Of a DNA stretch of 64,000 bases, positions 1-64,000 are shown piece after piece. The DNA comes from Thalassovita autumnalis (lineage in GTDB: Bacteria > Pseudomonadota > Alphaproteobacteria > Rhodobacterales > Rhodobacteraceae). Each line of letters opens with the position of its first letter. The stretch's first letter is position 1. Location: positions 80,054 through 144,053 of the forward strand of contig NZ_CYSB01000036.1 in NCBI RefSeq assembly GCF_001458255.1, in the 5' to 3' direction. A program made the position numbers and the translations under genes. Below the pieces are notes generated by a model. That model was not told the origin of the DNA and made no database searches. It was given only the letters and a program-made list of their open reading frames with translations.

Positions 1-48
1 GGCACCTGAGGGGCCGCGTTTTTCGCATGAACTGTAGGAAGCTTTCGC

Positions 49-291
49 TTACTGGCCGTCTTCGGCATCCATCTGCTCCAGCATCTTGCGGGCGCGTGGG
101 CAGGCCAGGCGTTCGCGCAGCGGGCTGTCAGGATCGATCTCTTTCTTGCAGACCAGACATTGATCCGCATCCGAGATTGCATTCAACCCACCGCAGCTGC
201 CCTTGATCCGCTTGCCCATCAGCATGACGCCCAGCGACATGCCGAGCATAACCACGCAGAAAAAACCAAAGGTGAACAGGAATGTTTCCAC
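49..291 (-). CDS. nqrM: NqrM, Na+-NQR maturation protein
   Basis: An 80-residue protein of the NqrM (formerly DUF539) family, which is needed to mature the Na+-translocating NADH:quinone reductase, probably by helping insert the iron centre between NqrD and NqrE. One N-terminal membrane helix (about residues 3-25) is followed by a Cys-rich tail with Cys33, a CLVC motif and a further Cys near the end. The start is GTG at 291, with a GGA-type ribosome site about 10 bases upstream. It follows apbE by 15 bases on the same strand and probably shares its transcript. In many genomes these two genes lie at the end of the nqrA-F operon; here they are divergent from it. Confidence 0.9.
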   Translation of the reverse strand: METFLFTFGFFCVVMLGMSLGVMLMGKRIKGSCGGLNAISDADQCLVCKKEIDPDSPLRERLACPRARKMLEQMDAEDGQ

Positions 292-306
292 GGTGTTCGG
301 TCCTGA

Positions 307-1326
307 TTAGGCTTGCAACGCGTCGAAACGCGGGCTCGCAGTGGTGACGAAGTCGTTGGTGCCGCGTTCAATGAAGAGAACGGCAAGGTTCTGTTCTTTG
401 GCGATTTCCATGCCGCGGTCCTTGCCCAGAACCAGCATCGCAGTGGCCCAAGCGTCTGCCAGCATGGCGTTTTCTGCCAGCACGGTAGCCGAGGTGGTGC
501 GGTGGGTCACGGGACGGCCGGTTTTGGCGTCCAGAATATGCGAGAAGCGCTTACCGTCCTGCTCAAAGTAGTTGCGGTAGTCACCCGAGGTGGCCAGACC
601 CATGTTCGACAGACCTACAACCTGCTGCAGCGCGGGCGATGCGGCCAGCGGGGTCTCAACACCGATGCGCCAGTCCATGCCATCTGGGTTTTTGCCAGCG
701 GTGACGATGTCGCCGCCGACTTCGACCATGTAGTCTTGCAGACCTAGTGCCGCCAGCGCTTTGCCTGCGGCGTCTACACCGAAGCCTTTGCCGATCGCAG
801 AGAGATACACAGTCGCATCCGCGTTGCGTTTTGCGACTTGATTTCCGCGAATCTCCAGCACGTTTTTCTGACCGGTCGCGGCTGCGATGCGGGTGATTTC
901 CGCCTCAGCAGGGGCTGCGTTGGTTGCGCCATTGGCCCCAAAGCCCCACAGATCGATCAGCGGACCGAGAGTGACGTCAAATTGGCCGTCGCTCAGCGCG
1001 TTGATGTCCTGGGCGGCGTTCAAAACCTCGGCCAGCTCAGCCGAAACGGTCATCGGCGCGGTGCTGTTCGAAGCGTTCAGGCGCGACACTTCCGAGCCGG
1101 AATCCCAGTTGGACATCAGGGTGTTAACACGGGCGAAGGCCATGTTGACGGCATCCTGAGCCTGAGCTTCGGTTACGGCGTTTTTGTGGTCAACTGCGGT
1201 AATCTTATACGTCGTGCCCATGGTTACACCCGACAGCTCAATCACGCGCGAGCGCGATTGGCAGGCGGCCAGCGCCAGGGGGAGCCACAGAACGGTACGG
1301 CGGGAGAATTTGATGCTTTGGGTCAC
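307..1326 (-). CDS. apbE: ApbE, FAD:protein FMN transferase
   Basis: 339 residues. ApbE uses FAD to attach FMN covalently to threonines in SGAT-type motifs, here presumably in NqrB and NqrC encoded just upstream on the other strand. The N-terminus is a lipoprotein signal: Arg-rich start, hydrophobic stretch, then a lipobox LAAC with Cys22, so the enzyme should face the periplasm. Family motifs include the TMGTTYKI segment after the signal, a GKGFGVD stretch, GLATSGDYRNYF, and the conserved HILDAKTGRPV near the C-terminus. The frame stays open far upstream, so the start was chosen at GTG 1326, which gives a normal family length and a proper lipoprotein signal. It is cotranscribed with nqrM. 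Confidence 0.92.
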   Translation of the reverse strand: MTQSIKFSRRTVLWLPLALAACQSRSRVIELSGVTMGTTYKITAVDHKNAVTEAQAQDAVNMAFARVNTLMSNWDSGSEVSRLNASNSTAPMTVSAELAEVLNAAQDINALSDGQFDVTLGPLIDLWGFGANGATNAAPAEAEITRIAAATGQKNVLEIRGNQVAKRNADATVYLSAIGKGFGVDAAGKALAALGLQDYMVEVGGDIVTAGKNPDGMDWRIGVETPLAASPALQQVVGLSNMGLATSGDYRNYFEQDGKRFSHILDAKTGRPVTHRTTSATVLAENAMLADAWATAMLVLGKDRGMEIAKEQNLAVLFIERGTNDFVTTASPRFDALQA

Positions 1327-1381
1327 GAGGAGACTCTCTTGTTTGCTGGGCAGACGTATACGCACCCGCGCGGGCAGTGAC

Positions 1382-1400
1382 TTGCGACATATTGACGCAA
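1382..1400. promoter_or_regulatory. Inverted repeat between apbE and nqrA
   Basis: TTGCG, nine bases, CGCAA: a 19-base inverted repeat in the divergent region between apbE/nqrM and nqrA. It sits about 55 bases upstream of the apbE start and about 100 upstream of nqrA, so a bound regulator could act on both directions. I do not recognise the binding protein; it is not a canonical FNR site (TTGAT-N4-ATCAA). Confidence 0.35.
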
Positions 1401-1503
1401 TCTGTGTTTGGCCCGTGTTTACCCCTTTGACATCGACTATCCGGTGCCCCGAAATGGGCGGCGAACCCCCTCGCGCGCCCGTGTCAGCGAAAGCGTAGTG
1501 GAC

Positions 1504-2847
1504 GTGCAGCAGTTTATACTGAAAAAAGGCCTCGCCCTCCCTGTGACCGGAGCACCGGATCAGGGGGATGTTACCCCAATCGATGTGAAGAACGTCGCCG
1601 TGCTTGGCGCCGACTACATCGGTCTCAAACCTCGTTTGGCAGTGCAGGAAGGCGACGTTGTTGCCACTGGCGCGCCAATCTTTGCCCATAAGGACACGCC
1701 TGACGTCAAAGTCGTGGCACCGGTGTCTGGTCGGGTGAAGGCGGTCAACCGTGGCGCCCGCCGCGCCCTGATCAGCGTTGAGATCGAAGTGGACGCCGAT
1801 GCGGCCGCGCCGGTGGACTTCTCCGCCGTTGGTGACATCGCAACCGCAGAGGGGCTGGCTGAACGGCTCTGTGCTGCGGGTCTGTGGACGTCCTTCCGCA
1901 CCCGGCCCTATTCCAAGGTGCCTGATCCGGCGTCGCGTCCGGCTGCCCTTTATGTGACGGCAATGGATTCGGAACCGCTGGCGGGGGATGCTGCCAAGAT
2001 CATCGCGCTGGCACCGGATGCGTTCCGCAAAGGTCTGGAGGCGATCGCGGGTCTGAGCGAAGGCAAAACCTACCTCTGTCAGGAAATCGGGGCCGATGTG
2101 CCCGGTGGTGATCTGAACGGGGTTGAGGCCGTTGGCTTTTCTGGGCCGCACCCGGCGGGACTTGCAGGTACACACATGCACTTCCTTGAGCCGCCGACTG
2201 CTGCAAAAACCGTTTGGACCATTGGCTATCAGGATGTGATTGCCATCGGCCGCCTGCTGGAAACCGGCACCTATGACGCGACCCGCGTTGTGGCGCTGAC
2301 CGGCCCGCTGATGAAACAGCCCCGTCTGGTGCAGACCGTTGCCGGTGCATCCATGGTTGAGCTGCTGGCCGAGGATCTGGAAACCGACGTGCCCGTGCGC
2401 ATGATTTCGGGGTCGATCCTGTCAGGCCGCGCCGGCGAAGGCCCCAGCGCCTATCTGGGCCGCTATGCGCGCCAGATCACCCTGATCGAAGAAGACCAGA
2501 AACAGATCCCGATGGGTTGGATCCGCCCGATGGCGTCGAAATACGCGGTGCAGCCGGTTCTGGGCTCTGCCTTCTCGAAGAAGCTTTACGCTTTGACCTC
2601 TAACCTGAACGGTGGCCGCCGCGCCATGGTGCCGCTGGGCACCTTCGAAGAGCTGATGCCGCAGGACTTCCTGCCAACGCAGCTGGTGCGCTCCATGCTG
2701 ATCATGGACACCGACCAGGCACAGGCCCTCGGGGCCCTGGAACTCGACGAAGAGGATCTGGGTCTCATTGGGTTTGCCTGTCCCGCGAAATATGAATACG
2801 GCGATGCGCTCCGCGATTGCCTCACCAAGATCGAGAAGGAGGGCTAA
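1504..2847 (+). CDS. nqrA: NqrA, Na+-NQR subunit A
   Basis: Cytoplasmic subunit A of the Na+-pumping NADH:quinone oxidoreductase, associated with quinone binding. The recognisable start is QQFILKKGLALPVTGAP, matching the usual NqrA N-terminus, followed by the biotinyl/barrel-sandwich-like region (GDVVATGAPIF). The chosen GTG start at 1504 gives 447 residues, the usual length; GTG at 1498 is an alternative. The frame continues to an ATG at 1408, but those extra residues do not look like NqrA. It is the first gene of nqrABCDEF and ends 3 bases before nqrB, preceded by a GGAGGG that serves as the nqrB ribosome site. Confidence 0.93.
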   Translation: MQQFILKKGLALPVTGAPDQGDVTPIDVKNVAVLGADYIGLKPRLAVQEGDVVATGAPIFAHKDTPDVKVVAPVSGRVKAVNRGARRALISVEIEVDADAAAPVDFSAVGDIATAEGLAERLCAAGLWTSFRTRPYSKVPDPASRPAALYVTAMDSEPLAGDAAKIIALAPDAFRKGLEAIAGLSEGKTYLCQEIGADVPGGDLNGVEAVGFSGPHPAGLAGTHMHFLEPPTAAKTVWTIGYQDVIAIGRLLETGTYDATRVVALTGPLMKQPRLVQTVAGASMVELLAEDLETDVPVRMISGSILSGRAGEGPSAYLGRYARQITLIEEDQKQIPMGWIRPMASKYAVQPVLGSAFSKKLYALTSNLNGGRRAMVPLGTFEELMPQDFLPTQLVRSMLIMDTDQAQALGALELDEEDLGLIGFACPAKYEYGDALRDCLTKIEKEG

Positions 2848-2850
2848 CGC

Positions 2851-4050
2851 TTGGGCGTCCGTAGTTTCTTTGATCGCATCGAGCCCCATTTCGTAAAGGG
2901 TGGCCGCTATGAGCGGTACTTCCCCATGTACGAGATGGTCGAGAGCTTTCTTTTCACCCCGAAAACTGTCACCACCGCTGCCCCGCATGCGCGCTCCTAC
3001 GTCGATATGAAGCGGATCATGACCTATGTGGTCATCGCGACGATCCCTTGTATCCTGATGGGCCTTTACAATGTGGGTCTGCAGGCCAACACGGCGCTGG
3101 CTGATTTCCCGGCCACCGGCTGGCGTGCAGCCATCATCGAGTTTTTCGGCATCGGCTTTAACCCGCAGAACCCGCTGGCAAACTTCATGCACGGGTTGCT
3201 GTACTTCCTGCCGATCTACATCACCACGCTGGTTGTGGGCGGTATCTGGGAAGTGCTGTTCGCCACCGTGCGTCGTCACGAAGTGAACGAAGGTTTCCTG
3301 GTTTCTTCGATGCTTTATGCATTGATCTTGCCGGCCTCGACCCCGTTGTGGCAGGTGGCTCTGGGCATTTCCTTCGGTGTTGTCATCGGCAAAGAAGTCT
3401 TTGGCGGTACTGGCAAAAACTTCTTGAACCCGGCGCTGACCGGTCGTGCATTCCTGTACTTTGCCTATCCGGCGCAGATGTCGGGTGATGCGATCTGGGT
3501 GCCTGTGGATGGCTTCACCGGTGCAACCGCGCTGGCCGTGACCGCCTCGGACGGTGTTCAGGCACTGGCCGCACAGGGCATGAGCTGGTCGTCGTCCTTC
3601 ATCGGCACCATTCCGGGCTCGATCGGGGAAACCTCAACGCTGGCCTGTCTGATCGGTCTGGCCTTCCTGCTGATCACCAAGATCGCCAACTACCGTCTGG
3701 TGCTGGGCTGTCTGGCAGGGATGATCGGCTTCTCCTATCTGCTGAACGTCATCGGTTCGGACAGCAACCCGATGTTCGCGATGCCGTGGTACTGGCATCT
3801 GGTCATCGGCGGCTACGCCTTTGGTCTGGTCTTCATGGTGACGGAGCCGGTATCGGCCAGTCACACCAACATGGGCCGCTATATCTACGGTGCGCTGATC
3901 GGTGTCATGGTTGTGATGATCCGTGTGATCAACCCGGCCTTCCCCGAAGGTATGATGCTGGCGATCCTGTTCGGCAACGTCTTCGCACCGCTGATCGACC
4001 ACTTCGTCGTACAGGCCAACATCAAGCGGAGGGCCCGTCGCAATGTCTGA
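2851..4050 (+). CDS. nqrB: NqrB, Na+-NQR membrane subunit B
   Basis: 399-residue polytopic membrane subunit with about ten helices; part of the Na+ and electron pathway of NQR. It carries the flavinylation motif TGATALA; Thr226 is the expected site of phosphoester-linked FMN attached by ApbE. It starts at TTG 2851, directly after the strong GGAGGG site in the nqrA tail. The first 50 residues are soluble and begin GVRSFFDRIEPHF, as in other NqrB proteins. It overlaps nqrC by 8 bases, consistent with translational coupling. Confidence 0.95.
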   Translation: MGVRSFFDRIEPHFVKGGRYERYFPMYEMVESFLFTPKTVTTAAPHARSYVDMKRIMTYVVIATIPCILMGLYNVGLQANTALADFPATGWRAAIIEFFGIGFNPQNPLANFMHGLLYFLPIYITTLVVGGIWEVLFATVRRHEVNEGFLVSSMLYALILPASTPLWQVALGISFGVVIGKEVFGGTGKNFLNPALTGRAFLYFAYPAQMSGDAIWVPVDGFTGATALAVTASDGVQALAAQGMSWSSSFIGTIPGSIGETSTLACLIGLAFLLITKIANYRLVLGCLAGMIGFSYLLNVIGSDSNPMFAMPWYWHLVIGGYAFGLVFMVTEPVSASHTNMGRYIYGALIGVMVVMIRVINPAFPEGMMLAILFGNVFAPLIDHFVVQANIKRRARRNV

Positions 4051-4863
4051 GGATCAGAACGTGCAAAACACCGCCCCGAAAGGCGCTATCGGCCGTTTCC
4101 TGGCAATGCCCGCGGATTCGCTGCCCAAGACGCTGTTTGTTGCCGTTACCCTGTGTTTGATCGCCTCGATGATCGTGTCGGCCGTGGCTGTTGCGCTGCG
4201 CCCGATGCAAGAGGTCAACAAGCTGAAGGACAAGCAGGTCAACATTCTGCAGGTTGCAGGCGTCTATGATCCAAACGTCGACGTGGTTGAGGCTTTTGCC
4301 GCCTTCGAACCGCATGTGCTGGAACTGGAAACCGGTGAGTTCACCGATCAGTTTGACGCCAAGACCTTTGACGACCGCGCCGCTGCGGATGATCCGGCAA
4401 CCTCGGTTGCACTGACCGACGATCCCGCAGGTATCGCTCGCAAGTCGAAGTTCGTGACCGTCTATCTGCTGCGTGACGATGCAGGCGCCATCGACAAGGT
4501 GATCCTGCCGATCCACGGCTACGGTCTGTGGTCGACGCTTTACGGTTTCATCGCGCTGGAAGAGAACGGCAACGACATCTACGGTCTGCAGTTCTACAGC
4601 CACGCCGAGACCCCCGGTCTGGGCGCCGAGGTCGACAACCCCCGTTGGAAAGCGCTGTGGCGTGACAAGAAACTGGCCGATGAAGATGGCCTTTTGCAGA
4701 TCACCGTCGCCAAAGCTGCCCCGGCAGCAGGTGCTGAGTTCCACGTAGATGCGCTGGCAGGGGCCACCCTGACATCGCGCGGCGTCGACAACCTGGTGAA
4801 ATTCTGGATGGGCGAAGCCGGCTTTGCTCCGTTCCTGACCAACCTCAAAGCAGGAGAAATCTG

Positions 4864-4864
<1 letters not shown>
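4043..4864 (+). CDS. nqrC: NqrC, Na+-NQR FMN subunit C
   Basis: 273 residues with an N-terminal membrane anchor (about residues 30-52) and a periplasmic FMN-binding domain. The motif AGATLTS near the C-terminus contains Thr242, the predicted covalent FMN site modified by Apb[15 protein letters not shown] is typical of the family. The start ATG 4043 overlaps the end of nqrB, and the TGA overlaps the ATG of nqrD by one base. In the complex NqrC relays electrons from the NqrD/E iron centre to NqrB. Confidence 0.95.
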
Positions 4865-5516
<652 letters not shown>

Positions 5517-5517
<1 letters not shown>

Positions 5518-6125
5518 TGGAAGGTCTGCTTTCCCTCGCCGTCAAGGCCATCTTCGTTGAAAACCTTGCCCTGGCCTTCTTCCTGGGCATGTGTACCTTC
5601 ATCGCGGTGTCCAAAAAGATCTCGACGGCGATTGGCCTTGGGATCTCGGTGATGATCGTGCAATCGATCACCGTCCCCGCAAACAACCTGATCCTGACCT
5701 ATCTGCTGGCTCCGGGTGCGCTGGCTTGGGCTGGTTTCCCTGATGTTGATCTGACCTTCCTGGGGCTGATTTCCTACATCGGTGTGATCGCCGCGCTGGT
5801 GCAGATCCTGGAGATGGTCCTCGATAAGTATTTCCCGCCGCTCTACAACGCGCTGGGTGTGTTCCTGCCGCTGATCACGGTGAACTGCGCGATCCTGGGT
5901 GGCTCGCTGTTCATGGTGGAACGTGGCTATGACCTGGCCGAATCGGTCACCTATGGTGTCTCCTCTGGCTTTGGCTGGGCATTGGCAATCACCGCAATGG
6001 CCGGTGTGCGCGAGAAGCTGAAATACTCGGATATCCCCGACGGGCTGCAAGGCATCGGGATCACCTTTATCACTGCCGGCCTCATGGCCCTGGCCTTCAT
6101 GTCGTTCAGCGGCGTGAAACTCTGA
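5517..6125 (+). CDS. nqrE: NqrE, Na+-NQR membrane subunit E
   Basis: 202-residue membrane subunit homologous to RnfA and NqrD, six predicted helices. Conserved Cys-bearing stretches [11 protein letters not shown] and [12 protein letters not shown] are the expected ligands of the iron centre it shares with NqrD. The start overlaps the last base of nqrD (TGATG). The end reads TGATAG, a double stop, 13 bases before nqrF. Members of the family are about 198 residues, so it appears complete. Confidence 0.95.
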
Positions 6126-6138
6126 TAGGAGATCTGGC

Positions 6139-7362
6139 ATGGCAACCTTTGGACTTGGAATCCTCCTGTTCACGCTGATCGTTTTGGCTCTGGTGATCGT
6201 CATTATGGCGGCCCGTTCCAAACTGGTTTCGACCGGCGATGTTCAGATCACCATCAACGGTGAGAAAACCGTATCGGTTCCTGCGGGCGGCAAGCTGCTG
6301 CAGACGCTGGCCGATCAGAAACTCTTCGTGCCCTCCGCCTGTGGTGGCGGTGGCACCTGTGCGCAGTGTCGTGTGCGCGTGCATTCGGGCGGCGGGTCGA
6401 TCCTGCCGACCGAAGAAAGCCACATCACCAAGCGTGAAGCCGCCTGTGGCGACCGCCTGTCCTGTCAGGTGGCCGTGAAGCAGGATATGGACATCGAAGT
6501 GCCCGAAGAAGTGTTCGGCGTGAAGAAGTGGGAATGCACCGTGCGTTCCAACGACAACGTGGCGACCTTCATTAAAAACCTGGTGCTGGAACTGCCCGAG
6601 GGTGAGGATGTGAACTTCCGCGCAGGTGGCTACATCCAGATCGAAGCCCCGGCGCATAAACTGTCCTACAAAGAGTTCGACATTGGTGAAGAATACCATG
6701 AGGACTGGGATAAGTTTAACCTGTGGCAGTATGAATCCACTGTGACCGAGCCGATTGAGCGCGCCTATTCGATGGCGAACTACCCTGATGAAAAGGGTCT
6801 GATCATGCTCAACGTGCGGGTGGCGTCGCCGCCTCCGGGTTCGCAGGGTATTCCGCCCGGTCAGATGTCGTCTTACATCTTCAACCTCAAACCCGGTGAT
6901 AAGGTCACCATTTCGGGTCCGTTTGGTGAGTTCTTCGCCCGCGACACCCAGAAAGAAATGGTCTTCATCGGCGGTGGTGCCGGTATGGCGCCGATGCGCA
7001 GCCACATCTTTGACCAGCTGAAGCGTCTTGAGAACCGCGATCGCAAGATCACCTTCTGGTACGGCGCGCGGTCGAAGAAAGAGATGTTCTTTGTCGAAGA
7101 CTTCGACACGCTGGCGGCTGAGTTTGACAATTTCGATTGGCACGTCGCCCTGTCCGACGCCCTGCCTGAGGATGAGTGGAAAGGCTACACCGGCTTCATC
7201 CACAACGTTCTGTTCGAAGAATACCTGAAGAACCACCCCGCGCCTGAGGACTGCGAGTTCTACATGTGTGGTCCGCCGATCATGAACCAGTCGGTGATCA
7301 ACATGCTCCTCGATCTGGGTGTGGACCGCGAAGACATTATGCTCGACGACTTTGGTGGTTGA
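6139..7362 (+). CDS. nqrF: NqrF, NADH-oxidising subunit
   Basis: 407 residues; the NADH-entry subunit. Order: N-terminal membrane helix (about 5-25), 2Fe-2S plant-type ferredoxin domain with ligands Cys68, Cys74, Cys77 and Cys109, then a ferredoxin-NADP reductase-like FAD/NADH module with [11 protein letters not shown] (FAD), [15 protein letters not shown] (NADH) and a C-terminal [11 protein letters not shown] plus LDDFGG ending. It starts 13 bases after nqrE with an AGGAGAT ribosome site. It is the last gene of the operon, followed at once by a strong hairpin terminator. Confidence 0.96.
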
Positions 7363-7379
7363 TCAGAGCTGAAACAAAA

Positions 7380-7406
7380 AGCGCCGCAGGAGACTGCGGC
7401 GCTTTT
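7380..7406. terminator. Terminator between nqrF and the flavoprotein gene
   Basis: A 9-bp GC-rich stem (AGCGCCGCA / TGCGGCGCT) with a 6-base loop, preceded by AAAAA and followed by TTTT. The U-tract exists on both strands, so it can stop transcription from nqrF (+) and from the convergent gene at 7430-9874 (-). Confidence 0.85.
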
Positions 7407-7429
7407 CTTTTGTCTGTTGCCCCGCCGCC

Positions 7430-9874
7430 TTACTGGCGGACCCGTTCGGATTTTGGATCATAAAACGGTTTCAGGGAGGCCTCGGCCACGAACCGTTCGC
7501 CGGCGATTTCAATCTCGTAAGACGAGGCCAGCAGCTCAGCCGCAGTTTCGCCTTCACAGGGCACATAGCCCATGCTCATCGCCGCGCCGAGGTGATGGCC
7601 GTAGCTGCCAGAGGTGATGTAGCCCACCACCTGACCGTCGCGCAGGATCGGTTCCGCGTGATAGAGCAGGGGGGCAGGATCGCGCAGCTTGAATTGCACC
7701 AGACGTTTGCTCAAGCCCGCCTCACGTTTGCGCAGAACAGCGTCGCGGCCAATGAAATCCACCTTGTCGGTCTTCACCGCAAAGCCAAGGCCTGCCTCCA
7801 GCACATGATCTTCGCAGGTGATGTCATGTCCGAAGTGGCGGAAGCCTTTTTCCATCCGGCAGCTGTCCATCACATGCAGACCGCAGAGACGCCCGCCCAT
7901 CTCAACCCGGGCGGTGTTCAGTGCGTCAAAGACATGCAGCGCCATATCGGTGCTGACATAGACCTCCCAGCCCAGCTCGCCCACGTAAGACACCCGGTGC
8001 ACCCGCGCCAGCGCCATGCCGATCTCAACCTGCTGGGCGGTGCCAAAGGGGTTGTTGGCATTGCTGAAATCGTTTGGGGACACTCGCTGCATCAGGTCCC
8101 GCGCTTTGGGGCCCATGACCGCGATGACGGTTTCGGCGGCGGTCATATCCGTGATCACCGCGCGTGCGTCGCGCAGATGGCGGCGCATCCATGTTTCATC
8201 GGCCAGACGGGTCAGGGCAGGGGTGACCACCAGATAGGCTGTTTCTGACAGCCGGGTCACGGTCACATCGGCCTCAATCCCGCCGCCTGCGTTCAGGAAT
8301 TGGGTATAGACGATCCGGCCAGGTGCAACGTCCATCTCCGCGCCGCAGATGTGGTTCAGGAAGGCGCAGGCCTCGGGCCCTTCGACCCGCAGCTTGCCGA
8401 AGGATGACATATCATAAAGGCCGACGTTTTCACGGATTGCACGATGTTCCTGTGCGGCGTTTTCGAACCAGTTCTGCCGTTTCCAGCTGTAGCGGTAATC
8501 GGCGGTTTGGCCGGGGTTGGCGAACCAATTCGCGCGCTCCCAGCCAGCCAGTTCACCAAACACAGCGCCTTCATCCGCCAATCGATCATGCAGCACAGAC
8601 CGGCGCACCCCGCGCGCTGTGGCTTTCTGGCGGAACGGGTAGTGATCGGCGTAAAGTAGACCCAGGCTTTCCTTCGCGCGTTCCACCAGATAGTGGCGAT
8701 TGCCCTGAAACGGATGCATCCGCGCAATGTCGACATCGCCCAGATCAAATGGCTTTTCACCGCTGTCCATCCATTCGGCCAGCGCCATGCCTGCGCCACC
8801 GGCCGACTGGATCCCGATCGAATTGAACCCGGCGGCGACCCAGACATTGTCCATCTCAGGCGCCTGACCCAGGTGGTAGGCATCATCCGGTGTGAAGCTT
8901 TCGGGACCGTTGAAGAAGGTGTGAATGCCAGTCTGCGCCAGCACCGGCATGCGGTTCACCGCCTTTTCAAGGATCGGCTCAAAGTGGTCGAAATCCTCGG
9001 GCAGCTGATCAAACTCAAAATCCTTGGGGATGCCACCCATCCCCCAGGGTTTGGCATTGGGTTCAAAGGCCCCGATCAGCAGCTTGCCGGCATCCTCTTT
9101 GTAATAGGCGCATTCGTCGGTCACCCGCAGGACCGGCAATTGGCCCAGATCGGGGATCGTTTCGGTCACGATGTAAAAATGTTCACAGGCCTGCAGCGGT
9201 ACGTTGCTGCCCAGCATACGGCCCAGCTGGTGGCCCCACATGCCAGCGCAGTTCACCACGTGGTCACAAGTGATGCTGCCGCTTTCCTCCCCGCGCTGCC
9301 AATGCACCGCCTCAACCCGGCGGCCGTTGCGGGTCACATCGGTGACCTCTGTCTGTTCAAAGATCTGCACGCCCTTCTGCCGCGCCCCTTTGGCCATCGC
9401 CAGCGCGATGTTGGAGGGATCGCCCTGTCCATCGCTGGCCAGATAGACACCGCCCAGCATGTCCGATGTGTTAAGGTGCGGATAGCGCGCCTTGATGTCC
9501 GACGTACTGATCGGCTCAGCCTCTACCCCAAAGGCCCGCGCCATGGAGGCCTGGCGCAACAACTCCTCATGCCGGTCAGCCGTCAGCGCGGTGGAGATGG
9601 ATCCGGTGCGCCGGAACCCGGTCTGCAGCCCGGTTTCCTGTTCCAGCGCCTGATACAGCTCCGCCGAATAAGCGGCGAGCCGGGTCATGTTCTGGCTCGC
9701 CCGCAGCTGACCGATCAGCCCGGCGGCATGCCATGTGGTGCCAGAGGTCAGCTGTTTGCGTTCCAGCAGCACCACATCACGCCAGCCTTTCTGCGCCAGA
9801 TGATAGGCAAGGGAACAGCCAATAACGCCACCGCCAATAATCACAGCGCGGGCGTGGGTGGGAAGGTTGGGCAT
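7430..9874 (-). CDS. Dimethylglycine/sarcosine dehydrogenase-like flavoprotein (DAO-FAO_M-GcvT)
   Basis: 814 residues. Domain order: FAD-dependent DAO oxidoreductase (about 1-370, GGGVIG dinucleotide motif at 14-19), FAO_M linker (about 375-430), GcvT folate-binding domain (about 435-700) and GcvT C-terminal barrel. The TTWHAAGL motif includes His49, the residue that in dimethylglycine and sarcosine dehydrogenases carries covalent FAD. Such enzymes demethylate N-methylated amines and pass the C1 unit to tetrahydrofolate. The substrate (dimethylglycine, sarcosine or another methylamine) cannot be decided from sequence. The start at 9874 has an AGGA site 9 bases upstream. The gene lies 23 bases after the XRE-cupin regulator and is probably cotranscribed with it. 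Confidence 0.85.
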   Translation of the reverse strand: MPNLPTHARAVIIGGGVIGCSLAYHLAQKGWRDVVLLERKQLTSGTTWHAAGLIGQLRASQNMTRLAAYSAELYQALEQETGLQTGFRRTGSISTALTADRHEELLRQASMARAFGVEAEPISTSDIKARYPHLNTSDMLGGVYLASDGQGDPSNIALAMAKGARQKGVQIFEQTEVTDVTRNGRRVEAVHWQRGEESGSITCDHVVNCAGMWGHQLGRMLGSNVPLQACEHFYIVTETIPDLGQLPVLRVTDECAYYKEDAGKLLIGAFEPNAKPWGMGGIPKDFEFDQLPEDFDHFEPILEKAVNRMPVLAQTGIHTFFNGPESFTPDDAYHLGQAPEMDNVWVAAGFNSIGIQSAGGAGMALAEWMDSGEKPFDLGDVDIARMHPFQGNRHYLVERAKESLGLLYADHYPFRQKATARGVRRSVLHDRLADEGAVFGELAGWERANWFANPGQTADYRYSWKRQNWFENAAQEHRAIRENVGLYDMSSFGKLRVEGPEACAFLNHICGAEMDVAPGRIVYTQFLNAGGGIEADVTVTRLSETAYLVVTPALTRLADETWMRRHLRDARAVITDMTAAETVIAVMGPKARDLMQRVSPNDFSNANNPFGTAQQVEIGMALARVHRVSYVGELGWEVYVSTDMALHVFDALNTARVEMGGRLCGLHVMDSCRMEKGFRHFGHDITCEDHVLEAGLGFAVKTDKVDFIGRDAVLRKREAGLSKRLVQFKLRDPAPLLYHAEPILRDGQVVGYITSGSYGHHLGAAMSMGYVPCEGETAAELLASSYEIEIAGERFVAEASLKPFYDPKSERVRQ

Positions 9875-9897
9875 CAGGTGATCCTTTCGGGAGTGGC

Positions 9898-10455
9898 TCA
9901 GTAAACCGGCGGTGCAACGATCCAGACGGCGCACGCGGGCTGGTCATAGGGGTTGGCCCAGCGGTAGCTGTGACCCCGCAGGCGAAAACTGTCGCCCGCC
10001 TGAATGGTGAAGGGCTGCTCATCGATCCAGATATCCAACGTGCCGGAGATCAGATAGATCACCTCCTGCGTGCCGCGCCGCTGCTGCGCGCTGCGCTGGC
10101 TGCCGGGGGCAAAGGTGGAATGGATCACCTCAAAGTCATCGGTCAGATCGGGCGATAGCAGCATTTCCTGCAGACCATCCTCGGCACCGCCCACCACGCG
10201 GCGATTGTCAGAGCGCACGATCAGCCCACGCTCAGCCTCATCGGCGGGGGCGGTGCCGAAAAACAACGACAGGGGGGCGTCCAGCGCTTTGGCAATCAGC
10301 TGCAGATCCTCCACCCGCGGGGTGGAAATGTCGCGTTCGATCTGGCTGAGCCAGCCTACAGAACGGTCCAGCCGCTGAGCCAGATCCGTCAGGGTGACAC
10401 CGCGTGATTTGCGCAATGCGCGCAGATCCGCGCCTAGGGTGGTGCTGTTGGACAT
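9898..10455 (-). CDS. XRE-family regulator with cupin domain
   Basis: 185 residues: helix-turn-helix at about 8-62 (TLTDLAQRLDRSVGWLSQIE is the recognition region) followed by a small cupin barrel at about 110-180 that probably binds the effector. PuuR-type regulators have this architecture and control polyamine or amine catabolism. It lies between the flavoprotein gene it probably shares a transcript with and a divergent dehydrogenase. Its GAGG ribosome site lies right beside the first CATGAAA half of the inverted repeats at 10464-10524, so autorepression is likely. Confidence 0.85.
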   Translation of the reverse strand: MSNSTTLGADLRALRKSRGVTLTDLAQRLDRSVGWLSQIERDISTPRVEDLQLIAKALDAPLSLFFGTAPADEAERGLIVRSDNRRVVGGAEDGLQEMLLSPDLTDDFEVIHSTFAPGSQRSAQQRRGTQEVIYLISGTLDIWIDEQPFTIQAGDSFRLRGHSYRWANPYDQPACAVWIVAPPVY

Positions 10456-10463
10456 TGGGGCCT

Positions 10464-10524
10464 CATGAAATTGTGGGTGAAATTTTCATGGATTCGGTGA
10501 AAAAATCAATCTATTTTTCATGAA
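10464..10524. promoter_or_regulatory. CATGAAA/TTTCATG repeat cluster, probable XRE operator
   Basis: CATGAAA at 10464-10470 and TTTCATG at 10484-10490 form an inverted repeat with 13 bases between; TTTCATGAA follows at 10516-10524 and contains the palindrome TTCATGAA. The cluster starts 9 bases upstream of the XRE-cupin gene and lies within the intergenic region shared with the divergent dehydrogenase. The link to this regulator is inferred from position and symmetry. Confidence 0.55.
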
Positions 10525-10688
10525 TCGTATTGAGCAAGCACCGCGCAACCCGCAGCGACCGACCCTTGCGCCAGCTACGTACTACTACAGCACGGGGCGT
10601 CATGGCGTTGTTCTTTGCCAAGTGGTTCGTAAGATGCGCACCAATGTCGCGGGCCACCCCCCGCATCCAAATGAAGCGAGGCGCCATC

Positions 10689-11615
10689 ATGATCTATTCG
10701 AAAATTGCAGTATTGGGGGCGGGCACCATCGGGATGAGCTGGGCCGCGCTGTTTGCGGCCACTGGCCGTGACGTGGTGATCTTTGACCCGGCCCCTGATG
10801 TTATGGCGCGCGGAACAGCTTTGATTGAACAGTCGGCGCCAACTTTGCGCGAACTGGGCTGGGATCACGCCGGGGATATGTCGCGGATCCGCTTCACCGA
10901 TGATCCGGTGGAGGCTGTGACCGGCGCTGATTTCGTGCAGGAAAGCGTGCCGGAACGGCTGGAGATCAAACATGAGCTTTATGCCAAGATCGAACCACAC
11001 CTGGGCCGCGGCGTGTTGATCGGCACCTCGACCTCCGGTCTGACGCTGACCGCCTTGCAGGAGGGGCTGAAAGACCCGGGCGGGCTGCTGCTGGCGCATC
11101 CGTTTAACCCGCCGCACCTGATCCCGCTGGTCGAGTTGATGGACAATGCCCAGACCCGCCAAGGCGCGCTGGCCGAGGCGCAGGCGTTTTACGAAAGCAT
11201 CGGCAAAAGCTGCATCCGCCTCAACAAAGAGGTGCCGGGCCACGTTGCAAACCGCCTGCAAGCCGCTGTCTGGCGCGAAGCGATCCATCTGGCGATGGAA
11301 GGCGTCGCCTCGGTCAAGGATATCGACACCGCGATTTCTCACGGGCCGGGCCTGCGGTGGGCGGCGATGGGGCCAACCACCACCTTCCATCTGGGCGGCG
11401 GCGCGGGCGGCATCAGGGCGTTCTGCGATCACCTGACCGGTCCCTTCGAAAGCTGGTGGGCCGATCTGGGCGCGCCGCATCTGACCCCTGAGGTGGTTGA
11501 CGTTCTGGCCAAGGGGCTGGAAGAGGCCACCGCGGGGCAGGAGATGCAAGACCTCGTGCAGCGCCGCGACGATCTGGTGCTGACCTATGTGAAGGCCGCA
11601 ATGGCGCGCGAATAA
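10689..11615 (+). CDS. Carnitine 3-dehydrogenase / 3-hydroxyacyl-CoA dehydrogenase-like
   Basis: 308 residues of the 3-hydroxyacyl-CoA dehydrogenase superfamily. An N-terminal Rossmann fold (VLGAGTIG near residue 7) binds NAD; FVQESVPERL, IGTSTSGL, HPFNPPHLIPLVEL and KEVPGHVANRLQAAVWREA are conserved. The HGPGLRWAAMGP stretch is what I remember from L-carnitine 3-dehydrogenase and lambda-crystallin-type gulonate dehydrogenase, both single-domain short forms acting on free hydroxyacids rather than CoA esters. Carnitine fits best next to a dimethylglycine-dehydrogenase-like gene, but this is inference. The frame is open upstream; ATG 10689 gives the family N-terminus and has GAGG 7-8 bases upstream. 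Confidence 0.75.
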   Translation: MIYSKIAVLGAGTIGMSWAALFAATGRDVVIFDPAPDVMARGTALIEQSAPTLRELGWDHAGDMSRIRFTDDPVEAVTGADFVQESVPERLEIKHELYAKIEPHLGRGVLIGTSTSGLTLTALQEGLKDPGGLLLAHPFNPPHLIPLVELMDNAQTRQGALAEAQAFYESIGKSCIRLNKEVPGHVANRLQAAVWREAIHLAMEGVASVKDIDTAISHGPGLRWAAMGPTTTFHLGGGAGGIRAFCDHLTGPFESWWADLGAPHLTPEVVDVLAKGLEEATAGQEMQDLVQRRDDLVLTYVKAAMARE

Positions 11616-11643
11616 CGGCTAGGCGGCTGCGCCCTTCGTCGCT

Positions 11644-11682
11644 GGCGGGCGTATCAGCTTTGATCTGCCCGCCCTGTTTTTT
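11644..11682 (+). terminator. Terminator after the carnitine-dehydrogenase-like gene
   Basis: GGCGGGC pairs with GCCCGCC (11644-11650 and 11667-11673), with an inner ATCA/TGAT pairing, followed by CTGTTTTTTC. This is a rho-independent terminator for the + strand, just before the convergent gene. Confidence 0.75.
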
Positions 11683-11685
11683 CTG

Positions 11686-12078
11686 TTACAGTTCGCCAGC
11701 TTCCTCCAGTACTTTGCGCGCTGCGCGGAAGCATTCCAGCGACTGGGGCACGCCGCAGTAGATGCCAACCACATGGATGATGGCGCGGATTTCTTCTTTG
11801 GTGACGCCATTGTTCAGCGCGCCGCGGCAGTGCAACTCCCATTCATGCATCTTGCCCAACGCGCCGATCATGGCGAGGTTCATCATCGAGCGTGTCTTCG
11901 GCTCAATCACGTCATCACCCCAGCCAAAGCCCCAACACCAAGCAGTCATCGCTTCCTGAAAGGGGCGGGTGAACTCATCCGCGGCGGCGAGGTTCTTTTC
12001 GACATATTCCGCCCCCAGCGTGCCCTTGCGCTGTTCCAGCCCCTTCAGGAACAGGTCCTCATCAAAAATGCTCATCAT
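11686..12078 (-). CDS. Carboxymuconolactone decarboxylase-family protein
   Basis: 130 residues of the all-helical CMD/AhpD-like family. The typical core MHEWELHCRGALNNGVTKEEI and IIHVVGIYCGVPQSLECF is present. True 4-carboxymuconolactone decarboxylase (PcaC) is about this length, but no other protocatechuate genes are nearby, so the substrate is open. There are two adjacent ATGs; 12078 has AGGA 4 bases upstream and 12075 gives better spacing (7). It is monocistronic and convergent with the dehydrogenase. Confidence 0.8.
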   Translation of the reverse strand: MMSIFDEDLFLKGLEQRKGTLGAEYVEKNLAAADEFTRPFQEAMTAWCWGFGWGDDVIEPKTRSMMNLAMIGALGKMHEWELHCRGALNNGVTKEEIRAIIHVVGIYCGVPQSLECFRAARKVLEEAGEL

Positions 12079-12621
12079 GCTGTCCTTTGATTGATCGTGA
12101 TGTTTGGTTTGCCCCGCGCGCGATTGGCGACGGGCGTTGGCCGCGACCATAAACTGATTTGCCGGCCCTATCGAAGCGGGATTTGGTCTGGGGCGGTTAT
12201 TGAGGGCGGACCGTGCGGCGTGGGAAAACGACGAATGTGGTGATTTTTTCCTGACCGGTGTTGGTTTCGAGGTGGAAATAGCCGCGTTGGCAATGTGTCA
12301 GTAGAAACAAAAATGCACGCGCGGGTTCAGTCTGAAATATTCGCCTTAAGCGTGAAAAATTCTCTAGATGTCTGTTAATTATGTATTTTCGCCCCAGTCG
12401 AAATGGCCAGGATATCCAATTCCACCGACAAGCGGCTCCTACGAAAAAGTCGCGTTCTGCAATAAATTTCACCTACTGAGAAAATTTGCTTCGTCGATTG
12501 CACGAGTCGCTGTTTCCTCACTAACTCAGGGTCAGTGCAAGAAACTGCATCGGATGAAATTTCTTGCGGCGGGCAAGAGGAGATGCCGCGCCACAAGGTC
12601 ACTGACCGTGGGAGGAACAAA
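12079..12621. other. Intergenic promoter region of the ten-gene sugar operon
   Basis: 543 bases with no convincing gene. The segment from about 12310 to 12560 is AT-rich compared with the surroundings and holds the inverted repeat described separately, plus the similar A/T-rich motifs TGCAATAAATTTC (12468-12480) and GAAAATTTGC (12480-12489). It must contain the promoters of the CMD-family gene and of the operon starting at 12622; no clear -35/-10 pair stood out. Confidence 0.6.
12537..12567. promoter_or_regulatory. Inverted repeat GCAAGAAA-N15-TTTCTTGC, candidate operator
   Basis: Perfect 8-bp arms separated by 15 bases, ending 54 bases upstream of the first gene of the sugar operon. Long-armed inverted repeats in this position suit a SorC-family regulator such as the one encoded at 16255-17235. 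The assignment rests on position. Confidence 0.45.
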
Positions 12622-13629
12622 ATGGTTAAGATGAAACAGATGGCTCTGTGTGCAGGTCTGTCGCTGGCAGCAGCCACCGGCGCGGCACAGGCGGATACGC
12701 TGAAATGTGAGCCGGGCGAAACCTACATCATGAACGTGATGGTCTCAGGCCACCCGTATTGGGTGCCGGTCTATCAGGGCTTCAAGCAGGCGGCAGCGGC
12801 CTTTGGCTGTGAAACCGTTTTCTCGGGCACCCCGGATTACGACATCACCAAACAGATCGCCTCCTTTGAACAGGACATGGTGAAAGCACCGGCGGGTGTT
12901 CTGTTGCACCCGATGCAGGCGGATCCCTTCATTGAGCCGATCAACCGCGCAATTGACAATGGGACAGAAATTGTCACCTTCGCCGCGGACTCGCCCAAGT
13001 CAAAGCGCACCGGTTACATCACCTCGGACAACCTGGCCGAAGCCAAGTTCGCTGCCGAGGAATTTGTGAAGGAACTGGGCGACAGCTTTGAGTTTGCCGT
13101 GTTGGAAAACCCCGGCCAATCGAACCATGACCTGCGCGTCACCGCCTTCCTTGACTATATGGGGCAGCACTATCCCAACGCCAAACTGGTCGGGCGTCAG
13201 GCCACCAACCAGGACAGCAATGCCGCCTATCGCGCTACGGCGTCGATCATTCAGGCCAATCCGAACCTCAAAGCCATGTGGATCCCCGAAGCGGGCTCAG
13301 CCGAAGGTGCCGTTGCCGCGATGCTGGAAGCTGAGGCTGAGGTCATGGTGATGCACGCCGATGTGACCCCCACCACGCTGGAGCATATCAAGGCAGGCAA
13401 CATCTATGCAGCGCTGAACCCGAACCAGGGCATGCAGGGCTTCATGGGGTTCATGGGCGTCTTCCTGGCGGCCAAGTCCGACGTGTTTGACCCGTTCAAT
13501 GACTATAAGGTTTCGGGCTACAACCCGGTGCAAATTCCCTTTGTTGACAATGGCTTTGCCGTCATCACCAAGGAGAACGCCGACAGCTTTGACCTGAACG
13601 TCTACATGGAAGGCCGCGATCCCAGCTGA
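12622..13629 (+). CDS. Sugar ABC transporter, periplasmic binding protein (CUT2 type)
   Basis: 335 residues with a signal peptide ending at about AAQA (residue 24). The mature protein has the type I periplasmic binding fold of ribose/AI-2/rhizopine-binding proteins: VSGHPYWVPVYQGFKQAAAAFG near the start, GVLLHPMQADPFIEPINRAIDNG in the middle. It begins the operon with ATG 12622, directly after a GGGAGGAACAAA ribosome site. LsrB and EryG belong to the same broad family, which fits the mixed Lsr/Ery content downstream; the ligand cannot be read from sequence. An 85-base gap with a strong hairpin separates it from the ATPase gene. Confidence 0.85.
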   Translation: MVKMKQMALCAGLSLAAATGAAQADTLKCEPGETYIMNVMVSGHPYWVPVYQGFKQAAAAFGCETVFSGTPDYDITKQIASFEQDMVKAPAGVLLHPMQADPFIEPINRAIDNGTEIVTFAADSPKSKRTGYITSDNLAEAKFAAEEFVKELGDSFEFAVLENPGQSNHDLRVTAFLDYMGQHYPNAKLVGRQATNQDSNAAYRATASIIQANPNLKAMWIPEAGSAEGAVAAMLEAEAEVMVMHADVTPTTLEHIKAGNIYAALNPNQGMQGFMGFMGVFLAAKSDVFDPFNDYKVSGYNPVQIPFVDNGFAVITKENADSFDLNVYMEGRDPS

Positions 13630-13647
13630 TCGGTCTGATGTGACACC

Positions 13648-13677
13648 GGGCTGCCCTGCGACGGTGCGGGGCGGCCC
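13648..13677 (+). other. Hairpin after the CUT2 binding-protein gene
   Basis: GGGCTGCCC (13648-13656) pairs with GGGCGGCCC (13669-13677), including one G-U pair, with a 12-base loop. No U-run follows, so it looks like an mRNA-stability or partial attenuation element that leaves the binding protein in excess over the ATPase and permease. Confidence 0.55.
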
Positions 13678-13713
13678 ACCTCCAACACAAGATTTCAAAG
13701 ACAAGTGGGCGCC

Positions 13714-15237
13714 ATGACTGCCGATGTGATCCTGCAAATTTCCAAGCTCTCCAAATCCTTTGGGCCGGTGAAAGCCCTGAAGGGCGTGGATTTTGAGCTG
13801 CGCAAAGGGGAAATCCATGCGATCGCCGGGGAAAACGGCGCTGGCAAGTCAACCTTGATGAACATCATCGACGGGATCTTGCAGCCAGACAGCGGTGAGA
13901 TCCGGCTCGATGGCAAAAAGGTCCGCATCCCGTCGCCGGCTGAGGCGCAGAAAATGGGCATTGGGTTTGTGCATCAGGAGATTGCGCTGTGCCCGGACGT
14001 CTCGGTGGCAGAAAACATCTTTATGGCCACCACCAATGCCAGCCGGTCCTTCCTGATGGATTACAAAGGCATCGAAGCCAAGGCGCGGCAGGTATTTGCC
14101 CAGCTGTCCAATATCGATCCGGCCGTTTTGGTGCGGGATCTGTCGATCTCGAACCAGCAGCTGGTGGAAATTGCCAAGGCGCTGACCTTGGACTGCCGTG
14201 TGTTGATCCTGGATGAGCCTACCGCCGCCCTGACCGAGGCAGAGGCGCAGGTGCTTTTTGGGATCATGCGGCAACTGGCGGATCGGGGGATCTCGATCAT
14301 CTATATCTCGCACCGGATGGTGGAGATTTTTGAGAATTGTGACCGTGTTTCGGTCTTTCGGGATGGCCGCTACGTCACAACCGAAAACGTGGCGGATATC
14401 ACCCCGGGCGACGTTGTGAACGCGATGGTTGGCCGTGAAATTGGCGATCTTTATCCTGAAAAGCAGCGCCCGGATGAGCGCAGCGATGCCGAGGTTCTAA
14501 GGGTCCAGAACCTGACCGAGCCAACGCGGTTCCGCGATGTCTCCTTTGCCCTGAAGAAAGGTGAGATCCTAGGCTTTGCCGGTCTGATCGGGGCCGGGCG
14601 CAGTGAGATTGCCAAAGGGGTCTGCGCGCTGGAGGGGGATGTTTCCGGCGATGTCTGGCTGAACGGCACGTCGCTGAAACTGCGGGATTATCAAGACAGT
14701 ATTGAGGCCGGGATGGTCTACCTGTCTGAGGATCGCAAAGGTGACGGCGTGTTTCTGGATATGTCGATTGCCAGCAATGTTTCGGCCTTGAAGGTTGAAC
14801 AGGTCGCCAGCGGCTTGGGTTTGATCCAATCCCGGAAAGAGGTCGATCAGGCTGATCGTTTGGGGCGCAAGCTGAATCTGAAATGCGGCGGATTGAACGA
14901 TCCTGTGTCCTCACTGTCCGGCGGTAACCAGCAGAAGGTGGCGATTGCAAAGATGCTGTCGGTCAATCCGCGGCTGATTTTCCTGGATGAACCCACCCGC
15001 GGTGTCGACGTCGGGGCCAAGGTCGAAATCCACCGTATCCTGCGCGACCTGGCCAATGAGGGCGTCGGCATCGTGGTGATTTCATCCGAACTGCCCGAGC
15101 TGATCGGGGTCTGTGACCGGGTGCTGGTCATCCACGAAGGCCGGATCAGCGGTGAGGTGACGGGCGATCAAATGACTGAAGAAAACATTATGCATCTGGC
15201 CTCGGGCACGGATGTTGCGCCGGCAGCGGCGGAATGA
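13714..15237 (+). CDS. Sugar ABC transporter, double ATPase (CUT2 type)
   Basis: 507 residues with two fused ABC domains, as in RbsA, LsrA and EryE. The first domain has a full Walker A (GENGAGKST), signature-like LSISNQQ and Walker B VLILDEPT. The second has the usual degenerate Walker A (GLIGAGRS) but a good LSGGNQQK signature and [10 protein letters not shown]. It energises uptake through the permease encoded next. ATG 13714 was chosen; an in-frame GTG at 13705 is possible. The stop lies 11 bases before the permease ATG. Confidence 0.92.
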
Positions 15238-15248
15238 AGGGGGAGACA

Positions 15249-16244
15249 ATGGAGCAATCTGTGAACATGGGGGCCGCTGAGGCGGGCAAGGGCCAGTCGC
15301 TGTTGGGGCGGTTGATCCGGATGCGCGAAACCGGGCTGATCGTCATCATCCTAGCGCTGTTTATCGGCATGTCCTTTGCCTCACCCTATTTTCTGACCTG
15401 GGTGAATATCCGCGCGATGACCATGGCCTTTGCGGTTGAGGGCATCGTGGTGGTCGGCATGACGGTTTTGCTGATCTCAGGCGGGATTGACCTGTCGGTG
15501 GGATCGGTCACGGCCCTTGCCGGGGTGATTGCCGGCTGGCTGTTCCTGCAGGGCATTGACCCTTGGGTGGCTTCAGCCATCGCGATCTTTGCCTGTACCG
15601 CCATCGGGTCCTTCATGGGGTTCTTTACCACCCGCGTTGGATTGCATCATTTCATCGTCTCGCTGGCGATCATGGTGATTGCCCGTGGCATCTGCCTGCT
15701 GGGCACCGGGGGACGTCCCATCGGCCTTTACACCCTGCCGCCGGAGTTCAAGTTCATCGGTCAGGGTTCCATAGGGCCGATCCCGGTTGTGATCATCATC
15801 TTCTTTGTAGTGGTGATTGCAGCGGACTTCTTGCTGCGCCGCACCACCATGTTCCGCAAGGTGTTCTACACCGGCTCCAACGAAAAGGCGGCGGCCTATT
15901 CCGGGATCCGCACCAAGAAGGTGGTGTTCCTGACCACCACACTGTGTTCGGCGCTCTGCGGCTTTGCGGGCATCATCTACATGGCACGTTTTGGCTCCGC
16001 GCAGCCGACCTTTGGTCTGGGGATGGAATTGAACGTGATCGCCGCTGCCGTGATTGGCGGGGCCAGTCTGAACGGCGGATCCGGGTCCATCTTCGGCGCG
16101 ATCCTTGGCACGGTGCTGCTGTCTGTTGTGTCCTCATCTTTGGCGCTGCTGGATGTGTCAGTCTACTGGCAGGACATCATTCGCGGTTCCATCCTTTTGG
16201 CGGCGGTGACCATCGATCACTACCTCAACAAGAAGCGGCGCTGA
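15249..16244 (+). CDS. Sugar ABC transporter, permease (CUT2 type)
   Basis: 331 residues of the BPD_transp_2 family (RbsC/LsrC/EryF-like), with about nine hydrophobic segments. GGIDLSVGSVTALAGV and IGGASLNGGSGSIFGAILGT are hallmarks of ribose-type permeases. There is a single permease gene, so the channel is presumably a homodimer, unlike the LsrC/LsrD heterodimer. ATG 15249 follows an AGGGGGAG ribosome site; an upstream ATG at 15234 overlaps the ATPase stop but lacks one. It ends 10 bases before the regulator. Confidence 0.92.
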   Translation: MEQSVNMGAAEAGKGQSLLGRLIRMRETGLIVIILALFIGMSFASPYFLTWVNIRAMTMAFAVEGIVVVGMTVLLISGGIDLSVGSVTALAGVIAGWLFLQGIDPWVASAIAIFACTAIGSFMGFFTTRVGLHHFIVSLAIMVIARGICLLGTGGRPIGLYTLPPEFKFIGQGSIGPIPVVIIIFFVVVIAADFLLRRTTMFRKVFYTGSNEKAAAYSGIRTKKVVFLTTTLCSALCGFAGIIYMARFGSAQPTFGLGMELNVIAAAVIGGASLNGGSGSIFGAILGTVLLSVVSSSLALLDVSVYWQDIIRGSILLAAVTIDHYLNKKRR

Positions 16245-16254
16245 GGGGGCAGGG

Positions 16255-17235
16255 ATGGCAGAACGTAGACAGGATTTTGAGACGGTTCGTCAGATCCACG
16301 CGGTGCTGGTCTTGCACTTCATCGAAGGCAAGAAACAGTCCGAGATCGCGGCAGAGCTGAACCTTTCCACTTCGAAGGTGAACCGGTTGATCACCCAGGG
16401 GCGCAAGCTGGGCATGCTTAAGATTGAGATCGAGAGCCCGTTCCAGCGGTTGATGGATCTGGAGGAGGCGCTGAACCGGTTCGCCCGGCTGGGCAACACG
16501 GTGGTGACCCCCACGGTGGAAGGCAGCGAAAAGGCGACGTTGCAACAGGTGGGCCGTGCGGCGGCCAGCCATCTGACCGAGACCCTGCGCGATGGCGATG
16601 TGATTGCCATCACCGGCGGCAAAGCGGTCAGCGCTTTGGTCGACAGTCTGGAGGTGGAACGTGCCTGGGACGTGACCGTGGTGCCGCTGACCGGCGGGGT
16701 GCAGGGCAAGTATTTCACCGATGTGAACCACCTGGCCACCCGTCTGGCGGAACGGCTGGGCGGCAAAACCATGCTGCTGCATGCGCCGCTCTTTGCCGAA
16801 AGCCAGGCGCAGCGGGATATGCTGATGGAGGTCTCCTCGATCAAAGAGGTGCTGGATCTGGCGCGCCGCGCCAATGTGGCGCTGGTTGGCGTAGGCTCGG
16901 TGCAGCCGGCGGAGTCGAGTTATTACGATCTGCACCCGGTGCCCGAGGCGGATCGCAAGATGCTGGTCGGCACCGGCGTGGTGGGGGAGTTCATGGCCCA
17001 TCTCATTCGCGATACAGGCGCGGTGGCCAACTTTGCGCTGAATTCGCGGCTGGTCGCGCTGTCGCCACAGGAACTCAGCCAATGCGAGCGGGTGATCGGC
17101 ATTGCCGCCGGCACCGGCAAGGTGCGCCCGATCCAGGCGGCGCTGAACGGTGGGTTTCTTGATTCACTGATCGTCGATGAAGACACGGCCGCAGCGGTGC
17201 TGCAGCAATATGAAGGAAAAGAACATGTCGCATGA
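16255..17235 (+). CDS. SorC/DeoR-type sugar-binding regulator (LsrR/EryD-like)
   Basis: 326 residues. An N-terminal helix-turn-helix (about 10-55; KKQSEIAAELNLSTSKVNRL) precedes a sugar-phosphate-sensing SorC effector domain, seen in GDVIAITGGKAVSALVD, VVPLTGGVQG and NVALVGVGSV. LsrR (AI-2) and EryD (erythritol) are members; both respond to a phosphorylated pathway intermediate, so the effector here is probably made by the FGGY kinase of the same operon. The gene sits inside the operon between permease and aldo/keto reductase, overlapping the latter by 11 bases. A candidate operator is at 12537-12567. Confidence 0.9.
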   Translation: MAERRQDFETVRQIHAVLVLHFIEGKKQSEIAAELNLSTSKVNRLITQGRKLGMLKIEIESPFQRLMDLEEALNRFARLGNTVVTPTVEGSEKATLQQVGRAAASHLTETLRDGDVIAITGGKAVSALVDSLEVERAWDVTVVPLTGGVQGKYFTDVNHLATRLAERLGGKTMLLHAPLFAESQAQRDMLMEVSSIKEVLDLARRANVALVGVGSVQPAESSYYDLHPVPEADRKMLVGTGVVGEFMAHLIRDTGAVANFALNSRLVALSPQELSQCERVIGIAAGTGKVRPIQAALNGGFLDSLIVDEDTAAAVLQQYEGKEHVA

Positions 17236-18220
17236 AATGCTGAAACGCGAGATTGGCCGTTCAGGCATTGAGGCTTCGGCCATTGGGCTAGGCACCTGGG
17301 CGATTGGTGGCTGGATGTGGGGCGGCACGGATGAAGCGCGCTCAATCAAGGCCATTCAGGCCTCCATCGATGCGGGCGTGAGCCTGATTGATACCGCCCC
17401 GGCCTACGGTCAGGGTGTGGCTGAGGAAATTGTTGGCAAGGCGATCAAGAGCCGCCGTGATGAGGTTGTGCTGGCCACCAAATGCGGGCTGGTCTGGCAT
17501 GTGCAGAAGGGCAATCATTTCTTCGACTACGATGGCGCGCCGGTGCATCGCTATCTGGGCAAAGACGCCATTGTCTATGAGGTCGAACAAAGCCTCAAAC
17601 GCCTCGGCACCGATTACATCGACCACTACATCACCCATTGGCAGGATCCGACAACGCCCGTGGCCGAAACGATGGAGGCGCTGGAACTGCTGAAAACGCA
17701 GGGCAAGATCCGCTCCATTGGGGCCAGCAACACCACGCCTGCCGATGTGCGGGCCTATCTGGCGGCCGGGCAGCTGGATGCGGTGCAGGAAGAATATTCC
17801 ATGGTGCAGCGCACGGTCGAGGCTGAGATGGCGCCGCTGTGTCAGGACAACGGGGTGTCGATCCTCAGCTATTCGTCGCTGGCGCTGGGCCTTTTGACCG
17901 GCAAAGTAGGCCCTGACCGGGTGTTTGAAGGGGATGACCAGCGCAAGGACAATCCGCGGTTTTCCATTTCAAACCGGGAAAAAGTGGCCCGGCTGATGGG
18001 GGCGATTGACCCGATCGCCGCAGCGCATTCCGCCACCAGAGCGCAGGTGGTGATCGCCTGGACGCTGCAACAGCCCGGCATCACCTTCTCCCTCTGTGGC
18101 GCGCGGGATGCGGCGCAGGCGGTGGAAAACGCCAAGGCCGGGCAGATCCGGCTGAGCGATGATGACATCGCAGCGATCAGCGCGGCGGCCCGCACCCATC
18201 TGACAGATCTAGACAGCTAA
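17225..18220 (+). CDS. Aldo/keto reductase
   Basis: 331 residues, NADPH-dependent (alpha/beta)8 barrel. The catalytic tetrad is visible: Asp in SLIDTAPAYG with its Tyr, Lys in VVLATKCGL and His in HYITHWQDP. C-terminal QVVIAWTLQQPGITFSLCGAR matches the cofactor loop region. It belongs to the large bacterial group of sugar-type aldo/keto reductases and probably interconverts an aldehyde and an alcohol of the imported polyol or sugar. ATG 17225 follows GAAGGAAAAGAAC and overlaps the regulator end, indicating translational coupling. Confidence 0.88.
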   Translation: MSHEMLKREIGRSGIEASAIGLGTWAIGGWMWGGTDEARSIKAIQASIDAGVSLIDTAPAYGQGVAEEIVGKAIKSRRDEVVLATKCGLVWHVQKGNHFFDYDGAPVHRYLGKDAIVYEVEQSLKRLGTDYIDHYITHWQDPTTPVAETMEALELLKTQGKIRSIGASNTTPADVRAYLAAGQLDAVQEEYSMVQRTVEAEMAPLCQDNGVSILSYSSLALGLLTGKVGPDRVFEGDDQRKDNPRFSISNREKVARLMGAIDPIAAAHSATRAQVVIAWTLQQPGITFSLCGARDAAQAVENAKAGQIRLSDDDIAAISAAARTHLTDLDS

Positions 18221-18236
18221 GCCCCGCATAAACCCC

Positions 18237-18258
18237 GGCGGCGGACCCAACCGCCGCC
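18237..18258 (+). other. Intercistronic hairpin GGCGGCGG/CCGCCGCC
   Basis: A perfect 8-bp GC stem with a 6-base loop in the 105-base gap between the aldo/keto reductase and the GlpD-like gene. No T-run follows. It may dampen read-through or mark an mRNA processing site that splits the operon into transport/regulation and catabolic halves. Confidence 0.45.
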
Positions 18259-18325
18259 CCGCGGGGCCTTGCCCTAAAAACAGACCCAAAGAACGCTGCG
18301 GCCCCCGTCAGCGCACGGAGAAGAT

Positions 18326-20041
18326 ATGCCCGATCAACGGACAAAAATCTGGCAAGACCTGAATGATGACAGCGCCTTTGACGTTGTGGTCGTCGGCGGT
18401 GGCGTCAACGGGATCGGCACCTACCGCGAGCTGGCTTTGCAGGGGCTGCGGGTGCTGCTGGTCGAACGCGGGGATTTCGCCAGCGGCTGCAGCGCGGCAC
18501 CGTCCCGGATGATCCACGGCGGGCTGCGCTATCTGGAAAACGGTGAATTTGATCTGGTCCGCGAAAGCCTGCAGGAGCGGGATGCGCTGTTGCTGAACGC
18601 GCCGCATATGGTGCATCCGCTGCCGACAGTGATCCCGATCACCTCAACCTTTTCGGGCCTGTTCAATGCGGCGGCGTCCTTTCTGGGGCGCAGTGGCAAA
18701 CCGGCGCGCCGCGGTGCCCTGCCGATCAAACTGGGGCTGGGCCTATATGATTGGGTGACGCGCAAACGTCGTCTGATGCCCAAGCACAGCTTTGCCGGCC
18801 GTCGCCAGACCCGGGAAAACTGGCCGGGCCTGATGGCTGAGGCGCGTTATACCGCCACCTATCATGATGCCTGGATCGGTTTTCCGGAACGGCTGTGTGT
18901 AGAGATGCTGCAAGATGTGGCGCAGGCTGCGCCGCGCTGTCTGGCGCTGAATTACGCTGAGATCCGCAAAGAGGTTGGGGGACACACCGTCACCTGCCAG
19001 CGTAGTGGCCAGTCGGCGCAGGTGGCGCCACGGCTGATCATCAACGCAACCGGGGCCTGGCTGGATGAAACCGTGACGCAGCTGGGCGGGGCGGCACAGA
19101 AACGCATGGTCGAGGGCACCAAAGGATCGCATTTGATCCTTGATCACCCGGAGCTGCACGCGGCGCTGAAGGGCAGCATGGTGTTCTTTGAAAACGATGA
19201 TGGCCGGGTTTGCATCGTCTTCCCGTTTCATGATCGCGTCTTGGCAGGTTCGACCGACATTCGGGTCAGCCATCCCGGCCGGGTGCGCTGTGAGCCGGAG
19301 GAGCAGGAATATATCCTGACCTCATTGCGCAACGTGTTTCCGGGGCTGGTGATTGCGGCGGATCAGATTGTGTTCAGCTATTCCGGCATTCGCCCGCTGC
19401 CGCAAAGCGATCAGGATTTCACCGGTCGTATTTCGCGTGGGCATGACATTCGCCTGCTGGAAGGCACGGTGCCACAGCTTTGCATGATTGGCGGCAAGTG
19501 GACCACTTTCCGTGCCTTTGCGGCGCAGGCCGCTGATGAGGCGATGGAGCTGCTGGGGGTGACCCGTCGGACGGAGACGCTGCAGCTGCCCATCGGTGGC
19601 GGCGCGGATTTTGCGGGGGCTGACGAGGTGGCGCAGTCGCTTCAGGCGACCCATGGCCTGACACCAGACCGCGCAGCACATCTGGCACAACGCTATGGCA
19701 GCAAGGCGGCAGAGGTTGCGGCGGCCTGTGGTCCCACTGATCAGCCGCTGGCCGCTGCCACCCAGTACAGCCGGGCCGAGATGGCCCATCTGATCCGAAC
19801 TGAATTTGTGCAGAACCTCTCAGACCTGGCGCTGAGGCGCACGGATTTGGCGATCTCTGGCGACTTGTCGATGCAGATCATTGAGGCCTTGGCGGATGTC
19901 ATGGCTGAGGTGACATCCCTTTCCGCTGATCAGGTCGCAGCGCAGAAAACCGCGCTGATTGATGAGCTGACAACCTATCACGGCGTTGACGCCGCAACTT
20001 TGAACACTCGAAATACCGAAAGGACAGCGCAATGCGCATGA
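18326..20041 (+). CDS. Glycerol-3-phosphate dehydrogenase-family flavoprotein (GlpD/EryB-like)
   Basis: 571 residues of the FAD-dependent GlpD family. VVVGGGVNGIG is the FAD dinucleotide site (about 21-31), CSAAPSRMIHGGLRYLE is the conserved GlpD segment, and the C-terminal helical domain follows (about 400-530). The family includes GlpD and EryB, erythritol-4-phosphate dehydrogenase. Next to an FGGY kinase and a SorC regulator, an EryB-like role, oxidising a polyol phosphate to a ketose phosphate and feeding electrons to quinone, is more likely than glycerol use. The aldolase start overlaps its end by 10 bases. Confidence 0.88.
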   Translation: MPDQRTKIWQDLNDDSAFDVVVVGGGVNGIGTYRELALQGLRVLLVERGDFASGCSAAPSRMIHGGLRYLENGEFDLVRESLQERDALLLNAPHMVHPLPTVIPITSTFSGLFNAAASFLGRSGKPARRGALPIKLGLGLYDWVTRKRRLMPKHSFAGRRQTRENWPGLMAEARYTATYHDAWIGFPERLCVEMLQDVAQAAPRCLALNYAEIRKEVGGHTVTCQRSGQSAQVAPRLIINATGAWLDETVTQLGGAAQKRMVEGTKGSHLILDHPELHAALKGSMVFFENDDGRVCIVFPFHDRVLAGSTDIRVSHPGRVRCEPEEQEYILTSLRNVFPGLVIAADQIVFSYSGIRPLPQSDQDFTGRISRGHDIRLLEGTVPQLCMIGGKWTTFRAFAAQAADEAMELLGVTRRTETLQLPIGGGADFAGADEVAQSLQATHGLTPDRAAHLAQRYGSKAAEVAAACGPTDQPLAAATQYSRAEMAHLIRTEFVQNLSDLALRRTDLAISGDLSMQIIEALADVMAEVTSLSADQVAAQKTALIDELTTYHGVDAATLNTRNTERTAQCA

Positions 20042-20874
20042 GCATGAAAGCCCGTATGAACCGGATGTTTAGCAACGGGGGCTGCCTGGATGTGGCCATC
20101 GATCACGGCGTCTGCAATGAGCCGAGCTTTATGGTGGGGCTGGAGGATATGCCTGCGGTGATGGACACGCTGATTGGCGCCAAGCCAGATGCGATCCAAT
20201 GTGCCTATGGTCAGGCCGATCTGCTGCAAAGCCGCCTGGAAAAGGACAAGCCGGCGCTGGTCATGCGGATCGACATGGGCAACCCCTATAACGATCAGCG
20301 CCACCGGGTGATGTGGTCGATGCTGCAAAACGCCGAAGAGCCGATAATCGGCGCGTTGGAAATGGATGCGGCGGCGGTGGTTGTGAACCTGTTTATGCTG
20401 CCTGATGAGCCGGAGCTGTTCCGCCAATGTGTGGAAAACATCAGCCGGGTGCGCGCTTCCTGTGAGAAATATGGCATGCCTTTGATGATTGAACCCTTGG
20501 TGATGCTGCCCAATGACGTGCGCGGGGGCTATCAGGTCGATGGCAATGCTGAAAAGATCGTTACCCTAACCCGGCTGGCCAGCGAAATGGGCGCGGATAT
20601 CATTAAGGCAGATCCCACCGATGATCCTGAAGAGTTCCACCGCGTGGTCGAGGCAGCCCGGGTACCCGTTCTTGTGCGGGGCGGCGGTAAGGACGATCTG
20701 CGTGCGGTTCTGAACAAATCGGCCGCGTTGATGCAGCAGGGTGCAAAAGGCATGGTCTATGGCCGCAATATCTATCAGCATGACAACCCGAAGGCCGTGG
20801 TCAACGCCTTGATGGCGATGATCCACAATGGCGCGGGCGGCGAAGAAGCATGGGACATCTATAACCGTGGCTGA
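20032..20874 (+). CDS. Class I aldolase of the DhnA/LsrF family
   Basis: 280 residues, TIM barrel of the DhnA/FbaB/LsrF group, which uses a Schiff-base lysine. The expected lysine is Lys192 in GADIIKADPTDD, aligned by eye with the LsrF lysine; VLVRGGGKDD is the phosphate-binding strand and AIDHGVCNE the entry motif. LsrF acts on phospho-AI-2 products as a thiolase; other members cleave sugar phosphates. Here it probably splits a ketose phosphate made by the GlpD-like enzyme and kinase. The start has AAGGACAGCGCA upstream; further in-frame ATGs lie close behind. Confidence 0.85.
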   Translation: MRMSMKARMNRMFSNGGCLDVAIDHGVCNEPSFMVGLEDMPAVMDTLIGAKPDAIQCAYGQADLLQSRLEKDKPALVMRIDMGNPYNDQRHRVMWSMLQNAEEPIIGALEMDAAAVVVNLFMLPDEPELFRQCVENISRVRASCEKYGMPLMIEPLVMLPNDVRGGYQVDGNAEKIVTLTRLASEMGADIIKADPTDDPEEFHRVVEAARVPVLVRGGGKDDLRAVLNKSAALMQQGAKGMVYGRNIYQHDNPKAVVNALMAMIHNGAGGEEAWDIYNRG

Positions 20875-22381
20875 GGAACAGAAATATCTGCTGGGTCTGG
20901 ATGCGGGCAACACGGTGATCAAGGCCGTGTTGTTCGATCTGGACGGGCGACAGGTGGCGATGCAAGCGCTGGATGGTCAGACCGCAACCCCTGCGCCGGG
21001 CCATGTGGAACGTGACCTTTCGGAACTGTGGCGCAACGCAGGTCAGGTGATCCGCGACTGCATTGCAGAAGCTGGGATTGCGCCCTCGCAAATCGCGGGC
21101 GTGGGCTGCGCAGGCCATGGCAACGGGCTCTATGCGCTCGACCAATCAGGCGCGCCCCTTCTGGGCATCCAGTCCCTGGACACCCGCGCCGCCGCAGTGG
21201 CTGAGGAGCTTTCGTCCGCAAATGGCGCGGCGCTGCATGACATCTGCCTGCAACGCCCCTGGCCATCGCAGACGCCGGTTCTTCTGGCCTGGGTCAAACG
21301 CCACCAGCCAGAGGTCTATGCCCAGATCGGCACGGTGCTGCTATGCAAGGATTTCATCACCTATCAGCTGACCGGCGCCCGAGTGACGGAGATTTCTGAC
21401 ATGTCGGGCTGCGGTCTGACGCGGATGCCGGATTGCCGCTATGACGCCGACCTCATGGCGCACTACGGGTTGTCAGATGCGATGGATCTGCTGCCGCCAA
21501 TGGTGCAGCCGGCTGACATTGCGGGCCATGTGACGGCAGAGGCTGCCGCCGCTACGGGATTGGCCGAAGGCACCCCGGTCATTGGCGGCTATTTCGATGT
21601 CATCTCCTCAGCGCTGGGATCCGGGGTGTGCCGTGACGGTGAGGCCTCGATCATCGCAGGCACTTGGTCGATCAATCAGGTCTTCTCGGCCCAGCCGGTG
21701 CGAGACGGTGATGTTTTCATGGCCTCAGGCTTCGCGCCGGGACGCTTCGTGAACATCGAAGCCTCGGCCACCTCGGCGGCCAATCTGGAATGGTATGTCC
21801 GCGAACTGGTGGAACGTGGCGCCCATCACGATGATCCCTTTGGATTTTGCAACGATTTGGTTCGCCAGGTCACCCCGGCGCTGGATGATCCGATCTGTCA
21901 GCCGTTCCTTTATGGATCGGGGCAGGGGGCCGATTATCGCGGGGGCTACTTCGGACTGGCCGGTTGGCACGGCGAAGCCCACATGCTGCGCGCCCTGTTC
22001 GAAGGGGTGGTGTTCGAACACCGCCGCCATATTGAGGTGCTGCGCCGCGCGGGCGTACGGTTTGACAGTGCTGTTCTGTCGGGTGGCGGATCACGTAGTC
22101 CGCACTGGCCGCAGATCTTTGCTGATTGTCTGGGCCTGCCAATCCGGGTGGCGGAGGCGCGCGAAACCGGGGCGCTGGGCGCGGCCATTGGTGTGGCCGT
22201 GGCCGTTGGTCTGGCCGAGGATTATGAGGCTGCCGTGGGGCGCATGACCCGCGCCAAGGCGGATTTCACCCCTGATCCGGCGATGCAGGCACATTACGAT
22301 CAGCGCTATCAGCTTTATTGCGATCTGAATGCGGCGATGCAGCCCCTTTGGGCCCGGCTGAACCAGATGCGGGACGCGTAA
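20867..22381 (+). CDS. FGGY-family carbohydrate kinase
   Basis: 504 residues with the two FGGY domains: an N-terminal phosphate-loop start [17 protein letters not shown], a central [15 protein letters not shown], and a C-terminal ATPase part with [19 protein letters not shown] and [10 protein letters not shown]. It resembles L-xylulose and erythritol kinases more than xylulokinase by eye. It should trap the imported sugar or polyol as a phosphate. GTG 20867 overlaps the aldolase stop by 8 bases; a longer start at 20828 would overlap more and adds residues unlike the family. Confidence 0.87.
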
Positions 22382-22382
22382 G

Positions 22383-23987
22383 ATGGCCCAATTGGATGGA
22401 GAGTATGACTACGTCATCGTTGGCGCGGGCACGGCGGGCTGCGTGCTGGCCAACCGGCTGAGCGCGGATCCCAAAAACAAGGTGCTGCTGCTGGAGGCGG
22501 GGAAAAGCGACAACTATCACTGGGTGCATATCCCGGTGGGTTATCTTTACTGCATCGGCAATCCACGCACCGACTGGATGATGAAAACCGCCGCGGAGCC
22601 CGGGCTCAACGGGCGTTCCCTGACCTACCCGCGTGGCAAGGTGCTGGGCGGTTGCACCTCGGTCAACGGGATGATCTACATGCGCGGGCAGGCGGCGGAC
22701 TATGACCTGTGGCGCCAGATGGGCAATCCCGGCTGGGGCTGGGACGATGTGTTGCCCTACTTCCTGCGGTCCGAGGATCACTACGGCGGTGACAGTGCGA
22801 TGCATCGCGGTGGCGGCGAGTGGAAGGTCAGCAAACAGCGGCTTAACTGGGATATCCTCAGCGCGGTGCAGGAAGGAGCCAAGGAGTTTGGCATTCACCC
22901 GCGTGCAGATTTCAACGACGGCAACAACGAAGGCTCCGGCTATTTCGAAGTGAACCAACGTAACGGTGTGCGCTGGAACACCGCCAAAGGGTTCCTGCGT
23001 CCGGCGATGAAACGGGGCAACCTGCGGGTTGTGACCGAGGCTGAGACCAAACGGCTGACGATGGACGGCACCCGCATCACCGGGGTTGAGTTTCTGCGCG
23101 GTGGTCAGGTGACCACGGTCAAGGCACGGCGTGAGGTGTTGCTGGCAGCCGGCGCGATCAATTCGCCTAAAGTGTTGGAGCTATCCGGCATCGGCCGGCC
23201 GGAGGTGCTGGCAGAGCATGGCATTGAACCCCGGCATGAACTGTCAGGGGTGGGCGAAAACTTGCAAGATCACCTGCAGATCCGCACGGTCTACAAGGTG
23301 CAGGATGCCAAGACACTGAACACCATGGCAAATTCGCTGTTCGGCAAGGCCAAGATCGCGCTGCAATACGGGCTGACGCAAAGCGGTCCGATGTCGATGG
23401 CGCCCAGCCAGTTTGGCATGTTCACCAAATCGCGCCCCGATCTGGAGATGCCGGATCTGGAATATCACGTGCAGCCGCTGTCGACCGACAAGCTGGGCGA
23501 CCCACTGCATCCTTTCCCGGCGATCACGGTTTCGGTCTGTAATTTGCGCCCCGACAGTCTGGGCTCATGTCATATCCAAAGCGCCAATCTAAACCAGCAG
23601 CCGGACATCCGGTTGAACTACCTGTCGGCCGAAAGTGACAAGGCGGTTGCCGTTGCATCGATCAAACAGGTGCGTCAGGTGATGACGGCGACGGCTTTGG
23701 AAAAACACAAGCCGCAGGAGGTTTTGCCGGGCCCTGGATGTGACACGGATCATGACATTCTAAGCGCCGTTGGCGATATTGCGACGACCATTTTCCATCC
23801 CGTTGGGACCTGTAAAATGGGCACGGATGAGGGCGCCGTGGTTGATCCGCAATTGCGGGTTCACGGATTGCAGGGGCTGCGGGTGGTCGATGCCTCGATC
23901 ATGCCCAAGATCGTTTCGGGCAACACGGCCTCGCCCGTGGTGATGATTGCGGAAAAGGCGGCGGATATGATCCTGAAGGGCGCGTAA
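22383..23987 (+). CDS. GMC-family FAD oxidoreductase (choline dehydrogenase-like)
   Basis: 534 residues. The N-terminal FAD motif [17 protein letters not shown], the GMC signature [20 protein letters not shown], and the C-terminal catalytic His in HPVGTCKMG with Asn in SGNTASP are all present, so the enzyme looks active. GMC proteins oxidise primary alcohols of polyols, sugars or choline, usually passing electrons to the respiratory chain. In this operon it probably oxidises an alcohol group of the substrate before or instead of phosphorylation. It starts one base after the kinase stop. Confidence 0.9.
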
Positions 23988-23988
23988 G

Positions 23989-24273
23989 ATGACAGTGATG
24001 GTCATCGCAGAGCTGACGCCCGTACCGGGACAGGGGGAGGTGCTGCGCCGCGCAGTGCAGACCCTGACCGTGGCCAGCCGGGGCGAAGAGGGCTGCCTGT
24101 CCTACCGTCCGCTGCTTGATCCGGCGCGGCCGGGCACAATTGTGATCCTGGAAACCTGGCGCGATGCCGAGGCTTTGGCCAGCCATGGCAAGACCGAGGC
24201 AATGGCGCAGTTCAAGGCGGCGATCAAAGGTGCCGAGGTGGTGGTTACACGGCACCGGATTTCCCCCGCTTAG
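23989..24273 (+). CDS. ABM-domain protein (LsrG/quinol monooxygenase-like)
   Basis: 94 residues, a single antibiotic-biosynthesis-monooxygenase (ABM) ferredoxin-like fold. EEGCLSYRPL and ETWRDAEALASHGKTEAM are the family core. The same fold is used by LsrG, which isomerises phospho-AI-2 just before LsrF. Its presence together with an LsrF-like aldolase in one operon argues for an analogous isomerase or oxygenase step. It starts one base after the GMC gene and ends with TAG, followed by a terminator, so it closes the operon. Confidence 0.8.
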   Translation: MTVMVIAELTPVPGQGEVLRRAVQTLTVASRGEEGCLSYRPLLDPARPGTIVILETWRDAEALASHGKTEAMAQFKAAIKGAEVVVTRHRISPA

Positions 24274-24315
24274 TCACGTCACGCCGCGCGTTTACGGGTG
24301 AAAAACCTACAGAGA

Positions 24316-24342
24316 AGCGTCGCCGAATCCGGCGGCGCTTTT
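24316..24342 (+). terminator. Terminator of the ten-gene sugar operon
   Basis: AGCGTCGCCG and CGGCGGCGCT form a 10-bp stem with one T-G pair and a 4-base loop, followed by TTTT. It lies 43 bases after the stop of the ABM gene. Confidence 0.8.
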
Positions 24343-24658
24343 GCGTTGTTGGGGGCTTTCAGGGGAAACTTGGCGTTTTTGCAATCCTGTGCATTTGGCT
24401 TTGGTTTGCACTCTCCAAAATTCTGGAATGGCTTTCTGAGCTTTGCTTAAATAATTGTTTTTGTTTGCGTATCTACAGCTTGCACAGCTGTGCAAGAATC
24501 CGTTGACAATGAGGCCCCCCGTGCCGCAGGCTGGTATGCAGGCCGGGAGGCATCGCGGGCGGCTGGCATTCGGCTTGCTTGCGGTCAGAAGACAAAAGAC
24601 GGGAGGGGCACGTCGTGGGAGGACGAGCGCTGCGCAGCCAAAGTGAGGGCGCGCTGAC
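24343..24658 (+). other. Promoter region of the phosphoester-type ABC operon
   Basis: About 316 bases without a gene. It carries the palindromic operator at 24479-24496 and, directly after it, a TTGACA (24503-24508) that could be a -35 box; no good -10 at normal spacing was seen. A GAGGG ribosome site (24645-24649) lies 9 bases before ATG 24659. Confidence 0.55.
24479..24496. promoter_or_regulatory. Palindromic operator CTTGCACAGCTGTGCAAG
   Basis: A perfect 18-bp palindrome upstream of the ABC operon. Its half-site TTGCACA recurs, again as a palindrome, at 31871-31888 upstream of the phosphatase gene, and in degenerate form upstream of the LacI gene at 30651-31667. LacI-family operators have this even-length symmetry, so this LacI protein is the probable binder. 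Confidence 0.75.
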
Positions 24659-24706
24659 ATGAGCAATCCAGAAATGCTGGGCGGCAAAGAAAGCCGCCGT
24701 TTGTAG
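24659..24706 (+). other. Fifteen-codon in-frame leader ending in TAG before the permease
   Basis: ATG 24659 has a good GAGGG ribosome site and reads MSNPEMLGGKESRRL before TAG at 24704-24706. The frame then continues without further stops into the permease. Either the permease originally began here and a nonsense change cut off its head, or this is a leader peptide with re-initiation at TTG 24710, three bases after the stop. GGCGGC/GCCGCC at 24680-24698 can form a small hairpin within it. Confidence 0.5.
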
Positions 24707-24709
24707 CGG

Positions 24710-26485
24710 TTGAAGTACCGTTTGCGTATTGGCTGGCGCGAACCAACAGCGTTGATCGGTGTGCTGCTGACGGTGCTGTTTGCCTATCTGATCGTCGTGC
24801 CGATCATCTCGCTACTGTATGACTCGATCGAAATTCAGTTTGGCGATGGCCGTCGGGCCGGTGGCCAGATGGGGGATCTGACCACCTATTATTTTGACCG
24901 GGCTCTGTTTTCGCCGGTGGCCAGTGATCTGTTCTGGGAACCACTTTCGCATACGCTGTCGGTGTCTGCCGGGGCGATCACCCTGTCGCTGAGCATCGGG
25001 GGCATGTTGGCCTGGCTCTTGGCGCGGACGGATATGTTTGCGCGCCGCTGGTTCGCCACCGCGTTGATCGTGCCCTATATGCTGCCCAGCTGGACCTTTG
25101 CGCTGGCCTGGCGCACCCTGTTCAAGAACCGCGAGGTTGGGGGGCAGCCGGGGTGGCTGGAATCGATGGGCTACACGCCGCCGGATTGGCTGGCCTATGG
25201 GCAGGTGCCGATCACGGTTATTCTGGCCCTGCATTACACCCCTTTTGTGATCCTGCTCTTTGGCAATGCCCTGCGCCGTTTTGACAGCCAGCTGGAAGAT
25301 TCCGCGCGTATTTTGGGCGCCAAACCGGGCACCGTGGCGCGCCAGATCATCCTGCCACTGATGCTGCCGGCGCTGATGTCGGCGACCGTGCTGATCTTTG
25401 CCAAATGTCTGGGGGAGTTCGGTGTGTCTTACGTGCTGGGCCTGCCGGTGGACTATGATGTGCTGGCGACCTCGCTCTATCGTTCGATCAGTTCACGTCA
25501 GCCCGGTGTGGCGGCGGTGATTGCCATGGCGATCCTGTTGATCGGTGTGGTGTCGCTGCTGATTGATGCAAGGCTGGTGCGCGAAAGCCGCCGCTTTGTC
25601 ACCGTGGGCGGCAAAGGATCGATGAACCGCAAAACCCGGCTGGGGATCTACCGTCTGCCAGCCACGGCGATTGCCGCGATCATCTTTGTGCTGTCGGTCT
25701 GCCTGCCGCTGTTTGTGCTGATGGCATCGACCGTCATGAAGGTGCCGGGCCTCTTTGCCTGGGATAACTTCACGCTGGATTACTGGATCGGCGAAAACCT
25801 CGACACCGTCGCCTATACCACCGGCATTCTCTATACGTCCGACCTTTGGAATGCGATGTGGAGCACATTGCGCATCGTGGGCTTTGCCTCACTTTGCAGC
25901 GGCCTCCTGGGCCTGTTGGTCGGCTATGTTGTCGTGCGCTCCCCCGTGCGACCGGTGGGCAGTTTCCTGCGCCAGGTTACGTTCTTCCCATACCTGGTAC
26001 CTGGGATCGCTTTTGCGGCTGCCTACCTTTCTTTGTTTGCGGTGCCACGTGGACCAATCCCGGCCCTTTATGGCACCGCAGCGATCCTGATCCTGGCGCT
26101 GATGGCGGATCAGATGCCCTATGCCAGCCGGGCCGGGATCTCGGCGATGATGCAGCTGGGCAAAGACCCTGAGGAGGCCGCGCAGGTGGCCGGCGCCGGG
26201 TGGTTCCGCCGGATGATCGCAGTGGTTATCCCGATCCAGAAGGGGGCGCTGGTCGCAGGTGTGATCCTGCCGTTCATTTCGGGGATCCGCGGCCTCAGCC
26301 TGTTTGTGATCCTCGCGGTGCCGGGCACCGATGTGCTGACCACGTTTTCGCTGCGCCTGTTGGATTACAACTACACACAAGCCGCCAATGCGATTGTGCT
26401 GATCATCTCGGCCATTGCCTACTTCGGCACGCTGGCGGCGCAGAAAATCACCAAAACAAACCTCGCTGACGGATTGGGGGGATAA
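24710..26485 (+). CDS. ABC transporter permease, fused double BPD_transp_1 (ferric/organophosphate type)
   Basis: 591 residues with two permease halves, each with about six helices and an EAA loop (LEDSARILGAKPGTVARQI in the first, PEEAAQVAGAGWFRRM in the second), as in AfuB/FbpB-type importers. These systems move ferric iron, phosphonates or sugar phosphates. The listed start is TTG 24710 without a clear ribosome site of its own; an in-frame ATG with a good site lies at 24659 but is separated by TAG. It is followed 3 bases later by the ATPase gene. Neighbouring phosphatases suggest a phosphorylated organic substrate. Confidence 0.82.
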   Translation: MKYRLRIGWREPTALIGVLLTVLFAYLIVVPIISLLYDSIEIQFGDGRRAGGQMGDLTTYYFDRALFSPVASDLFWEPLSHTLSVSAGAITLSLSIGGMLAWLLARTDMFARRWFATALIVPYMLPSWTFALAWRTLFKNREVGGQPGWLESMGYTPPDWLAYGQVPITVILALHYTPFVILLFGNALRRFDSQLEDSARILGAKPGTVARQIILPLMLPALMSATVLIFAKCLGEFGVSYVLGLPVDYDVLATSLYRSISSRQPGVAAVIAMAILLIGVVSLLIDARLVRESRRFVTVGGKGSMNRKTRLGIYRLPATAIAAIIFVLSVCLPLFVLMASTVMKVPGLFAWDNFTLDYWIGENLDTVAYTTGILYTSDLWNAMWSTLRIVGFASLCSGLLGLLVGYVVVRSPVRPVGSFLRQVTFFPYLVPGIAFAAAYLSLFAVPRGPIPALYGTAAILILALMADQMPYASRAGISAMMQLGKDPEEAAQVAGAGWFRRMIAVVIPIQKGALVAGVILPFISGIRGLSLFVILAVPGTDVLTTFSLRLLDYNYTQAANAIVLIISAIAYFGTLAAQKITKTNLADGLGG

Positions 26486-26488
26486 CCG

Positions 26489-27637
26489 ATGCCGACGATC
26501 AAGCTGACTTCGGTCGACAAACAATATGACAAGAGCAGCCCCGTAAAAGCGGTGGATGATCTGAACCTTGAAATCGGTGATGGCGAGTTCATGTGCCTGC
26601 TTGGCCCATCGGGCTGCGGCAAGACCAACACGCTGCGGATGATTGCGGGTCTGGAAAACCTGTCCGAGGGCGCGATCCAGGTGGGGGAGCGTCTGGTCGA
26701 CAGCGCGAATGACGGGGTGTTTGTGCCACCTGAAAAACGTGGCATGGGGCTGGTGTTTCAGTCTTACGCGCTGTGGCCGCATCTGACGATTGAGCGCAAC
26801 ACCGACTTTGGTTTGCGCCTGCGCAAAGTGCCGAAAGCTGAGCGGGAAGAGCGTGTGAACCACGTGATGAAGACGCTGGGGATTGAGCAATATCGCGATC
26901 GCTACCCCTCACAGCTGTCGGGTGGACAACAGCAGCGGGTTGCCTTGGCGCGGATGCTGGCGGTGAACCCTGAGGTGCTGCTACTGGATGAGCCGCTGTC
27001 GAACCTTGATGCCCGGTTGCGTCTGGAAATGCGGGCGGAGCTGAAGCGCATTCACAGCGCCTTTGGCACCACCATCGTCTGTGTGACCCACGACCAGTGG
27101 GAGGCGATGACACTGGCGACCCAGATCGCTGTGATGAACCAGGGCACCCTGCAGCAGGTGGGCACGCCCGAAGATATTTATGACCGCCCCGCCAACCGTT
27201 TTGTGGCCGAGTTTGTCGGCAGCCCGCCGATCAACATCGTTGAGATGCATGATGGCGGTGACGCTGGGTTGCGTCAGGCGCTGCGAGCGCATTTGCAGGG
27301 GGATTATGCCCATGGGGCCGAGATTGCCTCGGTCGGGATGCGGCCTGAGAACATCCAGATTGCAGCTTCGCCTGCGGCGGTTTCGGACAGCGATTTCCAG
27401 CGTCCGATGGTCGTCACCGCGGTGCTGCCAACTGGGGGCAGCTGGATTGTCGAGATGGAGGATAACGGCAGCCAGCTTTTTGCAACCACCAACCAGCCGC
27501 CAGTGCTGAACGCGGGGGATAAAGGCGTCTACAGCCTGGCCCCCGGGGCGATGCACAGCTTTGACGGCAAGGGCGCGCGGTTGCAGCCGCTGGCAGAGGA
27601 GGCCAGAGCAACACAAAACATCCGAGTGGCGGGTTAA
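26489..27637 (+). CDS. ABC transporter ATPase (ferric/organophosphate type)
   Basis: 382 residues. Walker A GPSGCGKTNT (about 37-46), signature LSGGQQQRVALARM, Walker B VLLLDEPLSNLD, switch His in CVTHDQWEAMT, and a C-terminal TOBE-type regulatory domain (about 280-360). This architecture matches the CysA/FbpC/PotA group. GGGGGAT upstream serves as ribosome site. The gene appears intact, in contrast to its partners on each side, both of which show an in-frame TAG. Confidence 0.9.
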   Translation: MPTIKLTSVDKQYDKSSPVKAVDDLNLEIGDGEFMCLLGPSGCGKTNTLRMIAGLENLSEGAIQVGERLVDSANDGVFVPPEKRGMGLVFQSYALWPHLTIERNTDFGLRLRKVPKAEREERVNHVMKTLGIEQYRDRYPSQLSGGQQQRVALARMLAVNPEVLLLDEPLSNLDARLRLEMRAELKRIHSAFGTTIVCVTHDQWEAMTLATQIAVMNQGTLQQVGTPEDIYDRPANRFVAEFVGSPPINIVEMHDGGDAGLRQALRAHLQGDYAHGAEIASVGMRPENIQIAASPAAVSDSDFQRPMVVTAVLPTGGSWIVEMEDNGSQLFATTNQPPVLNAGDKGVYSLAPGAMHSFDGKGARLQPLAEEARATQNIRVAG

Positions 27638-27670
27638 CCGCCACCGGGCACCAACGTGGAGGAGAAGACT

Positions 27671-28603
27671 ATGAAAAAGATGACCAAAAATCTGTTAAAA
27701 AACAGTTGCCTGGCTGGTGTAGCCCTGGGCGCGATGGTTGGGGCCGCTCAGGCTGAGGAGTTCAACATCGATGCCTTGATCGAAGCCGCCAAAGCCGAGC
27801 CGGGGATCACCATCTACGCCAGCACCGGCAAAATCAAAAAGGCCGCTGCCGCCTTCACCGAGCTTTACGGGATTGAGGCGACAGGCACCAAGGTGAAGGG
27901 CGCCGCGCAGATCGAACTGGTGGTGCGTGAGGCGCAGGCCCGCAACATCGTCGGTGATGTGATCATCTCCTCGGACGCGGGTGCCGCGCTGGCACAGCTG
28001 CTGCCGTCGGGCATCGTGGCCAGCTGGACCCCGCCGGATCTGGCGGGCGATATTCGTGACGACAGCAAAGACCCGCTTGTGGTCTGGCGTGATCCGTCGC
28101 TTTGGACCTACAACAACGAAGACGGCGGCGCCTGCCCGGTTTCCAACATCTGGGAGCTGACCGGCGAGGAGTGGGCCCGTCGTGTCACCATGGAAGATCC
28201 GCTGAACAAGCCGTCGTTCATTGACTGGTTCAACCAGATGGAAATGCATGGCGATGATAAGATGGCCGCGGCCTATGAGGCGCATTTTGGCAAGGCGCTG
28301 GACACCTCTGGCCAAAGCGCAACCAAAACATGGGTGCAGATGATCGCGGCCAACGCCCCTTTGCTGACCGACAGCTCATCCGGCGCGGCCGAGGCGATTG
28401 GCACCCGGGGGCAGGATAAGCCGTTCTTTGGTTTGGTGGCTTCGGCCAAGTACCGTGATGTCAGCCCCGAAGGTCTGGCCATGGCCCCCTGTGAGGGCAT
28501 TGAGCCTTCGATCGGGTTCGCCAAACCGGGCTACGGTCTGATCGCAGATGGCACCGACAGCCCCAATGCGGCGAAACTGTTCCTGCACTATATGATGACG
28601 TAG
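27671..28603 (+). CDS. ABC transporter binding protein, truncated by an in-frame TAG
   Basis: 310 residues remain of a type II periplasmic binding protein of the FbpA/AfuA kind. The signal peptide runs to about AAQA; EPGITIYASTGKIKKAAAAF is the usual first mature strand. ATG 27671 follows GGAGGAGAAGACT. The frame stops at TAG 28601-28603 in the middle of the C-terminal helix (FLHYMMT), then continues in the same frame for 63 more codons that look like the rest of the family's C-terminus. A change from GAG to TAG would explain it, because the position is normally acidic in the homologues I remember. If real, the protein probably misfolds or binds poorly. Confidence 0.8.
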   Translation: MKKMTKNLLKNSCLAGVALGAMVGAAQAEEFNIDALIEAAKAEPGITIYASTGKIKKAAAAFTELYGIEATGTKVKGAAQIELVVREAQARNIVGDVIISSDAGAALAQLLPSGIVASWTPPDLAGDIRDDSKDPLVVWRDPSLWTYNNEDGGACPVSNIWELTGEEWARRVTMEDPLNKPSFIDWFNQMEMHGDDKMAAAYEAHFGKALDTSGQSATKTWVQMIAANAPLLTDSSSGAAEAIGTRGQDKPFFGLVASAKYRDVSPEGLAMAPCEGIEPSIGFAKPGYGLIADGTDSPNAAKLFLHYMMT

Positions 28604-28795
28604 GACGGCGTGATGCCGATGACTTCGGATGGCAAACTGTCGGGTAATGGCGCCGTGCCTGCCAACCCCAAGGATATTTCCAACGCCGCCGCTTTGGTGG
28701 ATGACCTGACCCCACATATCGCGGCCACGGGCATGGATGACTTCGACCTGCGGCAGGACTGGCAGGGTTTCTGGCGCATCCACTACAAGCGCTAA
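28604..28795 (+). pseudogene. Detached C-terminal part of the ABC binding protein
   Basis: The frame of the binding-protein gene resumes after the TAG with DGVMPMTSDGKLSG and ends with DDFDLRQDWQGFWRIHYKR before TAA. The DW-FW-HYKR ending is typical of full-length FbpA/AfuA-like binding proteins. No ribosome site precedes it, so separate translation is unlikely; a GTG at 28610 is the only nearby start. Confidence 0.75.
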
Positions 28796-28851
28796 GTGAA
28801 ATGGGGTGGCTGCCAATGTGGCGGCCACCTGACCCAGTGATTGAGAATGAC

Positions 28852-29724
28852 ATGAGCCAAGCCACCCCTGAAACCAGTGTTGAGATGCCTGCCGGGTTTG
28901 ACCCTGAAGAAAGTGCGCAGCTGCGCGCGGTGGCGATTGCTGCGGCGATGGCCGTGGCACCGGGGCTTAAGGCGGCGTTCCGGTCCAAGATGGTGGTCGA
29001 TTTCAAAAATGACCTGCGTGACATTGTCACCGAACACGACCGCGCTGCCGAAGTGGCAATCACCGAACACCTGTTGGCTGCAGTGCCGCAGTCCGAGGTT
29101 CTGGGCGAAGAAGGGGGCCTGCGTGGCAGCGGGCCGGTGCGCTGGTATGTCGATCCCATTGACGGCACGGCAAATTTTGCCCGAGGGCTGCCGAACTGGT
29201 GCATCTCCATCGGGGCGGTTGTGGACGGTCAAATCGTGGCGGGTGTGATCGTTGACCCGATGGGCGGCAATGTGTTTAGCGCGGATCTGCGGGGGGCTTA
29301 CCTGAATGACGCCCCGATGCGGTCCAATGCAGCGCAGGAGGCGCGGTTCGCCACGCTGATTTCCAGCTACCCGGCGGCCCGCGATTTCGCTGCGGACGGC
29401 AAAGCGGCCGCGCTGGAGGACTTTGGCCAGTTGGTTGAGGGGTTTTCCTCCGTGCGTCGCAACGGCAGCGCTGCTTTGGGGCTGGCTCATGTGGCGGCGG
29501 GCTGGGCGGATGCCGCGGCTGGGTTTGGCATCAATGCCTGGGATGTGACCGCGGCCGTGTTGATTTTACGCCAGTCTGGCGGGCGCTATCTGCCTTTTGC
29601 CTATGGCCAGACCCCGGCGGCAGAGCCGGCCTTTGTACATCCCGGCTACATCGCCATCGGGGGAGGCGGCGACTATCCGTTTTTGTCCCAAACCTGGGCC
29701 CGTATCGCGGCGTCGCGATCCTAA
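28852..29724 (+). CDS. Inositol monophosphatase-family phosphatase 1
   Basis: 290 residues of the lithium-sensitive FIG superfamily (IMPase, histidinol phosphatase, CysQ). Metal ligands are visible: Glu in LGEEGG (86-87), DPIDGT (Asp101, Asp104), and the second motif NAWDVTAA near the C-terminus. It hydrolyses a small phosphate monoester, with Mg2+. ATG 28852 is chosen; ATG 28801, six bases after the transporter frame ends, is possible and would add 17 residues. It lies in the transporter operon, which suggests that it dephosphorylates an imported ester, although family members also have housekeeping roles. Confidence 0.85.
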   Translation: MSQATPETSVEMPAGFDPEESAQLRAVAIAAAMAVAPGLKAAFRSKMVVDFKNDLRDIVTEHDRAAEVAITEHLLAAVPQSEVLGEEGGLRGSGPVRWYVDPIDGTANFARGLPNWCISIGAVVDGQIVAGVIVDPMGGNVFSADLRGAYLNDAPMRSNAAQEARFATLISSYPAARDFAADGKAAALEDFGQLVEGFSSVRRNGSAALGLAHVAAGWADAAAGFGINAWDVTAAVLILRQSGGRYLPFAYGQTPAAEPAFVHPGYIAIGGGGDYPFLSQTWARIAASRS

Positions 29725-29768
29725 GGCGGCGCAATAACGCGCATTGAAGATCTAAGAGACAAGACAAC

Positions 29769-30641
29769 ATGACCCATCCATCGGCGACTAACACCCTGAC
29801 GCAAGTGAGCGAAGCGCGGCTTTCAGATGCCGAAGCGCTGGATCTGCGCGCGGACTTCTGTCTGCAGCTGATCCGGCAGGCGGGCGATGTGGCGTTGGAC
29901 GGTTTTGCGCGCCAGGTTCAGGGGCAGGCCGCAGGGCAGGCGGGCCAACCACTGGCGACCAAAGGCCCGCAGGATTTCTTGACCGAGACCGATTTGGCTG
30001 TCGAAGAGTTTATCCGCGCGCAGGTGGCAGAGGCCTTTCCTGCTGATGGGTTCTTTGGGGAAGAAACAGGCCAAGCCGCGGGGGACGCTATCTGGATCGT
30101 TGACCCGATCGATGGCACCGCAAATTTTGCCCGCGCCATCCCACATTATTGCATCGCAATCGCGCTGGTGCTGCGCGGTCAGCTGGAATTTGGCGCGATC
30201 TACGCCCCCAGCACGGATGAGATTTACTGGGCACGGCGCGGGGCTGGGGCCTACCGCAATCAAACCCGGCTGAGCGTGGCCGCAACGCAGGATGTGGCGC
30301 AGGCGACCTATGAGCTGGGCTGGTCAAATCGGCAAAGCAATCAGGCATATTTGGATATTCTCGCCCAACTGCTGGACGGCGGCGTCAACGTGCGCCGCGC
30401 TGCATCCGGGGCCTTGGCGCTGGCCTATGTGGCGGACGGGCGCTCAGATGGCTATGCCGAATTGGATATGAACGCCTGGGACTGTCTGGCGGGATTGCTG
30501 ATGGTGGCTGAGGCCGGCGGCATCGTTGGCGGCACAGCGCTGAGCGGCGATTTGACCAGCGGGGGGGCCGTTTTGGCGGTGGCGCCGGGGGTTTCAGACC
30601 TGTTGATCCGCGCCAGTGGCATTGCGCCGCAAGACGCCTGA
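29769..30641 (+). CDS. Inositol monophosphatase-family phosphatase 2
   Basis: 290 residues, same superfamily as its upstream neighbour but clearly diverged, so not a recent duplicate. Key residues: TETD (72-75), GEE (97-99), VDPIDGTANFARAIPHY (Asp112, Asp115) and MNAWDCLAG. It begins 44 bases after phosphatase 1 on the same strand and ends 9 bases before the convergent LacI gene. Two different paralogues in one operon suggest two phosphate positions or two esters of the same imported compound; this is inference. Confidence 0.85.
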   Translation: MTHPSATNTLTQVSEARLSDAEALDLRADFCLQLIRQAGDVALDGFARQVQGQAAGQAGQPLATKGPQDFLTETDLAVEEFIRAQVAEAFPADGFFGEETGQAAGDAIWIVDPIDGTANFARAIPHYCIAIALVLRGQLEFGAIYAPSTDEIYWARRGAGAYRNQTRLSVAATQDVAQATYELGWSNRQSNQAYLDILAQLLDGGVNVRRAASGALALAYVADGRSDGYAELDMNAWDCLAGLLMVAEAGGIVGGTALSGDLTSGGAVLAVAPGVSDLLIRASGIAPQDA

Positions 30642-30650
30642 TCACTGTAT

Positions 30651-31667
30651 TTACCGCGGTCTGACAGACCCGCGCCAAACCGGGTGGGCGACAAACCGCG
30701 TGGGGGGCGGCACTGTCTCAAGCGCAGGCTGCGGTTCGTTGATCAACTGGGTGATATGCTGCGTGATCTCATCCAGCGGCTGGCGGAAGGTGGTCAGGTT
30801 ATAACTGCTCCAGCCGGCCTGTTCGATGTCATCAAAGCCGATCACACACAGCTCCTCGGGCACTTTTAAGCCAAACTCATTGCGGGCCACATCCATGAAG
30901 CCGCAGGCCAGAAGATCGGTGATGCAAAAGGCGCCATCGGGGTGGTTTTGCCCACTAAACAGCCGCCGCGCCACTTCGGCCCCAGAGGCATAGGTTGAGG
31001 CACCGCTGCGGGTCACGGTGACATCGACGCCCTGTGCATTGGCTTCCTCCACAAAGGCGGTTTCCCGTGCCAAGAGGCTGGGCGTGCCCACGTCCGAGGC
31101 CACCAGCGCGATGGTCTGACAGCCCACCCGGTGTAACATGTGAAAGGCTTCCCGCGCCGACGCCCGGTTGGAGATCATGATGTTTTCGGTGCCTGAAACG
31201 CTCTGGTCTCGGTTGGCAACGATCACTCGCTGGCCACTGCGCACACAGGTTTCAATCAAGGCCTCATCAGGCTGGCCCGACAGAACTACCGAGGCATCCG
31301 CCCGATAATAAAGCGTTTGACGCAGCGCACGGTTTACCCCGCTGTCGCCCGAGGCATTGACGATCATCACCACCTTGTTGGCGGCCTGCAAATCGCGGGT
31401 CAGGATTTCAATGAACTTCGACTGATAGGGCGATGCCATATCGGCGGCGACCAGACAGACAATATTGCTGTTTTCCTGGATCAAACCGCGGGCCAGATGA
31501 TTGACGTGGTAGCCCAGCGTATCGGCCGCTGCCATGACCTTGTCGCGTGTCGCCTTGGAGACCGAGGCCCCTTCGGTAAAGGTGCGCGACACCGCCGATC
31601 TGGATACGCCAGCCAGCTCTGCAACCTGCTGGGCGCTGACAAAAGACTTGCCTGATTTGTCTTTCAT
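30651..31667 (-). CDS. LacI-family regulator (probable controller of the phosphoester regulon)
   Basis: 338 residues: helix-turn-helix with hinge at about 8-60 (SAQQVAELAGVSRSAVSRTF, then LGYHVNHLARGL), followed by a type I periplasmic-binding-like effector domain ending in VCVIGFDD-type motifs (LCVIGFDDIEQAGW). ATG 31667 is chosen because it gives the standard LacI N-terminus; the frame continues upstream without one. AGAGAAG lies 5 bases before it. Palindromes at 24479-24496 and 31871-31888 and a weaker copy at 31694-31709, 27 bases upstream of this start, are its likely operators. Confidence 0.88.
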   Translation of the reverse strand: MKDKSGKSFVSAQQVAELAGVSRSAVSRTFTEGASVSKATRDKVMAAADTLGYHVNHLARGLIQENSNIVCLVAADMASPYQSKFIEILTRDLQAANKVVMIVNASGDSGVNRALRQTLYYRADASVVLSGQPDEALIETCVRSGQRVIVANRDQSVSGTENIMISNRASAREAFHMLHRVGCQTIALVASDVGTPSLLARETAFVEEANAQGVDVTVTRSGASTYASGAEVARRLFSGQNHPDGAFCITDLLACGFMDVARNEFGLKVPEELCVIGFDDIEQAGWSSYNLTTFRQPLDEITQHITQLINEPQPALETVPPPTRFVAHPVWRGSVRPR

Positions 31668-31693
31668 GCGGCTTCTCTGGTTTGACCAATTAT

Positions 31694-31709
31694 GTGCACG
31701 GCTGTGCAG
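31694..31709. promoter_or_regulatory. Degenerate copy of the TTGCACA palindrome upstream of lacI-type gene
   Basis: On the - strand it reads CTGCACAGCCGTGCAC, three mismatches from TTGCACAGCTGTGCAA. It lies 27 bases upstream of the LacI gene start, so it may give weak autoregulation. Confidence 0.45.
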
Positions 31710-31870
31710 GGAGGGTGGTGCCTTGCGGGTCACCACCAGGGTTGGGCCAAGCATAGCCGTAGGAATGTAACGATTCAATGACGATGGCAGCACTTGCGCC
31801 GGTCGAAATTGTTGTTGTTTCCCTTCAATTCAGTGAGAAAATACTGGCGTCAAAGGTTGCGACGGGCTAA

Positions 31871-31888
31871 TTTGCACAGGTGTGCAAA
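31871..31888. promoter_or_regulatory. Palindromic operator TTTGCACAGGTGTGCAAA
   Basis: Perfect 8-base arms TTTGCACA/TGTGCAAA around a GG centre, 47 bases upstream of the phosphatase gene at 31936. It shares the half-site of the palindrome at 24479-24496. Confidence 0.75.
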
Positions 31889-31935
31889 ATTCGAAATCGG
31901 ATCTGTCGCGCGGCAGGACATCAGCAGGAAGCCAA

Positions 31936-32598
31936 ATGACCAAACAGCAAACTGAAGTGACAGACCCCAGCGCAAAAGCTGCGGCGCAAAAGGCAAATGT
32001 GCCCTTTATAGAACGCCCCCCGCTGACCTTGATTGCGCAGGGCGTGGGGCCGGAGAAGGTTGACCTCTATATCGGGGGGACCGAGGGCGCGCGGGATGTT
32101 GGCCAATTGCAGGACCTCGGGATCACCACGGTGATCAACTGCGCGGTTAATCTGGACATCAACTATGTCACCGAACCCAAGTTGCAGGCCGACGGGGACA
32201 AGCGTGCCACCGGCATGGCGCCCATTCGCTGCTACAAAATCGGCTTGGTCGATGGCCCGGGCAATCCGCGCGACATGTTGCTGGGCGGTTATTTCATTCT
32301 GGAAAGCGCGCTGAGCCAGCAGATTCCGGAAAAAGCCTCATACCCTGTGCGGGATCGCGGTCACGTGTTGGTGCATTGTCGCGGTGGGCGCAGCCGGTCG
32401 GTTGCGCTGGTGGCATTGTTCCTGCACAAAGATCAGCCTGAGCGCTTCGCAACTTTGGACGATGCAATCGCCCATATACGTGACAAACGCGACTTGCATC
32501 CGGATGAATGGTTTGAAACCCCGAAACAGGTGCTGATCGACGCCGCCGAACATGCGGCAAACGCAATAGACCTGCTGCGTGCCCCCACTGCGGGGTAG
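31936..32598 (+). CDS. Dual-specificity-type phosphatase
   Basis: 220 residues with a Cys-based phosphatase fold. The signature HCRGGRSRS contains the nucleophile Cys148 and Arg154 (CX5R); VDGPGN (Asp106) could supply the general acid. Bacterial proteins of this group act on phosphoproteins or small phosphoesters, and some act on phosphoinositide-like substrates. AGGAA about 7 bases before ATG 31936 decides the start. The operator upstream places it under the LacI regulator that probably also controls the ABC importer and the two IMPase-type enzymes. The TerC-like gene follows after 21 bases. Confidence 0.8.
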   Translation: MTKQQTEVTDPSAKAAAQKANVPFIERPPLTLIAQGVGPEKVDLYIGGTEGARDVGQLQDLGITTVINCAVNLDINYVTEPKLQADGDKRATGMAPIRCYKIGLVDGPGNPRDMLLGGYFILESALSQQIPEKASYPVRDRGHVLVHCRGGRSRSVALVALFLHKDQPERFATLDDAIAHIRDKRDLHPDEWFETPKQVLIDAAEHAANAIDLLRAPTAG

Positions 32599-32619
32599 TG
32601 GCTGACAGAAGGATACCCT

Positions 32620-33660
32620 ATGCTGCGCTATTTTGCCTGGCCGTTTCTCTTTACCGCCATTGGGCTTGTGCTATGTTTCTGGCTGGGCTGGTTCTACAGC
32701 GGCACGCTGGGCGGGGCGCTGGCGTTTCTGCTGACCGGTGCAATCCTTGCGGTGCTGGAAATCTCGCTGTCCTTCGACAATGCGGTGGTGAATGCGCACA
32801 AGCTGAAAACGATGCGGCCCGAATGGCAGCGCAGGTTCCTGACTTGGGGTATTTTGATCGCGGTGTTCGGCATGCGGATCGTCTTCCCGCTGGTGATAGT
32901 TGTGATCGCTGCCAAGATCGGGCCTGTGTCAGCGGTGGTTTTGGCCGCCTCTGATCCTGATGCCTATGCAGCCATTATCAGTGACGCCCATCTGCCGATT
33001 GCGGCTTTTGGCGGATCCTTCCTGATGATGGTGGCGCTGACCTATTTTGTGGATGACGGCAAAGAGGTCGACTGGATCCGGGCATTGGAGTGCAAATTGC
33101 GGGCCTGTGCCTCAATCCGGGGGCTGGAAATTGCGTTTGTGCTGGCAATTGCAGTTGGGTTCACGCTGGTGCTGCCTGGGCCAAAAGGGGCGCAGTTCCT
33201 GTTTGCCGCGGTCTGTGGCCTGCTGACCTTCCTTGTGGTCGAATTTGCCAGCCACTTTCTGGACAATGAATCAAAGTCCACCACAGGGGCTGCAACAGGG
33301 GGCTTTGGCGCCTTCATGTATCTGGAGGTGCTGGATGCCTCCTTCAGTTTTGATGGGGTGATTGGGGCCTTTGCCTTGACGCAGAACCTGTTTTTGATCG
33401 CCATTGGTCTGGGGATCGGGGCGTTTTATGTGCGTGCGATGACCATCATGCTGGTGGAAAAGCAAACGCTGGCAGAGTTGCGGTATCTCGAACATGGTGC
33501 CTTTTATGCGATCCTGTCGTTGTCGATCATCATGTATGTGCAGGTTCTGGTGCATATTCCTGAGGTGATCACTGGGCTGATTGGCGCGGCTTTCATTGGT
33601 CTGTCGCTCTGGTCATCCCTGCGCCACAACAAGTTGGAGCGTGCGCAGGGGGTGATCTGA
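32620..33660 (+). CDS. TerC/DUF475-family membrane protein
   Basis: 346 residues, about nine membrane helices. Two copies of the TerC-type acidic motif are visible: LEISLSFDNAVVNA near residue 47 and LEVLDASFSFDGVIGA near 237. TerC relatives are linked to tellurite resistance and to metal-ion export with membrane insertion; the role of the DUF475 branch is unsettled. AAGGA stands 7 bases before the ATG. It follows the phosphatase gene closely, so it may be part of the same transcript. Confidence 0.82.
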   Translation: MLRYFAWPFLFTAIGLVLCFWLGWFYSGTLGGALAFLLTGAILAVLEISLSFDNAVVNAHKLKTMRPEWQRRFLTWGILIAVFGMRIVFPLVIVVIAAKIGPVSAVVLAASDPDAYAAIISDAHLPIAAFGGSFLMMVALTYFVDDGKEVDWIRALECKLRACASIRGLEIAFVLAIAVGFTLVLPGPKGAQFLFAAVCGLLTFLVVEFASHFLDNESKSTTGAATGGFGAFMYLEVLDASFSFDGVIGAFALTQNLFLIAIGLGIGAFYVRAMTIMLVEKQTLAELRYLEHGAFYAILSLSIIMYVQVLVHIPEVITGLIGAAFIGLSLWSSLRHNKLERAQGVI

Positions 33661-33811
33661 GCTGCAACGTCGCCTCTCTCAGGTGAAGCAGTTCAATCTA
33701 CCACAGTTTCGGCGGGGTTACGCCCCCGGCCGTATCGCAACCGGGTTGATTGACAACGGTTGACCAGCGCCTTTATGGGGCAGCTTTCTCATTCTTGAAC
33801 AAGAGGCTTCT

Positions 33812-34591
33812 GTGTCCAAGTCACCTTCGCGAAGTGAAGGCCCGATGGTCCTTCCCCGTGCATTTGCGCTCCTCCGGCTTTTGGCTGACACCCAGCAGGG
33901 TCTGACCCTTTCAGCCATCGCGACCAGCCTCGATGTGCCGAAGAGCTCGCTGTCATCTACGTTGAAAGCACTGACAGATCAGGGATTTCTCAGCCGTAAG
34001 GGGACGCTCTATTATCTGGGCGGCGAAGCCTATGCGCTGGCCTCAACCATTTTGGCAGGTCGCACGATCCGGCAAATTGCACGGCCATATCTGCAACAGA
34101 CTATGGCGTTGACCGGCGAAACCGTCCTGCTGGCACAGCTGGATGAGGATGAGAAACATGTGACCTATATAGATACGGTCGAGTCCGGTAAATCGATCCG
34201 CTTTTCTGCGCCGATTGCCGCGCGCCGCGGTCTTTTTTGTTCGGCACCAGGGCATGTCTTCTTGGCGCATATGGGGGACCGTCAACGCGAGGCATATTAC
34301 CGCGACATCCGGCTGGAAAAGATGACAGCGGCCACCCCAACGGACCGGATAGAGCTTGAGCGGATCGTGAACGACACCCGAAACCAGGGGGTATCGGTTA
34401 CAATGGGGGTGTATTCAGAAGACGCCGCCGGTTTTGCTGCACCGATTTATAACTCAGACGGCAATTTGGTGGCTGCGGTCACGATTGGAATGCCCCTGGC
34501 ACGCGCGGCGCGTGAGCCGGAAAAATACGCCGAGGCCGCCCGAAAGGCTGGCAATGATATTTCCAAGGTTCTTGGCTACAGTGAAGGATGA
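33812..34591 (+). CDS. IclR-family transcriptional regulator
   Basis: 259 residues: winged helix-turn-helix (about 12-70; LTLSAIATSLDVPKSSLSST) and the IclR effector domain (about 85-255) with SGKSIRFSAPIAARRGLFCSAPGHVFLA and GFAAPIYNSDGNLVAAVTIGMP. IclR regulators sense organic acids or their CoA/hydroxy derivatives. GTG 33812 follows AGAGG; ATG 33845 would remove part of the N-terminus only. It precedes the acyl-CoA synthetase gene by 215 bases on the same strand and is a plausible regulator of it. Confidence 0.88.
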   Translation: MSKSPSRSEGPMVLPRAFALLRLLADTQQGLTLSAIATSLDVPKSSLSSTLKALTDQGFLSRKGTLYYLGGEAYALASTILAGRTIRQIARPYLQQTMALTGETVLLAQLDEDEKHVTYIDTVESGKSIRFSAPIAARRGLFCSAPGHVFLAHMGDRQREAYYRDIRLEKMTAATPTDRIELERIVNDTRNQGVSVTMGVYSEDAAGFAAPIYNSDGNLVAAVTIGMPLARAAREPEKYAEAARKAGNDISKVLGYSEG

Positions 34592-34806
34592 TCAGGCTGG
34601 GAATGCGCGGCAAAGGCGATTGTGTTTGTCATTAGCCCCACCGTCGACAAGCGTCTTGCTGACGTAGCGTGACGTGGCGTTTCTCGTCTCGGCCCTTGTC
34701 AGGGGCTGCGAAGGGCCGGACAACAGGCATCGAAGCCCCCTTGGGAGGGCGCGGTTGTGTCAAGACGCGCAAAGGAGGAAGGGGCGAAGAAGGAGGAGCA
34801 GATAAG

Positions 34807-36333
34807 ATGAACCCTGCCGAGTGGTTGCGCCGTACCGCGCTGTTGAAGCCTGAAAACCCGGCCCTGTTTCAGGGCAAAACTTTGGTAGCGGATTATGCAA
34901 CCTTTGCGGCCCGCGCCGCGGCGATTGCCGGGGCACTTGCGGCCCGCGGGGTGACAGCGGGGGACCGGGTGGCGGTGTTGATGAAAAACCGCACCGAATA
35001 TCTGGAGGCGCTCTACGGGATCTGGTGGCTGGGTGCGGCGGCGGTGCCGATCAATGCCAAGCTGCACGCCAAAGAGGCGGCTTTTATCCTGGAAAACTCC
35101 GGCACGAAATTGGTGTTCTGCTCACCCGATACGGGGGCAGCCGTGACGCCGGTGCTGCCCGCTTGCGTGGAAGAGGTGATAACGGCGGGCACGGCGACGT
35201 TTGAGGCAATGTATGCGGCCCAGCCGGTTGCGGCCCCGGCGCAGATCGCCCGCGATCAGATGATCTGGCTGTTCTACACCTCCGGCACCACCGGCCAGCC
35301 CAAGGGTGTGATGATCTCCGCCGGGAATATTGCCGCGATGGTCATGGGCTATGGCGACAGCGTGGCCCAGCACACGGAGGCGGACAGCACGCTTTACTCC
35401 GCCCCTATGAGTCATGGGGCGGGTATCTACAACTTCATGTTTGTGCTGGCTGCGGCCCGCCACATTTGCCCGGACAGTGGTGGATTTGAGGCGGAGGAGA
35501 TCTTTGATCTGGCTGCCACGCACGACCGGGTGACGATGTTTGCCGCGCCCACCATGGTGCGCCGTATGGTCGATTGCGCCAAAGAGGATGGGCATAGTGG
35601 GCAGGGGATCGAAACCCTGATTTATGCCGGCGGACCGATGTATTTCGCCGATATCGTTGAGGCGGTTGAGGTGCTGGGCAATCGCTTTGCGCAGATCTAC
35701 GGGCAGGGGGAATGCCCGATGGCGATCACAACACTGCAGAAGGAATTTGTCAGCGACCGCAGCCACCCACGTTGGCGCGAGCGTCTGACAGGCGTTGGCT
35801 TCCAGCAGTTGGTGAGCCGGGTAAAAATCGTCGACGCTGACGGCAATGATCTGCCGCCCGGTGAAATTGGTGAAATTGTGGTCTCTGGCCTGGCTGTGAT
35901 GCAGGGCTATTGGAACAATCCCGAGGCCACCGCCAAGACGATCCGTGATGGCTGGCTCTGGACCGGGGATATGGGGGCGATGGACGCTGATGGCTTCCTG
36001 ACGCTACATGACCGATCCAAAGACATGATCATCTCAGGCGGGTCAAACATCTACCCGCGCGAGGTCGAAGAGGTGCTGCTGACCCACCCGGATGTGGCCG
36101 AGGTTGCCGTGGTCGGCTGGCATCACGATGAATGGGGTGAAGAGGTGATCGCCTGCGTAGTGACCGAAGCCGGCAGGGATCTGGATGAGGCTGCGCTGGA
36201 TCAACTGTGCCTAGACAATATCGCCCGGTTCAAACGCCCCAAACGCTATGTTGCCCTGTCTGGCCTGCCCAAAAACAACTACGGCAAAGTGGTCAAAACT
36301 GAGCTGCGCGATCCGGCCAAGGTTTTGGGATAA
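34807..36333 (+). CDS. Acyl-CoA synthetase / AMP-dependent ligase
   Basis: 508 residues of the ANL adenylating family. The P-loop FYTSGTTGQPKG (about 156-167), IYGQGECPM (A5), TGDMGAMDADGFLTLHDR (A7-A8) and C-terminal catalytic Lys in PKNNYGKVVK are all present, so it should be active. The short length without membrane segments suits a medium-chain, aryl or branched acid; the exact acid is unknown. ATG 34807 follows GGAGGAGCAGATAAG. The frame stays open upstream but adds a segment unlike the family. Confidence 0.88.
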   Translation: MNPAEWLRRTALLKPENPALFQGKTLVADYATFAARAAAIAGALAARGVTAGDRVAVLMKNRTEYLEALYGIWWLGAAAVPINAKLHAKEAAFILENSGTKLVFCSPDTGAAVTPVLPACVEEVITAGTATFEAMYAAQPVAAPAQIARDQMIWLFYTSGTTGQPKGVMISAGNIAAMVMGYGDSVAQHTEADSTLYSAPMSHGAGIYNFMFVLAAARHICPDSGGFEAEEIFDLAATHDRVTMFAAPTMVRRMVDCAKEDGHSGQGIETLIYAGGPMYFADIVEAVEVLGNRFAQIYGQGECPMAITTLQKEFVSDRSHPRWRERLTGVGFQQLVSRVKIVDADGNDLPPGEIGEIVVSGLAVMQGYWNNPEATAKTIRDGWLWTGDMGAMDADGFLTLHDRSKDMIISGGSNIYPREVEEVLLTHPDVAEVAVVGWHHDEWGEEVIACVVTEAGRDLDEAALDQLCLDNIARFKRPKRYVALSGLPKNNYGKVVKTELRDPAKVLG

Positions 36334-36347
36334 GTCTACTGTGTGAC

Positions 36348-36371
36348 GCTGCGCGGCCATACCGGCGCAGC
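36348..36371. terminator. Hairpin between the convergent ligase and LacI genes
   Basis: GCTGCGC and GCGCAGC form a 7-bp stem with a 10-base loop. There is no clear T-run on either strand, so it is a weak terminator candidate in the 74-base convergent gap. Confidence 0.4.
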
Positions 36372-36407
36372 ATGCTCCTTGGTCCCAATGCGCGCCGTTC
36401 AGCGGAC

Positions 36408-37439
36408 TTAGGCGTCGCGTGGTGGCGCTGTGCTGCCGCGCGCGATCAATTCCACATCCACCAGTTCGATTTGCGGGCAGGCGTCGGCGGGCTTGCCCTT
36501 GAGCCGCGCCAGCAGCCGGTCGGCTGCGCGGGTGCCAAGGGTGCGGCGGTCCTGCCGGATCGTGGTCAGGGGCGGACTGGCGAAGGCGGCCATCTCAATA
36601 TCATCAAAGCCGACTACGGAAACATCTTCGGGCACGGAAAGGCCGGCCTCGCGTAATCCTGAAATCAGCCCGATCGCCACCATATCCGAGGCACAGAAAA
36701 CGGCGGTGGGGCGCTCGGCCATAGCGGCAATTTTTGCAGCTGCGGCATGGCCGGATTCCAATGAGAAATCGCCCCGGATCACCCAATCTTCACGCGTGGG
36801 AAGGCCAAGGCGGTTGCGTTCTTCCAGCATGGTTTCGCGGCGAATGCGGGTTAGGACGTTGCCCTTGGGGCCGGTGATATGGGCGATCTTACGATGCCCC
36901 AGATCATAAAGATGCCGGATCACCGCCCGCGCCCCAAAAGCATTGTCGCTCCGCACCGATGGGTGCGGCGCATCCTGCACCCATTCACAGGCAAAAACGA
37001 TGCGATCTGCCACACCGTTTTGCTCAAATTCCGCCAGTTGATCGGCGCTCAAACCGCCATCGAGTGAGATCATGCCGTCAATCCGACTGTCGAGGAAGTA
37101 ATCCACCAGCCGCCGCCCATCCTGTTCCGGCAGTGAGGTATCGGCTACCAGCACCGAAAACTCACTATCAGCAAAACGCGCTGAGATCCCGGCGAGGATC
37201 TGCGAAAAGAACGGGTTGCCCAGGTTGGGGGTCAGCACAAGCACCGCGCCGGCCTGCTGTTTGCGAAGGTTCCGTGCCGCCTTGTTCAGCCGGTAGCCCG
37301 TGATTCGAACCGCCTCTGCCACCAGCTCGCGGGTTTTTTCCGACACCAGATTGGGGTTGGAGAGCGCCCGGCTGACCGTCGCGGTTGAGACTTCGGCTTG
37401 GCGTGCAACATCCTGAATTGTAGCTGGTTTCTGGGTCAT
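36408..37439 (-). CDS. LacI-family regulator of the xyloside-type operon
   Basis: 343 residues: helix-turn-helix (TIQDVARQAEVSTATVSRAL, about 7-26), hinge ITGYRLNKAARNLR, then the sugar-binding core, ending in SVVGFDDIEMAAFASPPLTT. It is divergent from the GH43/ABC operon and 78 bases from the nearer of two TGTAATCGATTRCA palindromes, the typical LacI arrangement in alphaproteobacterial sugar operons. ATG 37439 gives the canonical LacI start; the frame remains open further upstream and includes unlikely residues. GGAG lies about 10 bases before the ATG. Confidence 0.9.
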   Translation of the reverse strand: MTQKPATIQDVARQAEVSTATVSRALSNPNLVSEKTRELVAEAVRITGYRLNKAARNLRKQQAGAVLVLTPNLGNPFFSQILAGISARFADSEFSVLVADTSLPEQDGRRLVDYFLDSRIDGMISLDGGLSADQLAEFEQNGVADRIVFACEWVQDAPHPSVRSDNAFGARAVIRHLYDLGHRKIAHITGPKGNVLTRIRRETMLEERNRLGLPTREDWVIRGDFSLESGHAAAAKIAAMAERPTAVFCASDMVAIGLISGLREAGLSVPEDVSVVGFDDIEMAAFASPPLTTIRQDRRTLGTRAADRLLARLKGKPADACPQIELVDVELIARGSTAPPRDA

Positions 37440-37486
37440 TTCACGGGCTCCGTATCGTCTCGCTTCATGGCATTTTGCGGATAGGC

Positions 37487-37517
37487 TTGACAAGTAGGGG
37501 GGCAAGAAACTCATATA
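37487..37517 (+). promoter_or_regulatory. Promoter of the xyloside-type operon
   Basis: TTGACA at 37487-37492 and CATATA/TATATG around 37512-37519 resemble -35 and -10 boxes with 18-19 bases between. The first LacI operator starts at 37518, immediately after the -10 box, an effective position for repression. Confidence 0.6.
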
Positions 37518-37566
37518 TGTAATCGATTGCAGTTGAAAGCTTTGCCTCGATATGTAATCGATTACA
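37518..37566. promoter_or_regulatory. Two LacI operators, TGTAATCGATTGCA and TGTAATCGATTACA
   Basis: The site at 37518-37531 has one mismatch to symmetry; the site at 37553-37566 is a perfect 14-bp palindrome with the central CG typical of LacI operators. The centres are 35 bp apart. They lie just downstream of the promoter of the binding-protein gene and within the region shared with the divergent LacI gene. Confidence 0.8.
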
Positions 37567-37649
37567 GCGTTACGCAACGCGGTGTTTTTTCGACCGCGAA
37601 GGAAACGCGCAACAAGGGGCAAGTGGAGAGGCCCCGTAGGGAGGAAGAT

Positions 37650-38885
37650 ATGAAATTTATGCGCAATGCCCTGGTGGGCACCACGGCTTTATGTGCCGCC
37701 ACGGCTGTGTCTGCCGCCGATCTGGAAGTGACCCATTGGTGGACGTCGGGTGGTGAGGCCGCAGCGGTGGCTGAATTTGCCAAAGCCTTTGATGACAAAA
37801 CCGACCACACTTGGGTCGATGGTGCGATTGCCGGTTCCGGCGGCACCGCGCGCCCGATCATCATCAGCCGTATTCTTGGCGGCGACCCGATGCACGCCAC
37901 GCAGCTGAACCATGGCCGTCAGGCTGAAGAGCTGATTGAGGCGGGCCTGATGCTTGACCTAACCGATGTGGCTGAGGCCGAAGGCTGGAAAGATCTGGTG
38001 AACCCCACATCGCTGTTGGACAGCTGCACCGTTGATGGCCGCATCTACTGTGCGCCGGTCAACATCCACTCGTGGCAGTGGATCTGGCTGAGCCACAAAG
38101 CCTTTGACGATGCTGGCGTCAGCGTTCCCACCAGCTGGGACGAGTATGTTGCCGCCGCCCCCGCACTGGAAAGCGCAGGGAAAATCCCGCTGGCGATGGG
38201 GCAGCAGCCCTGGCAGAGCAACGGTGCCTTTGGTGTGATGGCCATCGCTATCGCCGGTATCGACGCCTGGAGCGAAGTGAACATCAACAAAAACGCTGAG
38301 GTGGCCGGTGGCGAAACCTATGCCAAAGTGTTTGAAGCCGCAGCCAATGCCCGCGCCTTTGCCGAAAAATCAAACGTGCAGGACTGGAACCAGGCCACCA
38401 ACCTGGTGATCACCGGTCAGGCTGGCGCACAGATCATGGGTGACTGGGCACAGGGTGAATTCCAGGTAGCGGGCCAAACAGCGGGTCAGGACTACACCTG
38501 CCTGCCGGGTCTGGGTGTGAACGAAATCATCTCCACCGGTGGTGATGCTTTCTACTTCCCCAAGCAGGATGATCCCGCCATCGAAGCCGCGCAGAAAGAA
38601 ATGGCTGCCCTGCTGCTGAGCTCTGAGGTTCAGGTGAACTTCAACCTCAAGAAAGGCTCCCTGCCGGTGCGTGGTGATGTCGATCTGGCTGCGGCGAACG
38701 ACTGCATGAAAAAGGGTCTGGAGATCCTTGCCAGCGGCGCCATCCTGCCGGACGGCAACCAGACCTTCTCGCCGGACACCACCGGGCAGATCGAGGATCT
38801 GATGGTCGAGTTCTGGAATGATCCTTCCTACTCGGCGGCAGATGCGCAGGCGCGCTATGCCGAGATCATTGCCGACGCAGATTAA
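37650..38885 (+). CDS. Sugar ABC transporter binding protein (CUT1 type)
   Basis: 411 residues, signal peptide ending near AVSAAD (residue 22), then a type II binding-protein fold starting LEVTHWWTSGGEAAAVAEF, typical of mono- and disaccharide binders of the MalE/glucose-mannose group. Two Cys pairs in the mature part (DSCTVDGRIYCAP) may form a disulfide. ATG 37650 has GGGAGGAAGAT upstream. It is the first gene of the xyloside-type operon and is followed by a very stable hairpin before the permease genes. GH43 downstream suggests xylo- or arabino-oligosaccharides as ligand. Confidence 0.88.
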   Translation: MKFMRNALVGTTALCAATAVSAADLEVTHWWTSGGEAAAVAEFAKAFDDKTDHTWVDGAIAGSGGTARPIIISRILGGDPMHATQLNHGRQAEELIEAGLMLDLTDVAEAEGWKDLVNPTSLLDSCTVDGRIYCAPVNIHSWQWIWLSHKAFDDAGVSVPTSWDEYVAAAPALESAGKIPLAMGQQPWQSNGAFGVMAIAIAGIDAWSEVNINKNAEVAGGETYAKVFEAAANARAFAEKSNVQDWNQATNLVITGQAGAQIMGDWAQGEFQVAGQTAGQDYTCLPGLGVNEIISTGGDAFYFPKQDDPAIEAAQKEMAALLLSSEVQVNFNLKKGSLPVRGDVDLAAANDCMKKGLEILASGAILPDGNQTFSPDTTGQIEDLMVEFWNDPSYSAADAQARYAEIIADAD

Positions 38886-38916
38886 TCTGCCCGTTTGATC
38901 TGATTGAGGGGTGATC

Positions 38917-38951
38917 TGGTCGGGCCCGCTGCCCAGTTGCGGGCCCGACCA
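38917..38951 (+). other. Very stable hairpin after the CUT1 binding-protein gene
   Basis: Arms GGTCGGGCCCG (38918-38928) and CGGGCCCGACC (38940-38950), extended by one T-A pair, give 12 perfect base pairs with an 11-base loop and no T-run. It probably protects the 3' end of the binding-protein message, or partly attenuates, so that binding protein exceeds permease. Confidence 0.65.
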
Positions 38952-39017
38952 TCGCAAGGCAACGCCTCCCCATATATGGGCAGGCTGACCCAAGGGAAGA
39001 AGGCAGGGGACAAGACA

Positions 39018-39950
39018 ATGGCAGTGACCGAAGGCGTCAGGCCCGTGGCGGAAAGAACTTCCGCAAAACGGCCCAACCGCCTGTTCAAGAACATGACGGC
39101 CAAGATCGCGTCGATCCCGATGATCCTCACCGCATTGGTGGTGTTCATCGGCTGTACGCTCTGGACGATTTACCATTCCTTTACCAAGTCGCGGCTGCTG
39201 CCGGCACCGGACAAATGGGTGGGCTGGGATCAGTATGAACGGCTGTGGAACACCCGCCGCTGGCTGGTTTCAATCGAAAACCTTGCGATCTATGGCGTCT
39301 GCTCCCTGGTGCTGAGCCTGGTGATCGGCTTCACCCTTGCCGCCCTTTTGGATCGCAAGATCCGCGGTGAGGCGGTGTTCCGCACCATTTTCCTCTACCC
39401 CTTCGCCCTGAGTTTCATTGTGACCGGTCTGGTCTGGCAATGGATCCTGAACCCGCAGTTTGGCATCCAACAGGTGGTGCGCAACTGGGGTTGGGAGGGC
39501 TTTACCTTTGACCCGCTGAACAACGCCGAGATTGTGATCTACGGCATCCTGATTGCCGGGATCTGGCAGGGCTCGGGCTTTATCATGGTGATCATGCTGG
39601 CCGGTCTTCGTGGCATTGATCAGGACATCTGGAAGGCCAGCCGCGTTGAGGGCATCCCTGCGTGGAAGACCTATATTTTCATAATCATCCCAATGATGCG
39701 GCCGATCTTTGTGACCGCGCTGGTGCTGATCGCGGCCGGGATCATCAAGGTTTATGACCTTGTGGTTGCACAAACCTCGGGCGGGCCCGGCATCGCTTCG
39801 GAAGTGCCAGCGAAATACGTGATCGAGAAGATGTTCCAAGCGCAAAACCTTGGCCAGGGCTTTGCCGCCTCAACCATGATGCTGGTGTCGGTGCTGGTGG
39901 TGCTGATCCCATGGGCTTACCTTGAATTCGGAGGCAAACGCCGTGACTGA
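39018..39950 (+). CDS. Sugar ABC transporter permease 1 (MalF-like)
   Basis: 310 residues, six predicted helices of the BPD_transp_1 family. The EAA motif IWKASRVEGIPAWKTYIFIIIP contacts the ATPase. The long N-terminal tail of about 30 residues precedes the first helix. It belongs to the same transporter as the binding protein at 37650 and the genes at 39943 and 40909. ATG 39018 follows AGGCAGGGGACAAGACA. Its end overlaps the next permease by 8 bases. Confidence 0.92.
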   Translation: MAVTEGVRPVAERTSAKRPNRLFKNMTAKIASIPMILTALVVFIGCTLWTIYHSFTKSRLLPAPDKWVGWDQYERLWNTRRWLVSIENLAIYGVCSLVLSLVIGFTLAALLDRKIRGEAVFRTIFLYPFALSFIVTGLVWQWILNPQFGIQQVVRNWGWEGFTFDPLNNAEIVIYGILIAGIWQGSGFIMVIMLAGLRGIDQDIWKASRVEGIPAWKTYIFIIIPMMRPIFVTALVLIAAGIIKVYDLVVAQTSGGPGIASEVPAKYVIEKMFQAQNLGQGFAASTMMLVSVLVVLIPWAYLEFGGKRRD

Positions 39951-40905
39951 TGCCACCCAGACAACTCCGCAGCGCACAGCCGCCGCGATGAGCGGGCCGC
40001 GCGGGCCCAAACCCCGCCGCCGCATCACGCCCAGCAACATCATGCTCTACAGCATCCTTTTTGTTGCCTCGGTCTATTACCTGCTGCCGCTTTACGTGAT
40101 GGTTGTCACCTCACTCAAAGGCATGCCGGAAATCCGGCTTGGCAATGTGTTTTCACCGCCGGTTGAGGTCACTTTTGAGCCTTGGGTGAAAGCCTGGTCA
40201 GAGGCTTGCACAGGTATCAACTGTGACGGCCTGAGCCGCGGTTTCTTCAACTCGGTCAACATCTTGATCCCATCGGTGGTGCTGTCGATCGCGATTGCTT
40301 CGGTCAATGGCTATGCGCTGGCCAATTGGAAATTCAAAGGGTCTGAGGTGTTCTTCACCATCCTGATCTTCGGGGCCTTCATTCCCTATCAGGTGATGAT
40401 CTATCCGATCGTGATCCTCCTGCGGGAAATGGGGCAGGGCATCTCGGCGGTCACAGGGACGGATTTCCGCCTGATGGGATCGCTCTGGGGTTTGGTGATT
40501 GTGCATTCGATCTTCGGGATGCCGATCCTGACCCTGCTGTTCCGCAACTATTTCACCTCCCTGCCGGATGAGCTGTTCAAAGCGGCGCGCGTCGATGGCG
40601 TCGGGTTCTGGGGGATCTATTTCCGGATCATGTTGCCGATGTCGCTGCCGATCTTTGTGGTTGCGATCATCCTGCAGGTGACCGGGATCTGGAACGACTT
40701 CCTGTTCGGGGTGATCTACACCAAACCCGATACTTACCCGATGACGGTGCAGCTCAATAACATTGTGAACTCGGTCCAAGGGGTAAAGGAATATAACGTT
40801 AACATGGCCGCGACGCTGCTGACGGGGCTGGTGCCTCTTGTCATCTACTTCGTGTCGGGCAAGCTCTTCGTGCGCGGGATCGCGGCTGGGGCGGTGAAAG
40901 GGTAA
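39943..40905 (+). CDS. Sugar ABC transporter permease 2 (MalG-like)
   Basis: 320 residues, BPD_transp_1 with six helices. The EAA region LFKAARVDGVGFWGIYFRIMLP is intact. GTG 39943, with GGAGG 8 bases upstream inside the previous gene, is the natural start; an ATG further upstream would overlap more. It pairs with permease 1 to form the channel. It ends 3 bases before the ATPase gene. Confidence 0.92.
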   Translation: MTDATQTTPQRTAAAMSGPRGPKPRRRITPSNIMLYSILFVASVYYLLPLYVMVVTSLKGMPEIRLGNVFSPPVEVTFEPWVKAWSEACTGINCDGLSRGFFNSVNILIPSVVLSIAIASVNGYALANWKFKGSEVFFTILIFGAFIPYQVMIYPIVILLREMGQGISAVTGTDFRLMGSLWGLVIVHSIFGMPILTLLFRNYFTSLPDELFKAARVDGVGFWGIYFRIMLPMSLPIFVVAIILQVTGIWNDFLFGVIYTKPDTYPMTVQLNNIVNSVQGVKEYNVNMAATLLTGLVPLVIYFVSGKLFVRGIAAGAVKG

Positions 40906-40908
40906 GTC

Positions 40909-42072
40909 ATGGGAAACACAACTGTACGCACCGCGGCGTTGGAACAGCAACTGGTCCAGGATGCCGCTAAAGCGGGGATTGCTGCCTCCGCTGCGACCCC
41001 CAGCATTGAGATCAATGATCTGAAACTGTCGTTTGGGGCCTTTGAGGTGCTGAAAGACCTCAACCTTACCGTCAGTCAGGGCGAATTTCTGGTGCTGCTG
41101 GGATCATCGGGCTGCGGCAAGTCCACTTTGCTGAACTGCATTGCAGGCCTTTTGGACGTGAGCGACGGGCAGATCCATATCGGTGGCCGCAATGTCACCT
41201 GGGAAGAGCCATCGGAACGCGGCATCGGCATGGTGTTTCAGTCCTACGCGCTTTACCCGCAGATGACCGTGGAGGGGAACCTTTCCTTCGGGCTGAAAAA
41301 CGCACGGGTGCCGAAAGCGAAGATCGCTGAGAAGATCGCAGCCGCTGCCAAAACCCTGCAAATCGAACCGCTGCTGAAACGCAAACCTGCAGCCCTGTCG
41401 GGGGGGCAACGTCAGCGGGTGGCCATCGGCCGTGCCTTGGTGCGGGATGTGGATGTGTTCCTGTTTGATGAACCGCTGTCCAATCTGGACGCCAAACTGC
41501 GCGCGGATCTGCGGGTTGAGATCAAGCAGTTGCACCAGACCCTGGGCAACACGATGATCTATGTGACCCACGATCAGGTGGAGGCGATGACACTGGCGGA
41601 TCGCATTGCCATCATGCGTGGTGGCAACATCCTGCAGCTAGCCAGCCCGAATGAAATCTATTCGCGCCCGACCTGCAAATATGTGGCCGAATTTATCGGC
41701 TCACCCAGCATGAATTTCTTCGAAGGCACGGTCACGGACAACACGTTCAACAGTGCTGCGGGCAGCTTTGATCTGCAGGGCTATGACTTCGCGGCGCAAA
41801 CTGTCCCGGGTCAATCAGCCTGGCTGGGCATCCGCCCGGAACATATCGCCGTTGGCGATGCAGCCGCGGCAGAACAGAACCGGATGCAGGCCGTGGTGGA
41901 ACTGGTGGAGCCGCTGGGCTCTGACACTTTGGCGCGGGCACGGGCCGGGGATCAATCGATCTGGGTGCGGATGGACGGTCAGGCCGCCATCGCCCCGGGG
42001 GATGAATTGGCGCTGGGCTTTTCCGCGTCATTGGCCAATCTTTTCGACAAAACAAGCGAGGAGCGGCTCTAA
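40909..42072 (+). CDS. Sugar ABC transporter ATPase (UgpC/MsmX-like)
   Basis: 387 residues: Walker A GSSGCGKST (about 64-72), signature LSGGQRQRVAIGRA, Walker B VFLFDEPLSNLD, switch VTHDQVEAMT and a C-terminal TOBE regulatory part (about 285-385). An unusual Ala-rich extension of about 30 residues precedes the domain. It energises the transporter encoded upstream. Together the four genes make a complete CUT1 importer. Confidence 0.93.
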   Translation: MGNTTVRTAALEQQLVQDAAKAGIAASAATPSIEINDLKLSFGAFEVLKDLNLTVSQGEFLVLLGSSGCGKSTLLNCIAGLLDVSDGQIHIGGRNVTWEEPSERGIGMVFQSYALYPQMTVEGNLSFGLKNARVPKAKIAEKIAAAAKTLQIEPLLKRKPAALSGGQRQRVAIGRALVRDVDVFLFDEPLSNLDAKLRADLRVEIKQLHQTLGNTMIYVTHDQVEAMTLADRIAIMRGGNILQLASPNEIYSRPTCKYVAEFIGSPSMNFFEGTVTDNTFNSAAGSFDLQGYDFAAQTVPGQSAWLGIRPEHIAVGDAAAAEQNRMQAVVELVEPLGSDTLARARAGDQSIWVRMDGQAAIAPGDELALGFSASLANLFDKTSEERL

Positions 42073-42110
42073 GGCGCTCTTTCCTTTCGTAAAATCAGGA
42101 ACACGTGACA

Positions 42111-42854
42111 ATGGATCTTTCTTTCCAACTCTACTCTGCGCGCAATGCCACCCCTTGGGAGGGTGTGGTCAAAACGCTGGCAGATCTTGGCTACGCACAG
42201 GTTGAAGGCTTCGGCGGCAACTACGAAGATGCTGCCGGCTTCCGCGCCTTGCTGGACCAAAACGGGCTGAGCATGCCATCGGGCCATTTCTCCGTCGAAA
42301 TGCTGGAGAATGAGCCTGAAAAGGCACTGGATATTGCCAAGACGCTGGGGATCACCCGGGTCTACTGCCCCTATCTGGATGCGGCCGACCGGCCCGGTGA
42401 TGCCGCAGGCTGGGCCGCCTTTGCCGGCCGGCTCGAAGCCATTGGTGAGGTGATGCGCGCTGGCGGCGTTGCCTTTGGCTGGCATAATCACGATTTCGAA
42501 TTTGTCGCCTGCGAAGATGGCACCATCCCGATGCAGGCCATTCTGGACGGCGCGCCCAACATTGATTGGGAAGCAGACATTGCCTGGATCATTCGCGGTG
42601 GCGCCGATCCGTTTGACTGGATCAATCCCAACAAGGGCCGCATCACCGCCGCCCACGTCAAAGATATCGCCCCTGCGGGTGAATGTGAGGACGAAGATGG
42701 CTGGTCCGATGTCGGCCACGGCACCGTCGATTGGGCCGCCCTGATGGAGGCGCTGAAAGCGGCGGATGTCGATCTGTTTGTGATGGAACATGACAACCCG
42801 TCCGATGCGACGCGGTTTGCCACCCGTTCCATCGAAGCGCTGCGAAATATGTGA
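42111..42854 (+). CDS. Sugar phosphate isomerase/epimerase-family protein 1
   Basis: 247 residues, AP-endonuclease-2/xylose-isomerase-like TIM barrel. Metal-binding residues are suggested by WHNHDFEF, the Asp/Glu at DWEADIAW, AAHVKDIA and VMEHDNPS. Proteins of this family include IolE, IolI and 3-keto-sugar lyases. It is directly followed by a Gfo/Idh/MocA oxidoreductase, a common functional pairing. ATG 42111 is chosen; GTG 42105 has slightly better spacing from CAGGAA. Confidence 0.85.
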   Translation: MDLSFQLYSARNATPWEGVVKTLADLGYAQVEGFGGNYEDAAGFRALLDQNGLSMPSGHFSVEMLENEPEKALDIAKTLGITRVYCPYLDAADRPGDAAGWAAFAGRLEAIGEVMRAGGVAFGWHNHDFEFVACEDGTIPMQAILDGAPNIDWEADIAWIIRGGADPFDWINPNKGRITAAHVKDIAPAGECEDEDGWSDVGHGTVDWAALMEALKAADVDLFVMEHDNPSDATRFATRSIEALRNM

Positions 42855-42863
42855 GGGGCGACA

Positions 42864-43982
42864 ATGAGCAATAAACTAGGAATTGGTGTTCTGGGCTGCG
42901 GCAATATCTCGGCGGCCTATATGCGTCTGGCGCCGATGTTCAACGGGATCGAAATGCGGGCCTGTGCCGATATGAACCCTGAGGCTGCCAAAGCGCGGGC
43001 GGAGGAGTTTGGCCTGCGCGCGGAAACGGTGGAGGGGCTGCTGGCGGCTGATGACATCGACATCATCGTGAACCTCACAGTGCCAAACGCGCATTTTGAG
43101 GTCTCCAAATCGATCCTTGAGGCGGGCAAAAATGTCTATTCGGAAAAACCCTTTGTGCTGTCGCTGGCCGAAGGGGCGGAGTTGAAAAAGATCGCCGAGG
43201 CCAAGGGGCTGCGCGTTGGCTCCGCGCCTGATACCTTCATGGGCGGCAGTCACCAGTTGGCGCGTCATCTGGTCGACAGCGAAGCGGTGGGCAAAATCAC
43301 CTCGGGCACCTGTTTTGTACAAAGCCCGGGGATGGAGATGTGGCACCCGAACCCTGACTTCTTCTTCCAGCCGGGCGGTGGTCCGATCCTGGATCTGGGG
43401 CCTTACTACATCTCAAACCTTGTGCAGCTGCTGGGGCCGGTGAAACGGGTCTGCGCCATGGCGTCGTCCGGCAGTGAGTACCGCACCATCACCAGCCAGC
43501 CGCGCCATGGTGAGAAGATCAAGGTGGAAACCCCCACCACGATCCATGCCATCCTGCAATTTAAAAGCGGTGCACAGGTGACCTATTGCGCCAGCTGGGA
43601 TGTCTGGCAGCATGGTCATTCCAACATGGAACTCTACGGTCAGGCCGGCACGTTGCATGTGCCGGATCCGAACTTCTTCGGGGGTGAGGTGCGCATGACG
43701 GAACGGGGTGCCTTCGTCACCGCGCCGGGCTGGGATCATCCGTTTAACAAGGCAAATGATGGGCCGCACGCCAACTATCGTGCCGCAGGGCTGGCAGATA
43801 TGGCGCAAGCAATCCTTGCCGACCGTCCGCATCGCTGTTCGCTGGATTTCGCCTTGCATGTGGTCGACGTTATGACCTCTATCCTCGCCTCAGGAGAGGG
43901 TGGACAGTTTGTGGAGATCACCACATCCTGTGACCGCCCTGAGGCGCTTGGCCCCGAAGCGGCCGAGGCGTTGATGGCGTAA
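42864..43982 (+). CDS. Gfo/Idh/MocA-family oxidoreductase 1
   Basis: 372 residues: N-terminal Rossmann fold (GVLGCGNISAAYMRL) binding NAD(P), the conserved EKP motif (NVYSEKPFVLSLAEG) with the catalytic Lys, and the alpha/beta C-terminal substrate domain. These enzymes oxidise or reduce a hydroxyl on sugars, inositols or their derivatives. With the adjacent isomerase/epimerase it could run an oxidation then elimination or epimerisation sequence. GAGGGG is the ribosome site. Confidence 0.9.
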   Translation: MSNKLGIGVLGCGNISAAYMRLAPMFNGIEMRACADMNPEAAKARAEEFGLRAETVEGLLAADDIDIIVNLTVPNAHFEVSKSILEAGKNVYSEKPFVLSLAEGAELKKIAEAKGLRVGSAPDTFMGGSHQLARHLVDSEAVGKITSGTCFVQSPGMEMWHPNPDFFFQPGGGPILDLGPYYISNLVQLLGPVKRVCAMASSGSEYRTITSQPRHGEKIKVETPTTIHAILQFKSGAQVTYCASWDVWQHGHSNMELYGQAGTLHVPDPNFFGGEVRMTERGAFVTAPGWDHPFNKANDGPHANYRAAGLADMAQAILADRPHRCSLDFALHVVDVMTSILASGEGGQFVEITTSCDRPEALGPEAAEALMA

Positions 43983-43993
43983 GGAGAACCCCA

Positions 43994-45049
43994 ATGACCA
44001 GCCCCGTTTGGAAGGCATCAGACACCCGTTATGACACCATGAGCTACCGCCGCTGCGGGCGCTCTGGCTTGAAACTGCCCGCGATTTCGTTGGGCCTGTG
44101 GCACAATTTCGGCGATGACACACCGCATCAGTCGAAGCGGGACATGGTGCGCACCGCCTTTGATCTGGGGATCACCCATTTCGATCTTGCCAACAACTAC
44201 GGACCAGAGCCCGGCTCGGCGGAGCTGGCGTTTGGGGAACTGCTGAAAACCGACCTCGCCCCGTACCGGGATGAGCTGATCATTTCCTCCAAGGCGGGCT
44301 ATGACATGTGGCCCGGGCCCTATGGTGAATGGGGCAGCCGCAAGTATCTGATCGCGTCCTGCGATCAGTCGCTGAAGCGGATGGGGCTGGACTATGTGGA
44401 TATCTTCTATTCGCACCGGTTTGACCCCGAAACGCCGCTAGAAGAAACCATGATGGCGCTGGATCACATCGTGAAATCGGGGCGCGCGCTGTATGTGGGG
44501 ATCTCTTCCTACAATGCGCAGCGCACCCGTGAAGCGGCGGCGATCCTGAAGGATCTGGGCACACCTTGCCTGATCCACCAGCCCAGCTATTCCATGCTGA
44601 ACCGTTGGGTTGAGGAGGATGGCCTGCTGGATACGCTGGGCGATACCGGCATGGGCTCAATCGTCTTCTCGCCACTGGCGCAGGGGATGCTGACCGGAAA
44701 ATACCTCAAAGGTATTCCCGAAGGCAGCCGCGCCACCCAAGGCAAGTCGCTGCTTGATGGCTTCATCAACGATGAAACGCTTGCCAACATCCGCGCGCTG
44801 AATGGCATCGCGGAAAACCGTGGTCAGACATTGGCACAGATGGCCCTGGCCTGGGTGCTGCGCGATGACCGTGTGACCTCTGCCCTGATTGGTGCCAGCC
44901 GTCCGGGGCAAATCGAAGACTGCGCCAAGGCAGTTGAGAACCTTACCTTTACCACCGATGAACTGGCCGAGATTGACCGCTACGCAAAAGATGCCGCGAT
45001 CAACCTCTGGGCGGCCTCATCCGAATACGCAGGCAGCGGAGACGCATGA
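43994..45049 (+). CDS. Aldo/keto reductase, YghZ-like
   Basis: 351 residues. The N-terminal YRRCGRSGLKLPAISLGLWH matches E. coli YghZ (L-glyceraldehyde-3-phosphate reductase group). The tetrad is visible: Asp and Tyr in FDLANNYG, Lys in IISSKAGYDMWPGPYG, His in IFYSHRFD. It probably reduces a short aldehyde or sugar derivative with NADPH. ATG 43994 has AAGGAG 7 bases upstream; the end overlaps the GH43 start by four bases (ATGA). Confidence 0.9.
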   Translation: MTSPVWKASDTRYDTMSYRRCGRSGLKLPAISLGLWHNFGDDTPHQSKRDMVRTAFDLGITHFDLANNYGPEPGSAELAFGELLKTDLAPYRDELIISSKAGYDMWPGPYGEWGSRKYLIASCDQSLKRMGLDYVDIFYSHRFDPETPLEETMMALDHIVKSGRALYVGISSYNAQRTREAAAILKDLGTPCLIHQPSYSMLNRWVEEDGLLDTLGDTGMGSIVFSPLAQGMLTGKYLKGIPEGSRATQGKSLLDGFINDETLANIRALNGIAENRGQTLAQMALAWVLRDDRVTSALIGASRPGQIEDCAKAVENLTFTTDELAEIDRYAKDAAINLWAASSEYAGSGDA

Positions 45050-46641
45050 TCCAGAACCCAATTCTACCAGGTTTTAACCCGGACCCTTCGATCTGTCGGG
45101 TTGGCGATGAATATTTCATCGCCACCTCAACCTTCGAATGGTACCCGGGGGTGCAAATCCACCGCTCCAAGGATCTGGTGAATTGGGATCTTGCCTGCCG
45201 CCCGCTGTCACGTGCGGCGCAGTTGGATATGCGCGGCAATCCCGACAGTGGTGGCATTTGGGCGCCCTGCCTCAGCTATGCAGATGGGCTGTTCTGGCTG
45301 GTCTACACCGATGTGAAACGGCTGGATGGCAACTTCAAGGACGCCCACAATTACATCGTCACGGCCCCCGCGATTGAGGGGCCGTGGTCTGACCCGATCT
45401 ATGTGAATTCCTCAGGCTTTGACCCATCGCTGTTTCACGACGCGGACGGCCGCAAGTACTTCATGAACGTGCAGTGGAACCATGTGTCCAACTCGGTTGG
45501 GGGCCATCCGAAGCATCCGGCCTTTGACGGGATCCTGCTGCAGGAATGGCACCCTGAACAGGGGCTGATTGGGGACGTGCAAAACGTCTTTGCGGGATCG
45601 TCCCACGGGTTGACCGAGGCCCCGCATGTTTTCACGCGGAATGGCTACTATTACCTGACCACCGCTGAGGGCGGCACCGGCTATGAACATACCGTCACGC
45701 TGGCCCGCTCGCGCGATATCTGGGGCCCATATGAGGTGCATCCAGATCTGCATGTTCTGACCGCCAAAGAGGCGCCGGACAACGCGCTGCAACGGGTGGG
45801 GCATGGCCAGATTGTCGACACGCCTGAGGGGGAGTTTTACCACACGTTCCTCTGTTCACGGCCCTTGCCCGGGCGGTTTTCCCCCATGGGGCGCGAAACC
45901 GGGATCGCCAAGGTCGAATGGCGTGAGGACGATTGGCTCTACCTCAGTGGTGGGGGCATGGCTCCGTCGCTGACTGAAGTACCGCCCATAGCGGCGGAGC
46001 GGCGCCCAATTGCGGCCACTGAAACCAATTTTGACGGTGCAATTCTACCGGATGAATTTCAGTGGCTGCGCACCCCCTATCCTGAACGGATTTTCCAGCT
46101 GGCCGGCAGCGCCTTGCGGCTGATCGGGCGCGAAAGCTTGGGCAGCTGGTTTGAACAATCATTGGTGGCCCGGCGGCAGGAACATGCGGTCTACCGCGCC
46201 AAAACCACAATCGCGGAGTTCACCCCGACCACCTATCAACAGGCGGCAGGGCTGACGACCTATTATAACCGCCACAAATTCCACGCCCTGATGATTGCTG
46301 GGGATGGCAAGGGCGGGCGGATCCTGTCGATCCAGTCCTGTGCAGGCGATTGGCCTGATGGCGCGCTCAGCTTTCCTGGTGAGGTGATCCCACTGAGCGA
46401 TGGCGCTGTGGACCTTGCTGTTTCTGTCGATCATAACCATCAGCAGTTTTATTATCGCCAAGCGGGCGGTTGGCTGCCGATTGGGCCTTCGCTTGATGCC
46501 TCGGTCATTTCTGACGAAGGCGGGCGCGGCGAACATGCCTCCTTCACCGGGGCGTTTGTGGGCGTTGTGGCCTTTGACCAAACCGGGCAGGGCCGCAGCG
46601 CCGATGTCACCCGGTTCCGCTACGCACCGGAGGGCAGTTGA
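45046..46641 (+). CDS. GH43 beta-xylosidase / arabinofuranosidase
   Basis: 531 residues: five-bladed GH43 propeller (about 1-310) and a C-terminal beta-sandwich (about 320-530), as in intracellular XynB-type beta-xylosidases. The catalytic set can be placed: base Asp13 (NPDPS), pKa modulator Asp126 (GFDPS) and acid Glu191 (LTEAPH). There is no signal peptide, so it works in the cytoplasm on imported oligosaccharides, releasing xylose or arabinose. It overlaps the flanking genes by four and one base. Confidence 0.9.
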   Translation: MIQNPILPGFNPDPSICRVGDEYFIATSTFEWYPGVQIHRSKDLVNWDLACRPLSRAAQLDMRGNPDSGGIWAPCLSYADGLFWLVYTDVKRLDGNFKDAHNYIVTAPAIEGPWSDPIYVNSSGFDPSLFHDADGRKYFMNVQWNHVSNSVGGHPKHPAFDGILLQEWHPEQGLIGDVQNVFAGSSHGLTEAPHVFTRNGYYYLTTAEGGTGYEHTVTLARSRDIWGPYEVHPDLHVLTAKEAPDNALQRVGHGQIVDTPEGEFYHTFLCSRPLPGRFSPMGRETGIAKVEWREDDWLYLSGGGMAPSLTEVPPIAAERRPIAATETNFDGAILPDEFQWLRTPYPERIFQLAGSALRLIGRESLGSWFEQSLVARRQEHAVYRAKTTIAEFTPTTYQQAAGLTTYYNRHKFHALMIAGDGKGGRILSIQSCAGDWPDGALSFPGEVIPLSDGAVDLAVSVDHNHQQFYYRQAGGWLPIGPSLDASVISDEGGRGEHASFTGAFVGVVAFDQTGQGRSADVTRFRYAPEGS

Positions 46642-47477
46642 TGCGCGCGAGCCTTGAAATATGGGATGTTGCCAGCGCCAGTTTTGAGGTGGTGCTGCAA
46701 AGCCCACGTCATATTGAAGCGCCGAATTTCATGCCAGACGGGCAGTCGTTGATCGTCAATTGTGATGGCGGACTGTACCGGGTGCCGCTCGACGCGCCCG
46801 AGCTGATCTGTCTGAACAGCTTTACCCATACGATCATCAACAATGACCACGCCCCCAGCCCGGATGGCCGTCAGATTGCCTTCTGCGATAAATCTGAGAC
46901 CGGCAAATCCTGCATCTACCTGATGCCGGCAACAGGCGGGCGTCCGCGCCGGGTGACAGCGGGTTTGCCTAGCTGGTTTCACGCCTGGATGCCGGATGGG
47001 CAGGCGATGGTCTATGCCTGCGTGCGCGACGGCGATTTTGTCATTGCGCGTGCGGATCTGGAGGGGACCGAAGAGGTGTTGATCACCGGACCCCATCACT
47101 ATGACGGGCCTGATGTGACGCCGGATGGACAATGGATCTGGTTCAATTCCGATCGATCTGGTGCGATGGCGCTCTGGCGGATGCGGCCGGATGGATCAGA
47201 CCCTGAACAAATGACTGACGGCAGTACCGATGATTGGTTCCCCCATCCCAGCCCGGACGGGACCCACCTTTGCTACCTGGCCTATGACAAGGACACCGAA
47301 GGTCACCCCTTCGGCGTCGATGTAGATCTGTGCCTGATGCCGCAGGGCGGCGGGGCAGCTGAGGTGCTACAACGTATTCATGGCGGGCAGGGCTGCCTGA
47401 ACAGCCCGTGCTGGGCCCCTGATGGGGCGCGGTTTGCCTATATTCGCTATTTCGAGATGACCGAGGAGGAGGGGTAA
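46641..47477 (+). CDS. TolB-like beta-propeller protein
   Basis: 278 residues with repeated WD40-like/PD40 blades: FMPDGQSLIVN, PSPDGRQIAFC, WMPDGQAMVYA, VTPDGQWIWFN, PSPDGTHLCYL and WAPDGARFAYI. No signal peptide is visible, so it is not a periplasmic TolB. Proteins of this form sit in sugar-catabolic operons and are related in fold to oligogalacturonide lyase, though I see no proof of catalysis. It starts in the TGATG overlap with the GH43 stop and lies 2 bases before the next isomerase. Confidence 0.75.
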   Translation: MRASLEIWDVASASFEVVLQSPRHIEAPNFMPDGQSLIVNCDGGLYRVPLDAPELICLNSFTHTIINNDHAPSPDGRQIAFCDKSETGKSCIYLMPATGGRPRRVTAGLPSWFHAWMPDGQAMVYACVRDGDFVIARADLEGTEEVLITGPHHYDGPDVTPDGQWIWFNSDRSGAMALWRMRPDGSDPEQMTDGSTDDWFPHPSPDGTHLCYLAYDKDTEGHPFGVDVDLCLMPQGGGAAEVLQRIHGGQGCLNSPCWAPDGARFAYIRYFEMTEEEG

Positions 47478-47479
47478 CA

Positions 47480-48541
47480 ATGGCAGGATTGATCAAAGGG
47501 CCAGCGCTGTTTCTGGCCCAGTTCGCAGGGGATGACGCCCCCTATAACTCGTTAGAAAACATCACCAAATGGGCCGCAGGCCTTGGCTACAAAGGGGTGC
47601 AGATCCCAACCTTTGACGCGCGTCTCTTCGACCTGGAAAAGGCGGCGGAGAGTGATGCCTATTGTGATGAGGTCAAAGGCATCTGCGCTGATGCGGGGGT
47701 CGAAATTGCCGAGCTATCCACCCACCTGCAGGGCCAGCTGGTGGCGGTGAACCCTGCCTATGACGCGGCCTTTGACGCCTTTGCCCCGGCGCACTTGCAC
47801 GGCAATCCGGCAGGGCGGCAGGCCTGGGCGGTGGATCAGATGAAAAAGGCCGCGGTTGCCAGCCGCCGGCTGGGGCTGGAGGCATCGGTCAGCTTCACCG
47901 GATCGCTGGCCTTTCCCTATCTTTACCCCTGGCCCCAAAGGCCCGCCGGGTTGATTGAGGAGGCCTTCGCCGAACTTGCCCGCCGCTGGAAGCCGATCCT
48001 GGATGTCTATGACGAAAACGGCGTTGATGTTGGCTATGAAATCCACCCCGGTGAAGATGTCTTTGACGGCGCCACCTTTGAGATGTTCCTTGAGGCGCTG
48101 GGTGGCCATGCACGTTGCCAGATCAACTATGATCCCTCGCACTTCCTGCTGCAGCAGATGGACTATCTGGCCTTCATCGAAATCTACCATGAACGGATTT
48201 GCGCCTATCACGTCAAAGATGCGGAGTTTAATCCCGATGGTCGGCAAGGCGTCTATTCAGGTTATCAGTCCTGGGTCAATCGGGCGGGCCGGTTCCGCAG
48301 CCTTGGCGACGGGCAGGTGGACTTCAAAGGTATCTTCTCGAAACTGGCACAATACGGCTATGACAGCTGGGCGGTGCTGGAATGGGAATGCTGCCTGAAA
48401 TCCCCCGAACAGGGCGCCGCTGAGGGCGCACCGTTTATTCGCGATCATATCATAGAGGTGACGGATAAGGCCTTTGATGATTTTGCTGGTGCCGAAACCG
48501 ATCTGGGACAGATCCGGCAGATGTTGGGGATCTCGTCATGA
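47480..48541 (+). CDS. Sugar phosphate isomerase/epimerase-family protein 2
   Basis: 353 residues, longer TIM-barrel member of the AP-endonuclease-2 family. Probable metal ligands: Glu in VGYEIHPGEDVFDG, Asp in INYDPSHF, His in CAYHVKDAEF and Glu in VLEWECC. A strong GGAGGAGGGG ribosome site precedes ATG 47480. It overlaps the following oxidoreductase by ATGA, repeating the isomerase-oxidoreductase pairing seen earlier in the operon but with dissimilar sequences. Confidence 0.85.
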   Translation: MAGLIKGPALFLAQFAGDDAPYNSLENITKWAAGLGYKGVQIPTFDARLFDLEKAAESDAYCDEVKGICADAGVEIAELSTHLQGQLVAVNPAYDAAFDAFAPAHLHGNPAGRQAWAVDQMKKAAVASRRLGLEASVSFTGSLAFPYLYPWPQRPAGLIEEAFAELARRWKPILDVYDENGVDVGYEIHPGEDVFDGATFEMFLEALGGHARCQINYDPSHFLLQQMDYLAFIEIYHERICAYHVKDAEFNPDGRQGVYSGYQSWVNRAGRFRSLGDGQVDFKGIFSKLAQYGYDSWAVLEWECCLKSPEQGAAEGAPFIRDHIIEVTDKAFDDFAGAETDLGQIRQMLGISS

Positions 48542-49650
48542 CCCGTCTGCGCCTTGGAATGGTGGGTGGCGGGCAGGGCGCCTTTATTGGCGGTGTCCAT
48601 CGCATTGCCGCACGCATCGATGGCCAATGGGATCTGGTCGCCGGGGCGCTGAGTTCCGACGCGGAGCGCGCCAAGGCTTCAGCCGCTGAACTGGGCATCG
48701 CCGCAGACCGCGCTTACACTGATTTTGAAGAAATGGCCCGGGCTGAGACCGCGCGCGAGGATGGCATTGACGCCGTCGCGATTGTCACCCCAAACCACAT
48801 GCACGCCGGACCCGCGATTGCGTTCCTCAATGCAGGCATTCACGTCATCTGCGACAAACCCCTTGCCGCCACAGCGGATCAGGCCGAGGCGATTGCCCAG
48901 GCCGCGGGGGCCAGCAAGGCGCGGTTTATTCTGACCCATAACTACACCGGTTACCCGCTGATCCGGCAGGCCCGTCAGATGGTGTCTGAGGGGGAATTGG
49001 GGGACATTCGCCTGGTGCAGGTGGAATATGCCCAGGATTGGCTGGCCGACGAGGTCAGCAACAAACAGGCCGACTGGCGGGTGGACCCCGAGCGGTCTGG
49101 CGCAGGTGGGGCGATCGGCGATATCGGCACCCATGCGTTCAATCTGGCGGGCTTTGTCAGCGGGCTGCAGGCCGAACAGCTTTCTGCGGATCTTTCCAGC
49201 TTTGTGGCGGGGCGGCGTGTGGATGACAATGCCCATATCATGCTGCGGTATGGTGGCGGGGCCAAGGGGATGCTCTGGGCGTCGCAGGTGGCTGTGGGCA
49301 ATGAAAATGCCTTGCGGTTGCGGATCTATGGCAGCAAGGGCGGTCTGGAATGGGCGCAGGAAAATCCCAACCAGATGAGCTTCACCCGGTTTGGTGAACC
49401 CAAGCAGATCCTGACGCGCGCCGGTGCAGGGTCAAACGCCGCGGGCAGCCGCAACATCCGGGTGCCGCCGGGCCATCCTGAGGGCTATCTGGAAGGGTTT
49501 GCCACGCTTTACAGCGAAGCTGCAGCGATGATCCGGGGCGATGATGCGGATGCCCACACGCCCGGGATCGAAGAGGGGCTGCAAGGCATGCGCTTCATTG
49601 CGGCCTGTATTACCTCCAGCGGTCAGGATGGGCGCTGGGTGACGCTCTGA
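48538..49650 (+). CDS. Gfo/Idh/MocA-family oxidoreductase 2
   Basis: 370 residues: Rossmann motif GMVGGGQGAFIGGVHRIAAR, the Lys in HVICDKPLAATADQAE, and a C-terminal substrate domain with GGAIGDIGTHAFNLAGFVSG. The sequence differs from oxidoreductase 1, so the two probably act on different carbons or intermediates. It is the last gene of the operon, coupled to the isomerase by a four-base overlap and followed by a terminator. Confidence 0.9.
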   Translation: MTRLRLGMVGGGQGAFIGGVHRIAARIDGQWDLVAGALSSDAERAKASAAELGIAADRAYTDFEEMARAETAREDGIDAVAIVTPNHMHAGPAIAFLNAGIHVICDKPLAATADQAEAIAQAAGASKARFILTHNYTGYPLIRQARQMVSEGELGDIRLVQVEYAQDWLADEVSNKQADWRVDPERSGAGGAIGDIGTHAFNLAGFVSGLQAEQLSADLSSFVAGRRVDDNAHIMLRYGGGAKGMLWASQVAVGNENALRLRIYGSKGGLEWAQENPNQMSFTRFGEPKQILTRAGAGSNAAGSRNIRVPPGHPEGYLEGFATLYSEAAAMIRGDDADAHTPGIEEGLQGMRFIAACITSSGQDGRWVTL

Positions 49651-49665
49651 CCGGTTACAAAACAA

Positions 49666-49692
49666 AAGGCCCGCCACGTTCCGGCGGGCCTT
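49666..49692. terminator. Bidirectional terminator after the xyloside-type operon
   Basis: AAGGCCCGCC and GGCGGGCCTT form a perfect 10-bp stem with a 7-base loop, with A-rich sequence upstream and TTCT downstream. It separates this operon from the convergent fasciclin gene. Confidence 0.85.
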
Positions 49693-49709
49693 CTGCGTGA
49701 GTGGTGGGC

Positions 49710-50186
49710 TTAGCTGCCCGGCAGGATCACCTTGTCAATCACATGGATCACCCCGTTGGAGGCCGCAATATCTGCCGCCGCAACGCTTGCGTCATTGATC
49801 ATCACGCCATTGTCCAGATCGATCATGATATCGGTGCCCTGAACGGTGGTTGCCATCATGTCGTCCTGCAGATCGGTCGACATCACTTTGCCCGGCACAA
49901 CATGGTAGGTCAGGATCGCGATCAGCTGATCCTTGTTTTCCGGCTTCAACAGGGTCTCTACAGTGCCTTCAGGCAGGGCGGCAAAGGCGGCATCGGTCGG
50001 TGCGAAGACGGTGAAGGGGCCGTCGCCTTTCAGGGTTTCAACCAGACCCGCGGCCTGAACCGCGGCGACAAGCGTGTTGAAATCACCAGCGCCGACAGCG
50101 GTATCGACAATGTCTTTGGACATGCCACCGGCCATGGCAGGGGCGGCGAGAAGGGAAGCAAGAGCAATGGTTGCTGCGCGGATCAT
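49710..50186 (-). CDS. Secreted fasciclin-domain protein
   Basis: 158 residues: signal peptide ending near APAMAGG, then one FAS1 domain. [25 protein letters not shown] is the H1 box, TYHVVPGKV follows, and [15 protein letters not shown] is the H2 box. FAS1 proteins mediate adhesion or matrix contact; free-living marine bacteria often carry such small exported forms. The chosen ATG 50186 has GGAGA 8 bases upstream; the frame continues 16 codons further without a site. It is monocistronic. Confidence 0.9.
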
Positions 50187-50630
50187 TGGATCAGTCTCCG
50201 AAATGGTTTTGGTGTCAGAATGCCTCTGGGGCATCTGTTGGGGCTACGCAGCCTCAGCCCAATTAGATCTGCGATATTTCTGGCAAAACGCCCTTGATTG
50301 CCTGCGCCTGCAGGCTAAGCCCGCCGGTTTTTTGATTTCCATAAAGTTCTCGTGAACAGACGTGAGCCGCTTTTGCAGCCTGTGCTTTGCAGGACACACT
50401 TTGCAAGACACACAAACACGCTCTGTCATTTCGGCAGGGCAGGCTGATTGACAGGGACACGTGGCCTGCCTATCTGGCGCAGGAAACGTCATCACATCAG
50501 ATGGAATTGTTAGATGTTGGAGCTTGTGCATAAGCACTGATCACCACCGCTGGATCGGGGTGATCACAACCCGGGCCTGAAGCGAGACTTCGGCACCGGT
50601 GTTTTGATGTGTTTCAAAAACAGGTTCACA
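50187..50630. other. Intergenic region with a tandem repeat
   Basis: 444 bases between divergent genes. It holds the adjacent 14-bp repeat at 50385-50412 and presumably both promoters. A 97-codon open frame on the - strand (50244-50537) lacks a recognisable protein family and looks like chance. Confidence 0.5.
50385..50412. repeat. Tandem 14-bp repeat CTTTGCARGACACA
   Basis: CTTTGCAGGACACA at 50385-50398 is followed without gap by CTTTGCAAGACACA at 50399-50412 (13 of 14 identical). A partial further copy, TTTTGCAGCCTGTG, precedes it. It could be a direct-repeat regulator site for the fasciclin gene or simple slippage. Confidence 0.6.
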
Positions 50631-50891
50631 ATGAACATCTCGAAAATCGAACAGCGCGTGCTGCACGCGTTGGCTCAGGGTGGTGAGATCCGCTTTGAGC
50701 GTGCTGGCAATGGCAAACTGACTGAGGTCCATTGCTTTACCCATGATGGCATGGTTTTGATGGGCTGTACCTTGGACGTCGTTGGTAAATTGCGCCGCAA
50801 ACGTCTGATCAAATCGCAGAGCGCCAAACCTTACCGTATTTCCGCTCTAGGGCGCCAAGTGGTGCGACCACAGCTCAACAACCGAACGTAG
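50631..50891 (+). CDS. YjhX (TopAI, UPF0386) family protein
   Basis: 86 residues, the exact family length. MNISKIEQRVLHALAQGGEI, EVHCFTHDGMVLMGCTL, and KLRRKRLIKSQSAKPYRIS are the conserved blocks of YjhX. In E. coli this protein inhibits topoisomerase I and is counteracted by YjhQ, a GNAT-family protein encoded next to it. The same order occurs here, with a GNAT gene 11 bases downstream. The ATG at 50631 fits the family start. Many genomes hold lone YjhX copies, so toxin activity is not certain. Confidence 0.85.
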   Translation: MNISKIEQRVLHALAQGGEIRFERAGNGKLTEVHCFTHDGMVLMGCTLDVVGKLRRKRLIKSQSAKPYRISALGRQVVRPQLNNRT

Positions 50892-50902
50892 CGAGGTCTG
50901 AT

Positions 50903-51400
50903 ATGAACATTCGCGAAGAAACCCCGGCGGATCTTGCGGTGATCCGTCAGATTGTCGATGACGCCTTTGCCGGGGCTGAACACAGCGGCGGCACTGAAGG
51001 TCAGATCGTCGAAAAACTGCGGGCGGCAGGGGCGTTGACCCTGTCGCTGGTCGCCGAGGAGGCAGGGCAGGCCCTGGGCCATGTTGCCTTTTCTCCGGTG
51101 CGCATCGGACCTCAGTCCACCGGGTGGTTTGGGCTAGGTCCCGTTGCTGTGCGCCCGGACCGGCAGGCGGGCGGCATTGGGGCGCGGCTGATTGAGGCCG
51201 GGTTGGCGCAGTTGCGTCAGCAGGGCGCCATGGGCTGTGTGGTGCTGGGCGATCCCGCTTATTACCAGCGCTTTGGCTTCCGGGCAGATCCACAGGTGCA
51301 GTTTGAAGGCGTTCCGCCTGAATATTTCATGCAGCTGACCTTTGCCGGTGCAACGCCAGCTGGTGCAGCGGTCTACCACGCGGCCTTTTATCCTGAATAA
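50903..51400 (+). CDS. GNAT-family acetyltransferase, possible YjhQ-like partner
   Basis: 165 residues of the GNAT fold (YhbS-like). LGPVAVRPDRQAGGIGARLIEAGL is the acetyl-CoA binding motif A (R/Q-x-x-G-x-G/A form) and VVLGDPAYYQRFGF is motif B. The GAGG ribosome site is 8 bases before ATG 50903. It follows the YjhX gene closely and probably shares its transcript; position suggests antitoxin function as for YjhQ, but an ordinary small-molecule acetylase is equally possible from sequence. Confidence 0.8.
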   Translation: MNIREETPADLAVIRQIVDDAFAGAEHSGGTEGQIVEKLRAAGALTLSLVAEEAGQALGHVAFSPVRIGPQSTGWFGLGPVAVRPDRQAGGIGARLIEAGLAQLRQQGAMGCVVLGDPAYYQRFGFRADPQVQFEGVPPEYFMQLTFAGATPAGAAVYHAAFYPE

Positions 51401-51406
51401 CAGGGT

Positions 51407-51437
51407 TGCCTCTCCCATAGGGTGGGGGAGGCATTTT
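51407..51437 (+). terminator. Terminator of the YjhX-GNAT pair
   Basis: TGCCTCTCCC pairs with GGGGGAGGCA (one T-G pair) around a 7-base loop, followed by TTTT. It lies 7 bases after the GNAT stop. Confidence 0.85.
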
Positions 51438-51489
51438 GAATGGCCTTTGTTTTGAGGGCCGTTTCGTCAACGTTCAAGCTGGCCAATAG

Positions 51490-51523
51490 CAAGACGCCCC
51501 GACCGGATGATCGGGGCGTCTTG
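51490..51523. terminator. Hairpin at the 3' end of the glucose/mannose-type ABC operon
   Basis: CAAGACGCCCCGA and TCGGGGCGTCTTG form a perfect 13-bp stem with an 8-base loop, 22 bases beyond the ATPase stop on the - strand. The T-tract is poor, so it may act as a 3'-end protector as well as a terminator. Confidence 0.7.
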
Positions 51524-51544
51524 ATGTTCACGTGAGGGGTCTAC

Positions 51545-52642
51545 TTAGTTCAGCCGTTCGCCGGTGCCAGGGGCAAAGTAGCTGACCTTGCCCAGGTCAA
51601 AAGCCAGATCCAGCATTGCGCCGGGCTGTGCCTTGGTTTCGGCATGCAGGCGGGCGGTGACCTGTTTGCCACCCAGTTCCGCCACCACATAGGTGTCAGC
51701 GCCCGCCGGCTCGACCATGTCGATCAGGCACTGCGCCTCCTGCACATCCTGACCGGCGCGGAAGCCTGCTTCGGCGATGTCTTCGGGGCGCAGACCCAGA
51801 ATAACATCTTCGGGCAGATCGCCGCTGTGGGTGTCTTTCAACACAATCGGTGCGCCGTCGCCGCGGGTGATTTCAATGTCCAGACCGCTGCCGTTGCGCT
51901 TGGCTTTGGCTGGGATCAGGTTCATTGCGGGCGAACCCATGAAATCTGCCACAAACAGGTTTGCGGGGTTGTTGTAGATCTCCGCCGGGGTGCCGATCTG
52001 TTGCACCACGCCGCCCTTCAGCACCACGATCTTGGTCGCCAGCGTCATCGCCTCAATCTGGTCATGGGTCACATAGACCATTGTGGCGCCCAGGTTCTGG
52101 TGCAGCTTCTTGATCTCGGAGCGCATCTCAACCCGCAGTTTGGCGTCGAGGTTCGACAGCGGTTCATCAAACAAGAACAGCTTGGGATCACGCACCAGCG
52201 CCCGGCCCATCGCCACACGCTGCCGTTGACCACCGGACAGTTGCCCGGGGCGGCGGTTCAGCAGCGGTTCGATCTGCAGCTGGCTGGCCACCTCTTGCAG
52301 CTTGGCCGCCTGGGTTGCCGCATCCACGCCGCGAACTTTCATGCCGAAGGTGATGTTCTTGGCCACCGACATGGTCGGGTAGAGCGCGTAGGACTGGAAC
52401 ACCATCGCGATGTCGCGGTCCTTTGGACTGACATGGGTCATGTCCTTGCCGCCAATGCTCAGCGTGCCGCCGGTGATCGGCTCCAGCCCGGCGATGCAGT
52501 TCAGCAGCGTGGACTTACCGCAGCCCGAAGGCCCCACCAGAACCAGAAAGTCGCCCGGTTCAATCGAAACATTGATGTCTTTGAGGATCTCAACCGAACC
52601 GTAGTTCTTGTAGAGGTTCTTAATATCCAGAATAGGTGCCAT
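51545..52642 (-). CDS. Glucose/mannose-type ABC transporter ATPase
   Basis: 365 residues. Walker A GPSGCGKST (about 38-46), signature LSGGQRQRVAMGRA, Walker B LFLFDEPLSNLD, switch VTHDQIEAMT and a C-terminal TOBE domain (about 275-360). It is the last gene of a four-gene CUT1 operon and begins 5 bases after the second permease. It closely resembles the ATPase at 40909-42072 in the core, but lacks that protein's N-terminal extension. Confidence 0.93.
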   Translation of the reverse strand: MAPILDIKNLYKNYGSVEILKDINVSIEPGDFLVLVGPSGCGKSTLLNCIAGLEPITGGTLSIGGKDMTHVSPKDRDIAMVFQSYALYPTMSVAKNITFGMKVRGVDAATQAAKLQEVASQLQIEPLLNRRPGQLSGGQRQRVAMGRALVRDPKLFLFDEPLSNLDAKLRVEMRSEIKKLHQNLGATMVYVTHDQIEAMTLATKIVVLKGGVVQQIGTPAEIYNNPANLFVADFMGSPAMNLIPAKAKRNGSGLDIEITRGDGAPIVLKDTHSGDLPEDVILGLRPEDIAEAGFRAGQDVQEAQCLIDMVEPAGADTYVVAELGGKQVTARLHAETKAQPGAMLDLAFDLGKVSYFAPGTGERLN

Positions 52643-52647
52643 TTGCC

Positions 52648-53565
52648 TTATCCCTTTACCGAGCCAGCGGTCAGGCCGCGGATGAAGTATTTGCCCGCCA
52701 CCACATAGACGAGGAGCGTGGGAAGCGCGGCGATGATGGCGGCGGCCATGTCGACGTTATATTCCTTCACCCCGGTGGTGGAGTTGACGATGTTGTTGAG
52801 TGCCACGGTGACCGGCTGTGTGCCCGCCTGGCTGAAGCTGACGCCGAACAGGAAGTCATTCCAGATGTTGGTGAACTGCCAGATCACGGTCACCACCACG
52901 ATGGGCAGCGACAGCGGCAGGAAGATCGACCAGAAGATCCGGAAGAAGCCCGCGCCGTCTACCTTGGCCGCCTTGGTCAGTTCGGCCGGAATGGTGACAT
53001 AGTAGTTGCGGAAAAACAGCGTGGTGAACCCGATGCCGTAGATCACATGCACCACGATCAGCCCGGGGATGGAGCCTGCCAGCCCCATGATCCCCAGCAT
53101 GCGTGCCATCGGCAGCAGCACCACCTGAAACGGGATGAAGCAGCCAAACAGCATCAGCGAGAAGATCAGGTTCGCGCCTTTGAAGCGCCACTGTGCAATC
53201 ACGTAGCCGTTCATTGCGCCCAGCATGGTGGCCAGCAGCACAGCAGGCACTGTCATCAGGACCGAGTTCCAGAAGTAAGGGCGCAGGCCCTCACATTGCA
53301 CACCGGTACAGGTTGACGACCAGGCGGTGCGCCAAGCGTCAAAGGTGACATCGCGGGGCAGCGAAATCAGGCTGCCGGTGCGGATCTCATCCAGGCTTTT
53401 GAGTGAGGTGGTGACCATCACAAACAGCGGCATCAGATAGAACAGCGCGAAGGCACCCAGCAGTGCAAACAGCAGCCAACGCAGGGCCAATTGGGACCAG
53501 TTCCGCTGTGGTGCGGCGCTGGGGGCGGCCGCATTGGCCGCGGGGGAGTGGGTGAAATCAGTCAT
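52648..53565 (-). CDS. Glucose/mannose-type ABC transporter permease 2
   Basis: 305 residues, six-helix BPD_transp_1 permease of MalG type. The EAA stretch LTKAAKVDGAGFFRIFWSIFLP is intact, and a conserved Cys pair SSTCTGVQCEG lies in the periplasmic loop, as also seen in the permease at 39943-40905 (EACTGINCDG). The two transporters are therefore close relatives. It overlaps permease 1 by 8 bases. Confidence 0.92.
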   Translation of the reverse strand: MTDFTHSPAANAAAPSAAPQRNWSQLALRWLLFALLGAFALFYLMPLFVMVTTSLKSLDEIRTGSLISLPRDVTFDAWRTAWSSTCTGVQCEGLRPYFWNSVLMTVPAVLLATMLGAMNGYVIAQWRFKGANLIFSLMLFGCFIPFQVVLLPMARMLGIMGLAGSIPGLIVVHVIYGIGFTTLFFRNYYVTIPAELTKAAKVDGAGFFRIFWSIFLPLSLPIVVVTVIWQFTNIWNDFLFGVSFSQAGTQPVTVALNNIVNSTTGVKEYNVDMAAAIIAALPTLLVYVVAGKYFIRGLTAGSVKG

Positions 53566-54430
53566 GTTTCGCCCTCAGTTCAGAGTAGAGATAGGGAACC
53601 ACGATGGCAAAGACGACGCCCATCATCACCATGGCCGAGCTTGCCGCCTGACCAATGTCGCCGCGCGAAAACGCCATGGCGTACATGTAGGTTGCGGGCA
53701 GATCCGTGGCGTAGCCGGGGCCACCACCGGTCAGCGCGATGACCAGGTCAAAGCTCTTGATGGCGAGGTGAGCCAGCACGATGAAAGCCGACAGGAAGAT
53801 CGGGGCCATCGAAGGAATGATGATGGCGGAATAGATGCGCCAGGTCGGGATGCCGTCAACTTGGGCGGCCTTGATGATCTCTTCATCAACACCACGCAGA
53901 CCAGCAAGGAACAGCGCCATGACAAAGCCCGAGGCCTGCCAGACAGCGGCGATCACCACGGCGTAGATGGCGCGATCAGGGTTCACCACCCAGTCAAAGG
54001 CGAAGTTTTCAAAACCCCAGCCGCGCACGGTGGCTTCGATCCCCAGACCGGGGTTCATGATCCACTTCCATGCGGTCCCGGTCACAATCATCGACAGTGC
54101 CATCGGGTAGAGGTAGATCGTGCGCAGCGCGCCCTCGGCCCGGATTTTCTGGTCCAGCAGGATCGCCAGCAGCAGCCCCAGTACCATTGAGATCACGATG
54201 AAGAGCACGCCGAAGATAAAGAGGTTGTCCATCGCTGTGTCCCAACGGGGCGAAGCGAAGAGGCGTTCGTATTGAATAAGACCTTTGATCTCGTATTTCG
54301 GCAGTAGCTTGGAGCGGGTGAAAGAGACCCAGGCCGTCCAGAAGATGAAGCCGTAAACGAAGATGAGGATGGCCACGAAAGATGGGGCGAGCACCATCTT
54401 GGGCATGTGGCGTTCAAGCCATTCGGTCAT
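53558..54430 (-). CDS. Glucose/mannose-type ABC transporter permease 1
   Basis: 290 residues, six helices, MalF-like without the long extra N-terminal domain. The EAA loop reads IIKAAQVDGIPTWRIYSAIIIP. It corresponds to GtsB-type permeases of glucose uptake systems. It starts 62 bases after the binding-protein gene; that gap contains a hairpin. The start MTEWLERHMPK has GGTCG upstream only, so translation may be modest relative to the binding protein. Confidence 0.92.
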   Translation of the reverse strand: MTEWLERHMPKMVLAPSFVAILIFVYGFIFWTAWVSFTRSKLLPKYEIKGLIQYERLFASPRWDTAMDNLFIFGVLFIVISMVLGLLLAILLDQKIRAEGALRTIYLYPMALSMIVTGTAWKWIMNPGLGIEATVRGWGFENFAFDWVVNPDRAIYAVVIAAVWQASGFVMALFLAGLRGVDEEIIKAAQVDGIPTWRIYSAIIIPSMAPIFLSAFIVLAHLAIKSFDLVIALTGGGPGYATDLPATYMYAMAFSRGDIGQAASSAMVMMGVVFAIVVPYLYSELRAKHD

Positions 54431-54453
54431 TGTGACGACCTTTCATTTGCGGT

Positions 54454-54483
54454 GACCCGCCCCGCAGTTGATCGGGACGGGTC
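54454..54483 (-). other. Hairpin between binding-protein and permease genes
   Basis: GACCCG-C-CCCG and CGGG-A-CGGGTC pair with one internal mismatch and an 8-base loop, directly after the binding-protein stop on the - strand. It is at the same operon position as the hairpins at 13648 and 38917. Confidence 0.5.
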
Positions 54484-54492
54484 GGGGGGAGA

Positions 54493-55737
54493 TTACAGCG
54501 AGTTGGCGACCGAGTTGGCCAGCATCTCAACCGCGTCTGCCGAAGACATATCCGAGTTGAAATGCGCGGTCACAACATCGGTGATCGCACCAGCTTGGGC
54601 ACCGCGCAGTGCCATGCCGTGGGCATAGCTGGGCAGCAGCGAGCCTGCTTCGTTGCTGGCGTTCATGTCTTTGGCCGAGGTGTGGGCGCAGCTGTCGAAT
54701 TCATCCAGAGCAACGTCAACACGTGCAGGGATCGAGCCTTTGTTCAGGTTGAACACCTTCTGGAAGTTCTGACCAACGATCAGCTTGGCCAAAAGGTCCT
54801 GACCGGCTTTCTTGTCATCGCCGTCAACGTTGAACATCGCAAAGCTGTCAACGTTGTAGAGGTAACCTTCGCCGGGGGTAGAAGCACAGAGGAAGTCTTG
54901 GCCCGGCACTTTGCCAGCTGCAATAAACTCACCCTTGGCCCAGTCGCCCATGATCTGGAAGGCAGCTTCGCCGTTCATGACCATTGCAGTGGCAAGGTTC
55001 CAGTCGCGACCTGCAAAGTTGCTGTCCACATAGCCACGCAGGGTGCGCATCTGGTCGAAGATCTCAACCATGGTGTCAGATTTCAGGGTGTCCATGTCCA
55101 GTTCGACAAATGCTTTTTTGAAGAACTCAGGACCACCGATGCCCAGTGCAACGGCTTCAAAGACGGTCGCGTCCTGCCAGGCCTGACCGCCGTGAGCCAG
55201 CGGGATGATGCCTGCGGCCATCAGCTTGTCTGCGGCGGCGTTGAACTCAGCCCAGGTGGTGGGCATTGCGATGTCGTTGGATTTCAGGACATCAGCGTTG
55301 GCCCAGATCCAGTCAATGCGGTGGACGTTCACCGGCGCGGCGCACCAGGTGCCTTCGCATTTCATATGACCAGCGATCGAGGCTGGCAGAACATCGGCCC
55401 AGCCTTCTGCTTCGGCGACCGACGAAATGTCCGCCAGAACGCCCTCTTCGTACCATTCCTGAATGGCCGGGCCTTTCAGCTGAACGGCGGTCGGTGCGTT
55501 GCCCGACAGGACACGGGCGCGCAGTGCAGTCATTGCTGCGTCACCGCCACCACCTGCAACCGGCATGTCGGTCCAGGTGCCGCCATTGTCTGCAAATTCA
55601 CTTTGCAGAACGGCCACGGATTTCGCTTCGCCGCCGGATGTCCACCAATGCAGAACTTCGGCTTCCGGACCTGCAACAGCCATGTTGGATGCAACAATCG
55701 ACGCCACCGCTGCGGTGGCGAATACGGATTTCTTCAT
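54493..55737 (-). CDS. Glucose/mannose-type ABC binding protein (GtsA-like)
   Basis: 414 residues; signal peptide ending near NMAVAG, then EVLHWWTSGGEAKSVAVLQ and VAGGGGDAAMTALRARVLSGN, the signature of the GtsA glucose/mannose binding proteins of Pseudomonas. ATG 55737 follows a strong GGAGGTAAT site, the best in the operon. The divergent two-component system at 55982-58164 corresponds in position to the GltR/GtrS pair that controls Gts in Pseudomonas. Glucose or mannose is the likely ligand, from family resemblance only. Confidence 0.88.
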   Translation of the reverse strand: MKKSVFATAAVASIVASNMAVAGPEAEVLHWWTSGGEAKSVAVLQSEFADNGGTWTDMPVAGGGGDAAMTALRARVLSGNAPTAVQLKGPAIQEWYEEGVLADISSVAEAEGWADVLPASIAGHMKCEGTWCAAPVNVHRIDWIWANADVLKSNDIAMPTTWAEFNAAADKLMAAGIIPLAHGGQAWQDATVFEAVALGIGGPEFFKKAFVELDMDTLKSDTMVEIFDQMRTLRGYVDSNFAGRDWNLATAMVMNGEAAFQIMGDWAKGEFIAAGKVPGQDFLCASTPGEGYLYNVDSFAMFNVDGDDKKAGQDLLAKLIVGQNFQKVFNLNKGSIPARVDVALDEFDSCAHTSAKDMNASNEAGSLLPSYAHGMALRGAQAGAITDVVTAHFNSDMSSADAVEMLANSVANSL

Positions 55738-55843
55738 AAGATTACCTCCCAAGTGTGGCTGCCCGTTGGGGCAGCGCTGTTTAATTGGTGCCTCAGGTTT
55801 GCAGGTCCAAACAATGGCCCATCCGGCCCTTTTAGGTGAGTCA

Positions 55844-55910
55844 TGTCACAAAATCCGGCCTTCTGTTACACGTTGTTACCTTGGCCTTGATTTTGTTGCA
55901 TGGTGTTACA
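55844..55910. promoter_or_regulatory. Five TGTTACA-like heptamers on a 10-bp grid
   Basis: TGTCACA (55844), TGTTACA (55864), TGTTACC (55874), TGTTGCA (55894) and TGTTACA (55904) all start at exact multiples of 10 from one another and face the same way. The pairs 55864/55874 and 55894/55904 look like two direct-repeat dimer sites for an OmpR-type response regulator, such as the one starting at 55982. They lie between divergent promoters, so one protein could control both directions. Confidence 0.65.
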
Positions 55911-55981
55911 AACCCAGGGCAGGAGGCGCGGCACACCCCACGGCGGGGCGGGCTGCGACAAGGAAGAAGAGGGAGACAGCC

Positions 55982-56716
55982 ATGGCGATTCCGCGGCTAT
56001 TGGTTGTGGATGATGACGCTGAAACGCGCAGCATGATGACGCAGTTCATGCGGCAAAACGGCTTTATCGCACTGCCCGCACAAAGCGAGGCTGAGATCCA
56101 GGCGCAGTTGGAAAACGGACGCGTGGACCTGATCCTGCTGGATGTGATGCTGGGCGATGAAAACGGGGTCGAAATCTGCGCCCGGCTGCGTAGCGACCAG
56201 GATGTTCCGATCATCCTTGTCTCAGCGCTTTCGGCTGACCATCAGCGAATGGCGGGCTATGAGGTCGGGGCGGATGACTATATCGCCAAGCCGTTTAACC
56301 CGCAGTTGTTGCTGGCGCGGGTGCGGGCAGTGTTGCAACGCGCACAGCGCTCCGCTTCGCTGACCTATCGGCGCAAGGTGGGGACCTTCCGCTTTGGCGG
56401 CTGGGTCTATGACGCCAAACATGACGAGGTGCGCTCACCCGAAGGGTTTCAGGTGGCGCTGTCGCGGCGGGAAACCAGCCTGTTGAAGGTGCTTCTGGCC
56501 AATCCCCACATCCCCCTGACCCGTGAAGAGATTGCGGCAGCGCTGGATGTGACGGGCGACAGTGGCACGCCGGATACCGCAGGCCGCGCGATTGACGTGC
56601 TGGTGGGGCGCTTCCGTTCCAAGATTGAAAAGAACCCCAAAGACCCGCAGATGCTGCGGACGGAACGCGGTGTGGGCTATGTCTTTGCCGTGGATGTCCG
56701 GGTTGAGGCGGACTGA
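55982..56716 (+). CDS. OmpR-family response regulator (GltR-like)
   Basis: 244 residues: receiver domain (about 4-118) with phosphoacceptor Asp54 (LLLDVMLG), acidic pocket VVDDDAE and Lys in IAKPFNP; then a winged-helix output domain (about 140-238) ending LRTERGVGYVF. ATG 55982 follows GAAGAGGGAGACAGCC. It overlaps the sensor kinase by one base. Divergence from the glucose/mannose-type ABC operon and the repeated heptamers between suggest that it regulates that transporter. Confidence 0.9.
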   Translation: MAIPRLLVVDDDAETRSMMTQFMRQNGFIALPAQSEAEIQAQLENGRVDLILLDVMLGDENGVEICARLRSDQDVPIILVSALSADHQRMAGYEVGADDYIAKPFNPQLLLARVRAVLQRAQRSASLTYRRKVGTFRFGGWVYDAKHDEVRSPEGFQVALSRRETSLLKVLLANPHIPLTREEIAAALDVTGDSGTPDTAGRAIDVLVGRFRSKIEKNPKDPQMLRTERGVGYVFAVDVRVEAD

Positions 56717-58164
56717 TGCGGTTTTCCTTCCGCCTGCGCTCCCTCGGCATTCTTTGGACCCTTTCCGCCTTTGTTGCGGGGGCGGTGGCGGCGTGGCTTT
56801 GGGTCAGTTCCAACGCCGATTGGCGGGCCCATCAGCTGCGCGCCTATGCCGGTGGCGTGGCGCTCTATGATGCGCTGCGCGGGGACAGTCAGCCGCCCGC
56901 CGGCGTCAGGCTGAAACCCCTATCACCGGCGGAAACGCTTCTGGCGAATGAGGGCGCTTTTGCCCGGCTGCAGAAACCCGGCAAACCCGCCTATATCACC
57001 AATGTGTCGATCTATGCCGATCAGGGCGAATTCTTCACCGGGTCGCGCCTGAACATCGCGGTGATTTCTTCCACGCTGCGCTATCAGGTGTCTGCCCTGC
57101 CGCAGGGTGAAAACCGATCCGCGCCTGAAAAACTGGGGGCGATCACGCAGCTTTTGGCGACCTATTGCAGCGATCCCATCCTGCTGGCCCGGCTTGGCAA
57201 TGACCTGTGGTGGCGGGTCGATGGGCTGGCGCTGTGGGGCTGTGAGGCGGCGCCGAATGACTGGCGTTTGGCGGCTGTGGCGTTGGCTGTTCTGGCGCTT
57301 GCGGTGTTGCTGAGCCAAGTGGCGGAAACCGCGGCAACCTTTGATCGCTTTGCCCAGGCGCTGCGGGCTCATCGCCGTTTTGGCGGGCCGGAAAGCTACC
57401 GCGCCGAAGGCCCGGCCGAATTGCGTGAGATTGTGCAGGCGGTGAACGCCTATCTGGAAAGCGAACGGGCACAGCTGAGCAAACGGGCGGTGGTGCTATC
57501 TGGCGTCAGCCATGACCTGGGCACACCAGCCACCCGCCTGCGCCTGCGATCTGCGCTGATCCCCGATCCCGAACTGCGCGAGAAGCTGGAAGGCGATATC
57601 GACCAGATGACCGGCATGATCGAAAGCGTTCTGACCTACACCCGCAGTGAGCTGAACACCGAGGAGCCGCGCCAGATTTCCTTGACCGCGCTGATTGAAG
57701 CGCTGGTGGAGGACTATCAGGATCTGGGCGATCCGGTAAGCTTCAGCCGCCGCGCACCTGAGATGATCGAGGGTGGGCGGTCTGTGTTCATGTCCCGCAC
57801 CGGGCAAACCCTGGCCCCTGAGGAACGTCGCGTGCTGGTCGCCGCGCGACCGATCTCATTACAGCGGGCGCTGTCAAACCTGATCGACAACGCTTTGAAA
57901 TACGGCCGCCGGGCAACTGTTGAGTTGGAAGCCATGGCCGATCGCGCCGTGATCACCGTTGAGGATGAGGGTTCCGAGTTCTCCGTTGCGGATATTGAGG
58001 GCATGTTGGCGCCGTTCCAACGTGGGCCCAACGCACAATCCGTCGATGGTTTTGGCCTTGGTCTGACCATTGTGGCAACCGTGGCGGAACAACACGGCGG
58101 GCACCTCAGCTTTGAAGAAGGGCGCACCGGTCTGCGGGCCCGGCTGGAGATCCAGCGCGGCTAG
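56716..58164 (+). CDS. Sensor histidine kinase (GtrS-like)
   Basis: 482 residues: transmembrane helices at about 10-30 and 182-202 enclose a periplasmic sensing domain; a HAMP-like linker follows, then the H-box VSHDLGTPATRLRLR (phospho-His) and the ATP-binding region with NLIDNALKYG (N-box), EDEGSEF (G1) and GFGLGLTIV (G2). H-box reads DLGTP instead of the commoner DLRTP. It pairs with the upstream response regulator by a one-base overlap and ends with TAG, 3 bases before the convergent MFS gene. Confidence 0.9.
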   Translation: MRFSFRLRSLGILWTLSAFVAGAVAAWLWVSSNADWRAHQLRAYAGGVALYDALRGDSQPPAGVRLKPLSPAETLLANEGAFARLQKPGKPAYITNVSIYADQGEFFTGSRLNIAVISSTLRYQVSALPQGENRSAPEKLGAITQLLATYCSDPILLARLGNDLWWRVDGLALWGCEAAPNDWRLAAVALAVLALAVLLSQVAETAATFDRFAQALRAHRRFGGPESYRAEGPAELREIVQAVNAYLESERAQLSKRAVVLSGVSHDLGTPATRLRLRSALIPDPELREKLEGDIDQMTGMIESVLTYTRSELNTEEPRQISLTALIEALVEDYQDLGDPVSFSRRAPEMIEGGRSVFMSRTGQTLAPEERRVLVAARPISLQRALSNLIDNALKYGRRATVELEAMADRAVITVEDEGSEFSVADIEGMLAPFQRGPNAQSVDGFGLGLTIVATVAEQHGGHLSFEEGRTGLRARLEIQRG

Positions 58165-58167
58165 ACC

Positions 58168-59439
58168 TCAGGTTCGGGTGCTTTGCAGGCTTTCTGGGTA
58201 TAGCATCTGCCGCGGTGTCGCGAGCAGCAGGAAAATCGCGATGAGTTTCAGCAGGCTGGGCACTACTGCATAGGCCAGACCAAGCGCGTTCAGCGCCTCC
58301 ACCCCGTTTTGCGCGGCAGGGCTGTAGCCCGCGGCCTGCAGCGCCGGCAGGGCGACCGCCGCCGCCACTGCCAGCGCCACTTTGGCGGCAAAGGACCAGA
58401 GGCCAAAGCCGATCCCCTCAGGTAATTCAAACCGTGCCAATGAGGCCGCAAACAGCGCTGGCAGGATAACCATATCCGCCGCCAGTGCCGCACCGGAGGC
58501 AAGGCAAACGATGGTAAACCCCCAGGTGGACCCAGGTTCCAGAACCGCGGCCCAGCCAAAGCTGAAGATCGCCAAAGTCATCGCCGGAACCAGAACCTGC
58601 CGCGCGCCCCAGCGCTTGGCCGCCATTGCCCAAAACGGTGCCGCCAGCCCTGCGCTGAGGAAGAACAACAACAGGAAGGGGCCGGTGAGGTTTGGCAATT
58701 GCAGACGGTCCTCGACAAAGAAAATGAATAGCGTCGACGACAGCGCCACCGGCAGCGCGTTGATCAATCCGATCAGCAGCAACCACATCGGCGCTGGCGC
58801 CCAGAGTTGCCGCAGGTTCAGCTTGCGCCGCGTCACCGGGTGGCCCGCTGGGCCAACCCAGAGCGCCCGGGTGCTCAGCGCCGCCAGCGCAATCAGCGTC
58901 ACCAGTAGCAGGCCAAATTCGCGGTAGGGGGCATCCCGTCCAAGGGTGATCAGGATCTGTGGCGCACTGGCGGCAATCAACACGCCGCCCAAAAGACCCG
59001 CCTCACGCCAGCCGGCCAGCTTTAGATGGGCATGAGGTTGTGAACCGCCCGCCAGCGTCACGCCTTGGCCGTAAAACAGGATGTGCAACAGGCTGTAGCT
59101 GGTGAAAACCACGATGAGCGCAGCCATCAGCCAGGGTAGGGGTGCAATCGGCGCGGGCAGGACAAACAACATCAGAAAGCCAAGTGCCAACCCGGCCAAC
59201 CCGATTTGGCTGAGGCGCAGGCGCTGCGGCGCATAGCGATCCACCAGCCAGCCAAGCACCGGATCCTGGATCAGGTCGATCAGGCGGATGGTGATCAACA
59301 CGCCGCCCAATGTGGCCAGATCAATGCCCAACTCGCTGGCGGCAAAGCTGGGCAGGTGGATGTAAAGCGGTATGCCCGCGCTGGCCAGAACCGCGGCGAA
59401 CAGGGCAACTTTGGGATAAAGACGGGTGGCTGGAGTCAT
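58168..59439 (-). CDS. MFS/GPH-type transporter
   Basis: 423 residues, about twelve helices, of the MelB-like glycoside-pentoside-hexuronide group in the MFS. An early motif RLIDLIQDPVLGWLVDRYAP matches the family's conserved D-P-x-x-G-x-x-x-D-R region. The substrate is not recognisable. Its start overlaps the end of the chalcone-isomerase-like gene by four bases, so the two are translated together. Confidence 0.82.
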   Translation of the reverse strand: MTPATRLYPKVALFAAVLASAGIPLYIHLPSFAASELGIDLATLGGVLITIRLIDLIQDPVLGWLVDRYAPQRLRLSQIGLAGLALGFLMLFVLPAPIAPLPWLMAALIVVFTSYSLLHILFYGQGVTLAGGSQPHAHLKLAGWREAGLLGGVLIAASAPQILITLGRDAPYREFGLLLVTLIALAALSTRALWVGPAGHPVTRRKLNLRQLWAPAPMWLLLIGLINALPVALSSTLFIFFVEDRLQLPNLTGPFLLLFFLSAGLAAPFWAMAAKRWGARQVLVPAMTLAIFSFGWAAVLEPGSTWGFTIVCLASGAALAADMVILPALFAASLARFELPEGIGFGLWSFAAKVALAVAAAVALPALQAAGYSPAAQNGVEALNALGLAYAVVPSLLKLIAIFLLLATPRQMLYPESLQSTRT

Positions 59440-60038
59440 TGACCACGCAGCTGGCTGGATAGCTTGGGGTCACGGGACTGATCCGACATCCAGATCGACA
59501 GCAGGCGTTTGCGGATATCGGGATGGCTCAACTCACAGGTCTTGCGGCCATTGAACAGGAAATCAACGCGATCCTTCTGCGCCCCAAAGGCCACAAACCG
59601 GTCACCGGGGGACACTGTGCGATAACAGCCCTGCAGTTTGCTCAGAATTTCAGGATGGTCCGTCTGGTCGCCCTCCAGCCGTTCCAATTCCTTGCCAGAG
59701 GCATAGACCAGCCTGTCCCGTTTGAAACTGCGGTCATAGGCCAGTTCCAGCGCAAAGGGTTGAGACCAGGAAAACGGTGCGGCATTGGCGGTGAACAGCC
59801 GCGCCGAATAGATCGGAATTCCTAACCAGCGGACCTTGGCACTGCCGCGTTGCGCTGCCGTTCGCAGGGAGCTTGCTATCGCTGCAGGGACCGCCAGATG
59901 GGGCGAATCTGTTTGAGCGGTCTTGGCAGAACTGGATCCGGCCAGCGCAACGCAGACAGTCATGACAAGTGCGAATACGAAGCCGAAAACGCCGCCGGAG
60001 GCGATGAGGGGAGGCCTATTGAAGCGGCGATAATTCAT
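59436..60038 (-). CDS. Chalcone isomerase-like exported protein
   Basis: 200 residues: an N-terminal hydrophobic segment (about 12-36) acting as signal or anchor, then a chalcone-isomerase-like fold (VRWLGIPIYSARLFTANAAP, FALELAYDRSFKRDRL). Bacterial members are not flavonoid enzymes as a rule and may bind fatty acids or lipids. ATG 60038 has AAGGA at proper spacing; ATG 60044 is too close to it. It is coupled to the downstream MFS gene and divergent from dctB. Confidence 0.72.
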   Translation of the reverse strand: MNYRRFNRPPLIASGGVFGFVFALVMTVCVALAGSSSAKTAQTDSPHLAVPAAIASSLRTAAQRGSAKVRWLGIPIYSARLFTANAAPFSWSQPFALELAYDRSFKRDRLVYASGKELERLEGDQTDHPEILSKLQGCYRTVSPGDRFVAFGAQKDRVDFLFNGRKTCELSHPDIRKRLLSIWMSDQSRDPKLSSQLRGQ

Positions 60039-60184
60039 CAGCATGGTCCTTCTTGTCTTAGTGCTTACGATCTGGCCGGGTGAATGGATCACTCTTAACC
60101 GGCATGTTGACCGGCATCGGCGTACCCTTGGGGCATGAAATCCGCCAAGCGCTTGCAATTCGTTGAAAGATCGCCAATCAGGAA

Positions 60185-61933
60185 ATGGTGAAATCTCTGC
60201 GTCTCATCCTTTTTGCGCTTCTGGCGCTGGTGGTGGCCTTTGGCTGCTATAGCGCCGCTATGTCCTATTTCCGCGCCGAAGAGCAGCAGCGCGCCGAAGG
60301 CCGGCTGTCGCTTTATCATTCGACCGTGACCGCCGAGATTGAGCAGTTTTCCCACCTGACCTACGTGTTGGCCCGCGATGCCTTTGTGATCGATGCCGCC
60401 AGCGCCGCCGCCACCGGGGAACTGGCCGGTGCTTTGAATGAGGCGCTGAACAACCGGCTGAAGTCCTTCGCTGCTGAGGCAGGGCTGGATGCGATCTATC
60501 TGATGCGCCCAGACGGTACCACCATCGCCACCTCAAACGCGGATCTGCCCGAAAGCTTTATCGGCAAGAACTATGCGTTTCGCCCCTACTTCCAGACCGC
60601 GCGGGATGGTGAACAGGGCCGGTTCTACGGGATCGGCTCCACCACCGGCCTGCCCGGGTATTTCATTGGCGATCCTGTGCGCAATGTCACAGGGGCCTTG
60701 GTGGGTGTGGTGGCGCTGAAGCTCGACATCTCCATGCTGGAGGCCCGCTGGCGCAGCGCGGGGGAGCAGGTGATGCTGGTCAATCAGGACGGTGTTGTGC
60801 TGCTGGCCTCTGATCCGGATTGGCGCTACCGCGTGCTGCAACCCTTGCAGCAGGCACAGCGGGCGCAGATCGAAACCGCCCGGCAGTTTGCCACTGAACC
60901 TCTGCCGCCCTTGGACTGGGAACCGCTGGCTGGGGGGCGGGCCCGGATCGGTATGGATGAGCGTTTGCACCTCACCGCCTCTGACCTGCCGCAGGGCTGG
61001 GTGCTGCATTACTTCGCCAGCGAAGAACGGGCCCAGTTCCGCGCCGCCCTCTTGACCGGTGGCCTGTTGTTGATCGCAACCTTGTGGCTGGTGGTCAGCC
61101 AGCAACGCCGGGCCCGGCGCATCGGCGCAGCCCTGCAGCAATCCAAAGATGAAGGCGTGCAGCTGCGTGAGGCCAACGACCGTCTGGCGGTGGAAATTGA
61201 CGAGCGCCGTGCCGCGGAACGGCGGCTGAAACGCACCCAGGACGAATTAGAACGTGCTTCGCGTCTGGCAGCTCTGGGGCAGCTGGCAGCTTCGGTCACC
61301 CATGAGTTGGGTCAGCCCATCGCCGCCATGCGCAACCACCTGGCGGCAGCCGAAATCTCGGGCAGTGGCGGGCGGGCCACGCCGCGTATCGCAGCACTGG
61401 TCGACCGGATGGAGGGGATCACCCGGCAGCTCAAATTCTTTGCCCGCACCGAGGGCGAAAGCTTTGCCGAGGTTGATCTGGCCAGCGCGATGGCCGCGGC
61501 AATTGAGCTGGTGCGCTCCAATTTGGATCAGGCGGAGGTCACGCTGGACTGGCAGCGCCCAGGCGCCCCCATCAATGTGCGGGCCAATCAGCTGCGGCTG
61601 GAACAGGTGATGACCAATATCCTGCGCAACGCGGTGGACGCTGTCGAAGGCGACAGTGAACGGCGCATTGAAGTGCATCTGGGCCAGTCTGAACACCATG
61701 GTTGGTTTGAGGTCCGCGACAGCGGCCATGGACTGGGCGCCGCGACGCTAAAGGACTTGCAGGAACCCTTTGTGACCACCCGCGAAAGCGGCCGTGGCAT
61801 GGGGTTGGGGCTGGCGATCTCGGCCAATATCATCAAAGAACACGCCGGTACGCTGGGGGCGCAGAACTTGGCGTCAGGTGGCGCCGCGTTTCGGGTAGAA
61901 ATTCCCCTGACCGAGGAGGGACAGGATGACTGA
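60185..61933 (+). CDS. dctB: DctB-like sensor kinase for C4-dicarboxylates
   Basis: 582 residues: transmembrane helix (about 8-28), double Cache-type periplasmic sensor (about 35-280; DAIYLMRPDGTTIATSNAD and NYAFRPYFQTARDG are DctB signatures), second helix (about 290-308), coiled linker, then H-box ASVTHELGQPIAAM and HATPase with NILRNAVDAV and GMGLGLAIS. It senses succinate, fumarate or malate and phosphorylates DctD. AGGAA touches ATG 60185, so GTG 60188 may be used. It overlaps dctD by 8 bases; a TRAP binding-protein gene lies downstream. Confidence 0.88.
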   Translation: MVKSLRLILFALLALVVAFGCYSAAMSYFRAEEQQRAEGRLSLYHSTVTAEIEQFSHLTYVLARDAFVIDAASAAATGELAGALNEALNNRLKSFAAEAGLDAIYLMRPDGTTIATSNADLPESFIGKNYAFRPYFQTARDGEQGRFYGIGSTTGLPGYFIGDPVRNVTGALVGVVALKLDISMLEARWRSAGEQVMLVNQDGVVLLASDPDWRYRVLQPLQQAQRAQIETARQFATEPLPPLDWEPLAGGRARIGMDERLHLTASDLPQGWVLHYFASEERAQFRAALLTGGLLLIATLWLVVSQQRRARRIGAALQQSKDEGVQLREANDRLAVEIDERRAAERRLKRTQDELERASRLAALGQLAASVTHELGQPIAAMRNHLAAAEISGSGGRATPRIAALVDRMEGITRQLKFFARTEGESFAEVDLASAMAAAIELVRSNLDQAEVTLDWQRPGAPINVRANQLRLEQVMTNILRNAVDAVEGDSERRIEVHLGQSEHHGWFEVRDSGHGLGAATLKDLQEPFVTTRESGRGMGLGLAISANIIKEHAGTLGAQNLASGGAAFRVEIPLTEEGQDD

Positions 61934-63266
61934 AACACAAACTGTGTCGGTTCTGGTGGTGGATGATGACCGCGAAATGCGCCTGTCGCTGGTTGATCTG
62001 TTGGAAGCTGCCGACTGGAGGGTTGAGGCCCTGCCAAGGGCCGAAAAGGTTGCCGAACATCTCAGCCATTTCCAACCCGATGTGATCTTGTCAGATGTAC
62101 GGATGCCCGGCATGTCGGGCCTTGAGCTGCTGGCCTCCCTGGATGCCGATACCGCACCACCGCTTGTGTTGATTTCGGCCCATGGGGATATCTCGATGGC
62201 GGTTAGCGCGATGCAGGCGGGCGCCTATAGTTTCGTCGAAAAACCCTATGAACCCCGCCGCCTGTTGAGCATCCTGCGCCACGCGGCCGAACAGCATCAG
62301 ATGCGCCGCACCACTGAACGGCTGCGCGCCCGGCTGGCGCGCCTCTCGGGGCTGGACCGGGTGCTGCTGGGTGCAACGCCTGAACTGGCCAATCTGCGCG
62401 AAGACATCCTGGATGTCGCCGAAAGCCCTGCCGCGGTGCTGATCCAGGGGGAAACCGGCACTGGCAAAGAACTGGTGGCACGGGCGCTGCATGATCTGGG
62501 GCCGCAGGCCGATGGGCCGTTCCTGGCCCTGAACTGCGCTGCGCTGAACCCTGCCACTTTTGAAAGTGAGATGTTTGGCGAGGCCGGCCACCACGAAGGC
62601 AAGCTGCTGCTGGCAGACGGCGGCACGCTGTTCCTTGATGAAATCCTGTCCTGCCCGCCTGAGGTACAGGCCAAGCTGTTGCGGGTGATTGAGGACAAAC
62701 AGGTGACCCCGCTTGGCGCGAGCCGTCCGGTGCCACTGCGTTTTCGGGTCGTCTCGGCCACCAATGAAGACATGGCCGAAGCCATCGCCGCAAAACGCTT
62801 CCGTCAGGATTTGTCGTTCCGGATCAACACGGTCGAGCTGATCCTGCCAACACTGCGCGCCCGGCGCGGTGATCTGGTGTTGCTGTTTACCCATTTTCTG
62901 GAACATTACGCCCAGACCTATGAGGTGGAGCCGCCCAACCTCACCCAAGAGGACCTGACAGCGTTGATGGCGCATGACTGGCCCGGCAACGTGCGCGAAT
63001 TGCGCAATGTCGCCGAACGCCGGGTTCTGGCCGCACGGCGCGGCGGTGGCTCGGTCACCCGTGCGCTGCGGGTGGATCTCAGCGTGGATGAGGTGCCTGA
63101 TACCCTGCGCGAAGCCGTCGCCGCCTATGAGCGCGCGTTGATCGGCAAAGCCATCACCGCCCATCAGGGCCGGATGGAGGCCGTTGCCGAAGCGCTGGGC
63201 ATCGGTCGCCGCACCCTCAATGAGAAGATCGTCAAACTGGGCCTTGATAAGGACGCGCTGCTGTAA
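61926..63266 (+). CDS. dctD: DctD-like NtrC-family response regulator lacking the GAFTGA loop
   Basis: 446 residues: receiver (Asp57 in ILSDVRMPG), AAA+ domain with Walker A GETGTGKE (175-182), Walker B GGTLFLDEI, arginine-finger region FRQDLSFRINTVELILP, and a C-terminal helix-turn-helix (MEAVAEALGIGRRTLNEKI). Between FESEMFG and ADGGTLFLDE only 11 residues occur where sigma-54 activators have about 19, and the GAFTGA loop that contacts sigma-54 is absent. This protein therefore probably does not activate sigma-54 promoters. Some Rhodobacter NtrC-type proteins show the same loss and work with sigma-70. Confidence 0.9.
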   Translation: MTETQTVSVLVVDDDREMRLSLVDLLEAADWRVEALPRAEKVAEHLSHFQPDVILSDVRMPGMSGLELLASLDADTAPPLVLISAHGDISMAVSAMQAGAYSFVEKPYEPRRLLSILRHAAEQHQMRRTTERLRARLARLSGLDRVLLGATPELANLREDILDVAESPAAVLIQGETGTGKELVARALHDLGPQADGPFLALNCAALNPATFESEMFGEAGHHEGKLLLADGGTLFLDEILSCPPEVQAKLLRVIEDKQVTPLGASRPVPLRFRVVSATNEDMAEAIAAKRFRQDLSFRINTVELILPTLRARRGDLVLLFTHFLEHYAQTYEVEPPNLTQEDLTALMAHDWPGNVRELRNVAERRVLAARRGGGSVTRALRVDLSVDEVPDTLREAVAAYERALIGKAITAHQGRMEAVAEALGIGRRTLNEKIVKLGLDKDALL

Positions 63267-63344
63267 CTGCGGCGGCTGATTTTGTTCTTGGCAATTTTGC
63301 GATGCTCGCTATGAGTGTTGTTGGTTTGTGCTTTTCTTATTTGG

Positions 63345-63752
63345 ATGATTTCCTTGACCTCATTTTTGCGCGCCGCAACCCTGGCCTGTTTCGCCACTTT
63401 CACCGCCACATCCGCCCTGGCCGAAGATACGCTCTGTCAATTCTCCAAATGGCGCGGGGCCCCTGCCGACATCGCTATGAGTTGGACCGGGTCAGCTTTT
63501 GTGCTGCGGACGGACGCTTCTGGCGACAATATCTCTTTGAAATTTAACGAAGAATCATCGGATTGGATCCCGATGAAACGCAGTTCCAATGGTCGTTTTG
63601 ATACTTTTGTGTATCGGCGCACTGCCAAGCCAGCGCCGGGGTTTATCAAACGGGCCCGGTTCAGTTTCCGGATCTATCCAGATGGCAAGTGCAAGGGCTT
63701 TGTGGAGGCCACAGGTTTCCCACTGTTGGAGGCCACCGGCAAGACCCGCTAA
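63345..63752 (+). CDS. Small exported protein of unknown function
   Basis: 135 residues. A clear signal peptide (about 1-26, ending TATSALA before EDTLCQF) precedes a mature domain of about 109 residues rich in aromatic and charged residues, with two Cys (LCQF and GKCKGF) that may form a disulfide. I do not recognise the family. ATG 63345 gives a clean signal peptide; a GTG at 63315 is in frame but adds an odd stretch, and no strong ribosome site is seen for either. It lies between dctD and the TRAP binding protein, followed by a terminator. Confidence 0.6.
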   Translation: MISLTSFLRAATLACFATFTATSALAEDTLCQFSKWRGAPADIAMSWTGSAFVLRTDASGDNISLKFNEESSDWIPMKRSSNGRFDTFVYRRTAKPAPGFIKRARFSFRIYPDGKCKGFVEATGFPLLEATGKTR

Positions 63753-63753
63753 G

Positions 63754-63782
63754 CCTGCGGATTTCCGCAGGGCCAGTTTTTA
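63754..63782 (+). terminator. Terminator after the small exported protein gene
   Basis: CCTGCGGA and TCCGCAGG form an 8-bp stem with a two-base TT core (in practice a 4-base loop), followed by GCCAGTTTTT. It separates dctBD and the exported protein from the TRAP gene. Confidence 0.7.
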
Positions 63783-63873
63783 GGCCCGCGCGGTTTCCTT
63801 CATAGCCAAGCACGCGGCGATCCGCCAAACTTCCTGCCATCCAAATGATGTTGGATCTTGGGAGGATCTGAAG

Positions 63874-64000
63874 ATGAAAAAGTTTTTGACCCACGCAGCC
63901 GTTGCTGCGTTGGCGGCAGGTTTTGCAACCGAAACCATGGCGACCGAATGGAATGTTTCGCTTTGGGGCAAGCGTCGTGCGTTTACGGAGCATGTTGAGA
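63874..64000 (+). CDS. dctP: TRAP transporter binding protein DctP-like (5' part)
   Basis: The first 42 codons, cut by the window end. A signal peptide (KKFLTHAAVAALAAGFATET) is followed by EWNVSLWGKRRAFTEHVE, which fits the start of DctP-family TRAP binding proteins. ATG 63874 follows GGGAGGATCTGAAG. Location after dctBD suggests a C4-dicarboxylate TRAP system. An inverted repeat ATCCAA-N6-TTGGAT (63839-63856) lies just upstream of the ribosome site. I see no sigma-54 promoter (GG-N10-GC) in the 120 bases before the gene. Confidence 0.75.
   Translation, partial: MKKFLTHAAVAALAAGFATETMATEWNVSLWGKRRAFTEHVE

What the first reader, a model, noticed from the sequence alone, without database searches (positions are those of the whole stretch)
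24479..32598. LacI regulon coupling a putative phosphoester importer to three phosphatases
Palindromes CTTGCACAGCTGTGCAAG (24479-24496) and TTTGCACAGGTGTGCAAA (31871-31888) precede, respectively, an AfuABC-like ABC operon carrying two IMPase-family phosphatases and a dual-specificity-type phosphatase. A degenerate copy stands before the LacI gene between them. AfuA-type binding proteins can take up sugar phosphates. Import of an intact phosphoester followed by internal dephosphorylation, sensed by a LacI protein rather than by PhoB, would be unusual.
Basis: partly seen in the sequence, partly recalled or inferred. Interest (0 to 1): 0.75.

Follow-up and report, generated by a model that had tools for sequence, protein, structure and literature searches.

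The report
LacI-controlled inositol phosphate import cluster
Beside a gene for a likely repressor lie genes for a transporter and three phosphatases that are predicted to bring inositol phosphates into the bacterium whole and strip them inside, which would differ from the described way of digesting such plant phosphorus stores outside the cell; in this strain the readings of two import genes meet early stop codons.

Summary
Two perfect TTGCACA-N2-TGTGCAA palindromes lie before the transporter operon and the DSP phosphatase gene; they are the only exact copies in the 4.36 Mb genome, and a degenerate copy stands before lacI. Fifteen loci, window included, share the transporter; 9 of the 12 with the LacI have a site with at most 2 mismatches before the permease, against 0 of 3 without it. 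Inositol phosphates are the likeliest substrate: a beta-propeller phytase gene lies near the module in 3 of 15 loci, in two of them in an operon divergent from the permease; 4 of 8 core genomes have a phytase against 6 of 386 others (P = 1.4e-5); a full set of iol genes adjoins the module in Marinomonas, and iol genes share its contig in G058. Some loci add a Na/Pi-type transporter. The likely logic is carbon use of an imported phosphoester sensed by LacI. Binding, transport and enzyme activity are untested, and this genome has no phytase of that family. Its binding-protein gene has an in-frame TAG and the permease reading another; a 99% identical 374-aa relative is intact.

The parts
24479..24496 (.). 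operator palindrome CTTGCACAGCTGTGCAAG before the transporter operon
   Evidence: exact; one of two exact TTGCACANNTGTGCAA copies in the genome
24659..26485 (+). fused ABC permease gene; the reading from ATG 24659 meets TAG at 24704-24706, the open frame restarts at TTG 24710
   Evidence: two BPD_transp_1 stretches; 61-76% identical to five relatives, whose reading frames begin further upstream; TAG in frame
26489..27637 (+). ABC transporter ATPase
   Evidence: PF00005
27671..28795 (+). substrate-binding protein gene, interrupted by TAG at 28601-28603 (310 aa open, homology goes on to 28795)
   Evidence: '1 TAG'; 374-aa relative P0241, 99% identical over all 310 residues
28852..29724 (+). inositol monophosphatase-family phosphatase 1
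   Evidence: PF00459 E 1.6e-48 (scanned from 28831); motifs GEE, DPIDGT and WD read in the translation
29769..30641 (+). inositol monophosphatase-family phosphatase 2
   Evidence: PF00459 E 8.4e-55
30651..31667 (-). LacI-family regulator
   Evidence: PF00356 and PF13377
31694..31709 (.). degenerate operator before lacI
   Evidence: 3 mismatches; same layout in L023
31871..31888 (.). operator palindrome TTTGCACAGGTGTGCAAA before the DSP gene
   Evidence: exact
31936..32598 (+). dual-specificity-type cysteine phosphatase, no signal peptide by eye; signature HCRGGRSRS
   Evidence: PF00782 E 1.6e-9; Cys148 and Arg154 invariant in 32 sequences; DUSP fold
32620..33660 (+). DUF475/TerC-family membrane protein directly behind dsp; probably not part of the conserved module
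   Evidence: PF04332 E 2e-101

Best explanation
The cluster encodes an ABC transporter, two inositol-monophosphatase-family enzymes and a dual-specificity-type phosphatase beside a LacI-family gene, and is predicted to import inositol phosphates intact and to dephosphorylate them in the cytosol to inositol under likely LacI repression. Shown by sequence: the genes, the operators, their conservation, and the phytase and iol neighbours in some relatives. Inferred: LacI sits on the operators and is released by an inositol phosphate or a product of it; where a phytase is present it trims phytate outside the membrane to lower inositol phosphates; the binding protein captures these; the ABC transporter brings them in; the DSP takes off phosphates and the IMPases finish InsP1 to inositol for the iol pathway (iolB lies elsewhere in this genome). 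In some relatives a Na/Pi-type protein with PhoU domains would dispose of surplus phosphate, which suggests use as carbon source rather than a response to phosphate hunger. In this strain stop codons in the binding-protein and permease readings may have silenced import.
For: Operators: exact palindrome twice in the genome, both here; 9 of 12 LacI-bearing loci have a site with at most 2 mismatches upstream of the permease against 0 of 3 without the LacI, and at those nine 2-8% of random windows of the same loci (true sites not taken out) do as well. Of 11 exact TTGCACN4GTGCAA places in 14 genomes, 6 lie at this module and 2 at sister loci with the same LacI family; the reversed control has 2 places. 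Module: dsp in 14, IMPase in 11, LacI in 12 of 15 loci, and none of the three in 12 loci of the next SBP clade at E <= 1e-10. Phytase: near the module in L015, L016 and L068, 3 of 15 loci; in L016 and L068 it follows a small, apparently secreted protein in an operon divergent from the permease, with an operator-like site between the two; 4 of 8 core genomes against 6 of 386 others have PF02333, P = 1.4e-5. Inositol catabolism: iolG, iolB, MMSDH, iolE, iolD, iolC next to the module in Marinomonas; iolG and iolC on the same contig in G058, iolB further on; iolB over cut-off in 9 of 11 core genomes against 28 of 117 others. Na/Pi protein and metallophosphoesterase linked in some loci.
Against: No ligand, binding or enzyme test. 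The window's own genome has no PF02333 phytase, and 12 of 15 core loci have none within the stretch held; none of the 18 plasmid records with a phytase is of the Sinorhizobium/Ensifer group that carries the module. The G058 phytase is only 254 aa and matches two separate parts of the profile, so it is probably degenerate. Two core genomes (G286, G369) have no iolB over the cut-off; L017, L065, L066 and L067 have no IMPase at the locus. Within the family alone the iolB excess is modest (6 of 8 against 23 of 69, P = 0.03). None of these P values is corrected for kinship. Neither IMPase passes any NCBIfam cut-off, that for inositol-1-monophosphatase included, and the family has other substrates. 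By sequence profile the best PDB chain in one search was the Vibrio glucose-6-phosphate binder 8x1a (27.7 bits). One outer-clade locus (L070) has a distant Na/Pi protein (26%).
Confidence: 0.6

Rival explanations
1. An importer of hexose phosphates or other sugar phosphates like AfuABC, with the IMPases and DSP acting as general sugar-phosphate phosphatases.
Against: Rows of the ferric, metal-citrate and phosphoester proteins lie close together at 11-18% identity; the phytase and iol links are not explained; neither IMPase passes an NCBIfam cut-off for a sugar phosphatase.
Confidence: 0.2
2. An importer of another phosphoester that holds inositol, such as glycerophosphoinositol or phospho-inositol conjugates; the phytase linkage is a separate acquisition.
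For: Calcineurin-like phosphoesterases are linked in 5 of 11 loci tested; rhizobial copies lack a linked phytase.
Against: In L016 and L068 the phytase lies in an operon divergent from the permease with the operator-like site between them.
Confidence: 0.12
3. A ferric iron or metal-chelate transporter, as database names say, with unrelated phosphatases nearby.
For: Best fold matches are ferric- and metal-citrate-binding proteins; several records name it iron(III) transport; a TerC-like gene follows dsp in the window.
Against: 48 of 50 proteins of the clade have no adjacent Tyr-Tyr pair, and the two that do have it at residues 214-215 (that the pair marks ferric binding is recalled); phosphatases go with the transporter in 14 of 15 loci and not in 12 loci of the next clade; a LacI regulator is not the usual iron control (recalled).
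Confidence: 0.06
4. In this genome the system is a decaying relic whose importer is dead (compatible with the best explanation for the family).
For: In-frame TAG in the SBP and in the permease reading; a pattern for a tRNA with a CTA anticodon gave one hit that I judged chance (not folded).
Against: The frames of ATPase, IMPases, LacI and DSP are intact, operators are perfect, and a 99% identical intact SBP exists, so the lesions are recent or sequencing errors; the permease could restart at TTG 24710.
Confidence: 0.4

Closest known systems
AfuABC hexose-phosphate importer of Actinobacillus (PMC4546632, passages seen)
   Same: Binding protein of the same fold; imports a phosphorylated ring compound intact
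   Different: 14-16% identity; the words 'phosphatase' and 'LacI' do not occur in that text; here phosphatases, LacI, and phytase or iol neighbours in relatives
P5PAB pyridoxal-phosphate importer (PMC8427247, passages seen)
   Same: Same binding-protein fold; intact phosphoester as ligand
   Different: Cofactor salvage; the word 'phosphatase' does not occur in the text; 12% identity
Phytate use by secreted or outer-membrane phytases (review PMC12482443, passages seen)
   Same: Same nutrient class; beta-propeller phytase linked in some loci
   Different: That review says phytate cannot cross bacterial membranes and must be met outside; here partly stripped esters would be imported
IolR and LacI-family inositol regulons (PMC4052901 and PMC2597717, passages seen)
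   Same: LacI-family control of inositol-related genes is known
   Different: Those control free-inositol catabolism; here transport and dephosphorylation of esters
UgpBAEC glycerol-3-phosphate importer (recalled)
   Same: ABC import of an intact phosphoester
   Different: Pho-controlled and another binding-protein family (both recalled)

Membership tests
LacI-family local regulon | LacI HTH plus sugar-binding domain | tested here: met
   PF00356 and PF13377
LacI-family local regulon | palindromic operator before the regulated genes and rare in the genome | tested here: met
   2 exact copies in the genome, both here; conserved in 9 of 12 LacI-bearing loci
LacI-family local regulon | protein binds the operator and is released by an effector | not testable with these tools
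   no binding data
AfuABC hexose-phosphate importer | binding protein of the ferric-binding/AfuA fold | tested here: met
AfuABC hexose-phosphate importer | closer sequence kinship to AfuA than to other members of the fold | tested here: inconclusive
   8x1a (Vibrio G6P binder) first with 27.7 bits, AfuA 21.4; metal-citrate 28.4, 8x1a 26.2, AfuA 23.6; differences too small
AfuABC hexose-phosphate importer | hexose-phosphate ligand | not testable with these tools
   -
Ferric-binding protein (FbpA) | adjacent iron-binding tyrosine pair (recalled as defining) | tested here: not met
   absent in 48 of 50 proteins; in the other two at residues 214-215
P5PA pyridoxal-phosphate binder | at least 65% identity to P5PA (criterion in PMC8427247) | tested here: not met
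   12% identity to 6wce
Inositol monophosphatase family | PF00459 over cut-off with metal-site motifs | tested here: met
   166.0 and 186.6 bits, cut-off 27; motifs read
Inositol-1-monophosphatase proper (NF008027 equivalog) | score over the curated cut-off of 332 bits | tested here: not met
   106.1 and 150.4 bits
Inositol monophosphatase family | acts on inositol monophosphate | not testable with these tools
   -
Dual-specificity cysteine phosphatase | HCx5R signature and DSP fold | tested here: met
   invariant C148 and R154 in 32 sequences; PDB DUSP matches from E 4e-8

The most novel reading that the evidence does not exclude
A dedicated bacterial uptake system for inositol phosphates: a phytase outside trims phytate where present, a binding protein and ABC transporter import the partly phosphorylated inositols intact, and a cytosolic DSP-type cysteine phosphatase with IMPases strips them to inositol as carbon source, under a LacI regulator, with the surplus phosphate exported.
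Probability: 0.45. Interest if true: 0.78.

Novelty: new variant of a known kind. Interest (0 to 1): 0.62.

Why it matters
[quoted passage not shown] Bacterial phytate use is described as digestion outside the membrane (PMC12482443, passage). A dedicated importer with internal phosphatases would change how this nutrient is thought to be used, explain a family now named 'iron(III) transport' in some databases, and give rhizobia, Sinorhizobium meliloti among them, and other alpha- and gammaproteobacteria a testable route. It would also be a case in which a phosphoester is treated as carbon and sensed by LacI.

Tried and rejected
Pho-box scan with a recalled consensus: nothing above chance. Amber suppression or reassignment of TAG: the pattern for a CTA-anticodon tRNA gave one hit that I judged chance without folding it; the intact 374-aa relative makes a recent lesion or a sequencing error likelier. 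Fold search to name the ligand: uninformative, since ferric, metal-citrate, glucose-6-phosphate and pyridoxal-phosphate proteins lie close together. Phytase on plasmids that hold the module: 18 plasmid records have a phytase match and none is of the Sinorhizobium/Ensifer group. Literature by S. meliloti locus tag: one paper mentions an ABC operon SMb20155-8; I could not map it to L082, so nothing is drawn from it. PMC8829014 (passages) speaks of a possible S. meliloti phytase gene that rises under phosphate stress; I did not look for its place. Literature on import of inositol phosphates by bacteria: no such paper among the listings shown (titles and abstract starts) of searches in one open-access library; PMC2597717 only suggests that another transporter might carry inositol phosphates (passage). 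The outer SBP clade (179-229 bits in the family sample) was set aside as a different system because 12 of 12 loci looked at have no IMPase, DSP or LacI match at E <= 1e-10 in the stretch held; those 12 are 9 of the 17 outer-clade genomes of the family sample and 3 from the class and phylum samples, and L069 is cut by its contig end. L022, L025-L029 (remote or partial LacI or SBP matches) and the sister loci L018-L021 were left out of the 15-locus counts.
Full report
What is there. The operon runs permease (24659 or 24710 to 26485), ATPase (26489-27637), substrate-binding protein (27671-28795, interrupted), IMPase 1 (28852-29724), IMPase 2 (29769-30641); lacI follows on the other strand (30651-31667), and divergently from it the DSP phosphatase (31936-32598) with a DUF475/TerC gene behind it. 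TTGCACANNTGTGCAA occurs exactly twice in the 4.36 Mb genome, both here, with no one-mismatch place; 0.008 exact copies are expected from the window's base composition.

The stop codons. The binding-protein reading stops at TAG 28601-28603 after 310 residues of a protein that is 374 long in its nearest relative; the genome searches list it as '1 TAG' inside, while the other core-clade matches in the same lists have none. The permease reading from ATG 24659 meets TAG at 24704-24706 after 15 codons; the frames of five relatives likewise begin upstream of the part that aligns. TTG 24710 could restart it. A database protein of 374 aa is 99% identical to the 310 residues, so intact copies exist in near kin. 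I take these as recent lesions of this strain or sequencing errors; a suppressor tRNA was not evident by one pattern.

The module elsewhere. LacI relatives at E <= 1e-60 were found in 5 of 120 other genomes near the window's and, among 7 loci of named genomes, closest in Pelagibacterium luteolum (65%) and Marinomonas alcarazii (52%). The binding protein, as a profile, is found in 25 of 394 family genomes at E <= 1e-50, of which 8 form a clear core (matches of 449 bits and over) and 17 an outer group (179-229 bits); in 3 of 385 class genomes and 4 of 398 phylum genomes, each count including the window's own. I read 15 core loci: the window, L015, L016, L017, L023, L024, L064, L065, L066, L067, L068, L082 (S. 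meliloti 1021 pSymB), L083 (Devosia neptuniae), L084 (Ensifer sp.) and L085. All 15 have permease, ATPase and binding protein (1 to 3 copies); 14 have the DSP (not L065), 11 an IMPase (not L017, L065, L066, L067), 12 the LacI (not L017, L065, L066; L066 is a 6.9 kb contig). A metallophosphoesterase is linked in 5 and a Na/Pi-type protein in 4 of the 11 loci tested with those queries, the query's own locus L084 included; Pfam confirms Na_Pi_cotrans plus PhoU, and Metallophos, in the copies scanned. Twelve outer-clade loci have no IMPase, DSP or LacI match at E <= 1e-10; one of them (L070) has a distant Na/Pi protein.

The operator elsewhere. In the 600 bases upstream of the aligned permease start, 9 of 15 loci have a site with at most 2 mismatches; these are 9 of the 12 LacI-bearing loci and 0 of the 3 without LacI. 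At those nine, 2-8% of random windows of the same loci do as well, the true sites not taken out. The three LacI-bearing exceptions have 3 (L016), 4 (L064) and 6 (L015) mismatches, L064 with the related palindrome TTGCAAGTAGTTGCAA. The LacI recognition region reads GVSR-S/T-A/T-VSR in all 16 sequences aligned, sister loci included. An exact scan of TTGCACN4GTGCAA over 14 genomes gives 11 places in 7 genomes, the reversed control 2: 6 at this module (G000 two, G1124 two, G286, G1125), 2 at sister loci where the same LacI family stands beside an AfuABC-like transporter with one IMPase (G010, G111), and 3 elsewhere. Of those 3, one lies before an iolG-like gene with a divergent LacI gene (L122), one beside another LacI gene with an AfuABC-like operon (L121), and one before a sugar-type ABC operon with no sign of the module (L123) (names by eye, except the LacI genes of L121 and L122 by Pfam).

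The substrate. A phytase gene (PF02333) lies near the module in G047 (L016), G297 (L068) and G058 (L015), 3 of 15 loci searched. In L016 and L068 it follows a gene for a protein of about 215 aa with a signal-like start (by eye), the two proteins being 55% identical and without a Pfam match over cut-off; this pair is divergent from the permease, with the site TTGCACATATGTGCAT (L068) or a 3-mismatch site (L016) in between. In L067 (G286) a shortened relative of the same small protein is divergent from the permease, again with an exact operator in between, while the phytase of G286 lies on another contig. In G058 the phytase-like gene follows the Na/Pi gene, but it has only 254 aa with two separated profile matches and is probably degenerate. 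In the family sample 10 of 394 genomes have PF02333; 4 of the 8 core genomes are among them (G047, G058, G286, G297), against 6 of 386 others, P = 1.4e-5 (not corrected for kinship). The window's own genome has none. Inositol catabolism: iolG, iolB, MMSDH, iolE, iolD and iolC, all over the curated cut-offs, adjoin the module in Marinomonas on the opposite strand; in G058 iolG and iolC lie on the same contig with iolB at 284 kb. iolB over cut-off is in 9 of 11 core genomes including G000, against 28 of 117 other genomes of the relatives sample (P = 2e-4); within the family it is 6 of 8 against 23 of 69 (P = 0.03).

Mechanism. I hold it most likely that the LacI represses both operons, that inositol phosphates taken up at low level or their products lift repression, and that the imported esters are stripped by the DSP and the IMPases to inositol, which enters the iol pathway. 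The Na/Pi protein in some loci would export surplus phosphate (recalled for related proteins; direction not tested). This fits a carbon-source logic and would explain why LacI and not PhoB is the sensor. Steps shown: genes, operators, conservation and linkage. Steps inferred: ligand, direction of transport, enzyme substrates, effector.

Known or new. AfuABC (PMC4546632) and P5PAB (PMC8427247) show that this binding-protein fold can serve import of intact phosphoesters (passages seen). A 2025 review says phytate cannot cross bacterial membranes and must be met outside (PMC12482443, passages). No paper describing a bacterial inositol-phosphate importer was among the listings of searches. I therefore call it a new variant of a known kind.

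Noticed in passing
window 28601-28603 and 24704-24706: In-frame TAG codons in the binding-protein and permease readings; a 99% identical 374-aa binding protein is intact in near kin.
   Followed up: partly
window 32620-33660: DUF475/TerC-family membrane protein 22 bases behind dsp, probably under the same operator; TerC kin are linked to metal export (recalled), of interest because inositol phosphates bind metals.
   Followed up: no
L016 15239-15871, L068 7526-8179, L067 5826-6338: A small, apparently secreted protein (about 215 aa, shorter in L067) without a Pfam match over cut-off, divergent from the permease and, in two loci, directly before the phytase; a possible phytase partner.
   Followed up: partly
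   Followed up: partly
L122 position 7276: The same palindrome type (TTGCACGCGGGTGCAA) stands before an iolG-like operon with a divergent LacI gene.
   Followed up: partly
L082 (S. meliloti 1021 pSymB 164-190 kb): Version of the module with two DSPs, two IMPases, a metallophosphoesterase and a Na/Pi protein in a genetically tractable rhizobium; a good test organism.
   Followed up: partly
window about 12535-24273: Operon upstream with a sugar-type ABC transporter, an FGGY kinase (best NCBIfam kin xylulokinase and AI-2 kinase, below cut-offs), a GMC oxidoreductase and an ABM-domain protein; the rest read by eye.
   Followed up: no
window 36408-49650: A second LacI-family gene divergent from a large sugar ABC and Gfo/Idh-type operon; read by eye.
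   Followed up: no
all 50 binding proteins of alignment A5: Two cysteines (residues 155 and 274 of P0241) are invariant, perhaps a disulfide.
   Followed up: no
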